A DNA stretch of 64,000 nucleotides, taken from Lunularia cruciata. Lineage: Eukaryota; Streptophyta; Marchantiopsida; Lunulariales; Lunulariaceae. Made by a program: the position numbers and the translations under genes. The notes beneath the pieces are model-generated. The model ran no database searches and had not been told where the DNA came from. It was given only the letters and a program-made list of their open reading frames with translations. The stretch is taken from the NCBI GenBank assembly GCA_948567375.1, contig OX419755.1, forward strand, positions 84,834,218 through 84,898,217, read 5' to 3'. Each line of letters starts with the position of its first letter. The stretch's first letter is position 1. This document shows, piece after piece, positions 1 to 64,000 of this stretch.

Positions 1-2
1 TC

Positions 3-167
3 GGTGAAGAAGATGGAAGAGGTGGAGACCAAGGGCATCTTCCAGGATCAAGCTTGAATTTACGCCTTAGACCAAGAGTTGAAGGACGTGAACGGTTAAA
101 TAGAAGTCTTTCACCAGGGTTTACAAATTCAACGGCTGGAGTAAACAACGACCATGTTGTGACGGAG
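3..167 (+). CDS. ASG2: ASG2-like exon (first in window, 5' end cut by window)
   Basis: Open in the frame starting at base 3 for 55 codons, Arg/Ser-rich linker ending in NNDHVVTE, followed by a GT donor at 168. It ends on a codon boundary. Confidence 0.7.
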
Positions 168-3100
168 GTAATCAAATAATCTTAGTATCTGAGTCTGCTG
201 GAAGTTGTTGGCCCTATTCAACCAGTAGGGTCTTTTATTTCTTGCCTTATCAAAGAGCTCAGAGGCTGGTCACACAGTCTTTTTGTGGTCATGTTGACTG
301 TCAGTCTCAATGGCTCCTTTCTCAGGAGCAGTCTGAGCGTCCTCTGTGGTAAACAATGGTTCAATGAAGATAAACCTTAAGTGATGATGAAAAGGAAATA
401 TCTTTCTTTCACCGTTGATATCTGATTTGTAAGAACTTCAATGTTAGTTTGATTATTATTTGTTCCATAGCATCCTAAGATGGTATAGACTGATAAGACT
501 CGCTGTCGATGGTCAGGAAGAAGTTGCAGTTGATATGCGGCAGCGATATGTGGGTCATTGTAACACTCAGACTGATATCAAGCAAGCAAGCTTTCTTGGC
601 GAGAAAGGTCCTTTCCTCATCTCGATTCTTCTAGTATCTTTAATTGAAGTCTCGAAATAGCAATTCATGCTCGTACGGCCTAATGTATTGCACAAAAACC
701 GAGCAACTGTCCATCTGATAAGAGCAGGAGTTGAGGTGTTTGATAACATTAGATTAACTTAAGGAGGGAAGTATGCAGTCAAGTTGTACATGGTTTCCAG
801 CAACGTCAACTTTTTACACAGGGTTTCAAATCCACATGTCACTCGGAGATATCTTCTAGCCCAGCTATGGAATCCAGTCATGGTTGCACGTCAATACCAT
901 GCTGGCAGTTATGACTGTCTTTTACTATGTTACTGTCAAACCAACAGTCCTCGGATCCCCCACTACTTGTATAATACATAAGTATCTTTGTATATAATAT
1001 GATAAGAACCATGCTTCCTACTCTTTGAAGTGGAAGGTCTATCATCCCCTCTTATCTCTGATGTATCAGACATCACTACTGCAATACTAGGCCTCTCTTT
1101 GTATCACAGCTCACAAGCATCAAGTAGGTTCTCTCACGCAGCACTAGTAGCCTCAGGACTTCACAAAATCCAAGGAAGAGGTGTTGGGTATCACCCTTGT
1201 TGAAGAACTAATTGAAACAGGAACAGAGAACACTCTTATATACATTTCAGCAAACCCTAGGGGGTTGTTTTGCTTAACCAGCAAACCCTAGGGGGTTGTT
1301 TTGCTTAACCCGCAAACTCTAGGGGGTTGTTTTGCTTAACCCTAATTAGAGCTACGCCCCTCTTTACCTTAAGTAGAAGATATTTAACAGTACTTCTAGA
1401 GGATTCTAACAAAATCTTAAAAACAAGAGAAGTCTCTAAACTAGAGATTAACTAAACTAACATAATACATATCTGGTATGTTGTCTAATCTGGGTGCTGG
1501 TTGTTTACTTGCATAGGACACACTCGGTTCTACAGCCCCTCTCCCTCACATCACCCCACGCAAACATTGTTTCTCCTTCTCTTACACTCCTCTAATGCTA
1601 TTTCTCGCTTCTTTTTTTTGTTCTTCAATGATCTTTGTCCTCTCTTCTTCCTACTCTTCATGAGCTTTTTCTTCTGCAAGTACCTCTCTCGCTTAGTCTA
1701 TTTTTCTCGTTGCCGTCTGATAATTCTGCTCTGTTTGCTTGCTTCTCTAGTAATCGATGTTTTCTTTCAAGTAATACCAAGGTGCGTCTCGAATCCTTTC
1801 CGTTCTCATGCTCACGATTATACATCTTTTTCTTGTGCATGGTTTCTATTCTGCAGTTTCTGTGCCCATTTCCTTCAAATTTCCACCAAATTAGGATGAG
1901 GTTTATATAGATACTCATACATGGCATTGCTGGTTTCTGCATAACTTCCAGTGCTTCCTTACTTTCCACTATTACCACTTTTGAGCGGTGCTCCTGGAAG
2001 CAACCGAGTTTGTCTACTCTCACTTGCACTTAATGAGTTCCGGATCTCCCATTCAAGGGATGGCTTCTGCTCTCATTTCCTCATACCCAGTCCTTTTATC
2101 TATGACCCCCTTAAGCTTCCATTAGTTGTTTGGTGTTTTAGGACTCATGTGTTCATAGAACATACTGCAATATAATCTATATCCAGTCCTCTAACGCTTT
2201 GCACTACTTTCCTTGTTCTCTGAGCGATTTCATACTTCTAGGCTGACTCACGGAAGATACAACCTTCGATTTCCAGGCTACCACATTGATTTTCGACTAC
2301 TGTTTCTCTGAATCTTTCTCGTCTGGCTCATCAAGTCGATTTTATTTCTCTACATGCACTGTTGTTCTGTTTCCAATTTTCCGATGCATGCTACTTGTAT
2401 ATAGGTATTACTTTTGATAGGTTTCCAGGTTACATTTATTTATGCTATCATTCAATCAGATGGTTGCCATCTTGTATATATTACATATCTTGCATCTCAT
2501 TTGCATCCAATGAGTTCTGGATCTCCCGTTCCTCAAATGACTTCTGTCCTCATTCCCTATATTCAGTCCTCCACTCTTCCCCACTGCGCTCCACACCACA
2601 CTTGTTGATCTGTTTCATGATTTCTCTACATGAGGATGAGAACTACTGTTTCTGCTCCTTGAAGTAGAAGGTCTGTCAATCATTCTAATCTCTGATGTAT
2701 CAGACGTCATTAACACACAACAATACTAGACCTCTCTCTCTTGTATCAAAGCTCAAAGACAACACACAAGTTCACTCACGCAGCATTACTAACACCCAAC
2801 ACTGAAATAGCATAGAACACACCTGAGATGATGTTAAGCAGCTCATGATTTCACGAAATGCGAGGTGTTGGTGTTGGAAATCACCTTTGTAGAAAAATCA
2901 ACTCAAACAAGTGCAGAAAACATTCATATATACACCTAAGTAAACCCTAACATTTTTTGCACAACCCTAATTAGGGCTGCACTCCATTTTACCCTAACCA
3001 GATGACAGAACTCTAGAGGAATCTAACAAAATCCTAAACAGTAGAGAATTCATTACACTAGAGATTAACTAAAACTAACACATGATTTCTGCCTGGACTT

Positions 3101-6100
3101 CCAATTTCAGTTCATGGAATCTTTCAGGTCTTGCTTGTTAGTCTTTGTTTACAGGTTGTGCTCTATTTTGCTACATGCTTTGCTTACATGATGTATATCA
3201 GTTATCTACTGATATGCCTTGGCACTCATGAGTTTTTGAGCAAAAACTCGGTAGGAGGGGTCCTGACAATTGCTCAGCTACTTCGGCACTGCATGAGGCA
3301 CTGATGAAGTCGCAGGTGTTTTCGTGAAGGTTTACTATACCCGCTTTCTGCTTCCCTTTGCTATATAGTGTTTCAGGACTCAAGCGTCCATAGCGCTTGT
3401 TGCAATATATTTTATATCCTGTCCTATTTCGCTTCGCTCTTGTTACCCTGTTACACTTCGACAAGTATCTGCAGCCACACCATCCTATAGCTCTTGCATT
3501 GTTCCGCTCCTCCATTCCCCAGCTAATTCCCTCCCTATTATTTTTCCTTCGCTCTTTGTCTGATTCATGAGTTCAACCTCTTGTGCATACAGTGTTCCTA
3601 CCCGACTCCAGCCCACGTCTTTTATTTTTATTGTTCACGCACTGCTTACTGGCAGTCTTTTACATAGGGTTTCCTATTTCTTGCAGTCTTTTGCATAGAG
3701 TTCTCGATTTCAAGGTGGTTTACTAGTCTGTTAGCCATATGTTATTCTCTTATCTTTCAATTATGAATTTGCTTCAAGTTACATTCGATGCATTCTACCT
3801 TATGGATTTCTCCCTATTGAATGAATCATGTACATCTTGCTTACTGATCATTTGCACTTCATTAGTTTTGGATAACTCGTTCCCAGAACTGCTTCTGTTC
3901 TTGTATATGTATATATCAGTTATCTTTCAATTTGTTTCAATCATGCTTTTGCTGCAGGATACATTCGATGCATTCTACCTTAGGGATTTCACATTACTCT
4001 AGCATTGTGATTCATGTACATATGGCTTATCAATCATTTGCACTTCATGAGTTCTGGATAACCCGTTCCCAGAATGGCTGCTGTTCTTATACACCTATAT
4101 ATCACTTATCTTTCTTTGTTGCTTTCACTCAGTTAATTTACTACCTTCTTCATTTGTTGCATCATCGATTACTTCTATTAGTTTTCTCTGCTTTTGATAC
4201 TAACATTGTTTCCTTTCAGGCTTTAACCAGGTGTGTCTTGAGTCCCTTACTTATTCATGCTCACGTTTTCATTTTCTTCATTCGCAGGCTGATTTATCTA
4301 CATCACATAGTCATTCTGCTGAATATTGTTGCTGTCCATTGTTTGGATTTTATGCTTCACACGGTTTAGCTTTTCCTTTACCCTGAGCGGCACTGTTGGA
4401 AGCAACCGAGTTTGCCTTGGCACTCATGAGTTTTCGAGCAGAAACTTGTTCCGAGGTGTACTGACAATTGCTCAGCTACTTCGGCACTGCGTGAGGCACT
4501 GATGAATTTGTAGGTGCTTTCGTGGAGGTTTACTATGGCCGCCTTCTGCTTCCCTTAGCTGTTTAGCATCTCAGGACTCCAATGTCCGTAGCGCTGGTTG
4601 TTATATACTTTATATCCTGTCCTCTTACGCTTCGCTCTCGTTACCTTGTTACAGTTCAACGCATTTCTGCAGCCACATCATCCCCGTTTCTGCAGCCACA
4701 TCATCCGAGAACTCTTATTTCGTTCCACTCCTCCATTCCCCAACTAATTCCCTCCCTAGTATTTTCCGAGAACTCTTATTTCGTTCCACTCCTCCATTCC
4801 CCAACTAATTCCCTCCCTAGTATTTTCCCTTCGCTCTTTGACTGCTTCCTGCTTCGCCCTCTTGTGTCTACAGTGTTCCTACTCCAGCACACGTTCTTCA
4901 TCTTTGTTCACGCACTGCTTACTGGCGGGCTCTTACGTCACATTTCCTGTTCCTCGCTATCATTTGCATAGATGCTATCGATTTCATATTCTTTACTAGT
5001 CTGTTAGCCGTTGGTTATTCTCAATTTGTGTCAATTATGCTTTTGCTGCAGGATACATCCGATGCATTCTACCTTAGGGATTTAACATTACTCTAGCATT
5101 GTGATTCCTGTACACATTGCTTATAGATCAATTGCACTTCATGAGTTCTGGATAACCCATTCCCATAACGGCTTCTGGGAACAGCTTCTGTACTCGTATA
5201 CCTATATATCAGTTTACTTTTCCCCGGAGGCCTGTATACCATACTGTTGTTTGGGAGTCCTTCTTGACTTCTGAATTCATATATATACTGTATACTTCAC
5301 CTTCACCTTCATTCACTTCACCTCTGCTTTTCCCCCTTCAGTTGACTCATCCCCTTCCCGTGCAACGCTGAAGTTTTCTTGCTCCACTCTTGTATCACTA
5401 GCAAACCTCTGCTTGGCTCTTTGTCATTGTTGTGTCCTGGACTTTCTCTCTCCTAATGAATGTGATTTCAGGGATCCATCAGGTATGTCTCGATTTCTTC
5501 CCTCATCTTACTCATGTGGATTCTTTTCTTTCCGGACTGATCCTCATTATACAGCTAAGACTTAAGTGCGTGCCTGCACTTTTGCTTGCTCTTGCTTTTC
5601 ACACTTCCACCTCTGTTCCTTTTGGCATTCCCATTACTTTTGAGCGGCACTTTAGGGGAGCAACCGAGTTTGCCTTGGCACTCATGAGTTTTTGAGTATA
5701 AACTCGGTATGAGGGGTACTGACAATTGCTCAGCTACTTCGGCACTGCGTGAGGCACTGATGAAGTCGCAGGTGTTTTCGTGAAGGTTTACTATGGCCGC
5801 CTTTTGCTTCCCCTTTGCTGTTTAGCATCTCAGGACTCAAGCGTCCATAGCGCTTGTTGTGATATACTTTATATCCTGTCTTTTTTCGCTTTGCTCTCGT
5901 TACCCTGTTACACTTTGACAGGTTTCTGCAGCCACACCATCCTATAGCTCTCGAATTGTTCCAATCCTCCATTCCCCAGCTAATTCACTCCCTATTATTT
6001 TTCCTTCGCTCTTTGCCTGATTCATGGGACCTCTTTTGTATACAGTGTTCCTACCCGACTCCAGCCCACGTTTTCTATTTTTATCATTCACGCACTGCTT

Positions 6101-9100
6101 ACTGGCAGTCTTTTACATAGCGTTACCTATTTCTCGCAGTTGTTTGCATAGAGTTCTCAATTTCATGGTGGTTTACTAGTTTGTTAGCCTTATGTTATTC
6201 TCAATTTGTTTCAATTATGCGTTTGCTTCAAGTTACATTCGATGCATTCTACCTTATGGATTTCTCACTATTCTAGCATTGTCAATTCTGTACACTTTGC
6301 TTAGCGATCATTTGCATCTCATCTCATGAGTTCTGGATAACCTGTTCCCAGAACAGCATCTGTTCTCGTAGACCTATATATCAGTTATCTACTGCTATTG
6401 TTCAGGAAATATTGATATTCAACCTGTGTTTCGCCTCACATTCAATCTCTTAGATTCACGTCATTTCCTTTATGGATTTATTACTTATCTCCTATATTCA
6501 ATATCATACCTTGGCACTCATGAGTTTTCGAGCAGAAACTCAGGATGAGGGATCTGACATTTGCTCAGCTACTTCTGCACTGCATGAGGCACTGGGAAAG
6601 TCGTATGTGCTTTCATGGAGGTTTATGTGAGAGAATGCATGTAAGTGGGGGGTCAATTGATAGAACTGCTAATAATCCCAGAACTGGGATTATATAAGTA
6701 CATGGGCATATTCGAGAACACACCTTTGTTATCTCCAGGAGTCAGAACATGCAACTCATGTATTTATCTTAAGTCGTGTGAATAGTAACATGTGAACAAT
6801 AACATGCAAACAGTAATCTGGAGTGAACAATGATTTAACACAACATTTCATTATAATTCTAACAGTTTACTATGGCCACCTTTTACTTTCTTCAGTTGTT
6901 TAGCCATTTTTGGACTCAAGGGTCCATAGAGTTTGTTATGATTTACTAGATCCAGGCCGCATTCTGCTTCCCTTTGCTGTTTAGTGTCTCAGGACTCAAG
7001 TGTCCATAGCACTTGTTTCGATATACTTTATATCCTGTCCTCTTTCACTTCGCTCTTGCTACACTGTTACACTTCGATATGTCTCTGCAGCAGCACCATC
7101 CACTAAGCTCCCACATTGTTCCGCTCCTCCCTTCCCCAGCTAATTCCCTCCCTATTATTTTTCCCTTGCCCTTTGCCTGCTTCATGGTTCAACCTCCCGT
7201 GTCTACAGTGTTCCTACCCGACTCCAGCCTACGTTTTAGCTTTCATCATTCATGCACTGCTTACTGGTGGTCAATTGCATAATGTTTTGTATTTCTCACA
7301 TTCATTTGAATAGTTGTTATCGATTTTAAGTTGTTTACTGGTCCTTTAGATATATGTTATTTTCAAAGTGCAATTATGCCTTTGCTTCAGGTTACATCGA
7401 TGCATTCTACTTTATGGATTTATCATTATTCTAGCATGCGAGCAAAGTGCATAAAGTACATCTTGGTTACCCATCATTTGGATTTCATGAGTTCTGGATC
7501 ACCCGGTTCCCAGAACAGCTTCTGCTCTCATCTACCTATATCCAACCCTCTTACGATTGGATCTACCTTCTGCTCTCATCTACCTATATCCAGCCCTCTT
7601 ACGATTGGATCTACCGTTCTCCGATCGGCTTCTGCTCACATTTCCCCATATTCAGTCCTCATTGGTGCACGGTTTCTCTACATGTAGTTATATATGATCG
7701 TTACTTGACAATACATGCTTTTTATGATCTAGATTTCATCTACTATTTGCATGTTTCTTAGTCAGTTCTGCTTTCATTTATTGCCATTCATCTGCATTTC
7801 ACTTGCATTTAATGAGTTCTGGATCCCCTCCTCTTCGAACAGCTTCTGTCCTCATAACTCCAATATCCAGTCCTCTTACACTTCGTTCCATTCCACCCAT
7901 CCTCAACTAATGCTTTGTATATTGCTCTTAGTTCGATGTTTTTCTGTTTCATGGTCCTACCCGACTTCCTATTTCAGATGCTTAATCGCTCGTGTCTTGC
8001 TTGTTACATGACGTATACTAGTTCTCTGCAGGTGTTACTCATAAAATGTGTCAATTAGGTCTTTACTTCGACGGACCTTCGTACTTTTAGTTTCACTTAA
8101 TTTCCAGTTCTTAGTTGCTATTCATTTCCATTTGCACAAGAATATGCTTGCATTTTATCTGCACTTCCTATGCACTTCCGTGGGTTCTGGATCCGCCGTT
8201 CGCAGAACGGTTTCTGATCTCCTTTCCTATGTGTTACTGTCAAACCGGGAATCGGGATATTGGAACCGGGTTGTTTACAACGGGTTCTGTAGTCCATTAG
8301 TCAAACACGTTACCGTCAATTGTCAGAGTCGGTCCAGGCAGACGTGAATGGAATTGGGTTGTTTACAACGGGTTCTAAGTTCGATCACTCAGATATGTTA
8401 ATGGTTTTAGGCAGGTAATGGTGTGGTAGTGTTGACGGGGCTCATGCTGACATTGAGCATGCAGGGGTTAATCCCAGTCGTCATACAGTCGCTCCTGGGG
8501 CGTCTTATGATTCACCATTTGGGGAGTTATACTAGTTCCGTCACATACGCTAACACTGTGATGATGCGAAACACCGCTTTTCTCAGGGTTATACTTTTGC
8601 TCGCACTAGCCCTGGTCTGATTCATATGCCTTAGATAATCATCAAAGTTATGAGGGTAGTAACCCGTGTATGCAGGCATACGCATGCTTACCCCTCTATG
8701 TAAATGACAGTTATGAAGATTTTTACTATGTTACTGTCAAATGTCAGAGTCAGTCTGGTCAGACGTGGGTTCCGAACCGGGTTGTTTCCAAGGGGTTCTA
8801 ATTTTCATTACTCAATATGTTTTTGGTTTTGTTCTTAATCCACCTCCCCATTTGATCGCTAGTCCTGCACTCCGTTTGCTCGCATTGGATCTTGCCAGGA
8901 GAGTTCGTGGCCAGTGGCAGTTGAGGATTGCCGCTGGCTAGTATGGATTTAATAGGATTGCCCTGTCAGTTACACAACCTTACAAATGTTTCTTTTAGAG
9001 TATTGTGTCCAACTGGCGTTTCACAAGAGGAAAGAGTTTTGGGCATCACATTTATATGGTATGCCTGAATTGCCAGGAGAGTTTGTGGCTAGTGGCAGTG

Positions 9101-10470
9101 ACGATGGACGCTGGTTCATATGGGTCAAGAAGACTGGTAGGCTTGTAAAAATGCTCGTTGGGGATAAACACGGTACGTATCTGAAGGAAGTTTCTTTGGT
9201 TGTAATCCTCCAGTTTCTCATTTTCATCAGGACAGCTATTCCCTTGGGAATTACCTAGTTCGGCTATTTGAGTCTGGGTACTAGTACCAACATTAGAAGC
9301 ATGCGATTATGAAGCGTTTGGCATTAAGTCATTACCATGTTCGTCATGATTATCGCATTTCTTATGTAGCTCTGAGAGCGTACCGCTTCCCACCTTGTCT
9401 TTGGTTATCTCATTGCTTCATTCTGCTCTAAATATTCTAAACGGTTTGTCTGGTATCCTACTTATCTACTGTATGGGAACGATGCAGTTGTCAATTGTGT
9501 GCAGTGCCATCCTTTCGACTGTGCGGTTGCTACAAGTGGGATTGACAACACTATCAAGGTGTGTGTACTAGCATGCTTTTAGGGACAAGAAATTTAAGTA
9601 GGATGGACCATCGAAAGCACCAAGTGACATGGGCTGACTTAGTTTGCTTTCTTACCTGTACCCATCTAACAGATGACACTTAACTCTTGATACCTCACTT
9701 TCGCATCTAGATGTGGACACCAACACGGAGTACAGGACTTCCTTCAATGATGGGCGACGGGTCAGAAGTACCAACCAGTACGGACCTCACGCAGGTTATT
9801 GTGACAAATCAACAACATATGCGGCAGCAAGGAGTATTGTGAGTCTACTCTGCTTAGCCCTTTTAGAGTGTTTAGAGCCCTTTTGTATCTAGAGTGTTTA
9901 CTAATAAATGAAGACGGAGTGAACAATTTGGTTGCGCTCTTTCAAACTTTCCGCTACCCATAATATCATCTTATTAGAGCCCTAAACTATGTACATTTGT
10001 AGCCAGGCAGCTCCTTTCAGATGTTTTCGAATTCGCACTCTTGAACCCCTGAGGTATCTGAATGCTCAGGCAGCCATGCTTTGAAATTAGATAGATGCTG
10101 AATGTTCATTGGTATCAATTGTTTAGCTCATTTAATAAATGCGTAGACGGTCTTTTATCCCTGATTGGTATCTGTGGGAGCGATGCTTGATTGCTTCACG
10201 GCACTTGCGCACTTGGTTGTATTTGGTTATTGCCCTTTCATTTCCACCTTTACTGTCTAGACTAATCTGCCCGTCCGTCATTTGCGTCTATCACACAAAC
10301 ACTTGCAGGCGGATTATCATTATCTGGAAGGCTCGCCTGAACTCTAAACTTCAAACAGAAGCTGACATTTGTGACGTCTCTTTAACAGGCCAATGGAGTT
10401 TCTCGAACGATTTAGAGTACAGGAAAGTACGGAAGGTGCTGCTCATCCTTTTGAATGCACGCAAAGCTGA
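3..10470 (+). CDS. ASG2: ASG2/WDTC1-like WD40 (DCAF-type) protein, C-terminal part, six exons
   Basis: Exons at 3-167, 517-607, 9077-9172, 9488-9558, 9711-9838 and 10389-10470 join to 633 nt, exactly 211 codons including the TGA, with GT donors and AG acceptors. The joined product reads through a linker rich in Arg/Ser, then RQRYVGHCNTQTDIKQASFL, then GEFVASGSDDGRWFIW, then VVNCVQCHPFDCAVATSGID, then LPMEFLERFRVQ and the C-terminus HPFECTQS. This matches my knowledge of plant ALTERED SEED GERMINATION 2 and animal WDTC1, WD40/TPR proteins that act as substrate receptors of CUL4-DDB1 ubiquitin ligases. The window holds only the last WD40 blades and the tail; the N-terminal WD40 and TPR parts lie upstream. 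No internal stop is seen, so the gene is probably functional. The 517 acceptor is chosen because it keeps the frame, but its pyrimidine tract is weak. Intron 608-9076 is unusually long. Confidence 0.88.
517..607 (+). CDS. ASG2: ASG2-like exon, start of a WD40 blade
   Basis: Encodes VDMRQRYVGHCNTQTDIKQA and SFLGEK, a strongly conserved block of this family. The donor is aaag|gt at 608. The acceptor is taken as gtcag at 512-516 because it restores phase with the previous exon; another acceptor nearby is possible. Confidence 0.8.
993..1466. repeat. Dispersed repeat, copy 1 of 2 in the ASG2 intron
   Basis: Shares ordered blocks with 2641-3082: a block with ctctgatgtatcagac, a block with ctctctttgtatca, a block with acaccctaattag-like sequence and the end ctagagattaactaaactaac. 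Read on the minus strand the edge TGTTAGTTT with an internal TATATA is LTR-like, but no TSD or paired element was found. Confidence 0.5.
1248..1340 (+). repeat. Tandem repeat, three 31-bp units
   Basis: Units start at 1248, 1279 and 1310 and read cagcaaaccctaggggg plus ttgttttgcttaac. The first two are identical; the third has two changes. The unit lies in copy 1 of the dispersed repeat and is not expanded in copy 2 (2941-2970). Confidence 0.9.
2641..3082. repeat. Dispersed repeat, copy 2 of 2 in the ASG2 intron
   Basis: Diverged partner of 993-1466 in the same orientation. It has the same order of blocks but only one AACCCTAA-type segment instead of the 31-bp triplication. Confidence 0.5.
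4705..4826 (+). repeat. 61-bp tandem duplication
   Basis: Two nearly perfect units, starting at 4705 and 4766, each beginning ccgagaactcttatttcg and ending tccctagtatttt. It lies within one copy of the composite intron repeat. Confidence 0.9.
6626..6864 (-). mobile_element. Solo LTR (copia-like, minus strand) with TSD GTTTA
   Basis: A 239-bp TG...CA unit flanked by perfect 5-bp duplications GTTTA (6621-6625 and 6865-6869). On the minus strand it begins TGTTAGAATTATAATG, the same start as the copia LTRs at 11184, 14772 and 17094, and has a TATATAATCCC box inside a palindrome. It splits one composite intron repeat, so it inserted after that repeat was in place. Confidence 0.85.
7520..7615 (+). 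repeat. 48-bp tandem duplication
   Basis: Two units from 7520 and 7568, each with ttctgctctcatctacc and ttacgattggatctacc. They are almost identical, so this is a recent local event inside the intron array. Confidence 0.9.
8228..8840 (+). repeat. Intron module with three internal copies, partner of 20150-20490
   Basis: The phrase gggttgtttacaacgggttct occurs in three versions near 8264, 8356 and 8776, each followed by a similar 40-bp tail. Between them, 8423-8640 (gtgttgac, gagcatgcag, then gggcgtctta) pairs with 20150-20340, and 8660-8764 pairs with 20398-20490. One frame of 8441-8540 is open but stops at once, so no exon is called. Confidence 0.6.
8899..8945 (+). pseudogene. Dead duplicate of the GEFVASGSDDGRW exon inside the intron
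   Basis: The sequence from ttgccag at 8892 repeats the acceptor and first 45 bases of the true exon at 9077, about 180 bp upstream of it. It would read EFVASGS and then a TGA, so inclusion would break the protein. The copy keeps its AG acceptor. I infer a local duplication of the exon border followed by decay. Confidence 0.7.
9077..9172 (+). CDS. ASG2: ASG2-like exon, WD40 blade
   Basis: Acceptor tgccag|ga at 9076/9077 and donor cacg|gt at 9172/9173. It encodes EFVASGSDDGRWFIW and TGRLVKML, continuous in phase with the exon that ends 8.5 kb upstream. Confidence 0.9.
9488..9558 (+). CDS. ASG2: ASG2-like exon, WD40 blade
   Basis: Acceptor gatgcag|tt and donor tcaag|gt. It encodes VVNCVQCHPFDCAVATSGID followed by NTIK, a family-specific WD40 block. 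Confidence 0.9.
9711..9838 (+). CDS. ASG2: ASG2-like exon, end of WD40 domain and linker
   Basis: Acceptor tcgcatctag|atg and donor att|gtgagt. It starts MWTPT, continuing NTIK of the previous exon (NTIK-MWTP), then a polar linker ending HMRQQGV. It ends in codon phase 2, which the last exon completes. Confidence 0.85.
10389..10470 (+). CDS. ASG2: ASG2-like terminal exon with stop codon
   Basis: Acceptor tttaacag|g at 10388. It encodes LPMEFLERFRVQ and ends HPFECTQS-TGA at 10468-10470, the typical end of this family as I know it. Confidence 0.88.
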
Positions 10471-11183
10471 ACACCCGAGTGTAATGAAGCTTTAATTTAG
10501 TTCGTGCTGAGTTTATTCTCCTTTCCAACTGTATGTATTCGATTCTGGAAGTGGAGTAGATTCACACTGGCTACTGTACTCTGGAGATTTAGCGTTCTCT
10601 CCGGCAGATCTCATGGTGGTCAGTTGTGCTTTGTGTATATTTTCATACATTGCCAAGTGGGAAATATGACGTCGTTCGTAGATATGATCAGCTCACATGA
10701 AGCACTTAGAAATTTACATAATGTATATAGACATAGCCTCTGTGGATTTACTTCACCGATCAAACTCAGACTAGGTCCTGTTAACAGTGAGTGAAGAATA
10801 TCAATTCGTGTCTACGTTGGGGTTTTGCCGGTCTCTATCGTCTATCGCCTAACTTCGGGAGAAAAATTGTGGGGCCTTGCGATGTAATTGTCTATCTCTC
10901 TTGAACACTTTGTAGAGACATGCGACATGTCTCAAGTTACCGTATTCTATCATAATACCAGGAGTGGGAGGATCAGGGTCCTTTTTGTGGGGAAGAGTTA
11001 TAACTGGAACGAAGCATGGGCTGTTCTTGTGGTAATGATTGACTCGCCAGTTTTACCACATGTCCGTAGAGAGTTTCTTCACTACCGTGCTTATGTGGTT
11101 TCTGCAAATTTGGGTGTTAGAAGTCTCTTGCACATTTTGCTGAAAGTCGCTTTTCTCAATAGATTGGCATATTTCGTCCATTC
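10471..11183. other. 3' flank of the ASG2-like gene, no gene seen
   Basis: Presumed 3' UTR and intergenic sequence up to the copia LTR. ORFs are short and unlike known proteins. No clear polyadenylation signal could be chosen. Confidence 0.5.
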
Positions 11184-11372
11184 TGTTAGAATTATAATGG
11201 GACGTTTTGTTATTGTTCATGCCAGTTACTGTTCACACGAGTTACTGTTCATGCAAACTATTGTCCACATGAGTTCATGTTAGCACACCCTTCAATTCAC
11301 TTGATTCTAATCTCGGTACCTAAATAATCCCAGTCAGAGAGGTTCTTTCAAAGTTAATTGATTCATTCTACA
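11184..11372 (+). repeat. Copia 5' LTR
   Basis: Starts TGTTAGAATTATAATGGG and ends GATTCATTCTACA, followed directly by the primer site. It aligns along its length with 17094-17273 and 14772-14945. Confidence 0.85.
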
Positions 11373-11384
11373 TGGTACCAGAGC
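11373..11384 (+). promoter_or_regulatory. Primer-binding site, Met-tRNA type
   Basis: tggtaccagagc directly follows the 5' LTR. It differs by one base from the plant initiator-Met complement tggtatcagagc. Confidence 0.75.
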
Positions 11385-11567
11385 TAAAAGCTATAGCATT
11401 TCTTCTTTAGCTACTAAAGGATGCCTTAGCACACAATTTCGAAATTCTGAGAGTTGGAGAGTTTCATCCTCTGAAGAGTATTTCTTTTCTCTGGGTTTCA
11501 AGAGAGAATTTTCTCTCATATCCTTTGCTAGTCTGGGTTTTGGAAGAAAAATTTTCCACTATCCTAT

Positions 11568-13273
11568 GTGAATCAGATCATTATGTGTGTTGCTGGTGTT
11601 CGTCCTGGTCCTACTGCTGGTGTTGGTGCTCCTGCTCCTGCTGCTGGTGTTGGTCTTGCTGTTGGTGTTGGTGCTCGTACTAGTGCTATATTTGTTATTC
11701 CAACGATACGAGTTGATTCCATTTTTGTCAAATTCAGTAGTTATTATTTTCTAATCTTGGAAACATTGCCTTGCCCTTAAATTGAAGGTGGTTTCAGTTT
11801 GCGCAATGGTTGATGGTATTGAAGTCAAGCCCACTTCACCGGTTACTCTACCTGATTGGGAGCATAAAAATCTTGTTGCTCTTGAAGCAATAAATTCAAC
11901 TAAACTATTCAAATAAATAAAATAGTTATTATTTTCCAATCTTGGAAACATTGCTTTGCCCTTAAATTGAACGTGGCTTCAATTTGCACAATGGTTCATG
12001 GTATTGAAGTCAAGTCCATTTCAGCGGCTACTCTATCTGATTGGGAACATAAAAATCTTGTTGCTTTTGAAGCAATAAATTCAACATTAGTTCTTGAATT
12101 TGTTCCTACTATCAGCAGGCATATGTTTGCAAGTGAAACATGGATGTATTTAATTACCATAAATTGAACATTAGTTCTTGAATTTGTTCTTACCATCAGC
12201 AGGCACATGTTTGCAAGTGAAACATGGATGGATTTAACTACCATGTACAAAGGTACTTATGATTTCACAATCATGTACCCATTGGACACTTTGATGAATT
12301 TGAAGATGCATAAAGGCACCAGTGTAGCAAAACACATTACCAATTCTTGAGGAGTACTCACCCAATTAGTTGCGGTGAACCATCCAATCAATGACCAATA
12401 TGCTAAGCTTCATTTGATGAGATCTATATCTTCTAGTTTCAAGTATTTTATGCAATCATTGTAAACACAAAAGGCACTATATCTCTATGATGTCATTTCT
12501 CTTGTTCTTCAAGAAGAGATCAGAATGAAGGTCTTATAGAGCAAATAATTGCTCTAGCAATCACACAAGGCTTCACATCTTCTTACAAAAACAAAGATAA
12601 AGGCAAGGGGAGTTGGAAGAATGAATCTCATGGTTGATCTGGTCAAAACTCTGGCCAAAATCCTTCCCCTGGTCAGGACTCTTTTTGCAGATCTTCCGGT
12701 TAGAATCAAAGTTATTTCTCTATATCACCTGGAGGAAATTTGTTCAGACTTTCTATCATCTGTCACTACAACTCAAAGTAGTGATATCACATCACTGTTG
12801 CAAGCGCATTGTGATGCAAGGGAGAAAGGAGGCAAGGAACACCATCACTCCAATGCTTCTACAACTCACCTCGCTTTGTACAATGTTGATGTTGTTCCTT
12901 CAATCACTCGGGACAAGCAATGGTACATCGACATGCTGCTTCTCAGCACATGACCTACCAACGAACCTGTTTCCTGGTCTATGAAGCATACTCACCACCT
13001 AGATAAGTTTACTTGGCCGATGGTTCCAACATTGCTATTCTAGGCCATGGAACAATTTTTGTTAAGCTTGCTTGTTCAGAGAACTCCTACATGCCGGAAG
13101 ATGTTCTACATGTTCCTTTGTTGAACAAGAATCTCTATTCAACACTTCAGTTGAGCAAGTCACATGGATCATTTTAGTTGAAGGAAACCAACATTTTCCT
13201 TTATGATGATATGCAAAATCTGATTGCATCCTGTCTTGGATTGGATCACTTTTGGCTTTTGGGAGAGTCCATT
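11568..13273 (+). pseudogene. Copia gag, broken
   Basis: Fragments in shifting frames include WKHCLALKLKVVSV, IDGI-like VDGIEVKP, FVPTISRHMFASETWMDL and LVAVNHPINDQYAKLHLM, typical of copia Gag (UBN2-type). The start has a low-complexity Ala/Gly/Val stretch. Two tandem duplications add length: 11729-11902 is repeated at 11919-12088, and 12085-12163 at 12169-12243. Many stops; the gene continues after the solo LTR at 13824. Confidence 0.65.
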
Positions 13274-13823
13274 TGTCACGCCATTTGTAGTTCCGCATCT
13301 AGATGCTCGAACACTGGAGTTCCAGTGATGGTAGTTAGAGTTATTCTAGCAGTTTCTCAGGGACTACTTTCCGACGGTTAGATTTCGTGTTTGGGGTACT
13401 GACTTCACGGTGGGGCCCATCGTCACTTTGCACCGTTTGCACCGTCGAGTGTGCCGTCAGTGGGACCGTTAGGGTTTCAGGGCTAGCTCGAGTCCAGGGG
13501 GTATAGTTTCGAAGTGAGCTCCAGAGAGCTCACTTCTCTGATGTTGAGCCTTCGAGTTCCTGGCTATGGTGGACAGAGGCCGGCGAGCGTCACCTGGATT
13601 CTCTATGCTTGAGTGGGTGTGGCTTGACTGTAATCAGTGCCCAGTTGTTGGCAGTTTATAGAGTGACAGATCAAGTACTGATCTGAGTTGAGTTGAAAGT
13701 GTTAAGCAATCTGATTATTGTGGCACTTTAGAGTCTATGTATGACTTATGTGTGAGTTGTGCTTTTATAGTGTATGATGTTGACAGCGATGTATGTTGTG
13801 TAGCGATGTATATACGCACGACA
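13274..13823 (+). mobile_element. Solo LTR of the methyltransferase-gypsy family, TSD CATT
   Basis: A 550-bp unit beginning TGTCACGCCATTTG and ending GTATATACGCACGACA. It matches the 3' LTR of copy B (53489-54029) over its whole length and is flanked by CATT on both sides (13270-13273, 13824-13827). The 4-bp TSD agrees with the 4-bp TSD of copy B. It interrupts the copia gag-integrase border. Confidence 0.85.
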
Positions 13824-13923
13824 CATTGAGCAACCTCAAGATGCTACAGTCTCTGCATCAACTTAGTCTTGGTTATCTCAAGCTGCTGCAATCTCTATTC
13901 CAACCAGGGATACATCTTCCGCT

Positions 13924-15205
13924 ATTACTTCCCTATGGCATCAACGACTTGGGCACATCAGCAAGAATCAACTTAAACTTACACAAGACAAAGATATGGT
14001 TGTTGGGATGGATCAGATACATCCTAATTTGTTTCCTGTTTGCTCACCTTGTTTTCATGGCAAGCAAACTCAAATTCCCTTACCTCAGGAAGGAGCTACC
14101 AAAGCCATTTTTCAATTTGCTCTCATCCATTCTGATGTTTGTGGTCCCATCTCTTCTGCTACCTACATTGGTTATAGATACCTTATGACCTTCATTGATG
14201 ATTACACCAGGTACACATTCTTGTACTTACTCAAGTTCAAACATGAAGTTTTTACTTGTTTTCAAGAGTACGCTACCTATGCAGAGACTCAACTCAATCA
14301 AAAGGTCAAGGTGGTGCGCTCAGACAATGGTGGTGAATATAACTCTGCAGATTTTCATCATTTTTGCAAAGGCAAAGGTATCATATGCCAGTTCAGCACT
14401 CCACATACTCCTCAAAAAAATAGTGTTGTTGAGAGAAAGAACAAAAAATTGGTGGAAGCAGTCCGCATTATATTATTATAGTCTAGATTCCCCAAAGTTT
14501 TATTGGAGAGAGGCACTACACACAGCCAACTTTTTGCAAAATCAAAGTCCTACCAAAGCCATCTCCTCCGAAGTCACTTTAGGAAAATGAGTTGTAGAAT
14601 AAATCAATTAACCTTGAAACAATATTTCAGATTGGCATTATATAGGTATAAAAATTAGAATGAAGTATATTGAAGGACATGCTAACATGTAGCTTGTGTA
14701 GCTCATGTTAAAAGTAGTTCACATGAACAGGAAATTGCATGAATAATTGCAAAATGTTCATTAAGAGTAGGTGTTAGAATTATAATTAGATGATTTTTTA
14801 TTGTTCATGGGAGTTACTGTTCATGCAAATTATTGTTCATATGAGTTACATGTTAGCACACCTTTCAGTTCACTTGATTCTAATTTTTTTACTTACATTA
14901 TCCTAGTCTGAGTGGTTCTTTCAAGGTTAATTGATTCATTCTAGAGCTTGTTTCTTTCAATCACACCCTTCCAACTCTGGTTTGGTTATAAACCTAATCT
15001 ATCCCTACTTCACATTTTTGGATGCATTGCTTATGCACATATTCCATCTTCTTCTAGATTTGAATTAGATTCTAAGTTTTCCAAGTGTATCTTCCTTGGC
15101 TATGATCAGGATAGTAAAGCTTACAGACTACCAAAGATATCTGATAACTCCAATTTTTTTGTCAGGAGATGCTCAGTTTCAGGAACAGACTCATGCTCAT
15201 CAACA
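13924..15205 (+). pseudogene. Copia pre-integrase finger and integrase, broken
   Basis: The frame with LWHQRLGHISKNQLKL leads through CSPCFHGKQTQ (HHCC finger) into HSDVCGPI, YLMTFIDDYTRYTFLY, VRSDNGGEYNS and ENSVVERKN-like NSVVERKNKKLVEA, the DDE core of a copia integrase. The reading then runs into the head-to-head LTR pair (14593-14945) and resumes with TPFQLWFGYKPNLSLLHIFG and CIAYAHIP. Frame changes near 15100 lead to the integrase C-terminal tail. Inactive. Confidence 0.8.
14593..14945. mobile_element. Head-to-head pair of copia LTRs inside the integrase
   Basis: 14593-14771 reads tgtagaataaatcaattaac, the reverse complement of the LTR 3' end, and keeps matching an inverted LTR up to the middle; 14772-14945 is a direct LTR starting TGTTAGAATTATAATTAG. 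Together they form an inverted repeat with arms of about 175 bp. No TSD is evident at the edges. Confidence 0.7.
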
Positions 15206-15469
15206 TAAACAGTGTTTTGACACTCTAGATGTTCAACTGGATTTCTTATGTGATCCGATAATTTTCATTTCCTCTCCTACTTCTAGTTCTCAGTCTACCC
15301 ACAGTCTATCTCCACCAACTCCTACTCAGTCACCTCCTCTCCACAATCTTACAATTCCAACACTTCCTTCTCCATTACCTTCTTCACTACAATCCTTACC
15401 TTTTGGTTCTTGCACTCCACACAGGTTCTCAGGATTTTCTACCATTGTATACACTAGGAGGCCACTGTT

Positions 15470-16190
15470 GGAGTTTGCTAATGCACTAAGCATGCATTAT
15501 TCCGCATCTGACCCTAATCCTGACACTTATGAAGCTACTATCGCTGGACTTGATTTAAATATATGGTTTGAGAACTTTAGTCCATGGAGAACAATCAAAC
15601 ATGGCTCATCATTGAGTTACCAACAGGTCGCAAGGCAGTAATCTGTAAGTGCATTTTTAAGAAGAAATACGACGCACAATGCTTGATCCAAAGGTACAAG
15701 GCTCGCCTTGTTACTCATGGTTTCTCTCAAGTTCCAGGTATTGACTACATAGAGACCTACTCTCCTATTGTCAAATTGACAACAATTCATGTGTTGCTTG
15801 CTTACTCGGCTCAGAATGATTTGGAAGTGCATGCTCTTGATGTCAAAACAACTTCTCTCAATAGCACATTGAATGAGAAAATCTTCATGCACATTCCTCC
15901 TGGCTTGCTGAATCCTTACCAGCACAAGCAGCAACAAGCCACTAAACAAGGGAAATTGGTTTTACAGCTCTACAAGGCTTTGTATGGTCTTAAAAAGTCA
16001 GACTGTTGTATCACAAGTTTGATCAATTTTTACTAGGTTTGGGATTTGAGCGCTCTAGAGCTTATTCTAATTTCTATATTTTCCATTCTGGTTCTCATTT
16101 TGTCATCTTATCTCTTTATATAGATAATTGCATCCTTGCCAAGAATAACCTTTCTCTTCTCCTCTATGTCAAAAAGTCTCTCAAATAGGG
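15470..16190 (+). pseudogene. Copia reverse transcriptase, broken
   Basis: Fragments include RYKARLVTHGFSQVPGIDYI, ETYSPIVKLTTIHVLLA, VHALDVKTTSLNS, LVLQLYKALYGLKKS, then in another frame YHKFDQFLLGLGFERS and FVILSLYIDNCILA (the YVDD position reads YIDN). A frameshift near 16006 and stops show it is dead. The Pro/Ser-rich stretch before it (15270-15430) is the usual linker after copia integrase. Confidence 0.8.
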
Positions 16191-16199
16191 TTTTGAGAT

Positions 16200-17083
16200 G
16201 ATTGATTTGGGAGAGATGAATCATTGTCTTCAGTTGCAAGTCACAAGAGACAAAAATCAAAGAAAGATCAGTCTATCTCAAGAGAGATTCTTAATCATTT
16301 TCATATGCAAGACTATAAACCTGTTTACAATCTTGTAGAGTCAGGAGTGAGATTAAGTCTTCAGGATTGTTCAAAAATTGATCAAGAGAGAGTATATGAA
16401 AACAATACCTTACCAATCTGCAGTGGTGAATTTGATGTGGGCTATAGTCAGCACCAGGCTTGATCGGGCTTATGTTGTCAGTTTAGCTGCCAAGTATATG
16501 GCAAATCTTGGCCTGAACCATTGGAAGGCTATCAAAAGGATTTTCCATTACATTCAAGATACATTGTCACAATGCCTTACTTACAGTGCATCTAGTACTC
16601 CCATTCATGGGTACTCCGACTCAGATTGGGGAGGAGATCAAGACAAAGATGATCTACATGAGGATATTGCTTTATCTTCTGTAATACAGTGTCTACTATA
16701 GAAGCAAAAGGCAAACTTATGTTTCTTTATCCAACACTAAAGTTGAATACATGGCCTTGTCAAAGCCAAAGATTAGAGTAGTATGGCTTAAGGGCTTGTT
16801 AAGTGACCTGGATTGTCTTGGAGAAACAATAAAGTTGTATTGCAACAGCAATCACGGAATTGATCTTGTTACTCCAACAAAGCAGCATGAGAGAACAAAG
16901 CACATAGACATCATATTCCACTTTTTCCGAGAAAAGGTGGAAGACAAGGAGATCTTTGTTTCACAGGTGGACACCAGAGATAATACTGCAGACAATTTTA
17001 CTAAGGGATTGACTAGAGAATTACATACAAGGTTTTGTCATGCACTGAGAGTTATAGACAATAGGACAATTACAAAATATTGA
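16200..17083 (+). pseudogene. Copia RNase H, broken
   Basis: Recognisable copia RNase H pieces: YQSAVVNLMWA, YMANLGLNHWKAIKRIFHYI, HGYSDSDWGGD, then IKLYCNSNHGIDL, KHIDIIFHFFREKVEDKEIF and TKGLTRELHTRF. Several frame changes occur between 16460 and 16760. The 3' LTR follows 10 bp after the last stop. Confidence 0.8.
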
Positions 17084-17093
17084 TTAAAAGAGA

Positions 17094-17273
17094 TGGTTAG
17101 AATTATAATGAGACATTTTGTTATTGTTCATGCAAGTTAATGTTCACACAAGTTACTGTTCATGCAAACTACTATTCACATGAGTAACACGTTAGTACAC
17201 CCTTCAGTTCATTTGATTCTAATATTTGTACCTATATAATCCTAATTTGAGAGGTTCTTTGATTCATTCTACA
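17094..17273 (+). repeat. Copia 3' LTR
   Basis: Starts TGGTTAGAATTATAATGAG and ends GATTCATTCTACA; aligns with 11184-11372. Confidence 0.85.
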
Positions 17274-17486
17274 ACTCATTTTCTTACACAGTCTGGACAG
17301 CAAGGTAAATGAGATCATTGTGTCCACTTTCAATTACTCCATGGAGCTTTGGCCACGCAAAGTTCTCTTTGTACATTACTAAGCTTGGGTATTTTCTCCA
17401 CAATTTTGAAGCTTCTTCCGCGTCGTTTCTCTCATACTTCCACACACAATGCATTCAAATTCCACTTCCTAGTCCATTGTCCCTTG

Positions 17487-17490
17487 AGAG

Positions 17491-17528
<38 letters not shown>

Positions 17529-17530
17529 CT
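17487..17530 (+). repeat. (TA)n microsatellite
   Basis: An almost pure TA run broken by one ACA, directly before the second composite-repeat array. Confidence 0.9.
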
Positions 17531-18298
17531 TATGTTGTTGCCTTGGCACTCATGAGTTTTCAAGCAGAAACTCGGGATGAGGATTATTGACAATTGCGTA
17601 GCTACTTTGGCACTGATGAAGTCATTGGTGTTATCATGGAGATCTACTATGGTCGCCTTCTGCTTCCTTCAGTTTTTTAGCGTCTCTGGACTCCAATGTC
17701 CATAGGGCAGGGAGTGATATACTTTACATCTTGTCCTCTTATGCTTTGCTCTTGTTACCGTCTTACATTTCGACCCATTTTTGCAGCCACATCCTTCAAG
17801 CATTCTTGTTTTGTTCCACTCCTCCATTCCCCTACTATTTCACTCCCTAGTATGGTCCCTTCAATCTTCGACTGCTTCCTGCCTCGACCTTTGTCTTTAT
17901 AGTGTTCCTACCCAACTCCAGCTTTTGTTCTTCATCTTCGTCCACGCATTGCTTCCTGGTGTGCTCTTACAACACGTTTCTTATTCCTCCCGCTATCGTT
18001 TGCATCATTGCTCTTGATTTCACTTTCTTTACTGGCAGACTCTTACATCACGCTTTCTATTCCTAGCTAATTGTTGGCATTGCTGATCTTGATTTCACAT
18101 TCTTTATTGTCCATTGACAATACAATATTCTCAATTTGTTTCAATTATGCCTTTGCTGTAGGTTATTTTTGATGCATTTTACATTACAACTTTAATACTA
18201 CTCTAGCATTGTGATTTAAGTACATGTTGTTGGTTATCGGATTTCATGAATTTTGGATAACCCGTTCCCAGAACGGCTTCTGCTCATATACTTCTGCT

Positions 18299-18300
<2 letters not shown>

Positions 18301-18387
<87 letters not shown>
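18301..18387 (+). repeat. (TA)n microsatellite, about 43 units
   Basis: A pure TA run of about 87 bp inside the composite repeat; the length may be unstable in assembly. Confidence 0.95.
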
Positions 18388-18393
<6 letters not shown>

Positions 18394-18596
18394 GCTCAGT
18401 TACTTTAGCATTGCACGAGGCACTGATGAAGTCGTTGGTGTTATCGTGGAGGTTTACATGGCAACCTTTTGCTTCCTTCAGTTGTTTAGCTTTTGCTTCC
18501 TTAGGTTGTTTAGCATCTCCGGACTCCAATATCCATAGCATTGGGTGTGATATACTTTATATATCCTATCCTTTCTGATATTTCCTCCAATTGTAA

Positions 18597-18852
18597 ATTG
18601 GGGATTATAAAATTAGAGTGTGTTAGATATAGATGGATATGTAATTCCAAAAAGTCATACCTTTCAGCTTGTAGAGAACTTATAGACAGCTTTGTCTCCG
18701 AAAATTACCCTCTTCACTTGATCCAGAAAAAATTCCGCTCTGTCTTACAAAAAGAACATAATATCCATGGTTATCATAGGCTTAGTATATATAGAGATTT
18801 GAGAACATATGTTCTTTCTGCCAGGCGGGGAGTTCATTTTCAAGCACACCAT
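18597..18852 (+). pseudogene. Possible fragment of a Penelope-like or other non-LTR polyprotein
   Basis: An open stretch contains SYLSACRELIDSFVSENYPL and then HLIQKKFRSVLQKEH, a pattern similar to the region after the reverse transcriptase of Penelope-like elements, where a short Leu/Arg helix precedes a Tyr-Pro and another helix. No catalytic motif is present, and the likeness may be chance. Confidence 0.25.
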
Positions 18853-19040
18853 TAGTTTTTCCCTTAGACTTGTATACCATCTTGTCTCTTGAAATGTTTT
18901 ATATATATTGAATACTACTATTTGGGATTTTTTCTGTCATATGGATATTCATCACAGGCTTATGGACACGTGACCTCTGCTTGTGGACGCGTGGCACACC
19001 TGATCCTTCACTTAACACGAGGCTGCATTTGCCTCCATGG

Positions 19041-19170
19041 TGCCCTAATTTTGTTTCAGTACTCTTTCTTGCTTCTCTTTTTGCCAAGGTTTCTCCCACT
19101 TGGGTTTTCAAGGGGGAGAAACCCTGGCAAACAGAGAAGCAAGTAAGAGCACTAAAAAGAAATTAGGGTT
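19041..19170. repeat. Foldback hairpin, about 60-bp arms and an 8-bp loop
   Basis: The left arm, 19041-19101, contains cttgcttctc and ggtttctccc. Its reverse complement lies at 19110-19170. The inner 44 bp pair with about five mismatches, and the CCCTAATTT ends also pair. The loop is roughly gggttttc. No gene is seen in it. Confidence 0.8.
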
Positions 19171-19300
19171 CGCTTGGGTTTCTCCTGCTGTCCTTTCTTT
19201 TGTAGCATTGAAGGGTTTTGCTCCCCGCTCATGGTTCGCTTGGGTTTCTCCCGCTAGTCCTTTCTTGTGTAGCATTGGTTTTTTGGCTCCCCGCTCGTCC
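19171..19300 (+). repeat. 66-bp tandem duplication
   Basis: Two diverged units from 19171 and 19237, both starting cgcttgggtttctcc and ending gctccccgctc. They follow the foldback hairpin directly. Confidence 0.85.
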
Positions 19301-20490
19301 CTTCCCTTGCAGTGCTGAGTTTTCTTGTGAGGAGGTTTCTTTTGCTGATGCTTCTTGTTTCTCACTACTTCTGAGCGGCACTTTAGGGGAGCAACTGTGT
19401 TTTCCTTGGCACTCATGTTTTCAAACAGAAACTTGGACGAGGGGTACTGGCAATTGTTCAACTACTTTGGCACTGCATGAGGCACTGATGAAGTCACATG
19501 TGCTTTCATGGAGATTTACTATGATCGCCTTTTGCTTCCCTTAGCTGTTTAGCATCCAAATCGCTGGTTGTGATATTATTCATATCCTGTCCTCTTATGC
19601 TTAGCTCTTGTTCCCTTTTACACTTTGACCCATTTCTGGAGCCACATTTCTGGAGCCACATCATCTGAGATCCCTTGTTGTGTTTCACTCCTCCATTCCA
19701 CAACTAATTCCCTCCATAGTACTTTCCATTCCTTTGCTCTCTAATTGCTTCCTGCTTCACCCTCTCATGCCTAGAGTGTTCCTACCCTACTCCAGCCATG
19801 TTCTTTGTAGTTGTTCACAAACTGCTTACTAGCGAGCTTACTGGCGGGTTCTTCATCATGTTCATGCACTGCTTACTGCTGGCCTCTCACATCATGGTTT
19901 CCTATTCCTTGCTATTCCTTGCATAGATGCTCTCTATTTAATGTCCTTTACTAGTCTGTAGGCCATCAGTTATTTTCAATTTGTTTTAATGATGCTTTTG
20001 CTACAAGTTACATTCGATGCCTGCTACCTTAGTGCTTTAACACTACTCTCACATTGTGAGTCATGTACATGTTACTTATCTATCATTTGCATTTCATGAG
20101 TTCTGGATAACCCATTCCCAGACCGGCATATATATATTGAGTGGCTTTTCTGTGTTGACAGGTTCATGCCGACATAGAGCATGCAGAGGTTATTCTCCGT
20201 CTTCATTTCTCGCTCCTTGGGCGTCTAATGATTTTGCATTTGGATAGTTATGCTGTATATATATATGCTCCACCGACGCGGTTATGATGTGAAACGGTAT
20301 GCTGTTTCTTAAGTTTACACTTGCTCGCATAACCCTGTATTGCAGGTACATAATATATTACACCTTAGTTAATCATCAAGACACCACGGTTGTAACTCCT
20401 GGATGCAGACTAATACATCCTTACCTCTCTATGAAGTTGACGGTCGTGAAGCATTTTACTATGTTAATGTGAAATGCCAGAGTTAGTCAG

Positions 20491-21536
20491 GTCTAAACAG
20501 TACACAACAATCACAGTGATTCTCACGGATACTAATAGGAACTACCACGTACGCAATGCTTCCTCCCGTATAGTCCTGTCAGAATGTCACTGACTAACCT
20601 GTAGTTCATATAGCCTCGCTAAGATCTATAGTTGGATGCGGGTGACCGTAGCCAGCATTAGCGAAAGAGAACATGCCAGCGGAGGCGGACAAGAAGGGAG
20701 TGGTTTCTTTTAGCGATTTCGTCAATGTACAAATTTGTCATATGGTTGACTGGAACCTTCGTGTTAAAGTTGTAAAGTGAGCACTAAATGAGTGATAACT
20801 TGATCACTAAATGTAATATGATCAATTTAATTTGGAAATAATTTGGAAATAATCGTTGGGCAATCATTAGACGTGCCTGCAATATTGGCTAATTCCCCAA
20901 ATGAAAGTCTGAAAACAAACGAAGAAACAAAATTTGCTCATATAATGATTAATAGAGGTTTGTCAACATGTACGAGTGAAAGTCGTGCCAATGCCATTGT
21001 GTTGCCCTTCTTACTTTTGGTCAAAGTGGTTTTCGATGAAACATGACCTATAGAAATAAGAAGCTCACTAGATGTGAGATGACCCTCCAAAATTTCAATT
21101 ACGACATTGGATATTGGATATTCAAAGGTTGAACAATGGGAAAAAGGAATTAGAGAATTTCAGAATCACCTCTCGTCTTGTGTGAGACGTGCATGTCTCA
21201 TTCTCTCGTGCATTTGCTTTGATGCAACTTTTACATGTGAACTATTAGGTAAATTATTTTTCTCGTTCATATTTTGAGGTTGTGCCTTTAACCACTGTGT
21301 GATGGCTGTCGGGCTACGGCCAATAATAAAAATCCAGTAGCTGAATATCAAGGAGAAATGGAGTTTACAAGTTTAGGTTAAGGAGAGAAGATTTGACATC
21401 GGTGTTAAAAGAATTCTCCCATGGGGTGCTTTAGATAATATTTAATCACCATAAGCAATTACAAGAGTGAAGAAAGAGATTGGACTCAACCAAGATGAGA
21501 TTGGACGGAGTAAATTATCTTTTTCAACAAAGTTGG
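20491..21536. other. Spacer with no recognised gene
   Basis: A unique-looking stretch between the repeat array and the LTR of copy A. It holds one short ORF (20673-20780) and AT-rich sequence with a small direct repeat (aatttggaaat twice near 20830). Nothing else is supported. Confidence 0.5.
20673..20780 (+). CDS. Short ORF of 35 codons, possible first exon
   Basis: Begins MPAEADKKGVVSFSDFVNVQ and stops at TGA 20778-20780. Its base composition is richer in G and C than the flanks, but no homology is recognised and the downstream DNA is transposon, so a gene is doubtful. Confidence 0.15.
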   Translation: MPAEADKKGVVSFSDFVNVQICHMVDWNLRVKVVK

Positions 21537-22036
21537 TGTCATGACATCTCGAGCATGAAAGTTAGTTTGCGTGGAAGTTGAAGTGATAGTCTTGGCAGTC
21601 AGAGTTGTATTATTAGTTGTTCAGAAGACTACTTAGCGACGGCCAGATTTTGTGTTAGGTTGTTGATCACACGATGGGTCACACGGTCATTTGCTATTGG
21701 GGTTGGAGAGTAGGTCAAACGGAAGGGTATACCTTTGAATTGCAATTTCAAAGAGTTCATTTCTTTGTGTTGAAGCTTTGAGTTCCAAACTATGGTGCAA
21801 AGAGGCTGGCAAACATCATTTGGAATCTCTTAACTAGAGTGGTGGTGGCTTAATTATAATCAAAGCCCATTGTTGGCAGACTGTTGATTTGAGAATTGAT
21901 TTTTTATTTGAATTGAATGTGATTCAAGATGAAAGTAAATTGATTATTGTGGAATTTTGGAATTTATATATGACTTTCATACTAGTTGCGTTTCTGTTTA
22001 GTGTATGATTTGATAGTGATGTATACACTAATGATA
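21537..22036 (+). repeat. 5' LTR of copy A, diverged
   Basis: Starts TGTCATGACATCTCG and keeps ordered similarity to 53489-54029, including cagattttgtgtt, ttgattattgtgg and the end gatgtatacac. Boundaries are approximate at the 3' side. Confidence 0.7.
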
Positions 22037-22249
22037 TTGGTGAGTACTATATCCAACCATGGTGTGCTTTTATTATCTACTTGATTAGTATATTAGTTAA
22101 TTATTTTGACCCTTTCAGAATATAGCTTATTTCCAATATCTTCACAATTAAGAGCAAAGTGTAGTACAAATCATAATCACTGCACTTTGTTTTTAATTTT
22201 TTTGTGTTATGTCTTAAAATCTTAGTATCATTGTTGTCTAATTTTCAAA

Positions 22250-22745
22250 AAATATTCCACTTAAACTTAACCTAAAAACTAGATATCTATTATCTTCAAA
22301 GCAAACATATTAGTCAATGTATTTCACTTAAACTCAACTTGTGGACTAAAGTTTTATTGTCTTCAAAGCATATCAATCAATATCATGTAATCTAAATACA
22401 TGAGTATTGACAATAAAACTCAACCTTCTTCAAAGCAAACATATTAATCAATGTATCTCACTTAAACTCAACCTACAAACTAAATTTTTATTGTATTCAA
22501 AGCATATCAATCAATATCATGTAATCTAAATACATGAGTATTGACCATGAAACTCAACCTTCTTCAATGTTTATTCTTCAAAGCAAACATACAAACATAT
22601 TACCTAATGTATTTCACTTAAACTCAATCTTTGGACTAAATTTTTATTGTCTTCAAAGCATATCAATCAATATCATATAATCTAAGTACATGAGTATTGA
22701 CAATGAAACTCAACATTCATCAAAGCAAACATATTATATTAATGT
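22250..22745 (+). repeat. Tandem repeat in the leader of copy A, about 3.5 units of 134-148 bp
   Basis: The word gcaaacatat recurs at 22301, 22435, 22583 and 22725, each followed by tttcacttaaactcaa and later by catatcaatcaatatcat. AT-rich, non-coding. Copy B lacks it. Confidence 0.9.
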
Positions 22746-23174
22746 ATGTATACTCTATTGAATTAAATAAATAGACAAATAGATCGTTAGACTAGAAAGG
22801 GAAGGCTAGCTTTGTTTGCAAAATCTGCCCAACTTTCAAAATTGCATAGGGGTTCACTAGTTGAGTTTTTGGTTATTGTTGGCAAAATCTGCACAACTTT
22901 CAAGATTATGCACAAGAGAGAAGGTTTGAACCCTAGATCTTTAATTGAGGTTTTGTTTATTGCTGGCTAAAACCACTCAACTTTCAAGATTGCACGCAAC
23001 AAGGTTTAAACCTAGATTTTTGGTTCCTAGATTGGTGCACTAGCTAACTAGTCTAGCCTCACTTGTTGTCCTAATGAATGGTAACTTGATACATACACTC
23101 ATGTAGCTTTGGCTAGTAGAGGCAGTTTGATTCCATCCTTGGTGATCCTAGTAGCATAGGACTAGATAGACACA

Positions 23175-23910
23175 TGTAATACTAATAGCCAGACATGTTA
23201 ACTAGAGGTCAAAATTGGCATAGAAATATCTGGAAGGATGTTATGTATGATGCGCTAGGTAGATCAAATGGAAATGTCACCAAAAGAGTACTTTTATTAA
23301 TAAGGTAGGAGTCAAAAATGGCCTCAATTTGTAAAACCAAAAGCTAGACATATCAACTAAAGGTGAAATTTGGCTTGGTAACATATGGGAGGATGTTATA
23401 TATGATAGGCTAGGTAGATCAAATAGCGATATCACCAAAAGAGGACTTTTACTAATAAGGCAGGAGTCAAAATAGCCAAGAAACTTCAAAGTGAGCCAAT
23501 CTGGGAGGCCTAAATGATGAAAAGTGCTGATTTTCCCCTTGGGATGAGAGAAAGGTTAGCTTTCTCTCTCCTCCCCCTCCCCCCAAGTTTTTCTCATCAA
23601 GAGCTTTCTAATGATACTCCATCCAAGTGATTCAGAGATTTCTATAGGAGATTCCTTAAAGATTCACTCTGGTCAAAGATGGTTTGACCACCAAATAGGA
23701 TCAAAACCTACATGTTACCCATGCATACAACTAATCTAAGGATAGAGAATGCTACCATGTCACCAATCCATGTATCTGATCCAAGGGTGGAGCTTCCTTC
23801 CGGGAAGTCCCCTTTGCTATATAATATAGTCAAGATGCTCCTTTGAGGCATCAAAGGTTGAGTGTGAAGTTGTGTGTTTCTCTCAAGTCTCCTATCCTCG
23901 GAAGATTACA
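23175..23910 (+). mobile_element. Solo LTR of the chromodomain-gypsy family, TSD ACACA/ACACC
   Basis: Begins TGTAATACTAATAGCC and ends GGAAGATTACA, aligning throughout with 26456-27194 at lower identity, including the internal duplication and the ctatataatat TATA region. Flanks ACACA (23170-23174) and ACACC (23911-23915) differ by one base. It interrupts the leader of copy A, which continues at 23911. Confidence 0.85.
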
Positions 23911-24379
23911 ACACCCTTATTATATCAAATGTTAAATGGTGACAAAGTCAATCCAATTCTAATTGTGAGATGGAGAGTTATTATTTTGATTTCTTGTGAA
24001 TGGACCCCATTTATTCTTTGCTTCATGAATGTGCACCATGTTTTTATGAAGTGCCTTCATATTTAGAGCATTGGTGCTCTAATGTACTCTTGATAGTGAG
24101 GCTTGAGTGATGACCAGCTAGACTACCTATGTTTCTCTCCGATGAGGTAGGAATGATAGCATATAGAGTGTAAGAGTACGTGTTATGATGGTAGGTTACA
24201 AGTTGCACTTTCTCTTAGTGTAGTTGTCATAATTAGAGTTACATTAGTCGATGGTTCTTGGTGGTGGTACTTGTTGGTTTTGATGCAATTGGGATACATC
24301 ATCTTGATGGAGTTCTTTTGGGATTGTTGAGGAGATTTTGTACCAATATAAACTAGGTTTACATGGAGTGGCACTTGAT

Positions 24380-25651
24380 ATCAATTCATATCTCAAGTCT
24401 CAATAAGGAGTAGTTTGTTGATTTTGGTTTGGAGTTTGATATGTGAGTTGAATCAGTTGAGAATGCATTTAGTGTATCCACATTGTTGTTGTGGAACATG
24501 GACAAGATTTATAGGACCTTCAAAGACCTTAGGGACTATTCAAGTACAATGGGTACCAATGAGCTGGATGATTTCATCCAAGAGGTTGGTAATTGATGTG
24601 ATCTACAATAGATTGTGGAACTTGACTTTGTTCACACCTTTCATGTCATAGATGGGAACCACTTCCATGCCATGAAAGGTGTGAACAAAGTTTAGCACTT
24701 GTTCTAGCACTTGAAGGATCCACCAACGGATGAATACCATGAGTTCAAGAGAGCTCACTTGGAGGAGATTGAGTTATAGAGATAGTATTGGTCTCCAAAC
24801 TACATTTCCATCACTTCAAGCTTAATTTCTAGGGGTAGATTGGCGATACATCCAAGTTTTAGCTTTAGTAGCATTGGTGTATCCAATGGAGGTGCACTAG
24901 TTAGAGATGGTGCAACTACAAGTGGAGGTATTGCATTAGGAGATGGTGATGTACTAGGGTTTAACCCCATGGTGGAGTTCTTCCTATGTTGAGATAGAAC
25001 AACCAAGGAGTGTGGATTGACAAGCTGAAGAGCTTGCAAGGGTTCTAACCAAATGTTGGAAAGAGTCTACACAAGGCATACACTTGCATGAAATAGTTGA
25101 TCAGTTTCATGTAAGGAGTTATTGAGACCCTAGCAGAATTTGAGTATGGGATCTTGGACAAGGAATGGCAATGTAGAGTATGTGATGCTACATTGTTATA
25201 GGTTACCTCACCTACTTTGGTAGTAGTCTTTAGTTTGACTATGCAGATTGAGCTCAACATGGTGGAGGCAAGAATGATAACATTTGGATTTGGTAGGGAG
25301 ACTCATTCACAATTGTTACTTCTTCTACAATGCACTAGAGTGACTCACCTTTTGAGGGGAAAGTAGAGAGTCTAGATCTTATGGAGCAAGTGGAAGGCCT
25401 AGTGTAGCTAGACCTTTACCTTCATTTTTGGGTCAACAATAGCTTATGAGTGAGAGTGTCACTTGTTGGACTTGTGGTGGACCTCACTACAAGAGAGAAT
25501 GTACGCAATGGACATGATACCTCTAGTGCATCATAGCTAGCATAGAGATAATGCAACCATTGCTACAAATTTGGTCACACTAGTGACCAATGCTTTGACC
25601 TCCACCCAAAATTATGGAATGGTAATGCTACTATAATAAGTGGTAGAGGAG
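24380..25651 (+). pseudogene. gag of copy A, first part, broken
   Basis: Homologous to 42840-44760 of copy B. Fragments such as HEFKRAHLEEIEL, WSPNYISITS and FNPMVEFF mark the capsid-like part. Two zinc knuckles follow: CWTCGGPHYKREC and, near 25550, CNHCYKFGHTSDQC, where the second keeps all four ligands (CX2CX4HX4C). Copy B has lost the last cysteine of that knuckle. Many stops; the frame is cut by the solo LTR at 25652. Confidence 0.7.
24626..24690. repeat. Perfect 20-bp inverted repeat within gag of copy A
   Basis: ctttgttcacacctttcatg at 24626-24645 is the exact reverse complement of 24671-24690; with one mismatch the arms reach 24 bp. Copy B has only one arm here (about 43057-43085), so the second arm is an inverted microduplication in copy A. 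Confidence 0.9.
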
Positions 25652-26455
25652 TGTGTCCGAGAATTAGATGTTTAAGTCTTTTGTAGGCTATATGCAAGTT
25701 GATGTTATGCAATATGGAGTAAGGGACTTTTGTTTTCTAGCAAGTCACTACGGGATTCCCACTATAAGATTCTCTCCATGGGACAAAGGAGAGAATGTGC
25801 AAGAACTACAAGTATATAATAACTACAAGTATATTAGGATAAAATTAGGTAGAGAATAAATGAAAAGGCAATGCATTAACACACTTAGATAGTATAATTA
25901 AGACTAAAATCAAGAATTAGGAGCCAAATGGCATTGATGGGAGTGGCAATCAAAGGAAACAGCCACCGTAGAGGAAGGATTGAGAGGGAAGTAAAATTTT
26001 ATCCTTTCTAAGGTTTGATTTCAAGTATAAAAGGGATCTCAATCCACTATAATGTGTTGGTTGATTGATAATTTTGGCATTAGTGTAGAGAGTTTTGTGG
26101 ATTCAATTATTAGCCGCATAGTAGAGGATGAGGAGCAAGACTCAAACAAAGAGAGGAGGACTTGATAGCATTAAGGCATTCCTTGCAAGGCAAGGCACAA
26201 AATTGTCCTCCATTGTAAAGTGATAGCCCGCACCCAAGGGTTATAAAGCTTAAGTACATTGCCTATTGTGACTCTCAACTTCTTGTCTGGACAACTGCTA
26301 GACTCAATGGGTGAACCTAAACTTGTATGAGTTGATATTTTGTTGATCATTGCTAACATGTGACTCCACTACAAGATGTCCCATACTCTTATGCTCATGG
26401 GAGGATTGGTGAGTAGAGAGTAACAATAGAGGAGGTCAATAGGCTTTCCAGGGTG

Positions 26456-27194
26456 TGTAATACCAAGGGTTAGCCATATGATCTAGATGTGAAATTCGGT
26501 TTGGTAACATCTAGAATGATGTTATACATGATGGTCAAAATAGATCAGATAGAAGTATCACCAAAAGAGTACTTCTACTAATAGGGCAGAAACCGAAATA
26601 GACTTGAGAACCTTAGAACCAATAGCTAGACATATGATTTAAAGGTGAGAATTGGTTTGGTAACATCTAGAAGGATGTTACACATGATGGACTAAACAGA
26701 TCAGAAAGAGGTATCACCAAAAGGGGACTTCTACTAATAGAGTAGGAACCGAAATATGCCTAAAATCTTTGAAGGCAATTTCGGAGGCCTAAACGGATGA
26801 ATTAGGCCTCGAAAATGTGCAGATTCCCCCCCCCCAATGGAGGAAAGGCTGGCCTTCCCTCCCCCTGGTTTGTCTCATCAAGAGCTTTCCAATGGTACCT
26901 TACTCATGTGATTCTGAGATTCCTACAAGAAGATTCCCTAAAAGATTCCCTCCGGTCAAAGCTTCTTTGACCAACCAGATAGGACCTAGACCAGACAGGT
27001 CACCCATCCAAGTAAGTAATCCAAGGGTGGAGCTTGCTGACATGTCACCTATCTGTGTCCCTAATCCTATGGTGGAGCTTCCTTGGATGAGATCCTCTTT
27101 GTCTATATAATAAAGAGAAGGTGCTCCCTTGGGGCATCGAATGTTTGAGTGTGCAATTTGTGTTTTCTCTCTTCTCTTGTCCTCAGAGTTTACA
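26456..27194 (+). repeat. 5' LTR of the chromodomain gypsy
   Basis: TGTAATACCAAGGG...CAGAGTTTACA. It contains an internal tandem duplication with a period of about 162 bp (26471 and 26633) and a promoter-like tctatataataaagag near 27100. Confidence 0.95.
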
Positions 27195-27195
27195 A

Positions 27196-27207
27196 TGGTA
27201 TCAGAGC
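27196..27207 (+). promoter_or_regulatory. Primer-binding site, initiator-Met tRNA
   Basis: tggtatcagagc, one base after the LTR end: the standard plant Met-tRNA primer complement. Confidence 0.9.
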
Positions 27208-27796
27208 GAATGTTCTAGTCCAAGAGAGTGGATCACCCCTCTTGGAATAGCACGAACTACTGAAACTGAGTAATTTGAGGTGGAGAACATAGAGTAATCG
27301 CTAGACTTAGGAAGGACTTTAGAGAGCAGATGGGATGGATGCACCGGGGGGACAATTTCCCGCACCTAGCTTTCCATTCTCAAACCCATTCCACATCAGG
27401 TTATGTACATCCAGCGTGAGCAGATGAGAGTATCGCTAGTTTATCACTTTGGCGCGGAATTCATGGACAGAGTGATGAACTCACCAAACCCGGTGATTCT
27501 ACCTGTGGTGATATATGACAGAGAGTGGGATTTGACGATCTACATTCTATTATGATAATATGGATATGAATGTCCCAAATCCTCTCCCTTTCAACACTCA
27601 AGTAGAAATCCGTTATGTAGTGAGGCCGAAATTGATGTTTAGAGATTTTGTGGTTAGGAATTTTGGTGAGGAGTATTATCAACGAGTGATAACTTCTGAG
27701 GTCCCAATGGTAGTTCCGATAGTTCGTGCGCCTTCCAGAGTGATTATATTGACTCTGTATTGAAGTAGACGTTAGCAATTGGGTGTTGCAGGAACC

Positions 27797-30700
27797 ATGG
27801 ATCCGCAGTTGCAAGAGCTGGTGCAAGGAATGCAAGGGATGTTGAATGAATTTCGAGAGATTAAGATGACCATGGAGACATTGCAAAGTCAAGTGCAGAT
27901 CCTCAGGAACGATCAAGCCATGCAAGAAGAAGAGCCGTCTCAAAACCCAGTACCTGCAATTGAAGTACTTGGAGAGGCACCCGTGCCTACGAACCCTATC
28001 AACGATGAAGCCACATTGCTACTCCGGATGAAGAAGACCTGCAACATTGAGCCTTACAAGGGGCAGCGTACGATGGGAGTAGTGGAGAATTGGATCTCGA
28101 GAATGAATCGATATTTTTGATTGTTCTCAACAGAGATCACAGAGCATGCTGCAGGCGTGTTTGCATGTGGGTACTTGACCGATAAAGCCCTCACATGGTA
28201 TGATGCTTGGGAACGATCCATGCTGGCAGAAAGAAGAGAGGTCACATGGACAGCAATGCAAGAAGGACTGCTCAAGAATTTCCAATTGGTGGATTCTGTG
28301 CAGATGGCTCGAACCCGACTATGGGGATTGAGACAGAAGAATATCGTACAAGAGTATGTGGAGGCATTTCTGGATCTACAAGTTGCAATTACCGACATGA
28401 GTCCAGCAGAGGCTCTCGACAATTTCAAACGAGGGTTGAAAGAGCGGATTCGCCAAGAAGTCATGGTGCAAAACCCTCGCACGGTATTTGAAGCTATTGC
28501 TTATGCACAGAGAATAGCCGGAGCATTAGGTGGAGGTGAAGGAGTAGTTCCACCTCAACATTATCGGGCAGAAATGCCACACATGGGTGGACCAGTACCG
28601 ATGGAATTAGGCAACCTTCGATTCCGGGATCAAGGAGCACAGCCGCTTCAAGGAGAGCGAGGACGGGTAGAAGAACGGAGAGATGGAGTCCCACGAGGAG
28701 AAGGGACTTGAGGAGAACAACACCGTTGTTACAATTGTGGCCGTATTGGGCACATATCTACCAATTGTCGCACTCGTTTCCCTAGAGGCCCTCGGCCTTC
28801 GTACAGGCAATCTTTGAACAACATGGAGAGGCACATTGAAGAGGAGGAGGTGGAAACCACTTCGGAAAACAAAGATCGCCAGTAAATGTACCTCGCGGCC
28901 TTACTGGCTCAATAAGGAAGCAGAGAAGCGCGGGAATGAAGAAGAATAATGCGCAAAGATCCCAAAAAGGCAACCTCACAATTGATTGTCGTTAATGGAA
29001 TCCTAGAAGGTAATCAAGTGAGAGTATTAATAGATCTGGGAGCAACAGAGAATTTCTTGTCTCGCTCTGTTGCAATCAGATTGGGAATGGATCTAGAGAG
29101 AGATGGAAGTGAAGAAGTAGAGTTACCAAATGGGCAAACAGAGAGGATTGAATCATTACCTAGACGGGTAACCCTCTCTGTAGGAGAATATCAGGAAGCA
29201 ATTGAGTGGCGAGTGATACAGTTAGCCCGTTATGATGCAATTTTAGGCATGCCATGGATGGAGCAGTACAACCCAATGGTGGATTGGAGGAAGAAAGTAG
29301 TGAGAACCCACCAATGGTCAATCATTGGGGTTAAAGAAAAATCACACAGGCAGAAACTGCCTCTATATGTCGTAGGGACGACAACTGTCTGTAAGACCGA
29401 TAGATGTTTTCTGGGTCTAATAAGAGAAGTCCAGAGTGCACAACTTGCTGGACAAATTCATGAGAAATTGAAGGATGTGGTGGATGAGTTTCAAGATGTC
29501 TTTCCCGATGATCTACCCTCAGGATTACTACCTAAAAGGCGAGTAGATCACAAAATAGAGACACTCCCGGGGAAGACACCTCCTTGTAAGGCCCCATATC
29601 GCCTATCACCTCATGAGTTGGAGGAGTGTAAGACTCAAATTGAGGAGATGCTACAAAAAGGGTTCATCCAACCTAGCGTATCACCATATGGGGCCCCTGT
29701 CTTGTTTGTGAAGAAGAAGGATGGTACAATGCGCATGTGCATTGACTATCGGGGTCTCAATCAGCAAACAGTGAAGAACAAATACCCCTTACCTCGCATG
29801 GATGACCTGTTTGATCAACTCCATGGAGCGAGATACTTCACCAAACTGGACTTGCGGAGCGGTTACAATCAAATCCAAATTGCAGAGGAGGATGTGTACA
29901 AAACTGCCTTTCGAACCAGGTATGGCCACTTTGAGTATCTTGTGATGCCTTTTGGCCTCACCAATGCGCTTGCCACTTTCATGAGCCTAATGAATGACAT
30001 ATTTTGTCCATACTTGGATAAGTCTGTTATCGTCTTCATGGATGATATCTTAGTATATAGTAGCACGATGATAGAACACAAACAACATCTACGAGAGGTC
30101 CTCCAGATTCTAAGACAGAATCAGTTGTACGCCAAAATCTCAAAGTGTGAGTTTGGCAAGTCTGAAGTAGACTACTTAGGGCATAGAGTAAGTGCAGAGG
30201 GCATTCAAGTATTGACAGATAAAATAGAGGTCATTCAAAAATGGAGTGCCCCAGAAGATCAGACTCAACTTAAGAGCTTCTTGGGGTTGACGGGATTCTA
30301 TCGTAGATTTGTCGAGGACTTCTCCAAGGTTGCACAGCCTTTAACGGCACTACTTGGCAAGGGGAAGAAGTGGACATGGGGAACTGCACAAGAGTTGGCC
30401 TTTCAAGAATTGAAGGACGCCTTGCTACATGCACCAATCTTGAAGTGGTATGACCCAAAACGTCCAATCAAGTTGGCTACGGATGCATCAGGCGTAGCAA
30501 TAGGAGCAGTCCTATAACAAGAGTGGCATGACGGATGGCATCCAATTGCATATTTCTCTCAAAAGTTGTTACCGGCAGAGCGCAACTACCACACCACAGA
30601 ACGAGAAGAGTTGGCCATTGTTCTAGCAACCAAGCATTGGAAGCACTACCTGGGCGAGAAGGCATTTGTAGTAGAGACAGACCACAAACCTCTAGTCTAC

Positions 30701-32311
30701 CTCGAGACGCAGAAGGATCTATCTCGTCGCCAAATTCGGTGGGCAGAGTGGCGACAATGCTTCAACATGACAATCACCTACGTGGAAGGTAAGAAGCAAC
30801 TTGCAGATGCGTTCACCCGCATGCCAATGGCCAACAACTTGGCGGCAGAGGTTAAGATTAACCCTGAATTCTGGCAAGAGATTCTAGCTGCTACAAAAAC
30901 GGATCCACAGATTGTAGAAGCGCAAGCGTCCAAAGGTGTCACCAGCACCCAAGGACTCACCTTTCGGGAGGGCCGATTGTGGATCCCAAATGTCCCAGAA
31001 TTACGCACCACCATTCTAGCGGAATGTCATGATTCGGCCATTGCAGCTCATGTCGGAGTGGACAAGACCTTGGAGGCAGTCAAGCGCCATTACTATTGGC
31101 CCAAGATGAGCAACGACGTGATGGACTATGTGCGTAGCTGCCTACTTTGTCAATAGAACAAAGCTTCTAATCAAGCTCGTGCAGGGCTCCTTCAACCTCT
31201 TCCCACTCCTACCCAACGTTGGGAACAAGTGAGTATGGATCTTGTCTGTGAATTACCCAAGACCACCTCAGGGTTTGACTCCATTGTGGTCTTTGTGGAC
31301 CGGCTCAGCAAAATGATTCATGTACGCCCTACCACCAAGGAGGTGACCGCTCCACAACTAGCTCAACTATACTTAGATGCAATCTTTGCTCACCATGGCT
31401 TGTCTAGAGTACTCATCACCGATAGAGGCACCTAATTCACCAGTTTGTTTTGGCGAACACTCTTTGGTTTCTTCAAAACCAAGTTGGCCATGTCTACAGC
31501 TTACCACCCACAAACAGATGGCCAAACAGAGCGGGCTAATTGCACGATTGAAGACATGTTATGCGACTTCACCTTAGAAGAGCAAGAGAGGTGGGACACC
31601 CTACTACCGTTGGTGGAATTCGCTTACAACAATTCAGTGAATGCCTCCACCCAGGTCACTCCGTTCTTCCTCATGTATGGTGAGCATCCCTTCACACCTT
31701 CTAGCTTGATGAAGATCCATCCAGTGACTACCAAGGTTGATGCAGTCAACACATTTGTTTCTAGAATCCAACAAGGTGTGGAGAGCGCCAAGCATAGGTT
31801 ACAGATTGTGCAAAATCGACAAAAGCAATATGCTGATGCACACCGTAGGCACATGGAGTTCAATGTTGGGGATCAAGTGTGGCTATCGACAACCAACCTC
31901 ACATTAGTTGGATCTCGTAAGCTCAGACCTCGTTTTATTGGGCCTTTCTCGATTCTTCGTCGCATCGGCGCTGTGGCCTATCACCTTGAGCTACCACCAC
32001 ACATGAAGATCCATCCAGTGTTCCATGTCTCCCTATTACGCAGATATGCTCCCCGATCAGGCCAAGGTACTTGCACACAAGACATTCGACCTTGTCCGAC
32101 AGTCATTGATAGCATAGAGGAATATGAAGTGGAGCAGATTCTCCAAAAGCGCATGCGTGGTACTTGCCATCCGCGGGTGGAATATCTAGTACAATGGAAA
32201 GGTTACCCCCTCTATGAAGCAACCTGGGAACCCGCTGCCAATTTGGCACATGCACCGGTGTTGGTGCAAGCATTTCAGCAACAATTGCACAACGAGGACG
32301 TTGCGTCTTAA
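27797..32311 (+). pseudogene. gag-pol polyprotein of the chromodomain gypsy, one frame with eight stop codons
   Basis: One frame of 1505 codons runs from ATG 27797 to TAA 32309-32311 without a frameshift. Order: capsid-type Gag; zinc knuckle CYNCGRIGHISTNC (28727-28768); protease with [11 protein letters not shown] (normally DSGA); reverse transcriptase with [16 protein letters not shown] and FMDD (30035-30046); RNase H with [12 protein letters not shown] and TTEREELAIV; integrase with HHCC finger (about 31027-31153), ITDRGT, AYHPQTDGQTERAN and a GPF-like GPFSILRR; chromodomain YLVQWKGYPLYEATWEP (near 32180). Stops lie at 28118, 28709, 28883, 28913, 28937, 30515, 31154 and 31433. The ATG start is chosen because the frame has no earlier ATG near the Gag motifs. 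Confidence 0.92.
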
Positions 32312-32322
32312 AAGGAGGGAGG
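32308..32322 (+). promoter_or_regulatory. Polypurine tract of the chromodomain gypsy
   Basis: ttaaaaggagggagg lies directly before the 3' LTR and overlaps the polyprotein stop. Confidence 0.85.
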
Positions 32323-33062
32323 TCTATAATACCAAGGGTTAGCCATATGATCTAGATGTGAAATTCGGTTTGGTAACATCTAGAATGATGTTATACATGA
32401 TGGTCAAAATAGATCAGATAGAAGTATCACCAAAAGAGTACTTCTACTAATAGGGCAGAAACCAAAATAGACTTGAGAACCTTAGAACCAATAGCTAAAC
32501 ATATGATTTAAAGGTGAGAATTGGTTTGGTAACATCTAGAAGGATGTTACACATGATGGACTAAACAGATCAGAAAGAGGTATCACCAAAAGGGGACTTC
32601 TACTAATAGAGTAGGAACCGAAATATGCCTAAAATCTTTGAAGGCAATTTCGAAGGCCTAAACGGATGAATTAGGCCTTGAAAATGTGCAGATTCCCCCC
32701 CCAATGGAGGAAAGGCTGGCCTTCCCTCCCCCTGGTTTGTCTCATCAAGAGCTTTCCAATGGTACCTTACTCATGTGATTCTGAGATTCCTACAAGAAGA
32801 TTCCCTAAAAGATTCCCTCCGGTCAAAGCTTCTTTGACCAACCAGATAGGACCTAGACCAGACAGGTCACCCATCCAAGTAAGTAATCCAAGGGTGGAGC
32901 TTGCTGACATGTCACCTATCTGTGTCCCTAATCCTATGGTGGAGCTTCCTTGGATGAGATCCTCTTTGTCTATATAATAAAGAGAAGGTGCTCCCTTGGG
33001 GCATCGAATGTTTGAGTGTGCAATTTGTGTTTTCTCTCTTCTCTTGTCCTCAGAGAATTACA
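32323..33062 (+). repeat. 3' LTR of the chromodomain gypsy
   Basis: Nearly identical to 26456-27194. Its first bases read TCTATAATACC where the 5' LTR has TGTAATACC, and it ends GAATTACA. The four interior substitutions are all G-to-A or C-to-T in this copy. Confidence 0.95.
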
Positions 33063-33256
33063 GGGTGATAGACCTGTGAGCTATCTTTGAAGTTAAGTGT
33101 CCTATGGTGGACTTGGCTGCGTAATACAACTACGTACACTATGGGAATCCTAATTGCAATTCTTCTCCAAGTCCAAAGAAGGACCAGCCATGTAATGTTG
33201 TCTTGTAGTTCCCTTATCCAGTAGTGAAACTATGGATTAGGTCACACCCACCGACA

Positions 33257-34260
33257 AGGAGCTCCATGTCATAAAAGACAAGGTGGTAGAGGTAATGGTA
33301 GAGGACCTACACTTGGTAGGGGCCCAATACTTGCCCTTGCTTATGATATAGCCATGGCTACTTGGATTGAGCAATTGGACTGTAGATTGGCTAGCGTGGC
33401 CATAGCTCAAAGGAGATTAAATTCAAGTGTTGAGACTTCCACCTCTTATGCTAGTAATAGATATGTCATGGACTTCATGTGGTGAGTGGCACAAGTAGAT
33501 GCATCTATTGTAATGACTAGGAGTGCAATATGTTCTATAGAGCCTAAAAGAGCATTAATGGAGTTGGATCTATAGAGAGGAAAGGCTGGTAGACAAGTCA
33601 AACTTCCCCAATCTTTCACACTCTTTGAGGTACTACAAACAACATCCATGACCCCTAGATGTCCTAATACAGGTGTGGTAGGTGGTGATTGAGTGCATGA
33701 TTGACTAGATATTAGTGAGCCACCTTTTATTACAAAAATGGAGTCTAGCACAATGTTGGGAGTGGCTTAGTTGATTATATGCTTCCTTTTGTTCTCAATT
33801 ACTAACATATTTACATTGGGAATTGGACAAGCTCTAATGTTCTAGTTAAGTGCTACACTTTGTGAGAGTAGAGATGGTGTGGTTCTTGCTGCTAGAGCAG
33901 AGGTGGTTGATAGTGGAGCTGACTTGGTTAAGGATTATGGGATCTATTCAACAATCAATTGTTTATGGTAGGCAATAGCAATTAGGTTGGAGGATTTACC
34001 AACTACACCTACCTTGAGCAAGCTTGCCTCACACTTGGAGTTGTCCTATTGGACAACCAAAGTGGGAGTTTTTGTTTGGTGGGACCTTAAGGGAAGGTCT
34101 ATACACCATAGAGGATCTTATTAGACTCTTGTATATAGCCCTTTATGTTGGGGAAGGCTACAATTATGGTCTTGAGCTATGAAAGACAATGTTGTGAAGT
34201 GTCCATTTCAGACCCATACATCTCTAGGAATGGTTCTACATAGTACATCTGTGGAGAGCT
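33257..34260 (+). pseudogene. gag end and protease of copy A, broken
   Basis: Resumes copy A after the solo LTR and aligns with 44760-45740 of copy B, for example TWIEQLDCRLASVAIAQRRL, FMWXVAQVDAS-type sequence and a relic of the protease start near 34110 where DSG has become DSC and a stop. Frames change often. The region is only recognisable through copy B. Confidence 0.65.
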
Positions 34261-34289
34261 CATTTTCTAGATTCAGCCTAGTCATCCAA

Positions 34290-36060
34290 TTGATAGCTTT
34301 GTGGTGAGAGCTCAAGCCATTGCAATAGTAGCAAAGTCATATGATGTGCTAGTTGGTGGAGTAATGTTCTAGCCCATGGGTTTCAATATTGATTATTAGG
34401 AAGAGATAGCTTCCTATAGCCCAAGTTGGCATTTAGTTGGGGGATAGGTATGCCACCTACCAGTGTGCTTTACTAGTGGTTGCCTTGGCTCACTACAATC
34501 AAGGACCATGGCATTAGTTTCAACTTTTAGTGATTACATTACTTGGCCTGATGACTTATTAGAGGGGAAAATCCATGTGGAAGATATTCTAGTACTAAAG
34601 GAGATCACTTGGATTTGGAGTACAAGTGGGATTGTTCCATCCACCTTGGATGTTCCATTATGGAGTTATGGGGAGGAATTGTAGCAAAATGCGGATTTGT
34701 TGGTGCAATAAGGTTGGAGTGGAGCCTTTGTACCACCAAGAGACCAATATGAGGATTAGCCTTTGGAGTCTATTACCTTGTCATCTTTGGGTACCATACT
34801 TATTGCCTAATAATATTTAGCAAAAGGAGTATGCTTATTGGAGTTGTTTGGTAGGATTAGCACTAGACTAATTATGGCACTAAAGGCAAGTATATGGGTT
34901 TAGAAGTACTTATATATGGAGAGAGATGAGACTACTAGGTGAGTCTCTCTATAGACCATGCACGATTCTACCTACTTCATTGCAAGCGCCTTTGACAGCA
35001 CCCATAATGACCTTCTGGGCCCTTTCCTAAAGATTGCACGTAAATGTCAGGCCAAACTCTTGGCGGGACTGAGTCCAAATCCTTTGTAAGTCTTCTGGCA
35101 TTTTCTGAAAGTCCGGTAACATTTCAAAGATATTTTAAGCGTTGTTATTCATGCACCGGTCATTAAATCATTAACAATATTTTCCAACATGCGACTAGAA
35201 AAATAAGCAGCATGAGGTACACTTGGCCTATTGGTATCTTGAATTATTACCAATGTCAATAGTTAGGGGTTACCAAAAGACTCAATCGGAAGACATTTTC
35301 TAACTAAGGAAGCATGATCTAAAAAGACATGGTCCCATTCATTTGGTGATTTTGGATAGCCATGTTAGGGACATATCTGTGTTGGCTGAGGTTAGGCTAT
35401 AGATCTCTATTTTGGTGTGTTTTGAGAGATATTATGGATGCTTTGACATCTCTAAGTTCATCAGACCGTTTCTCTTGCCTACATTTTAGAGAACATTTCT
35501 TTGATGGGTGATTCTTGCACATGGGTGGTGGCAAGTACAAATCAAGTCTATTTTGGGATGGACTTGCTGTATTGTTGGATGCAACTAGAGCTGGATCACA
35601 AGCACATTGTCTTAGTCTTTGGTGAATGAACCTCTTAACGATAGAGAGGTTTAACCATGTGCCTATGATGGGATTCAATGGCTAGCTCACCTTATCATGG
35701 ATGATATTTTGGATGTTGAGTGCCAATATTAGATAGTGATAGTGGTTGATAGGTCATCTATGACAATGATGAACCTTGTTGGGCAACCCAAAGATGCTTT
35801 AACCACACTCATGAGTTTCTTAGGCTGACAAGCTCTTCAAGAAGGAGGTGTTGGACTTCTTTGGGAGTTATAGTTATAGCAATTGGTGGAGGCCAACACC
35901 AATGAGAGAGAGTGGGCAATGGGTTCTATATTGGTATAACCATTGTTTCAGTAGTCTTAAAAGCATCCAAGCATCAAGTGTTAGGTCAAGCTATGGACCT
36001 AAATTTTTTGACCTGGATTATGAGCCTTGGTTTGGTGGAGCAGCATAGGATGTGTTTGAT
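34290..36060 (+). pseudogene. Cytosine methyltransferase domain of copy A, broken
   Basis: Aligns with 48260-49800 of copy B. The upstream linker is kept (VVRAQAIAIVAKSYDVLVGG, STSGIVPSTLDVPLWSYGEE). Motif I reads LLELFGRISTRL at 34834-34870. The catalytic WPCQ has become stop-PC-stop (35356-35368), both explained by G-to-A or C-to-T changes. Motif VI (ENV) and motif VIII are damaged. The C-terminal GFYIGITIVSVVLKASKHQV and LGQAMDLNFLTWIMSLGL are still readable at 35910-36030. A 256-bp insert splits motifs I and IV. Not functional, but it shows that the domain belongs to the family. Confidence 0.8.
34953..35208. other. 256-bp insert within the copy A methyltransferase
   Basis: Absent from copy B, where gtctctctac runs straight into atcatgtggcacact. 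The insert contains an open stretch MHDSTYFIASAFDSTHNDLL and GPFLKIARKCQAKLL on the + strand. It has no terminal repeats that I can see and its origin is unknown. It could be a short captured fragment or a small non-autonomous element. Confidence 0.55.
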
Positions 36061-36419
36061 AGGTATCACCACTCAGACACTTGTGACCTCTATGTCTATT
36101 GAGATGATTCAAGCACATGTAAGGGAAGATAGACCAAGTGTGCATGGTATTCTTGGGTTATAGCCAATGGCTATTAGTGAGAATGATCTACTTGGAGTTC
36201 ATCAAGGTGAGCTTGGTCTACAAGGGTTATACACTTGGTCTACTAGGGTTATACCCTTGGTCTACTTGGGATACAGTTAGAGGATATGTGGAGCTTGCAA
36301 TCAAAGCAAAGGGAGTTTTTTGCTCTAAGGTTGTGGACTCTAGTGGTTAGGAGCATGAGATTATTGTTCCCAAGGGCCTGGTATAGTAGCCAATCAATGC
36401 ATCTTCCACTCCTACATTG

Positions 36420-37226
36420 TTTATAGAGGATACTTGGGAGCTTGATATTGGACCCAAGCTTACAAGAGGGAGAAAGACTGAGAGTTTGGAGGTTCTTGAG
36501 TAGCTATATAAGTTGTTTTGCCTTTAGTATGAAGGATTTGGGTACTCTAAAAGGACTTGGTATTTGGATTGAGTTAACTAGTAATACAGTAGTTTTTCAA
36601 CGTCCTTACAGATATAGCGATATGGAGAGCATTGATTTAGAGCCGAAGTAGAGACATTATTGAGGTTAGTTTGGTGGAGATTTTACATGGAAAGTATGCT
36701 TTAGTTGTAGTGATGCCGGCCAAGAAGGATATGCATGCATGAAAATACATTGATAGGTGGATATATGGAGATTACTATCCTATTTATTGATATATTAGGG
36801 CTGATTGGTATGCTATGCTTACACCAAAAGAGATCATTGATGCAAATAGGCATGCAAAGCTCTTCAATTTTTGGATCTCTCTACAAAATATCATTAATTG
36901 CCAATTAGGGAGGAGTACAAGTACAAGATAACATTTTGGGTAATTGATCCTCATGGCAACAATATACTATATCAATGGAGATTCTTGCCATTTAGGTTAA
37001 TGAACACTATTGCCAATTTTTAAAGGGTCATAAACATGATCCTAATAGGATTAGATTTTGCTTGGTGTTATATTGATGATATTTTGGTCTATAGCACTAT
37101 TGTTGAGGAGCATGAGAGACAATTGTTGGAGTTGTTTGAGAGATTAAGATCTTATGGACTCAAATTACATCTTGGGAAGTGTAGATTCTTCCACAAGCAA
37201 GTTGAGTATTTGGAACACATTATCTA
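36420..37226 (+). pseudogene. Reverse transcriptase of copy A, broken and cut at the X1 target
   Basis: Readable pieces: VWRFLSSYISCFAFSMKDLG, PYRYSDMES, LPIREEYKYKITF, LYQWRFLPFRLMNT and DFAWCYIDDILVYS (YIDD kept). The sequence stops at cacattATCTA (37222-37226), and the same ATCTA begins the C fragment at 54799, where the RNase H part follows. Confidence 0.85.
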
Positions 37227-38021
37227 TGTGACAACTTGGCAAATATCACTTTTGCGGTAATCAGGTATGTAAAGTTTGTTCTTGTAGAGATACTGGTCAG
37301 AATTGGTTAAATATGAAGTCAAACATCACAAGTAGTTCTTCTTGGGTTTCTCTTTAATCTCTCAAGTAGCAACTACATCCAGAAGAGAGTAACAAGCTCA
37401 CAATCTTGACAACTTGTCACAAATTCCCACACCCATAATCACAAACATAGCAAATTCTGTCCAAACAAATCTTGATTGTGATTATTCAGATTCTCTCAAA
37501 GACGGCACTTCACTCCAAAATGACTTTGCTCAGAATTGTGTTCCACCCCTCCACTAAAGGCACAACTTCCTCAATCAAAATTGCTTCACATCAACCATGC
37601 ACTACACTCACAAATGTAGAATATTACCAACACTACAATTCCTCTAAGATCTATCAAGGCATTGCTCCAATTGCACTTCACTTAGGATCAAACACACAAA
37701 ATGAAGGTCAAGCTGCAGAATCTAACATCCAATACACTTTGATTTGCAGTTCAGAATTCTCCACACACTCACAAACACACACACAAAGTTGAGACTCGGA
37801 ATTAAGCTCAAGCAACGAGCATTGAAATCAGCACTTTGCTCTATCTATCTTTAGAAATTATGAATATTGAACAACATATCACTATGAATGCCTCCCTTAA
37901 TTAGTAGATCAATCAATAATTATCTAACAACTATACTGTTCTACAACAATTCTTCTAACCTACAGATTTGAAATGATAATGCACCTCTTCATATCTGCCT
38001 CTTCAAATCTCAAAATTGTTA

Positions 38022-40235
38022 CTACTCCAATCCGATGGCAACCTCTTCTTCAGCTTCCAAACCCGATGATCTTCCTACCACTTCTCCTTCTTTGGGTATA
38101 TCTGATTCTACCAAATCCTTCACTACTTTTATGACTTCTTCATTGGGAACTACAATTGAGCTCATGGGTAACCTTTCTATCTCCTTATCTCTTGACCCAC
38201 TCTTCTCTAATGTCTCAAATGTCAAATCCAAAGATACTTATACTCCTACTTTTGCAACTTCAGATTTCTTCTCCTCCTACACACTCCTCCTAATCCTTTC
38301 TAACTTGGAATTTACTAAATCTAATCTAAGATTGGCGTTGTCTCCTACTTCCAACATCTTCCTATCTACTCACTCCCTCAATTGAATCAGAAGAGTTTTC
38401 ATATCAATATCCTCTCCTTGTCTCTTCCTAGTTCCTACACAAGCAACTTTAATTCAAGTAGTCTTGCTTCTTCCAACCTTCCTTCAGCCTCGATGCACAG
38501 CATAGCTCTCAATTTTCCCACAACTTCTCCTATTGATTCTAATGCATAACGTCAAGATCGCTCTTCCCTCAACGCTTCCCAGTACACCTTCAACTCGTCT
38601 TCATACTCATTTGCAAGCAACTTCTTCTCCTTTGTATACTAAGAGCTCTGGGACTCAACACTTCTTACCAAGTCTTGCAATCTTTCTTCTTCTTGATATT
38701 TGATTGCCAACTCTCTCTACCATGCTTGATCTTTCTTGGCTGTGCTTTTCTTCAAGCCCTCTAACTCTTGCTCCATCATGGCTGCTAGCACTTTTACATG
38801 AATACTTTTGATGCATGCTTCATTGACCTCCTCATTCATCTTTTGTTAGCAACATTGTCTGCTCCTTCAACTCTTCAACTTGATGTTGCATTTCTCTCCC
38901 TCTTGACTCAAAAATCTCTTGCAACTTCTTGAAAGTCTTCTTCTTCAAGACTATATTCACCCAAAGCTCTTCAACTTCTTCTTTGTTTAGAGTTACCTGT
39001 TCTTGCAATCCCTTCACTTCAGCCAATAGATACTTCACCACCTGCAACTCATTCCTTACCTTCATTCAAGATTGCGGAATTACCCTCTGTTGCTCTTTCA
39101 ACAGCTCCAACAATGGAGTCATGACCTGCGCTAAATACTATACTCCTCCAAAGTTCTCTTCATATTTGGCCCCATCTTCATACTTTGCCTCTTCCACCAG
39201 CTTCTTCTTCCAAAGTCTTGATCTTTGTACTTTCAGCGATACTACATCTGCACTTCCTTCTTCCTTACCAATTGAACTTGGGCATGCAGGGTCTTCCTTC
39301 TTTTGATTGGTCTCAATCTCTTCCATGACCAAGGCTACACAAAGATTAGCACTTCCCTCCACACAATCAATCATCACATGAAAGTCTCCATCTTCTTCCG
39401 CTTCAGCCAATTGCTAAAATTCTTCTTCACCCTCACTCTCACTTCTGGATTCCCCACTTTGCAACATAAGCTCTACTTCTTCTGAGTCTTCTCCTTTAGA
39501 CTTTTTCTCCCCTTCAGACTCAATTTCTAGATGTTCTTCTCTCACCGCCTTCTTACCCCGCATAGTGAGTCTTTGGATCTTCCATTGTGTTGGTGGAAAC
39601 TCTTCGTCTTTGGGTTTAGTCTACTTCTTCATCTTTGGGTTTAGTCCGCTTCTTCGTCTTTGGGCTTCTGACTTCTTCTATCTCCCAATGTTCCATTCTG
39701 AGGAAATGATCATCATTGGCTCATAGGTGTGCCATGTAGTGATGTTCTTCTTCATCCGCTTCTTGTCGTAGATCAGGATGAAAATGTGATACCATGCAAT
39801 GCCTCTTCCTTGCAGTCAGCAAATTCAATCCAAAGTAGAAATGTGCTACAAATAGCACAAAATAATATGGAGGCAAATTAGTTCTCCAATTAACAACCGT
39901 CTGCCTTGTTTGCTGGTGGAAGCACTTCACTCAATTCACCTTCACTCTTGCAAACATCTGGTGGAAGAAGACCGCCTATTGCATGTTCACGTATGTTTTT
40001 TGTTCAGGTTTGAACATAGCCATTATAGCTCCTATGATGCTTTGTTTAATCGGGTCCTGATAGGACTCCACCTTGTAACCATTAGTTGTACATAGAGCAA
40101 AGAATGAATTGAAAATTTCCACCATCTCCTCAACAGCATCACACTTCCAATAGGAGGTGATCCTAGTTGGCTCTCTTGCTTCCTTTCCCAGCACTAACTT
40201 CCAATCCGCCTCAATCCATCGAGCCAGATTTCCTC
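38022..40235 (-). pseudogene. X1 protein, C-terminal two thirds, broken
   Basis: From the copy B junction it reads GNLARWIEADWKLVLGKEAR, then ALCTTNGYKVESYQDPIKQS, then PYYFVLFVAHFYFGLNL and MVSHFHPDLRQEADEEEHHY, followed by an acidic, Lys/Glu-rich coiled-coil region full of stops and frameshifts. The same blocks are kept better in X2. The function is not recognised. It could be a Gag-like structural protein. Confidence 0.55.
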
Positions 40236-40684
40236 TATCATGCCATTTGTAGTGCCGCATCTAGATGCTCGGACACTAGAGTTCCAGTGATAGTAGTTAG
40301 AGTTTTTCAGCAGTTTCTCATAGACTACTTTTCGATGGTCAGATTTTGTGTTCAGGGTACTAACTTCATGGTGGGGCCCACCATCACTTTGCACCGTTTG
40401 CACCGTTGAGTGTGCCATCAGTGGGACCGTTAGGGTTTCAGAGCTAGCTCAAGTCCAGGGTGTATAGTTTCAAAGTGAGCTCTAGAGAGCTCACTTCTTT
40501 GATGTTGAGCCTTCGAGTTCTTGGCTATGGTGGACAGAGGCCGCCGAGCGTCACCTAGATTCTCTATGCTTGAGTGGGTGTGGCTTGACTGTAATTAGTG
40601 CCTAGTTGTTGGTAGTTTATAGAGTGACAGATCAAGTACTGATCTGAGTTGAGTTGAGTTGAGAGTGGTAAGCAATCTGATTAC
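40236..40684 (+). repeat. 5' LTR of copy B, lacking its last ~105 bp
   Basis: Matches 53489-53924 closely, up to gtaagcaatctgatta. The following ~105-bp tail that both other full LTRs have (tgtggcactttagag...) is missing here. Confidence 0.8.
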
Positions 40685-40982
40685 ATCAGAGAAGTGAAGT
40701 CACGGGGAAATTGTGTGCATGAACTTTAAGTGTTGGTGGTATCTCCAAGCTCGTGGATTGTTGGTAGCTCAATTCAAGTTCAGTGTTTCCCTAGTGTGCA
40801 TAAGCTCGTTCAATTGATGCAGATTTGGCAGTTAGGCGGGCGGTGTGCGGAAGCGCTGGCCAAATTTTGAGCAAAGAAGGAGCAAATTTTGAGTAGTGGT
40901 TGTGATTTTGAGCTCAAGAGGTGAAGGCAAGACCAATTTGCTACGAGTTGGGCTCAGAAAGTCAAATTGAAGGTGGAGTTGG
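40685..40982. other. Leader of copy B, non-coding
   Basis: About 300 bp between the shortened LTR and a solo LTR. No ORF or known motif is seen. It does not align with the leader of copy A at this position. Confidence 0.4.
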
Positions 40983-41717
40983 TGTAATACCAAGGGTTAG
41001 CCATATGATCTAGATGTGAAATTCAGTTTGGTAACATCTAGAATGATGTTATACATGATGGTCAAAATAGATCAGATAGAAGTATCACCAAAGAACGTAC
41101 TTCTACTAATAGGGCAGAAATCAAAATAGACTTGAGAACCTTAGAACCAATAGCTAGACATATGATTTAAAGGTGAGAATTGGTTTGGTAACATCTAGAA
41201 GGATGTTACACATGATGGAATAAACAGATCAGAAAGAGGTATCACCAAAAGGGTACTTCTACTAATAGAGTAGGAACTGAAATATGCCTGAAATCTTTGA
41301 AGGCAATTTTGGAGGCCTAAACGAATGAATTAGGCCTCAAAAATATGAAGATCCCCCCCCAATGGAGGAGAGGCTGGCCTTCCCTTCCTCCTGCTTTGTC
41401 TCATTGAGAGCTTTCCAATGGTACCTTACGTGATTTTGAGATTCCTATAGGAAGATTCCCTAAAAGATTCTCTCCGGTCAAAGCTTGTTTGACCAACCAA
41501 ATAGGACCTAGACCAGACAGGTCACCCATCCAAGTAAGTAATCCAAGGGTGGAGCTTGCTGACATGTCACCTATCTGTGTCCCTAATCCTATGGTGGAGC
41601 TTCCTTGGAGGAGATCCTCTTTGTCTATATAATAAAAAGAAGGTGTTCCCTTGGGGCATCGAATGTTTGAGTGTGCAATCTGTGTTTTCTCTCTTTTCTT
41701 GTCCTTGGAGTATTATA
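40983..41717 (+). mobile_element. Solo LTR of the chromodomain-gypsy family, TSD GTTGG
   Basis: Starts TGTAATACCAAGGG and ends GGAGTATTATA, close to 26456-27194 including the internal duplication. Flanked by perfect GTTGG (40978-40982, 41718-41722). It arose by LTR-LTR recombination of an element that inserted in the leader of copy B. Confidence 0.92.
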
Positions 41718-42849
41718 GTTGGGAAGCTATTCTCATGAATTTGTGTTTTGGAAAAACTTGTGTTGTCAATTTGGCTCGAGTGGAAAGTTAGCGGGGGGAT
41801 TTGGCAAACAGTCAACTTTAGGGTTTACGTCAGATTTTGGTTGGGATTTACGTCAGATTTTGGCCAGATTTAGAGGAGTTTTGCTAGTTTGGAGGACTTT
41901 CGTAGATTTGGAGAAGTTTTGCCAATTTTGGAGGAGGTTCGAAGTGGCAACAAGAAAGGCCTCATTTGGCTGAATTTTAGCATTTAGAGGCATAAGGCTA
42001 TGGGCTATGAGAGGCTACGAAAGCCTAGAAGGGCCAACAAGCCAGCTTGCTGGTGTGAGGCTTAGAGTAGATCTTGGTCATTGGTTGGCAAAATCTGCCT
42101 TCCTTGCTAGATTGTGCGCAACAAGGTTTGACCCCTAGATTTCTTGTTCCTAGACGGGTGCCCTAGCCAACTGGTCCACCCTCACTTGTTGTCCTAGTGA
42201 CGGTGCCACTGTTATCTATACACATGTAGCTTTGGCTAGGAGAGGCAGTTTGATCCCATTCTTGGTGATCTAGGTAGCTTAGCACTTAGATACAGACTTC
42301 TCTTATGTCAAATGCCAAATGGTGGCAGAGTCAATCTCGTGTTGTGTTATGAGATGAAGGGTTTTTGTTTAGATTTCTTGTGATTGGATCCCCTCCATTC
42401 TCTGCTTCCTATTTATGCATCACGTTTGTGTAAGGTGCCCTGACTTTTGAGCATTGGTGCTTTGGTGTGCTCTCGGTGGTGAGGCTGGAGTGATGACCAG
42501 TCAGATTACCTTTGTTTCTCTCCGATGAGGTAGGAAGTGATGATCTACAGACCGTGAGAGTGCGTGTTATGATGGCAGGTTATAGGTTGCACTTTCCCCT
42601 AGTGTAGTTATCTTGGTTAGAGCTACATTAGTGGGTGGTGCTTAGTTGGTGTTGGCACGTGGTGGTGTTGGCACTTGGTGGGGTACTTGCGGTTATGACT
42701 TGCGATTACAGTTGGTGGTCTGGGTTTGCTGTTGTGGTTACTTTATCACGACAGAGTTCTTTGGAGATTCTTGAGGAGTTAGCCCTGCAGTACGCAATGG
42801 GTTTACTCAAAGTGGTGCTCAGTATTAGCCTATATCTCAGGTCCCAATG
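41718..42849. other. Leader of copy B with a primer-like site
   Basis: Non-coding leader. From about 42070 it aligns with 22850-24400 of copy A (caacaaggtttga, gtagctttggctag). A primer-like tggtggcagagtc lies at 42320-42332 (copy A has tggtgacaaagtc near 23937), but it is far from the LTR, so its role is uncertain. Confidence 0.45.
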
Positions 42850-43413
42850 AGGGAGGAGATTGACTCTGAGTTGGAGTTTGACACAGGAGCTGATTCAATT
42901 GAGAGTGCACTTGGTGTGTCCGCACCGTTGTTGTGGGACATGGACAAGATTTATGGGGCCTCCAAAGGCCCTAGATGTTACTATAGTGCGTACCATTGAG
43001 TTGGATGATTTCATCCAAGAGTTTGATAGTTGGTGTGATCTGCAGTAGATGCGGAACCCAACTTTGTTCACACCCTTCATGGCATGGAAGGGGTTTTTTT
43101 AGCATCTAGAGGGTTCGTCAATGGATGACTACCATGAGTTCAAGAGAGCTCATTTGGAGGAGATCAAGTTATGGAGATAGTATTGGTCTCCAAACTATGT
43201 CTCTATCACTTTAGGTTTAGTGGCCAGGAGTAGATTGGTTGTACTCACGAGTTCTAGCTCAAGTAATGTTGGTGGAGCTAGTGGAGGTGCACTAGCTAGA
43301 GATAGTGCTACTACAAGTGGAGGTACCGCTGCAGGAGGTGGTGTGGTACCGGGGTTTAACCCCATGGTGGAGTTCTTCTTGTGTTTGAGGTAGAACTACC
43401 AGGGAGTGCGGAC
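42850..43413 (+). pseudogene. gag of copy B, first part, broken
   Basis: Reads IELDDFIQEFDSWCDLQ, then FTPFMAWKG, DYHEFKRAHLEEIKLWR, WSPNYVSITLG and a Ser/Gly-rich stretch to FNPMVEFFLC, interrupted by stops and frame changes. Similar in placement to a gypsy capsid N-terminal region, though not assignable to a named Gag family by eye. Cut by the solo LTR at 43414. Confidence 0.65.
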
Positions 43414-44103
43414 TGTAACACCCATTTGTGCATGTGTGTGGTATTGTGATATTTAGCTTGGTATTACAAGTACTTAAGAGATATTATTTATAGAGATAAA
43501 GGATGGTTCTATATTAGTCATGGTTAGCTAAAGTTAGTCATAGCTAAGATAGAAGGGACTTTACTTTAGAGGAAGTAGAAAAGATGAGCACCACTATTTT
43601 GGATTTTAGTGTGTTGACTTGGTATTATTCCTAGGTGTTTGGCTTTGAGGAAAGAGTTGAGAACTCTTGGGTCCGCAAGCCTTTTTGTTTTGGATTCTTC
43701 TTTAGTCCAAGGATAGCCCATGTGAAGGAATCCTTGACTTAGTGGTTGGGTCAAGATAAGACCACATGCTTAGGGGAATATGCTCATGTGAATGGATATT
43801 CCTTTCTACTTTTTGACTGTACTTGACTTTTAGTCTAGTAACTTGAGTTACCACGGTAATTAGTAACTTTGGTACGTAACTATTTCACAAGTATATAAAC
43901 AAGGGGTGAGGAGGTACTCATCATCTTTTCATTTGCAACTATCTCTCTCTCATTGAGTTTTCTAGTGAGCAATGTCTTGAGTCTTGGAGTGTTAGCCTTG
44001 GAGGAGTATGATGGAGTTCGGGTTCCTTGCCTTCTTAGTCCATGGTGCGCTACCATAATAGCCATCAGAGGTTCATCCTGAGTGAGAGAAAGGCCGGCTC
44101 ACA
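43414..44103 (+). mobile_element. Solo LTR of a fourth family, TSD GGAC
   Basis: 690 bp, TGTAACACCCATTTG...GCCGGCTCACA, flanked by GGAC (43410-43413, 44104-44107). Copy A has the uninterrupted site near 25016. A TATA-like gtatataaacaagg lies near 43892. Family unknown. Confidence 0.85.
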
Positions 44104-45560
44104 GGACTGACAAGCTAAGGAGCTTGCAAGAGTTCCAGTGGAAGGCTGGAGAGAGCCTACGTGAGGCATACACTTGCATGAGGCGGCTGATCAGTTTCAC
44201 TCAAGGAGTTACTGAGGCCTAGGCAGTCCAGTTTTGGTATGGGATACTGGACAGGGAGTTGCGACGTAAATTTTGTGATGCTACGTTGTTATAGACTACT
44301 TCGCCTACTTTGGCAGTGGTCTTTGGTTTGGCTGAGCATATTGAGCTCAACATGGTGGAGGAGAGAGTGGTGACATTTGGATTTGGTAGGGAGACCTCAT
44401 CCACGGCTGTGACTTCTTCTAGAGTGTTGTAGAGTGCACCGCGCCCAGTTGGTTTTCAAGGACAAGGTGGACAGCGCAGATCCTATAGAGCAAGTGGAGG
44501 GCCTAGTGGAGTTAGACCCTTATCCTCATTTTTGGGTTAGCATCAGCCAGTGAGTGGTGGTGTTGCTTGTTGGACTTGTAGTGGACCCTCACCATCGGAG
44601 AGAGTGTACTCAGGGCAGTGGACCTGATACTTTGGGTGCATCACAGCCAGCACAGAGGCAGTGTGAGCATTGCCACAGATTTGGTCACACTAGTGACCGG
44701 CGTTTTGACCTACACTCAGAGTTACGGAGTTGTAGGGCTGCTATGGCTAGTAGTAGAGGAGCTCCAATTCATGGAGGATGAGGTGGTAGAGGTGGTGGTA
44801 GAGGATCTACACCTAGTAGGGGTGCAGTACCTACCCTTACTTCTGACACAGCTATGGCTACTCAAATTGAGCAGTTGGAGCAGAGATTGGCTAGTATGGC
44901 TATTGCTCAGAGGAGATCAGATTTGGGTGTTGAGGCTTCCACCTCATATGCTAGTGATAGAGATGTTGTGGACTTCATGTGTGGAGCAGCACAGGTGGAT
45001 CCATCTATAGCAGTGACTAGGAGTGTAGTACGTGCTCCAAAGCCTAGAGAAGCATCAGTGGAGTTGGACCCACAAAGAGGAGAGGTTGGGAGACAGGTTA
45101 GACTTCCCCAGTCTTCCATGCTATCTAGGCATTGCAGACAACATCCATGGTTCCTAGACGTCCCAATGTAGGTGTGGTAGGTGGTGATGGAGTACATGAT
45201 GGACTACCTGCTAGTCAGCCACTTGCTACTACACAAACTGAGTCTAGCATGATGTTGGGGGCGGCTCAGCTGATTATGCGGCATCCTTTGTTTTCAGCCA
45301 GCGACATGTTTACATTGGGAGTTGACCCAGCCCCAGTGTTCCAATTGGCTGCCACGTTGTGTGAGAGTAGGGATGGTGCAGTTCCTACTACTAGAGCAGA
45401 GGTGGTTGGTAGTGGAGCTGACTTGGTTGAGGAGCATGGGATCCGTTCAGCAACCAATGGTTTATGGCAAGGAGTAACGACTAGATTGGAGGAGTTGCCA
45501 GCTAGACGGGCCTTTGAGAGAGCGCGGTTTACACCTGGTGTTGTCCTATTGGACAACTAG
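44104..45560 (+). pseudogene. gag of copy B, second part with two zinc knuckles
   Basis: In one frame or another: LRSLQEFQWKAGESLREAYT, then TFGFGRETSSTAVTSS; first knuckle CWTC-GGPHHRREC (near 44570); second knuckle CEHCHRFGHTSDR at about 44665, whose last Cys is Arg here but Cys in copy A. Then a Gly/Arg-rich patch (GGRGGGRGSTPSRG), MATQIEQLEQRLASMAIAQR, which looks like a short coiled coil, and a longer open part (45132-45560) ending FTPGVVLLDN. Nucleocapsid function is inferred from the paired knuckles. Confidence 0.7.
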
Positions 45561-45599
45561 AGGGGGATTTTTTGTTTGGTGGGACCTTCAAGGAAAGTC

Positions 45600-45757
45600 T
45601 ATACACCATAGAGGGTCTTGTTAGACTCTAGTGCGCATCCCCTTATGTTGGGGAAGGCTGAAGTTGTCGGTTTGGAGTTACGGAAGACCGATGTGGAGAG
45701 GTGTCCATTTAGATCTAGACATCTCTAGGTGGTAGTTTGACATAGTACATCACACAT
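45600..45757 (+). pseudogene. Retropepsin-like protease start of copy B
   Basis: RVLLDSSAHPLMLGKAEVVG: the active-site DSGA is DSSA here (Asp codon 45624-45626; Gly to Ser by G-to-A). The protease is cut by insertion W at 45758 and resumes at 48239, where YDVLVGRAMLYPMG (near 48330) corresponds to the second half of a retropepsin (the YDVILG region). Confidence 0.65.
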
Positions 45758-48238
45758 TGTCGCGGAGATCGTATGGTCTTGAGATTGCGCTGGGCACCTG
45801 GCTGCCTGCGCTTAGGCTTTTGGATTGTTTTGTCCTTCTTGTACCATCTATTATTAGTCTCGGCTCATTATTCTTGACCTCTTGTTTGGTATATTATCCT
45901 CGGCTTTAGTATGTTTTGGGTTTGGTGGGTTTTGCAGTTCTGGTCCAGACTGATATTCTAGAGAGAATGATCTGGTGGAGTTTTGTGGAGTTATCCACAA
46001 GTTATGCGACCGGACTCAATCTCAAGCAATTAGTTAAATGTGCTGACCCATCTACATAAGTTGGACTGAGTTTAAAAAAAAAGTAAAATAATAAAAACAT
46101 TGTTATTATTTTTCTCTACCGCTGTTTGCACATCAAGTACACACTCTCAATCACTAAAATCTCATTTCTATTTCAATTCCAAGTTTTGCAGTTTATAATC
46201 CTTTGAGCCATGACACACGGCTCCTAACCAAATAGTGACCAAACCAAGGCACACTGACCAGCCAAGCACATGAAGAAATAAAATGAATTGAGCAGGTCCT
46301 ATATCCTATTCCTTACAACTCGTCATCTCCTTGTTCCGCAGCATCTCCAAATTGTTGTTCTTTCCAAGTCTCCACTGTCCAGTAGGTCCTTCCTCGGGAT
46401 TCTCCTTCTCTTTGATATTCCGGTATGTTAGATCTTCCCAAACGCTCTGCACTACTCTTGCCATAGGATTCTACGCCTGGTAAAAGCTCTTGACAAATCT
46501 CGTATCGAATTTCTATGTCCATTCCTCGTATTATCCTGAGCCAAACATGACTTCTCTCTTCTTTTGTTCCTGCCCGCCTTTCCTTTGGATGAACCTTCGA
46601 CTAGTAATAGATTCTTTGTCCAACCAACCTTTCAAGATTTTTCTATTTTTGCCAAGCCCTTAGGGACACCTCTGTCCTGCTAACCTTTCTGCTGATTTTT
46701 GTCCTTCCAAATACCTTCCCTATTTTTCCCCTGTGATTTCTTCTCTTCTTCTCCTTTTGAGACTAATTGTCCTCTTTGAAGATCCTTCTCTTGGTCTCTG
46801 TTTTTTATCCTGGCTAAACCCTCTCCATGCTTCACAGTCCTTTGTATTGCCAATAGGAAGTTCTTCTCTTGAGCTTCTCACTCAACGCTGCTCTGTCAGT
46901 TTGTCAGCCAGATTCCCTTCCCCTAAACCCTGATCCTTCCTTTGTCATTGACCCTTACTGCCTTTTGCCAAATTCAAACCATTCTGCATTCTTGTTTCTC
47001 TGAGGAAAATCAACACCGTTCTCTAAAATCCCACACTAGTCTATCAATCGTCAGCCAACTTATCTTCACGTGCATCCTACTTCTCCCTTCAAAATTCAAA
47101 CTTACTGCTTCTTTGAGAACTCAAAATCTATTCTCTTCTGCCTTCTGCCAACCTCAAATCTTACTGCCTTCCCTGAAAACCCCTTTGATCACTCCTATCT
47201 CTCCTTCATCTCCTTACTTTCATTTCCCTATCCTTCTTTTGATTTCTGGTCCTATCTTTCTTTTCTGCCAATTACCTCCTTTTGATTCTCAAAACAAAAT
47301 CCTATTCTCTCTTCCTGCAAGTTTTCAGAAAACCCCTGCCTTCTCTTGATTCTTTGCCTTTTCTTGCCTCCACAATCTTTCACTTCTTTCTGTATTTTCT
47401 GTAATTCTCCTCCTTTTTTTGACTCCACAATACTTCACTCCTTCCTGTCTCCATGATCCTTCACTCCATACTCTTTAAACCTTTTTTTTTATCCCCTTGT
47501 CATTCCAATTCCATTTTCCTTCCTGTCCTTCTTCTCTCGTCGATCCTTACTGCTCTCTGCAAAAATCCCGAAAACCTCCTCTCATTCTTCCTTTTCTCTG
47601 TCCACCTCCTATCCTCTGCAAACTCGAAACCCTCATTCTCCAATCACATAAAACAAAACTCTGCCATTCTTCCTTCACTTTGTCCCTAAAGGACCTTCCT
47701 GATTACTCCTTCATGATCATTTCAATTCCTTTCGTTTCACTTCCTTCCCGATTACTCCTTCATGATCATTTCAATTCCTTTTGTTTCACTTCCTTCCTGC
47801 CCACCTTCTGTCCTTTGCCAAGGCTCGAAATCCTCTCACCTTTACCATTCAATCCCCTTCCTTACTGTCCTTCTTCTCCCCGTCAATCCTTACAGCTCTC
47901 TGCCAAAATCCCGAAAGTCTCTTCTCATTCTTCCTTCACTCTCCCTAACGAGCCTTCCTAACTACCCCTTCACAATCATTCCAAGTCCTTTTCCTTACTG
48001 TCCTTCTTCTCCCCGTCGATCCTTACTGCTCTCTGCCAAAATCCGGAAAACCTCCTCTCATCCTTTTCCAAAACTGTCAACCCGTCTCACTTTCAATAAT
48101 TCTCCTACGGCAAGGTAGCCAAACCCACACCCGAGATATATTATCCTAAATCCATGTTCCTTACAACAACTAAAAGAGAGAAGAAAATTTATCACACCAA
48201 AGCCTCAAATGTACACATAGGCTATTTTCCCGACGACA
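45758..48238 (-). mobile_element. W, 2.5-kb insertion of unknown class in the protease
   Basis: Absent from copy A, where the two sides are joined. Its ends are TGTCGCGGAG and CCCGACGACA (TG...CA with a short inverted repeat), and the flanks ACAT and ACGT could be a 4-bp TSD with one transition. The + strand is extremely C/T-rich over about 46550-48110. A minus-strand ORF of 69 codons (46313-46522) ends EQQFGDAAEQGDDEL, but no known domain is seen. Strand is a guess from the purine-rich minus strand. Confidence 0.5.
47515..48070 (+). repeat. Pyrimidine-rich tandem repeats inside W
   Basis: A perfect-looking 49-bp duplication (47701 and 47750, cgattactccttcatgatca-type units) and units of about 133 bp with tgtccttcttctc and gatccttactgctctctgc near 47520, 47860 and 47993. 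No coding meaning is supported on either strand. Confidence 0.8.
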
Positions 48239-48242
48239 ACGT

Positions 48243-49822
48243 GGGGAGCTTGTTGTCCATGTTCAGCCTGGTCATCCGACTGATAGCTCAATGGTGAGAG
48301 CTCAGGCTATTGCGATGATAGCTGAGTCATATGATGTGCTAGTTGGAAGAGCAATGTTATACCCCATGGGTTTTAGCATTGACTATTGGGAGGAGACAGC
48401 CTCTTATAGACTTGGTTGGCAGTCTGGTGAGGGACGGGTATGTCGCCTACCAGTATGCTTCAATAGTGGCAGTCTTGGCTCACTACAGTCCGGGACCATG
48501 GCAGCATCAATTTTAGCTTTCAGTGGTGCAGTTACTTGGCCTGGTGACTTGTTGGAGGGGAACACCCATGCAGAGGATACTCCAGTACCAAAGGAGATCA
48601 CTCGCCTTTGGAGTACGAGTGGGATTGTTCCATCCACCTTGGATGTTCCATTGTGGAGTTTAGAGGAGGCATTATAGCAACATGCAGATCAGTTGGTGCA
48701 GCATGCTTGGAGTGGAGCCTTCGTACCATCAAGAGATGAGTGTGAGGATGAGCCTCCAAAGGCAATTTCTTTGACACCTCTAGATACCACACTCATTGCT
48801 TGGCAATATCCAGTAGAGAGGATATGCCTATTGGAGTTGTTTGGTGGGATCAGCACCGGACTAGCTGCGGTGCTATAGGCGGGTATACAAGTACATATGT
48901 ACTTGTATGTAGAGATGAGATTGTTAAGCGAGTCTCTCTACATCATGTGGCACACTTAGCCTATTGGTATCCGGAGTTATTACCGATGTCAACAGTCAGA
49001 GGTTACCAGAAGGCCTTACCAAGAGATATTTCCTTACGGGGGGCGCATGACCTAGAGAGACATGGGCCTATTCACTTGGTGATTTCTAGATGGCCATGTC
49101 AAGGACATACACGTGCTGGTAGAGAATTGGGTCTTCAAAATCCTCATTCTGGTGTGTTTTGGGAGATGTTACAAATACTACAACATCTCCAGGTTCATCA
49201 GTCTGTTTCTCCAACTTACCTTTTGGAGAACGTTCCTTTGATGGGTGATTCTCGCACTAGAGTGGTGGCGAGTACACATCAGGTCCATTCTTGGATGGGA
49301 CCTGCTATATTGTTAGATGCAGCCAGAGTGGGATCACGGGCTCATCATCTTAGTCTTTGGTGGACAAACCTCTTACCCAGAGAGGTTCTACAGCGTGCTT
49401 ATGATGGGATTCAGCGACTTGACCACATTCTTGTTGATGATATCTTGGATGTTGGGCGTTAATCTCAAACAGTGGTAGTGGCTGATAGGTCACCTATGGC
49501 AGTGGTGAACCTAGTTGGACAGCCTAGAGCTGCATTTCCCACACTCATGAGTTTCCCAGGCTCTCATGCTTTTCGAGAGGGAGGACCTGGACTTGTTTGG
49601 GACTCACACTTACAGTAGTTGGTGGAGTCCAATGCTGATGAGAGAGAGCGGGTGATGGGTTTTCACACCGGTATTATCGCTGTTCCAGTAGTGTCAGAGG
49701 CATCTAGGCGTCAGGTGTTAGGTCAAGCTATGGACTTGAACTGTTTGATGTGGATTGTGAGCCTTGGCTTGGCAGAGCAGCGTAGGATGCGCTTGATAGG
49801 CACACCACTCGGACACGTGTGA
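48243..49822 (+). pseudogene. Cytosine-C5 DNA methyltransferase domain of copy B, with one frameshift and three stops
   Basis: A linker continuing the protease (SYDVLVGRAMLYPMGFSIDY, then STSGIVPSTLDVPLW) leads into motif I LLELFGGISTGL (48828-48863), motif IV WPCQGHTRAG with catalytic Cys at 49097-49099, motif VI LLENVPLMG (ENV 49226-49234), motif VIII SRAHHLSLWWTNL (Arg 49337-49339), and motifs IX/X ERVMGFHTG (49646-49672) plus SRRQVLGQAMDLN (near 49710). The order I-IV-VI-VIII-IX-X is the usual one and not the permuted order of plant DRM enzymes; motifs VIII-X look most like the DNMT3 side of the family. Stops at 48675, 48876 and 49460, 49613 and a 2-base deletion near 48903 relative to copy A inactivate this copy. 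Expected reaction: 5-methylation of cytosine using S-adenosylmethionine. Confidence 0.87.
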
Positions 49823-50100
49823 GCCCTGTGCCTATCGAGACGATTCAGGCACATGTTGGGGGTGATGGACCGAGTGGACATGGTATTCTTGGGACACATC
49901 CAATAGCTACTAGGGAGAGTGGTCTACTTGGAGTCCATCCAGGTGAGCGTGAGCTACTTGGATTACACCCTTGGTCTACATGGGATGCAGCTAGAGGATG
50001 TGTGGAGCTTGCAGCCAGAGTGGAGGGAGTTTTTCACACAGAGGTTGGGACCTCTAGTGGTCAGGAGCATGACACTATTGCTCCCAAGGGCCCAATGTAG
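49823..50100 (+). pseudogene. Linker between methyltransferase and reverse transcriptase
   Basis: Open frame starting near 49819: IETIQAHVGGDGPSGHGILG, then LLGVHPGERELLGLHP, WSTWDAARGCVELAARVEGV, ending at a TAG before the reverse transcriptase. It is shared with copy A (36075-36390). No fold is recognised. The WSTWD-to-FHTEV part may be the start of the pol connection. Confidence 0.6.
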
Positions 50101-51087
50101 CAGTCAGTCAATACGTCTTCCACTCCTACTACAGTTACAGAGGATACTTGGGAGCCAAATCTTGGACCCAAGCTTATTGGAGAGGAAAGACGGAGGGTTT
50201 GGAGGTTCTTGAGGAGTCACACGAGTTGTTTTGTCTTCATTATGAAGGATTTGGGTGCTCTGAAGGGACCTGGTATACAAAATTGGGCTAACTAGTGACA
50301 CACCAGTTTTCCGACATCCTTATCGATATAGTGAGATGGAGAGGACATTGATTCAGAGCCAGAGTAGTGACCTTTTTGAGGTTGGTTTGGTGGAGATTTC
50401 ACATGGAGAGTATGCATCAACAACAATGATGCCAGCCAAGAAGGATATGCATGGCAACTATACATATAGGCGGATGTGTGGAGATTACCGTCCTATCAAC
50501 CAACAGACCAAGGCTGATTGGTATGCCATGCCTACACCGGAGGAGATTTTTGATGCGATTGGGCATGCAAAGGTCTTCAATACTTTGGATCTTCAAGCGG
50601 GATATCATCAGTTGCCGATCAGAGAGAAGGATAAGTCCAAGACAGCATTTTAGGCTATTGATCCTCACGGCAAGGATGTGTTATATCAGTGGAAGTTCTT
50701 ACCATTTGGATTAAAGAATGCTCTTGCTGAGCTCCAGAGGGTCATGGATAGGATCCTAGCTGGATTGGATTTTGCTTGGTGCTATATTGATGACATTTTG
50801 GTTTATAGTACTACTATGGAGGAGCATGAGAGACAATTGTTGGAGGTGTTTGAGAGGTTGAGATCTCATGGACTCAAATTACATCCTGGGAAGTGTAGGT
50901 TCTTCCACGAGCAGGTTGAGTATTTGGGTCACACTATCTACCCCGGAGGACTTGGTGTTCATCAAACCAAGGTGGATGTTATTGCACGTATTCCTCGGCC
51001 TAGGGATGTGAGCAGAGTACAAGCATTCCTTGGGTTGGCAAACTTCTACGCCGCTATGTTAGAGGATTTAGTGCCATTGCCAAGGCC
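50101..51087 (+). pseudogene. Reverse transcriptase of copy B
   Basis: Ty3/gypsy-type reverse transcriptase: VWRFLRSHTSCFVFIMKDLG, FRHPYRYSEMERTL, MCGDYRPINQQTKADWYAMP, FNTLDLQAGYHQLPI, YQWKFLPFGLKNALAEL, CYIDDILVYS with YIDD at 50783-50794, HPGKCRFFHEQVEYLGHTIY and VQAFLGLANFY. One frame (50336-51091) holds most of it with a single TAG at 50651, where Trp is usual. The first part (50101-50335) is in another frame. Confidence 0.9.
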
Positions 51088-51780
51088 TTGACAAAGCTGA
51101 CCAAAGTTACACAAGAGTGGTGTTGGGGAGATGAGCAAGAGAGAGATTTTGTAGAGCTCAAGGAGAGGTTGACATCTGCTCCTATTTTGAGGAGAATCAG
51201 GGGACGACCATTTCAGGTTCACACTGATTGGAGTATGTTGGGGCTTGGAGCGGTGCTCACCCAGCATGATGATGAGGAGAAGGAGTTTGTGGTGGCCTAT
51301 GCTAGTCGCTCTAACAATTCAGAGGAGGCAAAGTATAGTTCATATGAGGGAGAGTGCTTGGCAGCAGTTTGGGCAGTAGCACATTTATGATGTTACCTAT
51401 TTGGTAACCCCTTCACTCTCATCACTGATCACCAGCCGCTGAAGTGGTTGATGGAGTCCAACAAGCTTTTAGGGAAGCTTGCATGATGGGCTCTGATTTT
51501 ACAAGAGTATGATTTCATGGTTATTCATAGACCTGGTATGGTGAACCGTGATGCAGATGGGTTGAGTAGAAACCCATGCCCCAGCCAGCAGGATCAGACC
51601 AGAGCACGTTGGCATGGTGAGACAGATGAGGAGATGGTGCCAGGTTGGCATGCATCGGCCTTTCTGTGTATATTTGCAAAGGCTTTGGTGGTATCTCTAT
51701 CAGCGCATACAGGAGGAGTTATTGAGGTCACAGATCCAGAGAGTGAAGATATTGGTACAATTCAGTGAGACATTCATGAT
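51088..51780 (+). pseudogene. RNase H and tether of copy B
   Basis: WGDEQERDFVELKERLTSAP, FQVHTDWSMLGLGAVLTQ, YSSYEGECLAAVWAVAHL, then after a TGA LITDHQPLKWLMESNK and VIHRPGMVNRDADGLSRNP, all typical of the gypsy RNase H and tether. The frame shifts once near 51065 relative to the reverse transcriptase. Asp and Glu of the active site are present. Confidence 0.9.
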
Positions 51781-51929
51781 GATGTCTTAGTGATGGACTA
51801 TCTTTGCACTGGTGTTGTGGGTGGCATAGTTGGGGCCAAGGAGAGAGACCATGTTCTTCAGCGAGCCAGACGGTTCAGATTGGAGGGTCGACACCTTTTG
51901 CATGTATGGGAGGATGGAAGAGTGTGAGT

Positions 51930-52990
51930 AGTACCACTTCCATCTTAGAAACCACAGTTGGTCCATCATGCTCATGAGGAGCTAGGACATTTTGGAGTAA
52001 AGCGTACCTATAGCTTACTCCAAAGTCATTATTGGTGGCACGGTATGCAGACCAAGGTATAGCAATTTGTTGCCAAATGTGTGATTTGTGACCAAGTTAG
52101 AGCATCATTCAATGCTCCTACGCCATAGTTACACCCATTACCTATCAAGGGATTGGGTTACCATTGGAGTTTGGACTTTGCTAAACCCTTTACCGCTAAC
52201 TGTGAGACATCATCGGTATGTTTTGGTGATGGTGGAGCACTTCTCCAAGTGGATTGAGTTGGTGGCACTTCCTGACAAGTCTAGTGAAGGGACAGCTTAC
52301 TCATTCTTGGATCAAGTTCTTAGTCATTTTGGTGCACCAGTTGAGGTTTTGACTGATCAGGGTACAGAGTTCTTGGGGGAGTTTCAGGTCTTGTGTGACA
52401 AGGCTTTGATTGATCATCATACTACCTCCTGAGATCACCTTGAGGTAGATGGCTTAGCACAAAGAGTGGTTCAGACGGTGAAGAGAGGATTGCAAAAGTA
52501 TGGTTTGCAGAGAGGCCACTTGGGAGATTGGGATCTCCAATTACCTTGGTTGGCCATGAGCTATTGGTTCAGCCGGCAAGCCTCCTTAGTATCCTTCTCT
52601 CCATACTTTCTACTCTATGGACAAGATCCAGATTTACCTGCAGCCATTTGTCGAGATGCTACTGTAGTTTTGGACTTGGATGATCTCGATATATGGATGA
52701 GTGCATGTTCTCAGCGGGCAGAGATCTTTTGGAGAGTGATGATGATGGCCTTTGAGAACTTGGCGATTGCTCAGCAGAGAGATACTTTACGTTATGCTAC
52801 CATTCAAGGAGGAGGTTATAGACCCTCAATCCGTTGATTTCATCCAGGCGACTATGTATATCTATAGCAAACAACACCGATGACACTTGATGTTACTACA
52901 AGCCGCACTATCTTGAGAGTGCATGAGGTTTTGCCATCTTGAGTCCTTGTGTTAGAAGGACGTGATGGTGTTGTTTAGAAGGATCATGTG
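51930..52990 (+). pseudogene. Integrase of copy B
   Basis: HHCC finger (VHHAHEELGHFG ... CVICD, 51960-52095), catalytic core WSLDFAKP (first Asp, near 52170), MVEHFSKWIELVALPDKSSE, VLTDQGTEFLGEF (second Asp, near 52353). The third acidic residue, expected in the AERVVQ position, reads AQRVVQ (near 52458), so the core is damaged. The C-terminal part has PWLAMSYWFSRQASLVSFSP and YFLLYGQDPDLP. Several frame changes. In copy C only 61128-61475 of this domain is left. Confidence 0.85.
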
Positions 52991-53050
52991 CACAATTGTG
53001 CACCATGCCACCTTCCAAACATTGATGGTACTATGGACCCAAGCTTGGCA

Positions 53051-53212
53051 CTTGTATGTGCAGGCTTGAGGTGTATGTTATGTGGCTCTTCTGGTGGAGC
53101 TGCTACTATGTTAGTGTGTGATAGCTTTTTGAGAGGATAGCATATGGCATGTATGACTCCTCCCCTCACGGTGGTTCCTCAAGGACAGTGGTTATGTCCT
53201 AAATGTACTTGA
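53051..53212 (+). pseudogene. PHD finger at the C-terminus of copy B pol
   Basis: One frame reads LRCMLCGSSGG, LVCDSF, an in-frame TAG, HMACMTPPLTVVP, GQWLCPKCT and TGA (53210-53212). This is the C4HC3 spacing of a PHD finger. Two positions are damaged: the fourth Cys is Phe (TTT for TGT), and the conserved Trp before the His is TAG (TGG to TAG). PHD fingers bind histone H3 tails, so a role in choosing insertion sites, like the chromodomain of chromoviruses, is likely. It follows the integrase with NCAPCHLPN-type linker. Confidence 0.8.
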
Positions 53213-53369
53213 CCTATAGCTAGTTCATTCTTTAAATGGTATAGATTGCAGACAGGCGACTAACAATGAGGCTCCATAGCACCTGGCCTCCTGATCTTTG
53301 CCCATTAGAGGGTATACCATATACCTAGAGTAGATGGCTATCTGGAGTTAGAGGGACCTAACCGCCAGC

Positions 53370-53381
53370 TAGGGGGGTGAT
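53370..53381 (+). promoter_or_regulatory. Polypurine tract of copy B
   Basis: taggggggtgat sits 160 bp after the PHD stop and directly before an LTR-end sequence starting TGTGGCAC. Confidence 0.7.
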
Positions 53382-53486
53382 TGTGGCACTTTAGAGTCTA
53401 TGTATGACTTATATGTCAGTTGTGCTTCTATAGTGTATGATGTTGACAGCAATGTATGTTGTGTAGCGATGTATATACGCACAACA
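53382..53486 (+). repeat. Extra copy of the last 105 bp of the LTR
   Basis: TGTGGCACTTTAGAG...TACGCACAACA equals the terminal part of the LTR (53925-54029, 13720-13823). It is followed by GC and then a complete LTR. I infer a 3' LTR whose first ~440 bp were deleted through a TGATT microhomology, next to a second LTR. Confidence 0.8.
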
Positions 53487-53488
53487 GC

Positions 53489-54029
53489 TGTCACACCATT
53501 TGTAGTGCCGCATCTAGATGCTCGGACACTGGAGTTCCAATGATAGTAGTTAGAGTTATTTCAGCAGTTTCTCAAAGACTACTTTCCAATAGTCAGATTT
53601 TGTGTTCATGGTACTGACTTCATGGTGGGGCCCACTGTCACTTTGCACCATTTGCACCGTCAAGTGTGCCGTCAGTGGGACCATTAGGGTTTCAAAGCTA
53701 GCTTGAGTCCAAGGGGTATAGTTTTGGAGCTCACTTCTTTGATGTTGAGCCTTCGAGTTCTTGGCTATGGTGGACAGAGGCCTATGAGCGTCACCTGGAT
53801 TCTCTATGCTTGAGTGGGTATGGCTTGACTATAATCAGTGCCTAGTTGTTGGCAGTTTATAGAGTGATAGATCAAGTACTGATCTGAGTTGAGTTGAGTT
53901 GAGAGTGGTAAGCAATCTGATTATTGTGGCACTTTAGAGTCTTTGTATGACTTATGTGTGAGTTTTGCTTCTATATTGTATGATGTTGACAGCAATGTAT
54001 GTTGTGTAGCAATGTATACACGCACAACA
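53489..54029 (+). repeat. 3' LTR of copy B
   Basis: 541 bp, TGTCACACCATTTG...ACACGCACAACA, followed by the TSD CCTC. Aligns with the solo LTR 13274-13823 in full and with 40236-40684 apart from the tail. Confidence 0.9.
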
Positions 54030-54033
54030 CCTC

Positions 54034-54712
54034 TCTTCCCCTCAACTTCAGGACCTTCCAAACAATTATTGGTAGCTATCACTGCCATGACTCCTAGGAA
54101 ATTGAAATTCTAGTTCTACACTAAAAAGGTAATACAAAGTTTATTCAAGACTTTGATCCTTGCTACAACATCTAACCTCTAAATTGCAAAGCTCCTTACT
54201 GCAAGGGTGTTCTTGACCTTCTTCACCATGATTTGCTCTCTTATTCTTTGGAACTAGAAAACTATTCTCTCTCCTAGACGCAACACTCTAACCCCTTCTA
54301 GACTTCAGAAAATTTCACTCTCAATTGGCTTCTTTACATGCATTACTATAGGATGACTATGCACAAGAATTGGATATCTACTTGACATATTCAATTTCCC
54401 CCTGCGCAATTGCAATTTTATATTACCCTAAAGTGCAGTCATTCTTTAGTCAATTTCAAATCAACTCCTCCTTCTTCTACGTGTTGATTTCTTGTCATTG
54501 TCAAGACATGCTTCTTTTGCCTCTACCATTTCTTGAAGTGTACTTTCTTGCCACATAGAAAGGTTGTTAGACCGTCTTTGTATTGGCCTTTGCTGCCCAA
54601 TCCGAAGATGATCATCTTCACACTTGTCTCTTTGTACTCCCCTTTTGAGTACTTCCATTTTCTGACCCAAAGTAGACTTCTTTGGATCTACTCCAAAGAC
54701 ACACCCATCCAT
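54034..54712 (-). pseudogene. X1 protein, N-terminal part, broken
   Basis: Starts MDGCVFGVDPKKSTLGQKME about 85 bp from the X1 edge and reads toward copy B, ending NNCLEGPEVEGKR. Removing copy B and one CCTC lets EVEGKR run in frame into GNLARWIEADWK, which confirms the nested insertion. Several stops lie between. Confidence 0.55.
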
Positions 54713-54798
54713 CCTTTTCTTTGTAATTTGGCTTTTTTACTCACTTCTTCCTCAAAACATTAACAAAACATTAAAAAACAAAAAATGTGGGCACCACA

Positions 54799-55565
54799 AT
54801 CTACCTTGGTTGACTTGGTGTTTAGCATTCCAAGGCAAAAGCTATTGCATATATTCCTTGGCCTATGGATGTGAGTAGAGTGTAAGCTTTCCTTGGTTTG
54901 GTAAAATTTTATCACCAATATATTAGAGGATTTAGTGCCATTGCAAGGCATTGACAAAGTTGACCAAGCTTACACAATAGTGGATTTGGGGAGATGAATA
55001 GGAGAGAATTTTTATAAAGCTCAACAAGAAATTAATATTTACTACTATTCTCAAGAGATTGATCAAAGGACAACAATTCTAAGTTCATTTTGATTGGAAT
55101 ACATTGGACCTTGCTTACCTAATAAGATGGTGAGAGGAAGGAGTTTTTGGTAGCCTATGCTAGTTCCTCCAACAATTTAGAGAGGTGAAGTATAGTTCAT
55201 ATGAGGGAGAGTGCTTGGCAACAATGTGGGCATTAGCACATTTCCAATCTTATTTATTTGGTAACCCTTTCTTTCTCATCATTGATCATCAACCACTAAA
55301 ATGGTTGATGAAGTTTGACAAGCTTTCAAGGAACCTTGCACAATGGGCTCTGATTTTATAGGAGTATGTTTTCACAATTATTCATCAATCTAGAATGTTG
55401 AACTATGATGCAGATGGGTTGAGTAAAGACACATGTCCCAACCAATAGGATTTGACTAGAGCACATTGGCATGGTGAGACAAATGAGTAGATGGTGTGGA
55501 GTTGGCATGCATCTATATATATGAGGTTTTGATAGTATCTCTCTTAGCACATTAAGGAGGAGTTA
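54799..55565 (+). pseudogene. Fragment C of copy A: end of reverse transcriptase and RNase H, broken
   Basis: Starts at the right ATCTA and aligns with copy B 50930-51725: IPWPMDVSRV-type sequence, YSSYEGECLATMWALAHF, LIIDHQPLKWLMKFDKLS, HQSRMLNYDADGLSKD. Stops and frame changes are frequent. It is cut at 55565 by the old chromodomain gypsy. Confidence 0.8.
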
Positions 55566-56148
55566 TGTAATACCATTAGCTAGACAAATTATCTAGAGGT
55601 AGAAGTTGGCTTGATAATATTTTTAAGGATAAAATATATAATGATCTAAGTATATTAGATAGAGATGTCACTAAAAGAATACTTCTACTAATGAGGCAAA
55701 GGTCAAAACCACCCTAAAAACTTTAGAGCCAATTTTGGAGGCCTAAACAAAGAATTAGGCCTTGAGAGATAGAATCAGCCCCTCCCCTTCAAAAAAATAA
55801 GCATTGTCTTCTCCCATATTTATTGTCTCATTGGGATCTTTCCAATGGTACCTCATCCATGCTATTTTGAACTTCCTATATGAACATTCTCTAAAGCTTC
55901 CCTTTGGTAAAACTTGTTTGATCAACCACATAAAACAAGGATCAATATGTAACCAATCTATGTAGTTAATCTAAAATTGTAGCTTGTTAACATGTCACTA
56001 ATCCATGTATTTAATACAAGGATGTAGTTCCATTTGAGAGGATACTCTTTACTATAATAAAGACAAGGTGGTTCTTTGGGGCATCGGAATATTGAGAAAT
56101 GAAACCTTGTGTTTTTCTTGGGATTTCTCATGTCCTTGGAAAATTTCA
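55566..56148 (+). repeat. 5' LTR of the old chromodomain gypsy
   Basis: Begins TGTAATACCATTAGC and ends AAAATTTCA. It has only one unit of the ~162-bp internal repeat that is doubled in the younger LTRs, so it is 583 bp long. Confidence 0.85.
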
Positions 56149-56739
56149 ATGGTGTCAAAGTAGGTGTTTCAATCCAAGTGAGTGGATCACCATCTTGGAG
56201 GACACATGCTATTGAGATTAAGTAATTTTGAGAGGAGAAAAAGTAGTGCAATTGATAGATTAAGATGTTTGGCATAGAGGATGGGATGGATGCTCATAGA
56301 GTGCAATGTCTTGCATCTCACTTTCCTTTCTTGAATTTGTTCCATATCAAGATTATGTACATCTAACTTGAGCAAGTGAAAGTATATCTCATTTACCATA
56401 TGGAATGGAGTTCATTAATGTAGTAATGAAATTACCAAACCTTGTGATTCTACATATATGATATACAATAAAAAGTGAGGATTTGAAATTCTACATTTTG
56501 TTATGGTGCAATAGATTTGAATATACCATATCCTCTTACTTTCAATACTCAAGTAGAAATTTGTTATGTAATTAGACCAAAGTGATGTTTAGAGATCTTG
56601 TACTCCACACTTTTGGTGAGGAATATTATCAAAAAGTAATAGCTTCTAAGGTCCCAATGGTAGTCCTAATCATCCATGCTCTTTCTTGGGCAATAAAATT
56701 AACCCTCTATTGAAGTAAGAAATATTGATTGAGCGTATA

Positions 56740-59700
56740 TTGTGTGTATGAATCACGGTTGCAAGATTTGATGCAAGGAATACATGGGATGTTGAACAAG
56801 TTCTGAGAGATCAAGATAGCAATGAAGGCATTACAAAGTCAAGTACATATCTCCAAGAATTTATCATGTAATGCAAGAAGGGAAATCATCCCAAAACCTG
56901 ATAACAATGGCCAAAGTTCATATAGAGTCACTCATGCCGATGAGACTGATTTTGATCAACAATGAAGTCACATTATTATTGCGGATAAAGAAAACATGCA
57001 ATCAATGTTGGCAAAGGGAAGAGAGATCACTTGGACAACAATGCAAGAAGAGTTGCAAAAAAATTTCCAATCTATGGATTTTATGCAAATGGCTCAAACC
57101 TAACTATGGGGGTTGAAGTAGAAGAACAAAATTCAAGAATACATGGAGGTATTTCTTGACCTACCGGCTATGATAACTAATATGATCCCAACAAAATGTC
57201 TTGAAAATTTCTAACAAGGGTTAAAAGAGCAAATTCATCAAGAGGTAATCATGCAAAATCCTCATACCATTTCTAAAGCCATTAAAGGTGCTCAAAGAAT
57301 AGCAAGAGTGCTTAACAAAGGTGAAGGGTAGTCCCAACACAACAATATCAAGCTAAAACACCACACTTTGGTGGACCACTTCCTATGGAATTGGACAACA
57401 CTCATTTCTGTGACTAAGGATCACAACCCTTCCAAGAAAAAAAAGATGGGCTAGAAAGGAGAGATGGAGTCACACAAGGAGAAGAGGCTTAAGCAAAACA
57501 ACAATGTTGTTACAATTGTGGTAGAGTTGGGCACATAGCCATCAATTTGTGTGTTAACCTTCTTAGGGGCCCTTTAGGGTCCATTCTTAGGGTCCATTTT
57601 TAAACAACTTGGAGAGACAAATGGAAGAGGAGGATGCTGAAATCACAGTGAAAAACAAAGATCATGAGTAAATATACCTTATTGGCTTAGTGGAGAGAAG
57701 TAAAATAAAGGGAGGAAGAGGATGAGTGTGCAAAGGTTGAAGAAGACAAACACACACAATTGATTGTTGTTAATGGATTCCAAGAAGACAATTAGGTGAG
57801 AGTATTAATAAACCTTGGAGAAATAGAGAATTTCTTGTCTTGCTTTGTTGCAATAAGGTTTGGATGGAACTAAAGAAAGATAAGAATGAAGAAGTAGAGT
57901 TACCTAATGGTCAAATAGAGAGCAAACCTAAATCCTAAGAGCAAGAATTGCCTCTTTATATCATTAGGACAACAACTATTGTTAAGACAAATATATTTTT
58001 CATAGGTCTAATAAGAGAAGTCCAGAGTGCATAACTCAACGGAAAAAATTCCTAAGAATTTGAAAGATGTTATCAATGAGTTTCAATATGTCTTTCTTGA
58101 TGATTTACCTTTAGGATTACCACCAAAAAGGAGAGTAGATCATAAAATTGAGATATTTCTTGGGAAGACACTTCCTTGTAAGGTCCCTTATTGACTATCA
58201 CCTCATGACTTGGAGGAGTGCAAGGTTCAAATCAAAGATATGCTACAAAAAGGGTTTATGCAACATAATATATTACCATATGGGGCTCTTGATGTATTTT
58301 TGAAGAAGAAAGATAGTATGATACAAATGTGCATTGATTACCAAGGCCTAAGTCTACAAATGGTGAAGAAAAAATATCCACTATCTTGCATAGATGACAT
58401 ATTTGATCAACTCAATGGGGCAAAACACTTCACCAAACTTGATCGACGATGCGGTTATAACCAAATCAAGATCAAAAAGGAAGATGTACACAAAACTACC
58501 TTCTAGAGTATGTAAGTATCTAGTGATGTTGGTCTCCTTCACCAATGCACCAACCACCTTCATGAGTTTGATGAATGACATATGTCATCAATACTTGGAT
58601 AAGTCTATTATCAATTTTCTTGATGATATCTTAGTCTACAATTGGACAATAAAAGAGCACAAGCAATATCTATGAGAAGTCTTCCATATTCTATGACAAA
58701 ACTAATTATATGCCAAAGTCTCAAAATGCAAATTTGACAAGTCTGAAGTAGATTACTTGGAGCATATAGTAAGGATAACAAAGTTTCAATAGATAAAATA
58801 GACATCACTAAAAAATTGGGTGCTCCAAAAGATCAAACTCTCAACTCAAGAGTTTCTTAGGATTGATTGGGTTTCTATCATCAATTTATCAATGACTTCT
58901 CTAAGGTTGCACAACCCTTAGTGGCACTACTTGGCAAAGGAAAGAAGTGGATGTGTGGAACCGCATAGGAATTGGCCTTTTAGGAATTGAAAGTTGCATT
59001 ACTCCATGCACTAATCTTGAGATTGTATGACCCAATATGTGAAATCAAGCTGGCTATAGGTGTTGTGATAGGAGCAATCCTACAACAAGAATGGAGTGAC
59101 AGATAGCACCCAATTTCATATTTCTCTCAAAAGCTATTATTACCTAATTGCAACTATCACACCACTAAAATGAGAAGAGATTGCTATTGTTATTGTAACC
59201 AAGTATTGGAAGCACTATCTTGGCAAGAAGGCATTTGTAGTAGAGAAAGACAACAAACCAGTAGTCTACCTTAAGATATAGAAAGATCTATTGTGTAGAC
59301 AATTTTGTTAGGTAGAGAAGAGACAATGGTTCAATATGATAATCATGTATGTGGAAGGCAAGAAGCAACTTGCAGATGCATTCACCTTAATGCATATGAT
59401 GAATAATTTGGTTGTAGAGGTCAAGACAGACCAAGATTTATGGCCAAGGATTCTTATTGCTACAAAGATTGACCCATAGATTTTAAGAACTTAATCACCC
59501 AAAGGCATAAATAGTACCCAAGGACTCACCTTTCATGATGGCAACTTATCAATCTTGGATCTTGCAAACCTAAGACAAGCATTCAAGCAAATATCATGAT
59601 TCTTCATGTTGGAGTGGACAAGACTTAGATGCAATCAAATGCTATTACTATTGTTCCAAGATAAGCAACAATATGATGGAATATGTTTGAAGCTACTTAC

Positions 59701-60817
59701 TTTGTCAAAAAATAAAGCATATAATCAAATTCTCATCTAACTCCTTCAACCTCTCTCTCCTTGTACACAAATTAATAGTAGGTTAGCATGGATCTAGTTT
59801 GTGAATTGCTCAAGACCACCTCAAGTTTTGACTTCATTGTAGTCTTTGTAGACCAACTTAGCAAAATGGTTCATGTGCGTCCTACAACCAAGGATGTGGC
59901 TATACCACAATTATTTCAATTGTACTTAACTATGGTTTTATCTCACCATGGACTACCTTAAACGCTCATCATTGATATGGGCACTCAATTCACTAGTTTG
60001 TTTTGGAGAACCCTCTTTGGCATCTTCAAAACCAAACTTGTCATGTCAATGGCATACCATCTACAAAATAATGGACAAACAAGGTGAGGTAATCACACTA
60101 TCAAGAACATGCTCTAAGGCTTCACCTTAGATAAGCAAGAAAGGTGAGACACATTACTTCCACTAGTTGGATGTGCCTACAAAAATTCAATGAATGCATC
60201 TACACATGTCACACTATTCTTCCTCAAGTAAAAAGAGCACTTTTTCACACTTTGAGCTTGGTAAAGATCTGGTTAGTGGCTACAAAAGTTCAAGACTTTT
60301 GTTTTTAGAATCCAATAGGGTGTAGATAAACAAAATTTTCCAAAACCAATATGTAAATGCACATCATAAGCACATGGAGTTCAACATCAAGGATCAAGTG
60401 TAGTTGTCCATAACCAATCTTATGTTAGTAGGCCCTTGTAAGCTTAGACCTTGTTTTATTGGTCTCTTTCCCATCATCCATGGAATCAGCATAGTGAGCT
60501 ATAGCACACACATGGATATTCAACCAATGTTTCATGTTTCCTTGCTATGTAAATATGCATCCAATTGCCCCACTTTCCTTCCATACAAGAAGCTTACCCT
60601 TGTCTAACACTCATTGATGGCACAAAGGAATATGAAGTCCAATGCATTCTCCAAAAATGCATCCATGGTATCCACCATCCATGTGGGGAATATCTTTTAT
60701 ATTGGAAAGAGTACCCATTGTATGAGGCAACATGGGAGCCCATAGCTAACTTGACCAATTCATTGTTGATAGTGCAATCTTTAGAGCAATAGCTTTGCAA
60801 CAAGGACATTGCATCTT
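56740..60817 (+). pseudogene. gag-pol remnants of the old chromodomain gypsy
   Basis: Readable pieces follow the order of the young element: Gag (CYNCGRVGHIAIN near 57510), protease relic (57770-57860), reverse transcriptase (MEECKVQIKDMLQKGFMQ, LDRRCGYNQIKI, FLDDILVY near 58617), RNase H (about 59100-59390), integrase (LVCELLKTTSSFDFIVVFV near 59800, FWRTLFGIFKTKL near 60004) and chromodomain (YLLYWKEYPLYEATWEPIAN near 60690). Dozens of stops and indels. Dead. Confidence 0.85.
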
Positions 60818-60832
60818 AAATGTGAGGAAGTT

Positions 60833-61127
60833 TGTAACAGCATTAGCTAGATAGATTATCTTGAGGTGGAAATTAGCTTAATAATATCTTTAAGGATATT
60901 ATCTATCATATTCTAAGTAGATCAAATAGAGAGGTCACCAAAAAAGTACTTCCACTAATCAGGCAAAGGTCAAAAACACTCTACAAGCAATTTTGGAGGC
61001 CTAAAGAAAAATTAGGCCTTAAAAATAGGATCTTACACCCTCTCCCCCCTCCTTGAGAGAAAAGGCATTCCCTTCTCCTCCCTTAAATTGTGTCATTGGC
61101 ATCTTTCTAATGGGAGCTCACCCATGT
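60833..61127 (+). repeat. 3' LTR of the old chromodomain gypsy, truncated
   Basis: TGTAACAGCATTAGC... aligns with the first half of 55566-56148 up to cacccatg (61126), after which copy C integrase sequence starts. Confidence 0.8.
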
Positions 61128-61475
61128 TGTTAGGTTACCGCTAGAGTTTAGACTTTGTTGGACCCTTACCATTGATTCTCAAATATCATCAGTTGTTTTG
61201 ATTATGGTAGAGCACTCCTCCAAGTGGATTGAGTTGGTGGCACTTCCTAACAAGTCTAGTGAAGAGACAAGTTATTCATTATTAGATAAGTTTTTTAGTC
61301 ATTTTGGTGCACAAACTAAGGTTTTGACTGATTGGGGTATAGAGTTCTGGGGAGAGTTTTAGGTCTTGTATGACAAGGTTTGATTGATCACCATACTACC
61401 TCCCAACATCAACTTGAGGTATATGGCTTAGTAGAGAGTGGTTTAGATGATGAAGAGAGGATTGTGTAAGTATGG
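61128..61475 (+). pseudogene. Fragment C of copy A: integrase core, broken
   Basis: Aligns with copy B 52150-52510: FSNHL-type relic, EHSSKWIELVALPNKSSE, SLLDKFFSHFGAQTKVLTD, then HHTTSQHQLEVYGL. Cut by X2 at 61476. Confidence 0.8.
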
Positions 61476-64000
61476 TGTGACAACCCAGCAAATATCACTT
61501 TTGCGGTAATCGGGTAAGTAAAGTTCGTTCCCATAGAGATACGAGTCAAAATTGGTCAAATACAAAGTCAAACAGTAACATGTAGTTCTTCTTGGTTGCG
61601 TCTTTAATCTCTCAGGTAGAAACCACACCCAAAAGAGAGTAACAAGCACTGACTCGCAGTCTTGTCACAAATTAACACTCCATAATCACAACTCCATCAA
61701 ATCTTTCCAAACAATCTTGATTGTGATGATTCAGGCTCTCCCCTAAACAGCACTTCACTTCAAAACGACTTCGCCTCAGAATTTTGTTCCACCCCTCCAC
61801 TGAAGGCACAACTTCCTCGATCAAAATTGCTTCACATCAACTTCGTACTGCACTCCCAAATGCAGAATACTACCAACACTACAATTCCTCTCAGATCTGT
61901 CAAGGCATCGCTTCAATTGCACTTCACTCAGGATCAAACACACAGAATGAAAATCAAGGTTGTGGAATCCAACATCCAACAAGCACTCTGACTTGCACTT
62001 TGAATTTCTCCAAACATTCACAAACACAATTGCAAAATTGATACTCGGAATCAAGCTCAAGCGATGAGCACTACTTCACAGCACTTCGCTTTATCTATTC
62101 TCAGAAATAATGAGCACTGAACAACAATTTCCTGCAAATGCCACTCTTAAATAGTGAAGCAATCGACAGTTCTAACATCTATACCCTTCTACAACAACTG
62201 TTCTAACTTGCAGATCCGAAATGACAATGCACCTCTTCATATCTGCCCCTTCAAATCTCAAATCTGTTACTAATCCGATCCGATGTCTACTTCTTCCTCA
62301 ACTTTCAAACCCGACCCCGAAGTAATCTTACTTCCTACTACATTTTCCTCGGGTTTCACCTCTCCTACTTCGTCGACCAGATCCAACAATTCTCTTTCCT
62401 GATCTGAAATTGCACTAGTGGGTAATCTATCTAACTCTTCATCTATCTAAGATCTTCTTGTCTACACAAGTTCTGAGACTAATCAACAAGGCATTCAAAT
62501 CTGTATCTTTCACTTGTCTTTGCCTTGTCTCCTGCACCAACAACTTCAACTCATGCAACCTTGTTTCTTCAATCCGAACGATGGCTTCTGTACTTAACAT
62601 TTCGTTCACTCTGAGGACTATCTCCTTCAATGGCTCCAATCTGGTCTTTCGTTCTCGTTCCCGATCTGCAAGCCATTCCTCTCTGTACATCGCCAACTCT
62701 TCTTCAAACTCGGCCTTCACCACTTCCTTCTCTTTCTCCTTCTGTACAATTTTCTCTTCCTGATTACAAAGTAGCTCTCGTAATCTCTCTTCTTCTCTAT
62801 ACCGCACAGACAACTCTCTTTGCCAGAGTTGCTTCTTCTCCTCCATACTCTCCATCACTCGATCAAGCTCTTGTTCCTTTGATGCTACCCTCGCCATAGC
62901 ATGGATAAGCTCTACTCTTGAATCAGCAAACTATTGCTTCAAGATTTCAAATTCAGCTACATGTCTCTCCCTTGCGACGTCACTCTTCCTTGCAAGATCC
63001 TCTCGATAGCTCACTTCTCTCTTCAGGTCTTCAATTACCTGACTTTGCTCTACTGCTTCTGCTTTCAGTACTTCTCTCTCCTTCTCACCTTGGGTTATAC
63101 TCTTCTTCAACTCCGAGTTTTCTTCTTCTAATCTCGCTACCACCTGCAATACAGTCTTTACCTCTGGACAAGTCGACTGCATCTCCTTCTTCTTCTTCTC
63201 CAACTTCACTAACAGCGGGCATACTACCTCTCGCAGGCACTCCACTCCCTCACTGGCAACTTCTTCCTCCCACGGAGTAATTTCTTGTTTCTCCTCATGT
63301 TCTTTTGATACGCGCCTTTGTCGCTGAAGTCTTTGTATCGGAATTGATGCCTCACTACTCGTGTTGTCTTCTGCATCTGCCTTCACTTTACTCGGCCCCG
63401 CCTCACACTTTGCCTTACGTCTCGAGCGAACTCCTTGCTGTACTGCGATCTTCTTCTCCTTGAGCACCGGTACTTTGTCTTTCAGCGCCGCATTGTCTTT
63501 GGCTTCTACTTTGGCTTGCACTTCTTCTTTGTATTCTTCAGCCGCTGGTGCCGAGGTCATTTCTCCACCGTCTTCACTGTCACTGCTAGTATCTCCGCTC
63601 TACAGTGTCAGCTCAGGTTCCTCCTCATGTTCCGAGTCCTCCGTCTTGAGCTTGGCTTCGCCTTCTGAGTCTTCATCTTCCGACTCAATCACCACCATCC
63701 CTCACCTCGGGTTATGTTTCTGCATCTTCCGAGGTTTCTTGTTTTCTTCAATTTCTGCGTGCCGAGTTCTCTTCTTCGTCGGGGTACTTACCACGACCTC
63801 CATGTTTTTCCCTGTCTTTGCATAGTAGTCGTCCGTGCTCCAGATTTGGAGAATGTATTGCTGCTCCTCCGCGTCGACTTCTCTTCTCAAGTCAGGATGG
63901 AAATGAGACACCATTCTATTGCGCTCTGCCAAATTGAGCAAATTCAACCTGAGGTAGAAATGTGCTGCAAATGGTACAATGTAGTGTGGAGGCGACTTAT
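61476..64000 (-). mobile_element. X2, second element of the X family, runs off the window
   Basis: Starts TGTGACAACCCAGC and aligns with X1 37227-39995 throughout, with better-kept coding sequence. Likely left target TATGG (61471-61475); the right end is outside the window. The first ~950 bp (61476-62430) is non-coding and includes a stretch with cactccactgaaggcacaac shared with X1. Confidence 0.75.
62439..64000 (-). pseudogene. X2 protein: acidic and coiled-coil protein, three in-frame stops, N-terminus beyond window
   Basis: One minus-strand frame of about 520 codons runs from the window end to the stop at 62439-62441. Only three TGA/TAG codons interrupt it (near 63702, 63600 and 62931) and there is no frameshift. 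It begins PHYIVPFAAHFYLRLNLLNL and MVSHFHPDLRREVDAEEQQY, then a Lys-rich patch (KKRTRHAEIEENKKPRK), an acidic patch (SEDEDSEGEAK), and long Glu/Lys/Arg heptad-rich helices (ARLEEENSELKKS, EEKIVQKEKEKEVVKAE). No enzyme motif is seen. A structural, Gag-like or nuclear protein is possible; the family is not recognised. Confidence 0.6.

What the first reader, a model, noticed from the sequence alone, without database searches (positions are those of the whole stretch)
48243..49822. A cytosine-C5 DNA methyltransferase is built into the pol of a plant Ty3/gypsy element
Seen: between protease and reverse transcriptase lie LLELFGGISTGL (motif I), WPCQGHTRAG (IV), LLENVPLMG (VI), SRAHHLSLWWTNL (VIII), ERVMGFHTG (IX) and RRQVLGQAMDLN (X), in the canonical order. 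Known: this is the signature of C5 methyltransferases; plant DRM enzymes have the motifs permuted, so this is not a captured DRM. From memory, retrotransposon-borne methyltransferases were reported in a dinoflagellate and in Klebsormidium (de Mendoza and colleagues, 2018). Inferred: the element may methylate its own cDNA or copies, or adjust how the host silences it.
Basis: partly seen in the sequence, partly recalled or inferred. Interest (0 to 1): 0.95.

Follow-up and report, generated by a model that had tools for sequence, protein, structure and literature searches.

The report
Jumping gene carrying a DNA methyltransferase
This stretch is a decayed copy of a plant jumping gene that carries, inside its own coding region, an enzyme of the kind that plants and animals use to mark DNA for silencing, together with a domain of the kind that reads histones; a similar element was known in an alga, and here such elements turn up in many copies in the window's own genome and in liverworts and peat moss.

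Summary
Confirmed. Copy A (40236-54029) is a degenerate Ty3/gypsy element with a canonical-order (not DRM-permuted) DNMT3-type C5 methyltransferase between protease and reverse transcriptase. A second decayed copy with the same layout lies at 33.3-37.2 kb. Relatives (best E 2.8e-72) are named from Marchantia, Calypogeia, Riccia, Sphagnum and Closterium. In the window's own 566-Mb genome 111 of 111 scored matches are full length. Of 30 sampled methyltransferase matches there, 29 keep protease-DNMT-RT-PHD; the 30th is a host DRM-like gene.

New here: (1) a PHD finger after the integrase. (2) A UAG between DNMT and RT in 30 of 30 genome copies that show the site and in window copies A and B, mostly as UAG-CAR-YYA: the methyltransferase belongs to the Gag-protease frame, not to Pol proper. 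(3) Split end repeats (A...B-A-B) with 4-bp target duplications. (4) In relatives the domain sits at either of two places.

Closest known: KnitGypsy-Dnmt3 of Klebsormidium, whose sequence I could not compare. Best mechanism, inferred and untested: packaged with Gag, it methylates the element's new DNA while the PHD finger guides integration. New variant of a known kind.

The parts
40236..54029 (+). copy A: whole degenerate Ty3/gypsy element (with later insertions inside)
   Evidence: 4-bp duplication CCTC at 40232-40235 and 54030-54033; start and end match other copies
40236..40683 (+). terminal repeat A1 (5' end, not followed by B)
44358..45557 (+). Gag region with CCHC knuckle remnants
   Evidence: tblastn with Marchantia P0067 and Calypogeia P0083
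45540..45751 (+). protease, first part (active site reads DSS; DSG in relatives)
45752..48240 (.). later CT-rich insertion that splits the protease of copy A
   Evidence: copy B is contiguous here: 34249/34251 matches 45751/48241
48241..48674 (+). protease, last part, and linker (YDVLVG..PMGF.IDYW)
48816..49816 (+). DNMT3-type methyltransferase domain, motifs I to X, frame 3 then frame 2, with stops
50098..50106 (+). conserved UAG with context UAG-CAG-UCA between methyltransferase and RT
50264..51088 (+). reverse transcriptase
   Evidence: PF00078 E 2.6e-22 on 50654-51088; Ty3 RT E 6e-21
51004..51387 (+). RNase H
   Evidence: PF17919 E 3.2e-25
52085..52834 (+). integrase (DDE core, rve)
   Evidence: PF00665 E 5.9e-12 on 52085-52429
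53039..53209 (+). PHD finger after the integrase (TAG at 53138)
   Evidence: PF00628 E 3.2e-10, above cut-off; PHD chains in PDB
53371..53377 (+). polypurine-tract-like AGGGGGG before B1
   Evidence: like sequence in 21 loci, window included
53380..53487 (+). repeat B1
53490..53923 (+). repeat A2; the B1/A2 junction is AACAGCTGTC here (palindrome GACAGCTGTC in ten other loci)
53924..54029 (+). repeat B2 (3' end)
33257..37226 (+). copy B: Gag end, protease, methyltransferase (34700-34948 and 35202-36124), RT start; 77% identical to copy A
22981..25651 (+). copy B, upstream part, cut off by a nested element
   Evidence: pieces match 42103-44761 of copy A
13274..13823 (+). solitary A-B terminal repeat with duplication CATT
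54795..55566 (+). copy C fragment (RT/RNase H); another at 61130-61479 (integrase)

Best explanation
It is a decayed member of a large family of Ty3/gypsy retrotransposons that took up a DNMT3-type methyltransferase, probably from a plant DNMT3, and also carry a PHD finger. Shown: the layout Gag-CCHC-protease-DNMT, a conserved UAG, then RT-RNase H-integrase-PHD in the same frame (L011/L012); conserved catalytic motifs; relatives in liverworts, peat moss and a desmid. Inferred: the ribosome makes Gag-protease-DNMT each time and reads through the UAG only sometimes, so the methyltransferase is made at Gag level and is packed into the particle. There it methylates the element's newly made DNA before or during integration, while the PHD finger holds the integrase to histone H3 tails. 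New copies thus arrive already methylated in chromatin that the host tolerates, which spares the host and keeps the element.
For: Layout: 9 of 10 sampled full-size copies have Gag to PHD in order; the tenth (L021/L022) lacks Gag and the front of the protease in the stretch, where another gypsy element lies; 19 of 20 further stretches have protease-DNMT-RT-PHD (one of the 19 without a detected integrase core; the 20th was a host DRM-like gene). UAG: 29 of 30 distinct genome loci by the RT frame and the 30th (L046) by direct reading; CAR-YYA follows in 27 of the 29 and in L046, against 0 of 45 other in-frame TAGs (two copies counted twice in the 45). Catalytic motifs in 26 distinct copies: IV GWPCQG 26, VI LENVP 25 (LENVL 1), IX ERERAMGF 23, X LGQAMDLN 24. 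DNMT pN/pS 0.45, RT 0.41. Profile without any host gene: DNMT3A 5e-23, DRM 4e-9. Spread: 111 of 111 scored matches full length, 66 listing no stop by my hand count (best-scoring ones only). PHD: Pfam E 3.2e-10; no stop in it in 24 of 30 loci. Precedent: two Symbiodinium DIRS-type DNMT domains methylate CG in yeast (PMC5890265, section 10 read).
Against: No activity, expression or methylation data here. The Klebsormidium enzyme showed no activity in yeast (inconclusive, the authors say; section 10). Transversion polymorphism shows weaker constraint on DNMT (ratio 0.73) than on RT (0.54) or integrase (0.46); PHD 0.82 on few sites. Only 4 of 26 distinct sampled copies have a DNMT domain without a stop. 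Copies decay by C-to-T at CG and CHG, so they are methylated in the germ line, but the CAG/CTG-over-CCG bias looks like host chromomethylase and does not show self-methylation. Plant DNMT3 origin: the tree was rooted on DRM, and by plain profile score animal DNMT3 pieces (55-67 bits) do as well as or better than the shorter host DNMT3 pieces (55 and 22 bits). The PHD ligand is untested; readthrough is inferred from sequence alone, and window copy B and two other loci lack the full CAR-YYA context.
Confidence: 0.5

Rival explanations
1. The methyltransferase acts in the nucleus on integrated copies and neighbours, so that the family silences itself and limits its own damage.
For: Copies show strong C-to-T decay at CG (0.095) and CAG/CTG (0.065/0.071) against CHH (0.015), so they are methylated over generations. 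Encoded on the Gag side of the UAG.
Against: CHG decay with low CCG (0.023) points to a host chromomethylase; the host has DRM, DNMT3 and CMT-like genes of its own. Self-silencing gives the single copy no clear gain.
Confidence: 0.2
2. The domain has lost or never needed catalysis and serves as a DNA- or RNA-binding or partner-binding part (DNMT3L-like) of the particle.
For: Encoded with Gag; pN/pS only 0.45; relaxed transversion ratio 0.73.
Against: Motif IV Cys (26 of 26) and motif VI Glu (26 of 26) are kept in 26 distinct copies and nearly invariant across relatives.
Confidence: 0.17
3. The enzyme methylates element RNA or its tRNA primer rather than DNA.
For: The authors of PMC5890265 raise RNA methylation for the LINE type (section 11); DNMT2 is a distant match.
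Against: Profiles put it with DNMT3, DNMT2 far behind.
Confidence: 0.06
4. Chance arrangement: a methyltransferase pseudogene fell into one element.
For: The window copy is a pseudogene.
Against: Copy B, 29 sampled genome copies and relatives in several plants share the layout.
Confidence: 0.01

Closest known systems
KnitGypsy-Dnmt3 of Klebsormidium nitens (de Mendoza et al. 2018, PMC5890265)
   Same: Gypsy domains, unpermuted Dnmt3-type methyltransferase in the coding region, DIRS-like arrangement of the repeats (Fig. 4 legend), purifying selection reported, CHG and CHH methylation reported on its copies.
   Different: Here in a genome with plant DRM and DNMT3 genes and in liverworts and moss; a PHD finger (the word PHD does not occur in that paper's main text; figures not held); a conserved UAG that leaves the methyltransferase on the Gag side (that paper says Pol polyprotein ORF).
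SymbioDIRS-Dnmt3 and SymbioLINE-Dnmt of Symbiodinium (same paper)
   Same: Retrotransposons with a methyltransferase; two DIRS-type domains methylate CG in yeast.
   Different: Other element classes; DIRS uses a tyrosine recombinase, this element a DDE integrase.
Plant DNMT3 (host gene; exon-like stretches in L001, L004)
   Same: Canonical order as far as seen; motif IV PCQ; sister in a short tree rooted on DRM.
   Different: Host gene, apparently with introns (not seen whole); 29% identical over 129 residues.
Chromoviruses (Ty3/gypsy with an integrase chromodomain; recalled)
   Same: A chromatin-reading type of domain after the integrase.
   Different: PHD finger instead; no chromodomain match in the window pieces and 14 relatives scanned.
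Ginger1 DNA transposons (PMC2836005, passages)
   Same: Gypsy-type integrase; one listed family (Ginger1-9_HM) has a C-terminal PHD.
   Different: DNA transposon; no RT and no methyltransferase mentioned in the passages seen.

Membership tests
Ty3/gypsy (Metaviridae-like) retrotransposons | order protease-RT-RNase H-integrase with Ty3-like RT | tested here: met
Ty3/gypsy (Metaviridae-like) retrotransposons | full LTR at both ends | tested here: not met
   5' end has A only; 3' end B-A-B; a split-repeat relative rather than a standard LTR element
Ty3/gypsy (Metaviridae-like) retrotransposons | integrase-type target duplication of 4-6 bp | tested here: met
   4-bp duplication in 7 of 11 copies examined (window copy A and 6 pairs); none seen in 1 (L023/L024); 3 not determined
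DIRS/PAT retrotransposons | split direct repeats A...B-A-B | tested here: met
   B-A-B in the 12 three-prime ends that reach far enough
DIRS/PAT retrotransposons | tyrosine recombinase instead of DDE integrase | tested here: not met
   rve found; no tyrosine recombinase family listed for 8 window pieces or 14 relatives
KnitGypsy-Dnmt3 kind | gypsy domains plus unpermuted Dnmt3-type domain | tested here: met
KnitGypsy-Dnmt3 kind | DIRS-like repeat structure | tested here: met
   legend of Fig. 4 read, figure not seen
KnitGypsy-Dnmt3 kind | common descent of the methyltransferase with the Klebsormidium one | not testable with these tools
   no hit named Klebsormidium among those listed (120 of 648 listed)
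KnitGypsy-Dnmt3 kind | methyltransferase in the Pol ORF | tested here: not met
   a UAG separates it from RT in 30 of 30 genome loci that show the site
DNMT3 methyltransferases | motif order I-IV-VI-VIII-IX-X and best profile match to DNMT3 | tested here: met
DNMT3 methyltransferases | motif IV PCN as in animals | tested here: not met
   PCQ in 26 of 26 copies; host plant DNMT3 stretches also have PCQ
DNMT3 methyltransferases | CG methylation activity | not testable with these tools
   needs an assay
DRM methyltransferases | permuted order VI-VIII-IX-X-I-IV | tested here: not met
   canonical order; host DRM L002 is permuted
Chromoviruses | chromodomain after integrase | tested here: not met
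   PHD found instead in the window and in 5 of 14 relatives scanned; no chromodomain listed in any

The most novel reading that the evidence does not exclude
An ancient streptophyte retrotransposon lineage carries a writer (DNMT3) and a reader (PHD) of silencing chromatin in one polyprotein, makes the writer at Gag dose ahead of a leaky UAG, and installs silent chromatin on its own new copies; its split repeats and DDE integrase suggest that it integrates from a circular form cut at the palindromic B-A junction.
Probability: 0.3. Interest if true: 0.88.

Novelty: new variant of a known kind. Interest (0 to 1): 0.74.

Why it matters
Transposons are normally the victims of DNA methylation. A family that brings its own DNMT3-type enzyme and a histone-reader type of domain, and has spread in a plant genome and in liverworts and moss, makes the question 'why would a parasite methylate itself?' testable in Marchantia, a laboratory plant that carries relatives. 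It also offers a natural case of an enzyme encoded on the Gag side of a stop codon, and of split repeats used with a DDE integrase.

Tried and rejected
Rejected: chance or single chimera (copies A and B; 29 of 30 sampled matches); DRM capture; DIRS element (rve, no tyrosine recombinase listed). A TAG near the protease-DNMT linker looked conserved at first, but lies at neighbouring, different codons in few copies: decay, not signal; the UAG between DNMT and RT is the conserved one. Clustering of 115 hits along chromosomes was not beyond chance (130 of 1000 random sets reach it at 50 kb, 145 at 100 kb, 338 at 250 kb). A structure model from alignment A2 was useless (mean pLDDT 41); no fold search was made. 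The viral-contig scan found no relative (35 pattern matches, none confirmed). A first idea that the standard LTR is B-A with TG..CA ends failed: B1 mostly begins CGATTGTGG and A2/B2 show no such junction. Codon-position test between copies A and B is weak support (p 0.061 protease-linker, 0.011 DNMT, 0.47 RT part 1, 0.007 RT part 2). Searches counted three copies twice (L006-L008 lie inside L009, L011, L013); one search repeats the counts without them. Profile A3 held one animal DNMT3 (P0190); A4 does not. The tree was rooted on DRM, so it does not itself test DRM.

Papers: PMC5890265 abstract, sections 9, 10, 11, 15 and passages; PMC2836005, PMC8616336, PMC9985172, PMC10952607 passages only; all others search listing only. 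No report of such elements in land plants was found in the searches (open-licence PMC only; of the 39 papers I saw 10 listed). Nothing was searched on stop readthrough, whose context UAG-CAR-YYA is recalled.

Full report
What was checked. The six motifs are in the window, in canonical order, at 48828-49741. The copy is a pseudogene: one frame change between motifs I and IV, stops, and a damaged motif VIII. Pfam alone is borderline on the broken piece (E 2.8e-4, 20.9 bits, cut-off 22), but the same piece finds 26 of 290 candidate proteins at E <= 1e-3, best 2.8e-72, and a profile of relatives finds 648 of 8000 scored (120 listed). Of six relatives scanned, five pass the Pfam cut-off; the sixth, Riccia P0025, has an N-terminal part that looks frame-shifted, but joins motifs VIII-X to the start of RT.

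The element. Copy A runs from 40236 to 54029 and is flanked by the 4-bp duplication CCTC. The RT is nearest to Ty3 RT among solved structures. A second copy, B, lies at 33257-37226 (upstream part at 22981-25651), 77% identical, with the methyltransferase again between protease and RT. Fragments of a third (C) and a solitary terminal repeat are also present.

Kind of methyltransferase. A profile of 36 relatives, no host gene among them, matches DNMT3A at 5e-23, DRM at 4e-9 and HaeIII methylase at 2e-7. With the 40-row profile, which held one animal DNMT3, no chain named DNMT1 or CMT appears at E <= 10. On 132 columns of motifs I-IV, rooted on host DRM, the family is sister to two DNMT3 stretches of the window's own genome (bootstrap/SH-aLRT 95/89), animal DNMT3 outside. 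Against this, a profile of the family scores animal DNMT3 pieces at 55-67 bits, the shorter host DNMT3 pieces at 55 and 22, host DRM at 42 and 37, a CMT-like piece at 6. The host stretches also have PCQ in motif IV. A plant DNMT3 origin is thus favoured, not proved; the branch is long (1.13).

Spread. Named relatives: Marchantia polymorpha and M. paleacea, Riccia sorocarpa, Calypogeia fissa, three Sphagnum species, and the desmid Closterium sp. NIES-54 (lineages of Calypogeia and Closterium). The window lies in a 566-Mb unnamed assembly that also holds DRM, DNMT3 and CMT-like stretches. There, 111 of 111 scored matches to P0002 span at least residues 3-366 of 368 at 72-74% identity; the first look had 13360 candidates, which is not a copy count. 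By my hand count 66 of the 111 list no stop; 12 list an open frame of 1428 codons, 8 of these without a stop. In L015 1428 codons from the frame's start end exactly at the UAG described below. These are the best-scoring matches, so the share of intact ones is biased upward: in my sample only 4 of 26 distinct domains lack a stop. Window copy A falls in a set of 29 rows that holds the named Marchantia, Calypogeia and Sphagnum rows and unnamed ones (SH-aLRT 99).

Layout in the host genome. 9 of 10 full-size copies that I sampled have Gag-CCHC-protease-DNMT-RT-RNase H-integrase-PHD on one strand; the tenth (L021/L022) lacks Gag and the front of the protease in the stretch, where another gypsy element lies. 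Of 20 further stretches, 19 show protease-DNMT-RT-PHD in order (one, L046, without a detected integrase core); the other, L029, was a host DRM-like gene. All were chosen as methyltransferase matches, so copies that lost the domain would not be seen.

The stop codon. By the RT reading frame, 29 of 30 distinct genome loci have one in-frame UAG between methyltransferase and RT at the same codon; the 30th, L046, whose RT match is in another frame, has it on direct reading. 27 of the 29 and L046 have UAG-CAR-YYA; two have CAG-CTT and CAG-CAA. Window copy A has UAG-CAG-UCA at 50098; copy B has UAG-UAG-CCA. Of 45 other in-frame TAGs in the protease-to-DNMT part (two copies counted twice), none is followed by CAR-YYA. 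Of 28 relatives' proteins looked at, 26 show motif X and end 78-163 residues after it; whether by a stop or by the end of a contig I could not see. UAG-CAR-YYA is the tobamovirus-type leaky stop (recalled, not searched). So the methyltransferase is encoded with Gag and protease. This is the clearest difference from 'Pol polyprotein ORF', said of Klebsormidium.

The ends. Repeat A (about 436-448 bp) stands alone at the 5' end (10 cases in 9 loci); B-A stands at the 3' ends covered, and full B-A-B in the 12 that reach far enough. Elements begin TGT and end ACA; a 4-bp duplication is visible in 7 of 11 copies examined, not seen in one, undetermined in three. The inner B-A junction is the palindrome GACAGCTGTC in ten loci and a variant in others, with two bases (GC) between ACA and TGT that the integrated ends lack. 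The legend of Fig. 4 in PMC5890265 says of KnitGypsy-Dnmt3: repeats as in DIRS, domains as in Gypsy. Since this element has a DDE integrase, integration from a joined or circular form is a guess, no more.

Two positions. Among relatives, Pfam coordinates put the methyltransferase before RT in P0132, P0163, P0166, P0171, P0180, P0182 and between RNase H and integrase in P0161, P0165, P0169, P0170; four of the 14 scanned do not tell. P0176, P0177 and P0184 look like the second type by motif position. In the methyltransferase tree all second-type rows lie among 12 rows, and the first-type rows present lie among 74, many of which do not show RT (SH-aLRT 85 each); P0188, with the domain before RT, lies outside both on a long branch. 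The RT tree groups six second-type rows (100/99). One capture with a later move, or two captures from kin, both fit; only one element without the domain was used as outgroup.

Selection and decay. In 26 distinct copies motif IV is GWPCQG in 26, VI LENVP in 25, IX ERERAMGF in 23, X LGQAMDLN in 24. Pooled pN/pS is 0.45 for DNMT (26 copies), 0.41 RT-RNase H (23), 0.55 integrase (27), 0.56 PHD (29). Transversion polymorphisms give 0.73, 0.54, 0.46, 0.82 (DNMT with three copies twice), so constraint within this genome is moderate and partly masked by decay after insertion. Stops from protease to DNMT in 17 distinct copies: 40 TAG, 9 TGA, 0 TAA (one TAA occurs among the 111). C/T differences by context: CG 0.095, CAG 0.065, CTG 0.071, CCG 0.023, CHH 0.015. 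This is the mark of long-term CG and CWG methylation of the copies; the CWG bias suits a host chromomethylase (recalled) and does not by itself show self-methylation. A-repeat pairs of six copies with matching duplications are 97.3-98.2% identical, those of window copy A about 92%: copy A is an old insertion.

Mechanism. Shown: what is encoded, in which order, with which conserved stop, and that the catalytic residues are kept. Inferred: leaky UAG, Gag-level dosage, packaging, methylation of the new DNA, PHD-guided integration. I give identity and layout about 0.97, the DNA-methylation-of-own-copies mechanism about 0.4, and the whole statement 0.5.

Limits. Host unnamed; Klebsormidium sequence not available; the one structure job accepted gave no usable model; the literature search covers open-licence papers only.

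Noticed in passing
window 26452-33055: Nested element with 737-bp repeats 98.9% identical, inserted into copy B; a related repeat sits at 40982-41711 inside copy A (94%).
   Followed up: no
window 45752-48240: 2.5-kb CT-rich insertion with internal repeats inside the protease of copy A; origin unknown.
   Followed up: no
L015/L016 and L019/L020: Two sampled copies are inserted in other copies of the same family, one inside motif X of a methyltransferase, one just before B1, with 4-bp duplications.
   Followed up: partly
window 37227-38066 and 61476-62314: An 840-bp shared sequence begins exactly where copies B and C break off; probably another repeat family.
   Followed up: no
window 3214-7541 and 17538-20129: Family of repeats of up to about 800 bp in many diverged copies.
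   Followed up: no
P0069: A protein of this family is named as from a Candidatus Obscuribacterales genome bin; probably contamination of that bin by a eukaryotic element.
   Followed up: no
P0165: In this relative the PHD finger is followed by a Tudor-like domain (PF21743, E 6e-8).
   Followed up: no
L001, L004: The host genome has DNMT3-like stretches of its own with PCQ in motif IV.
   Followed up: partly
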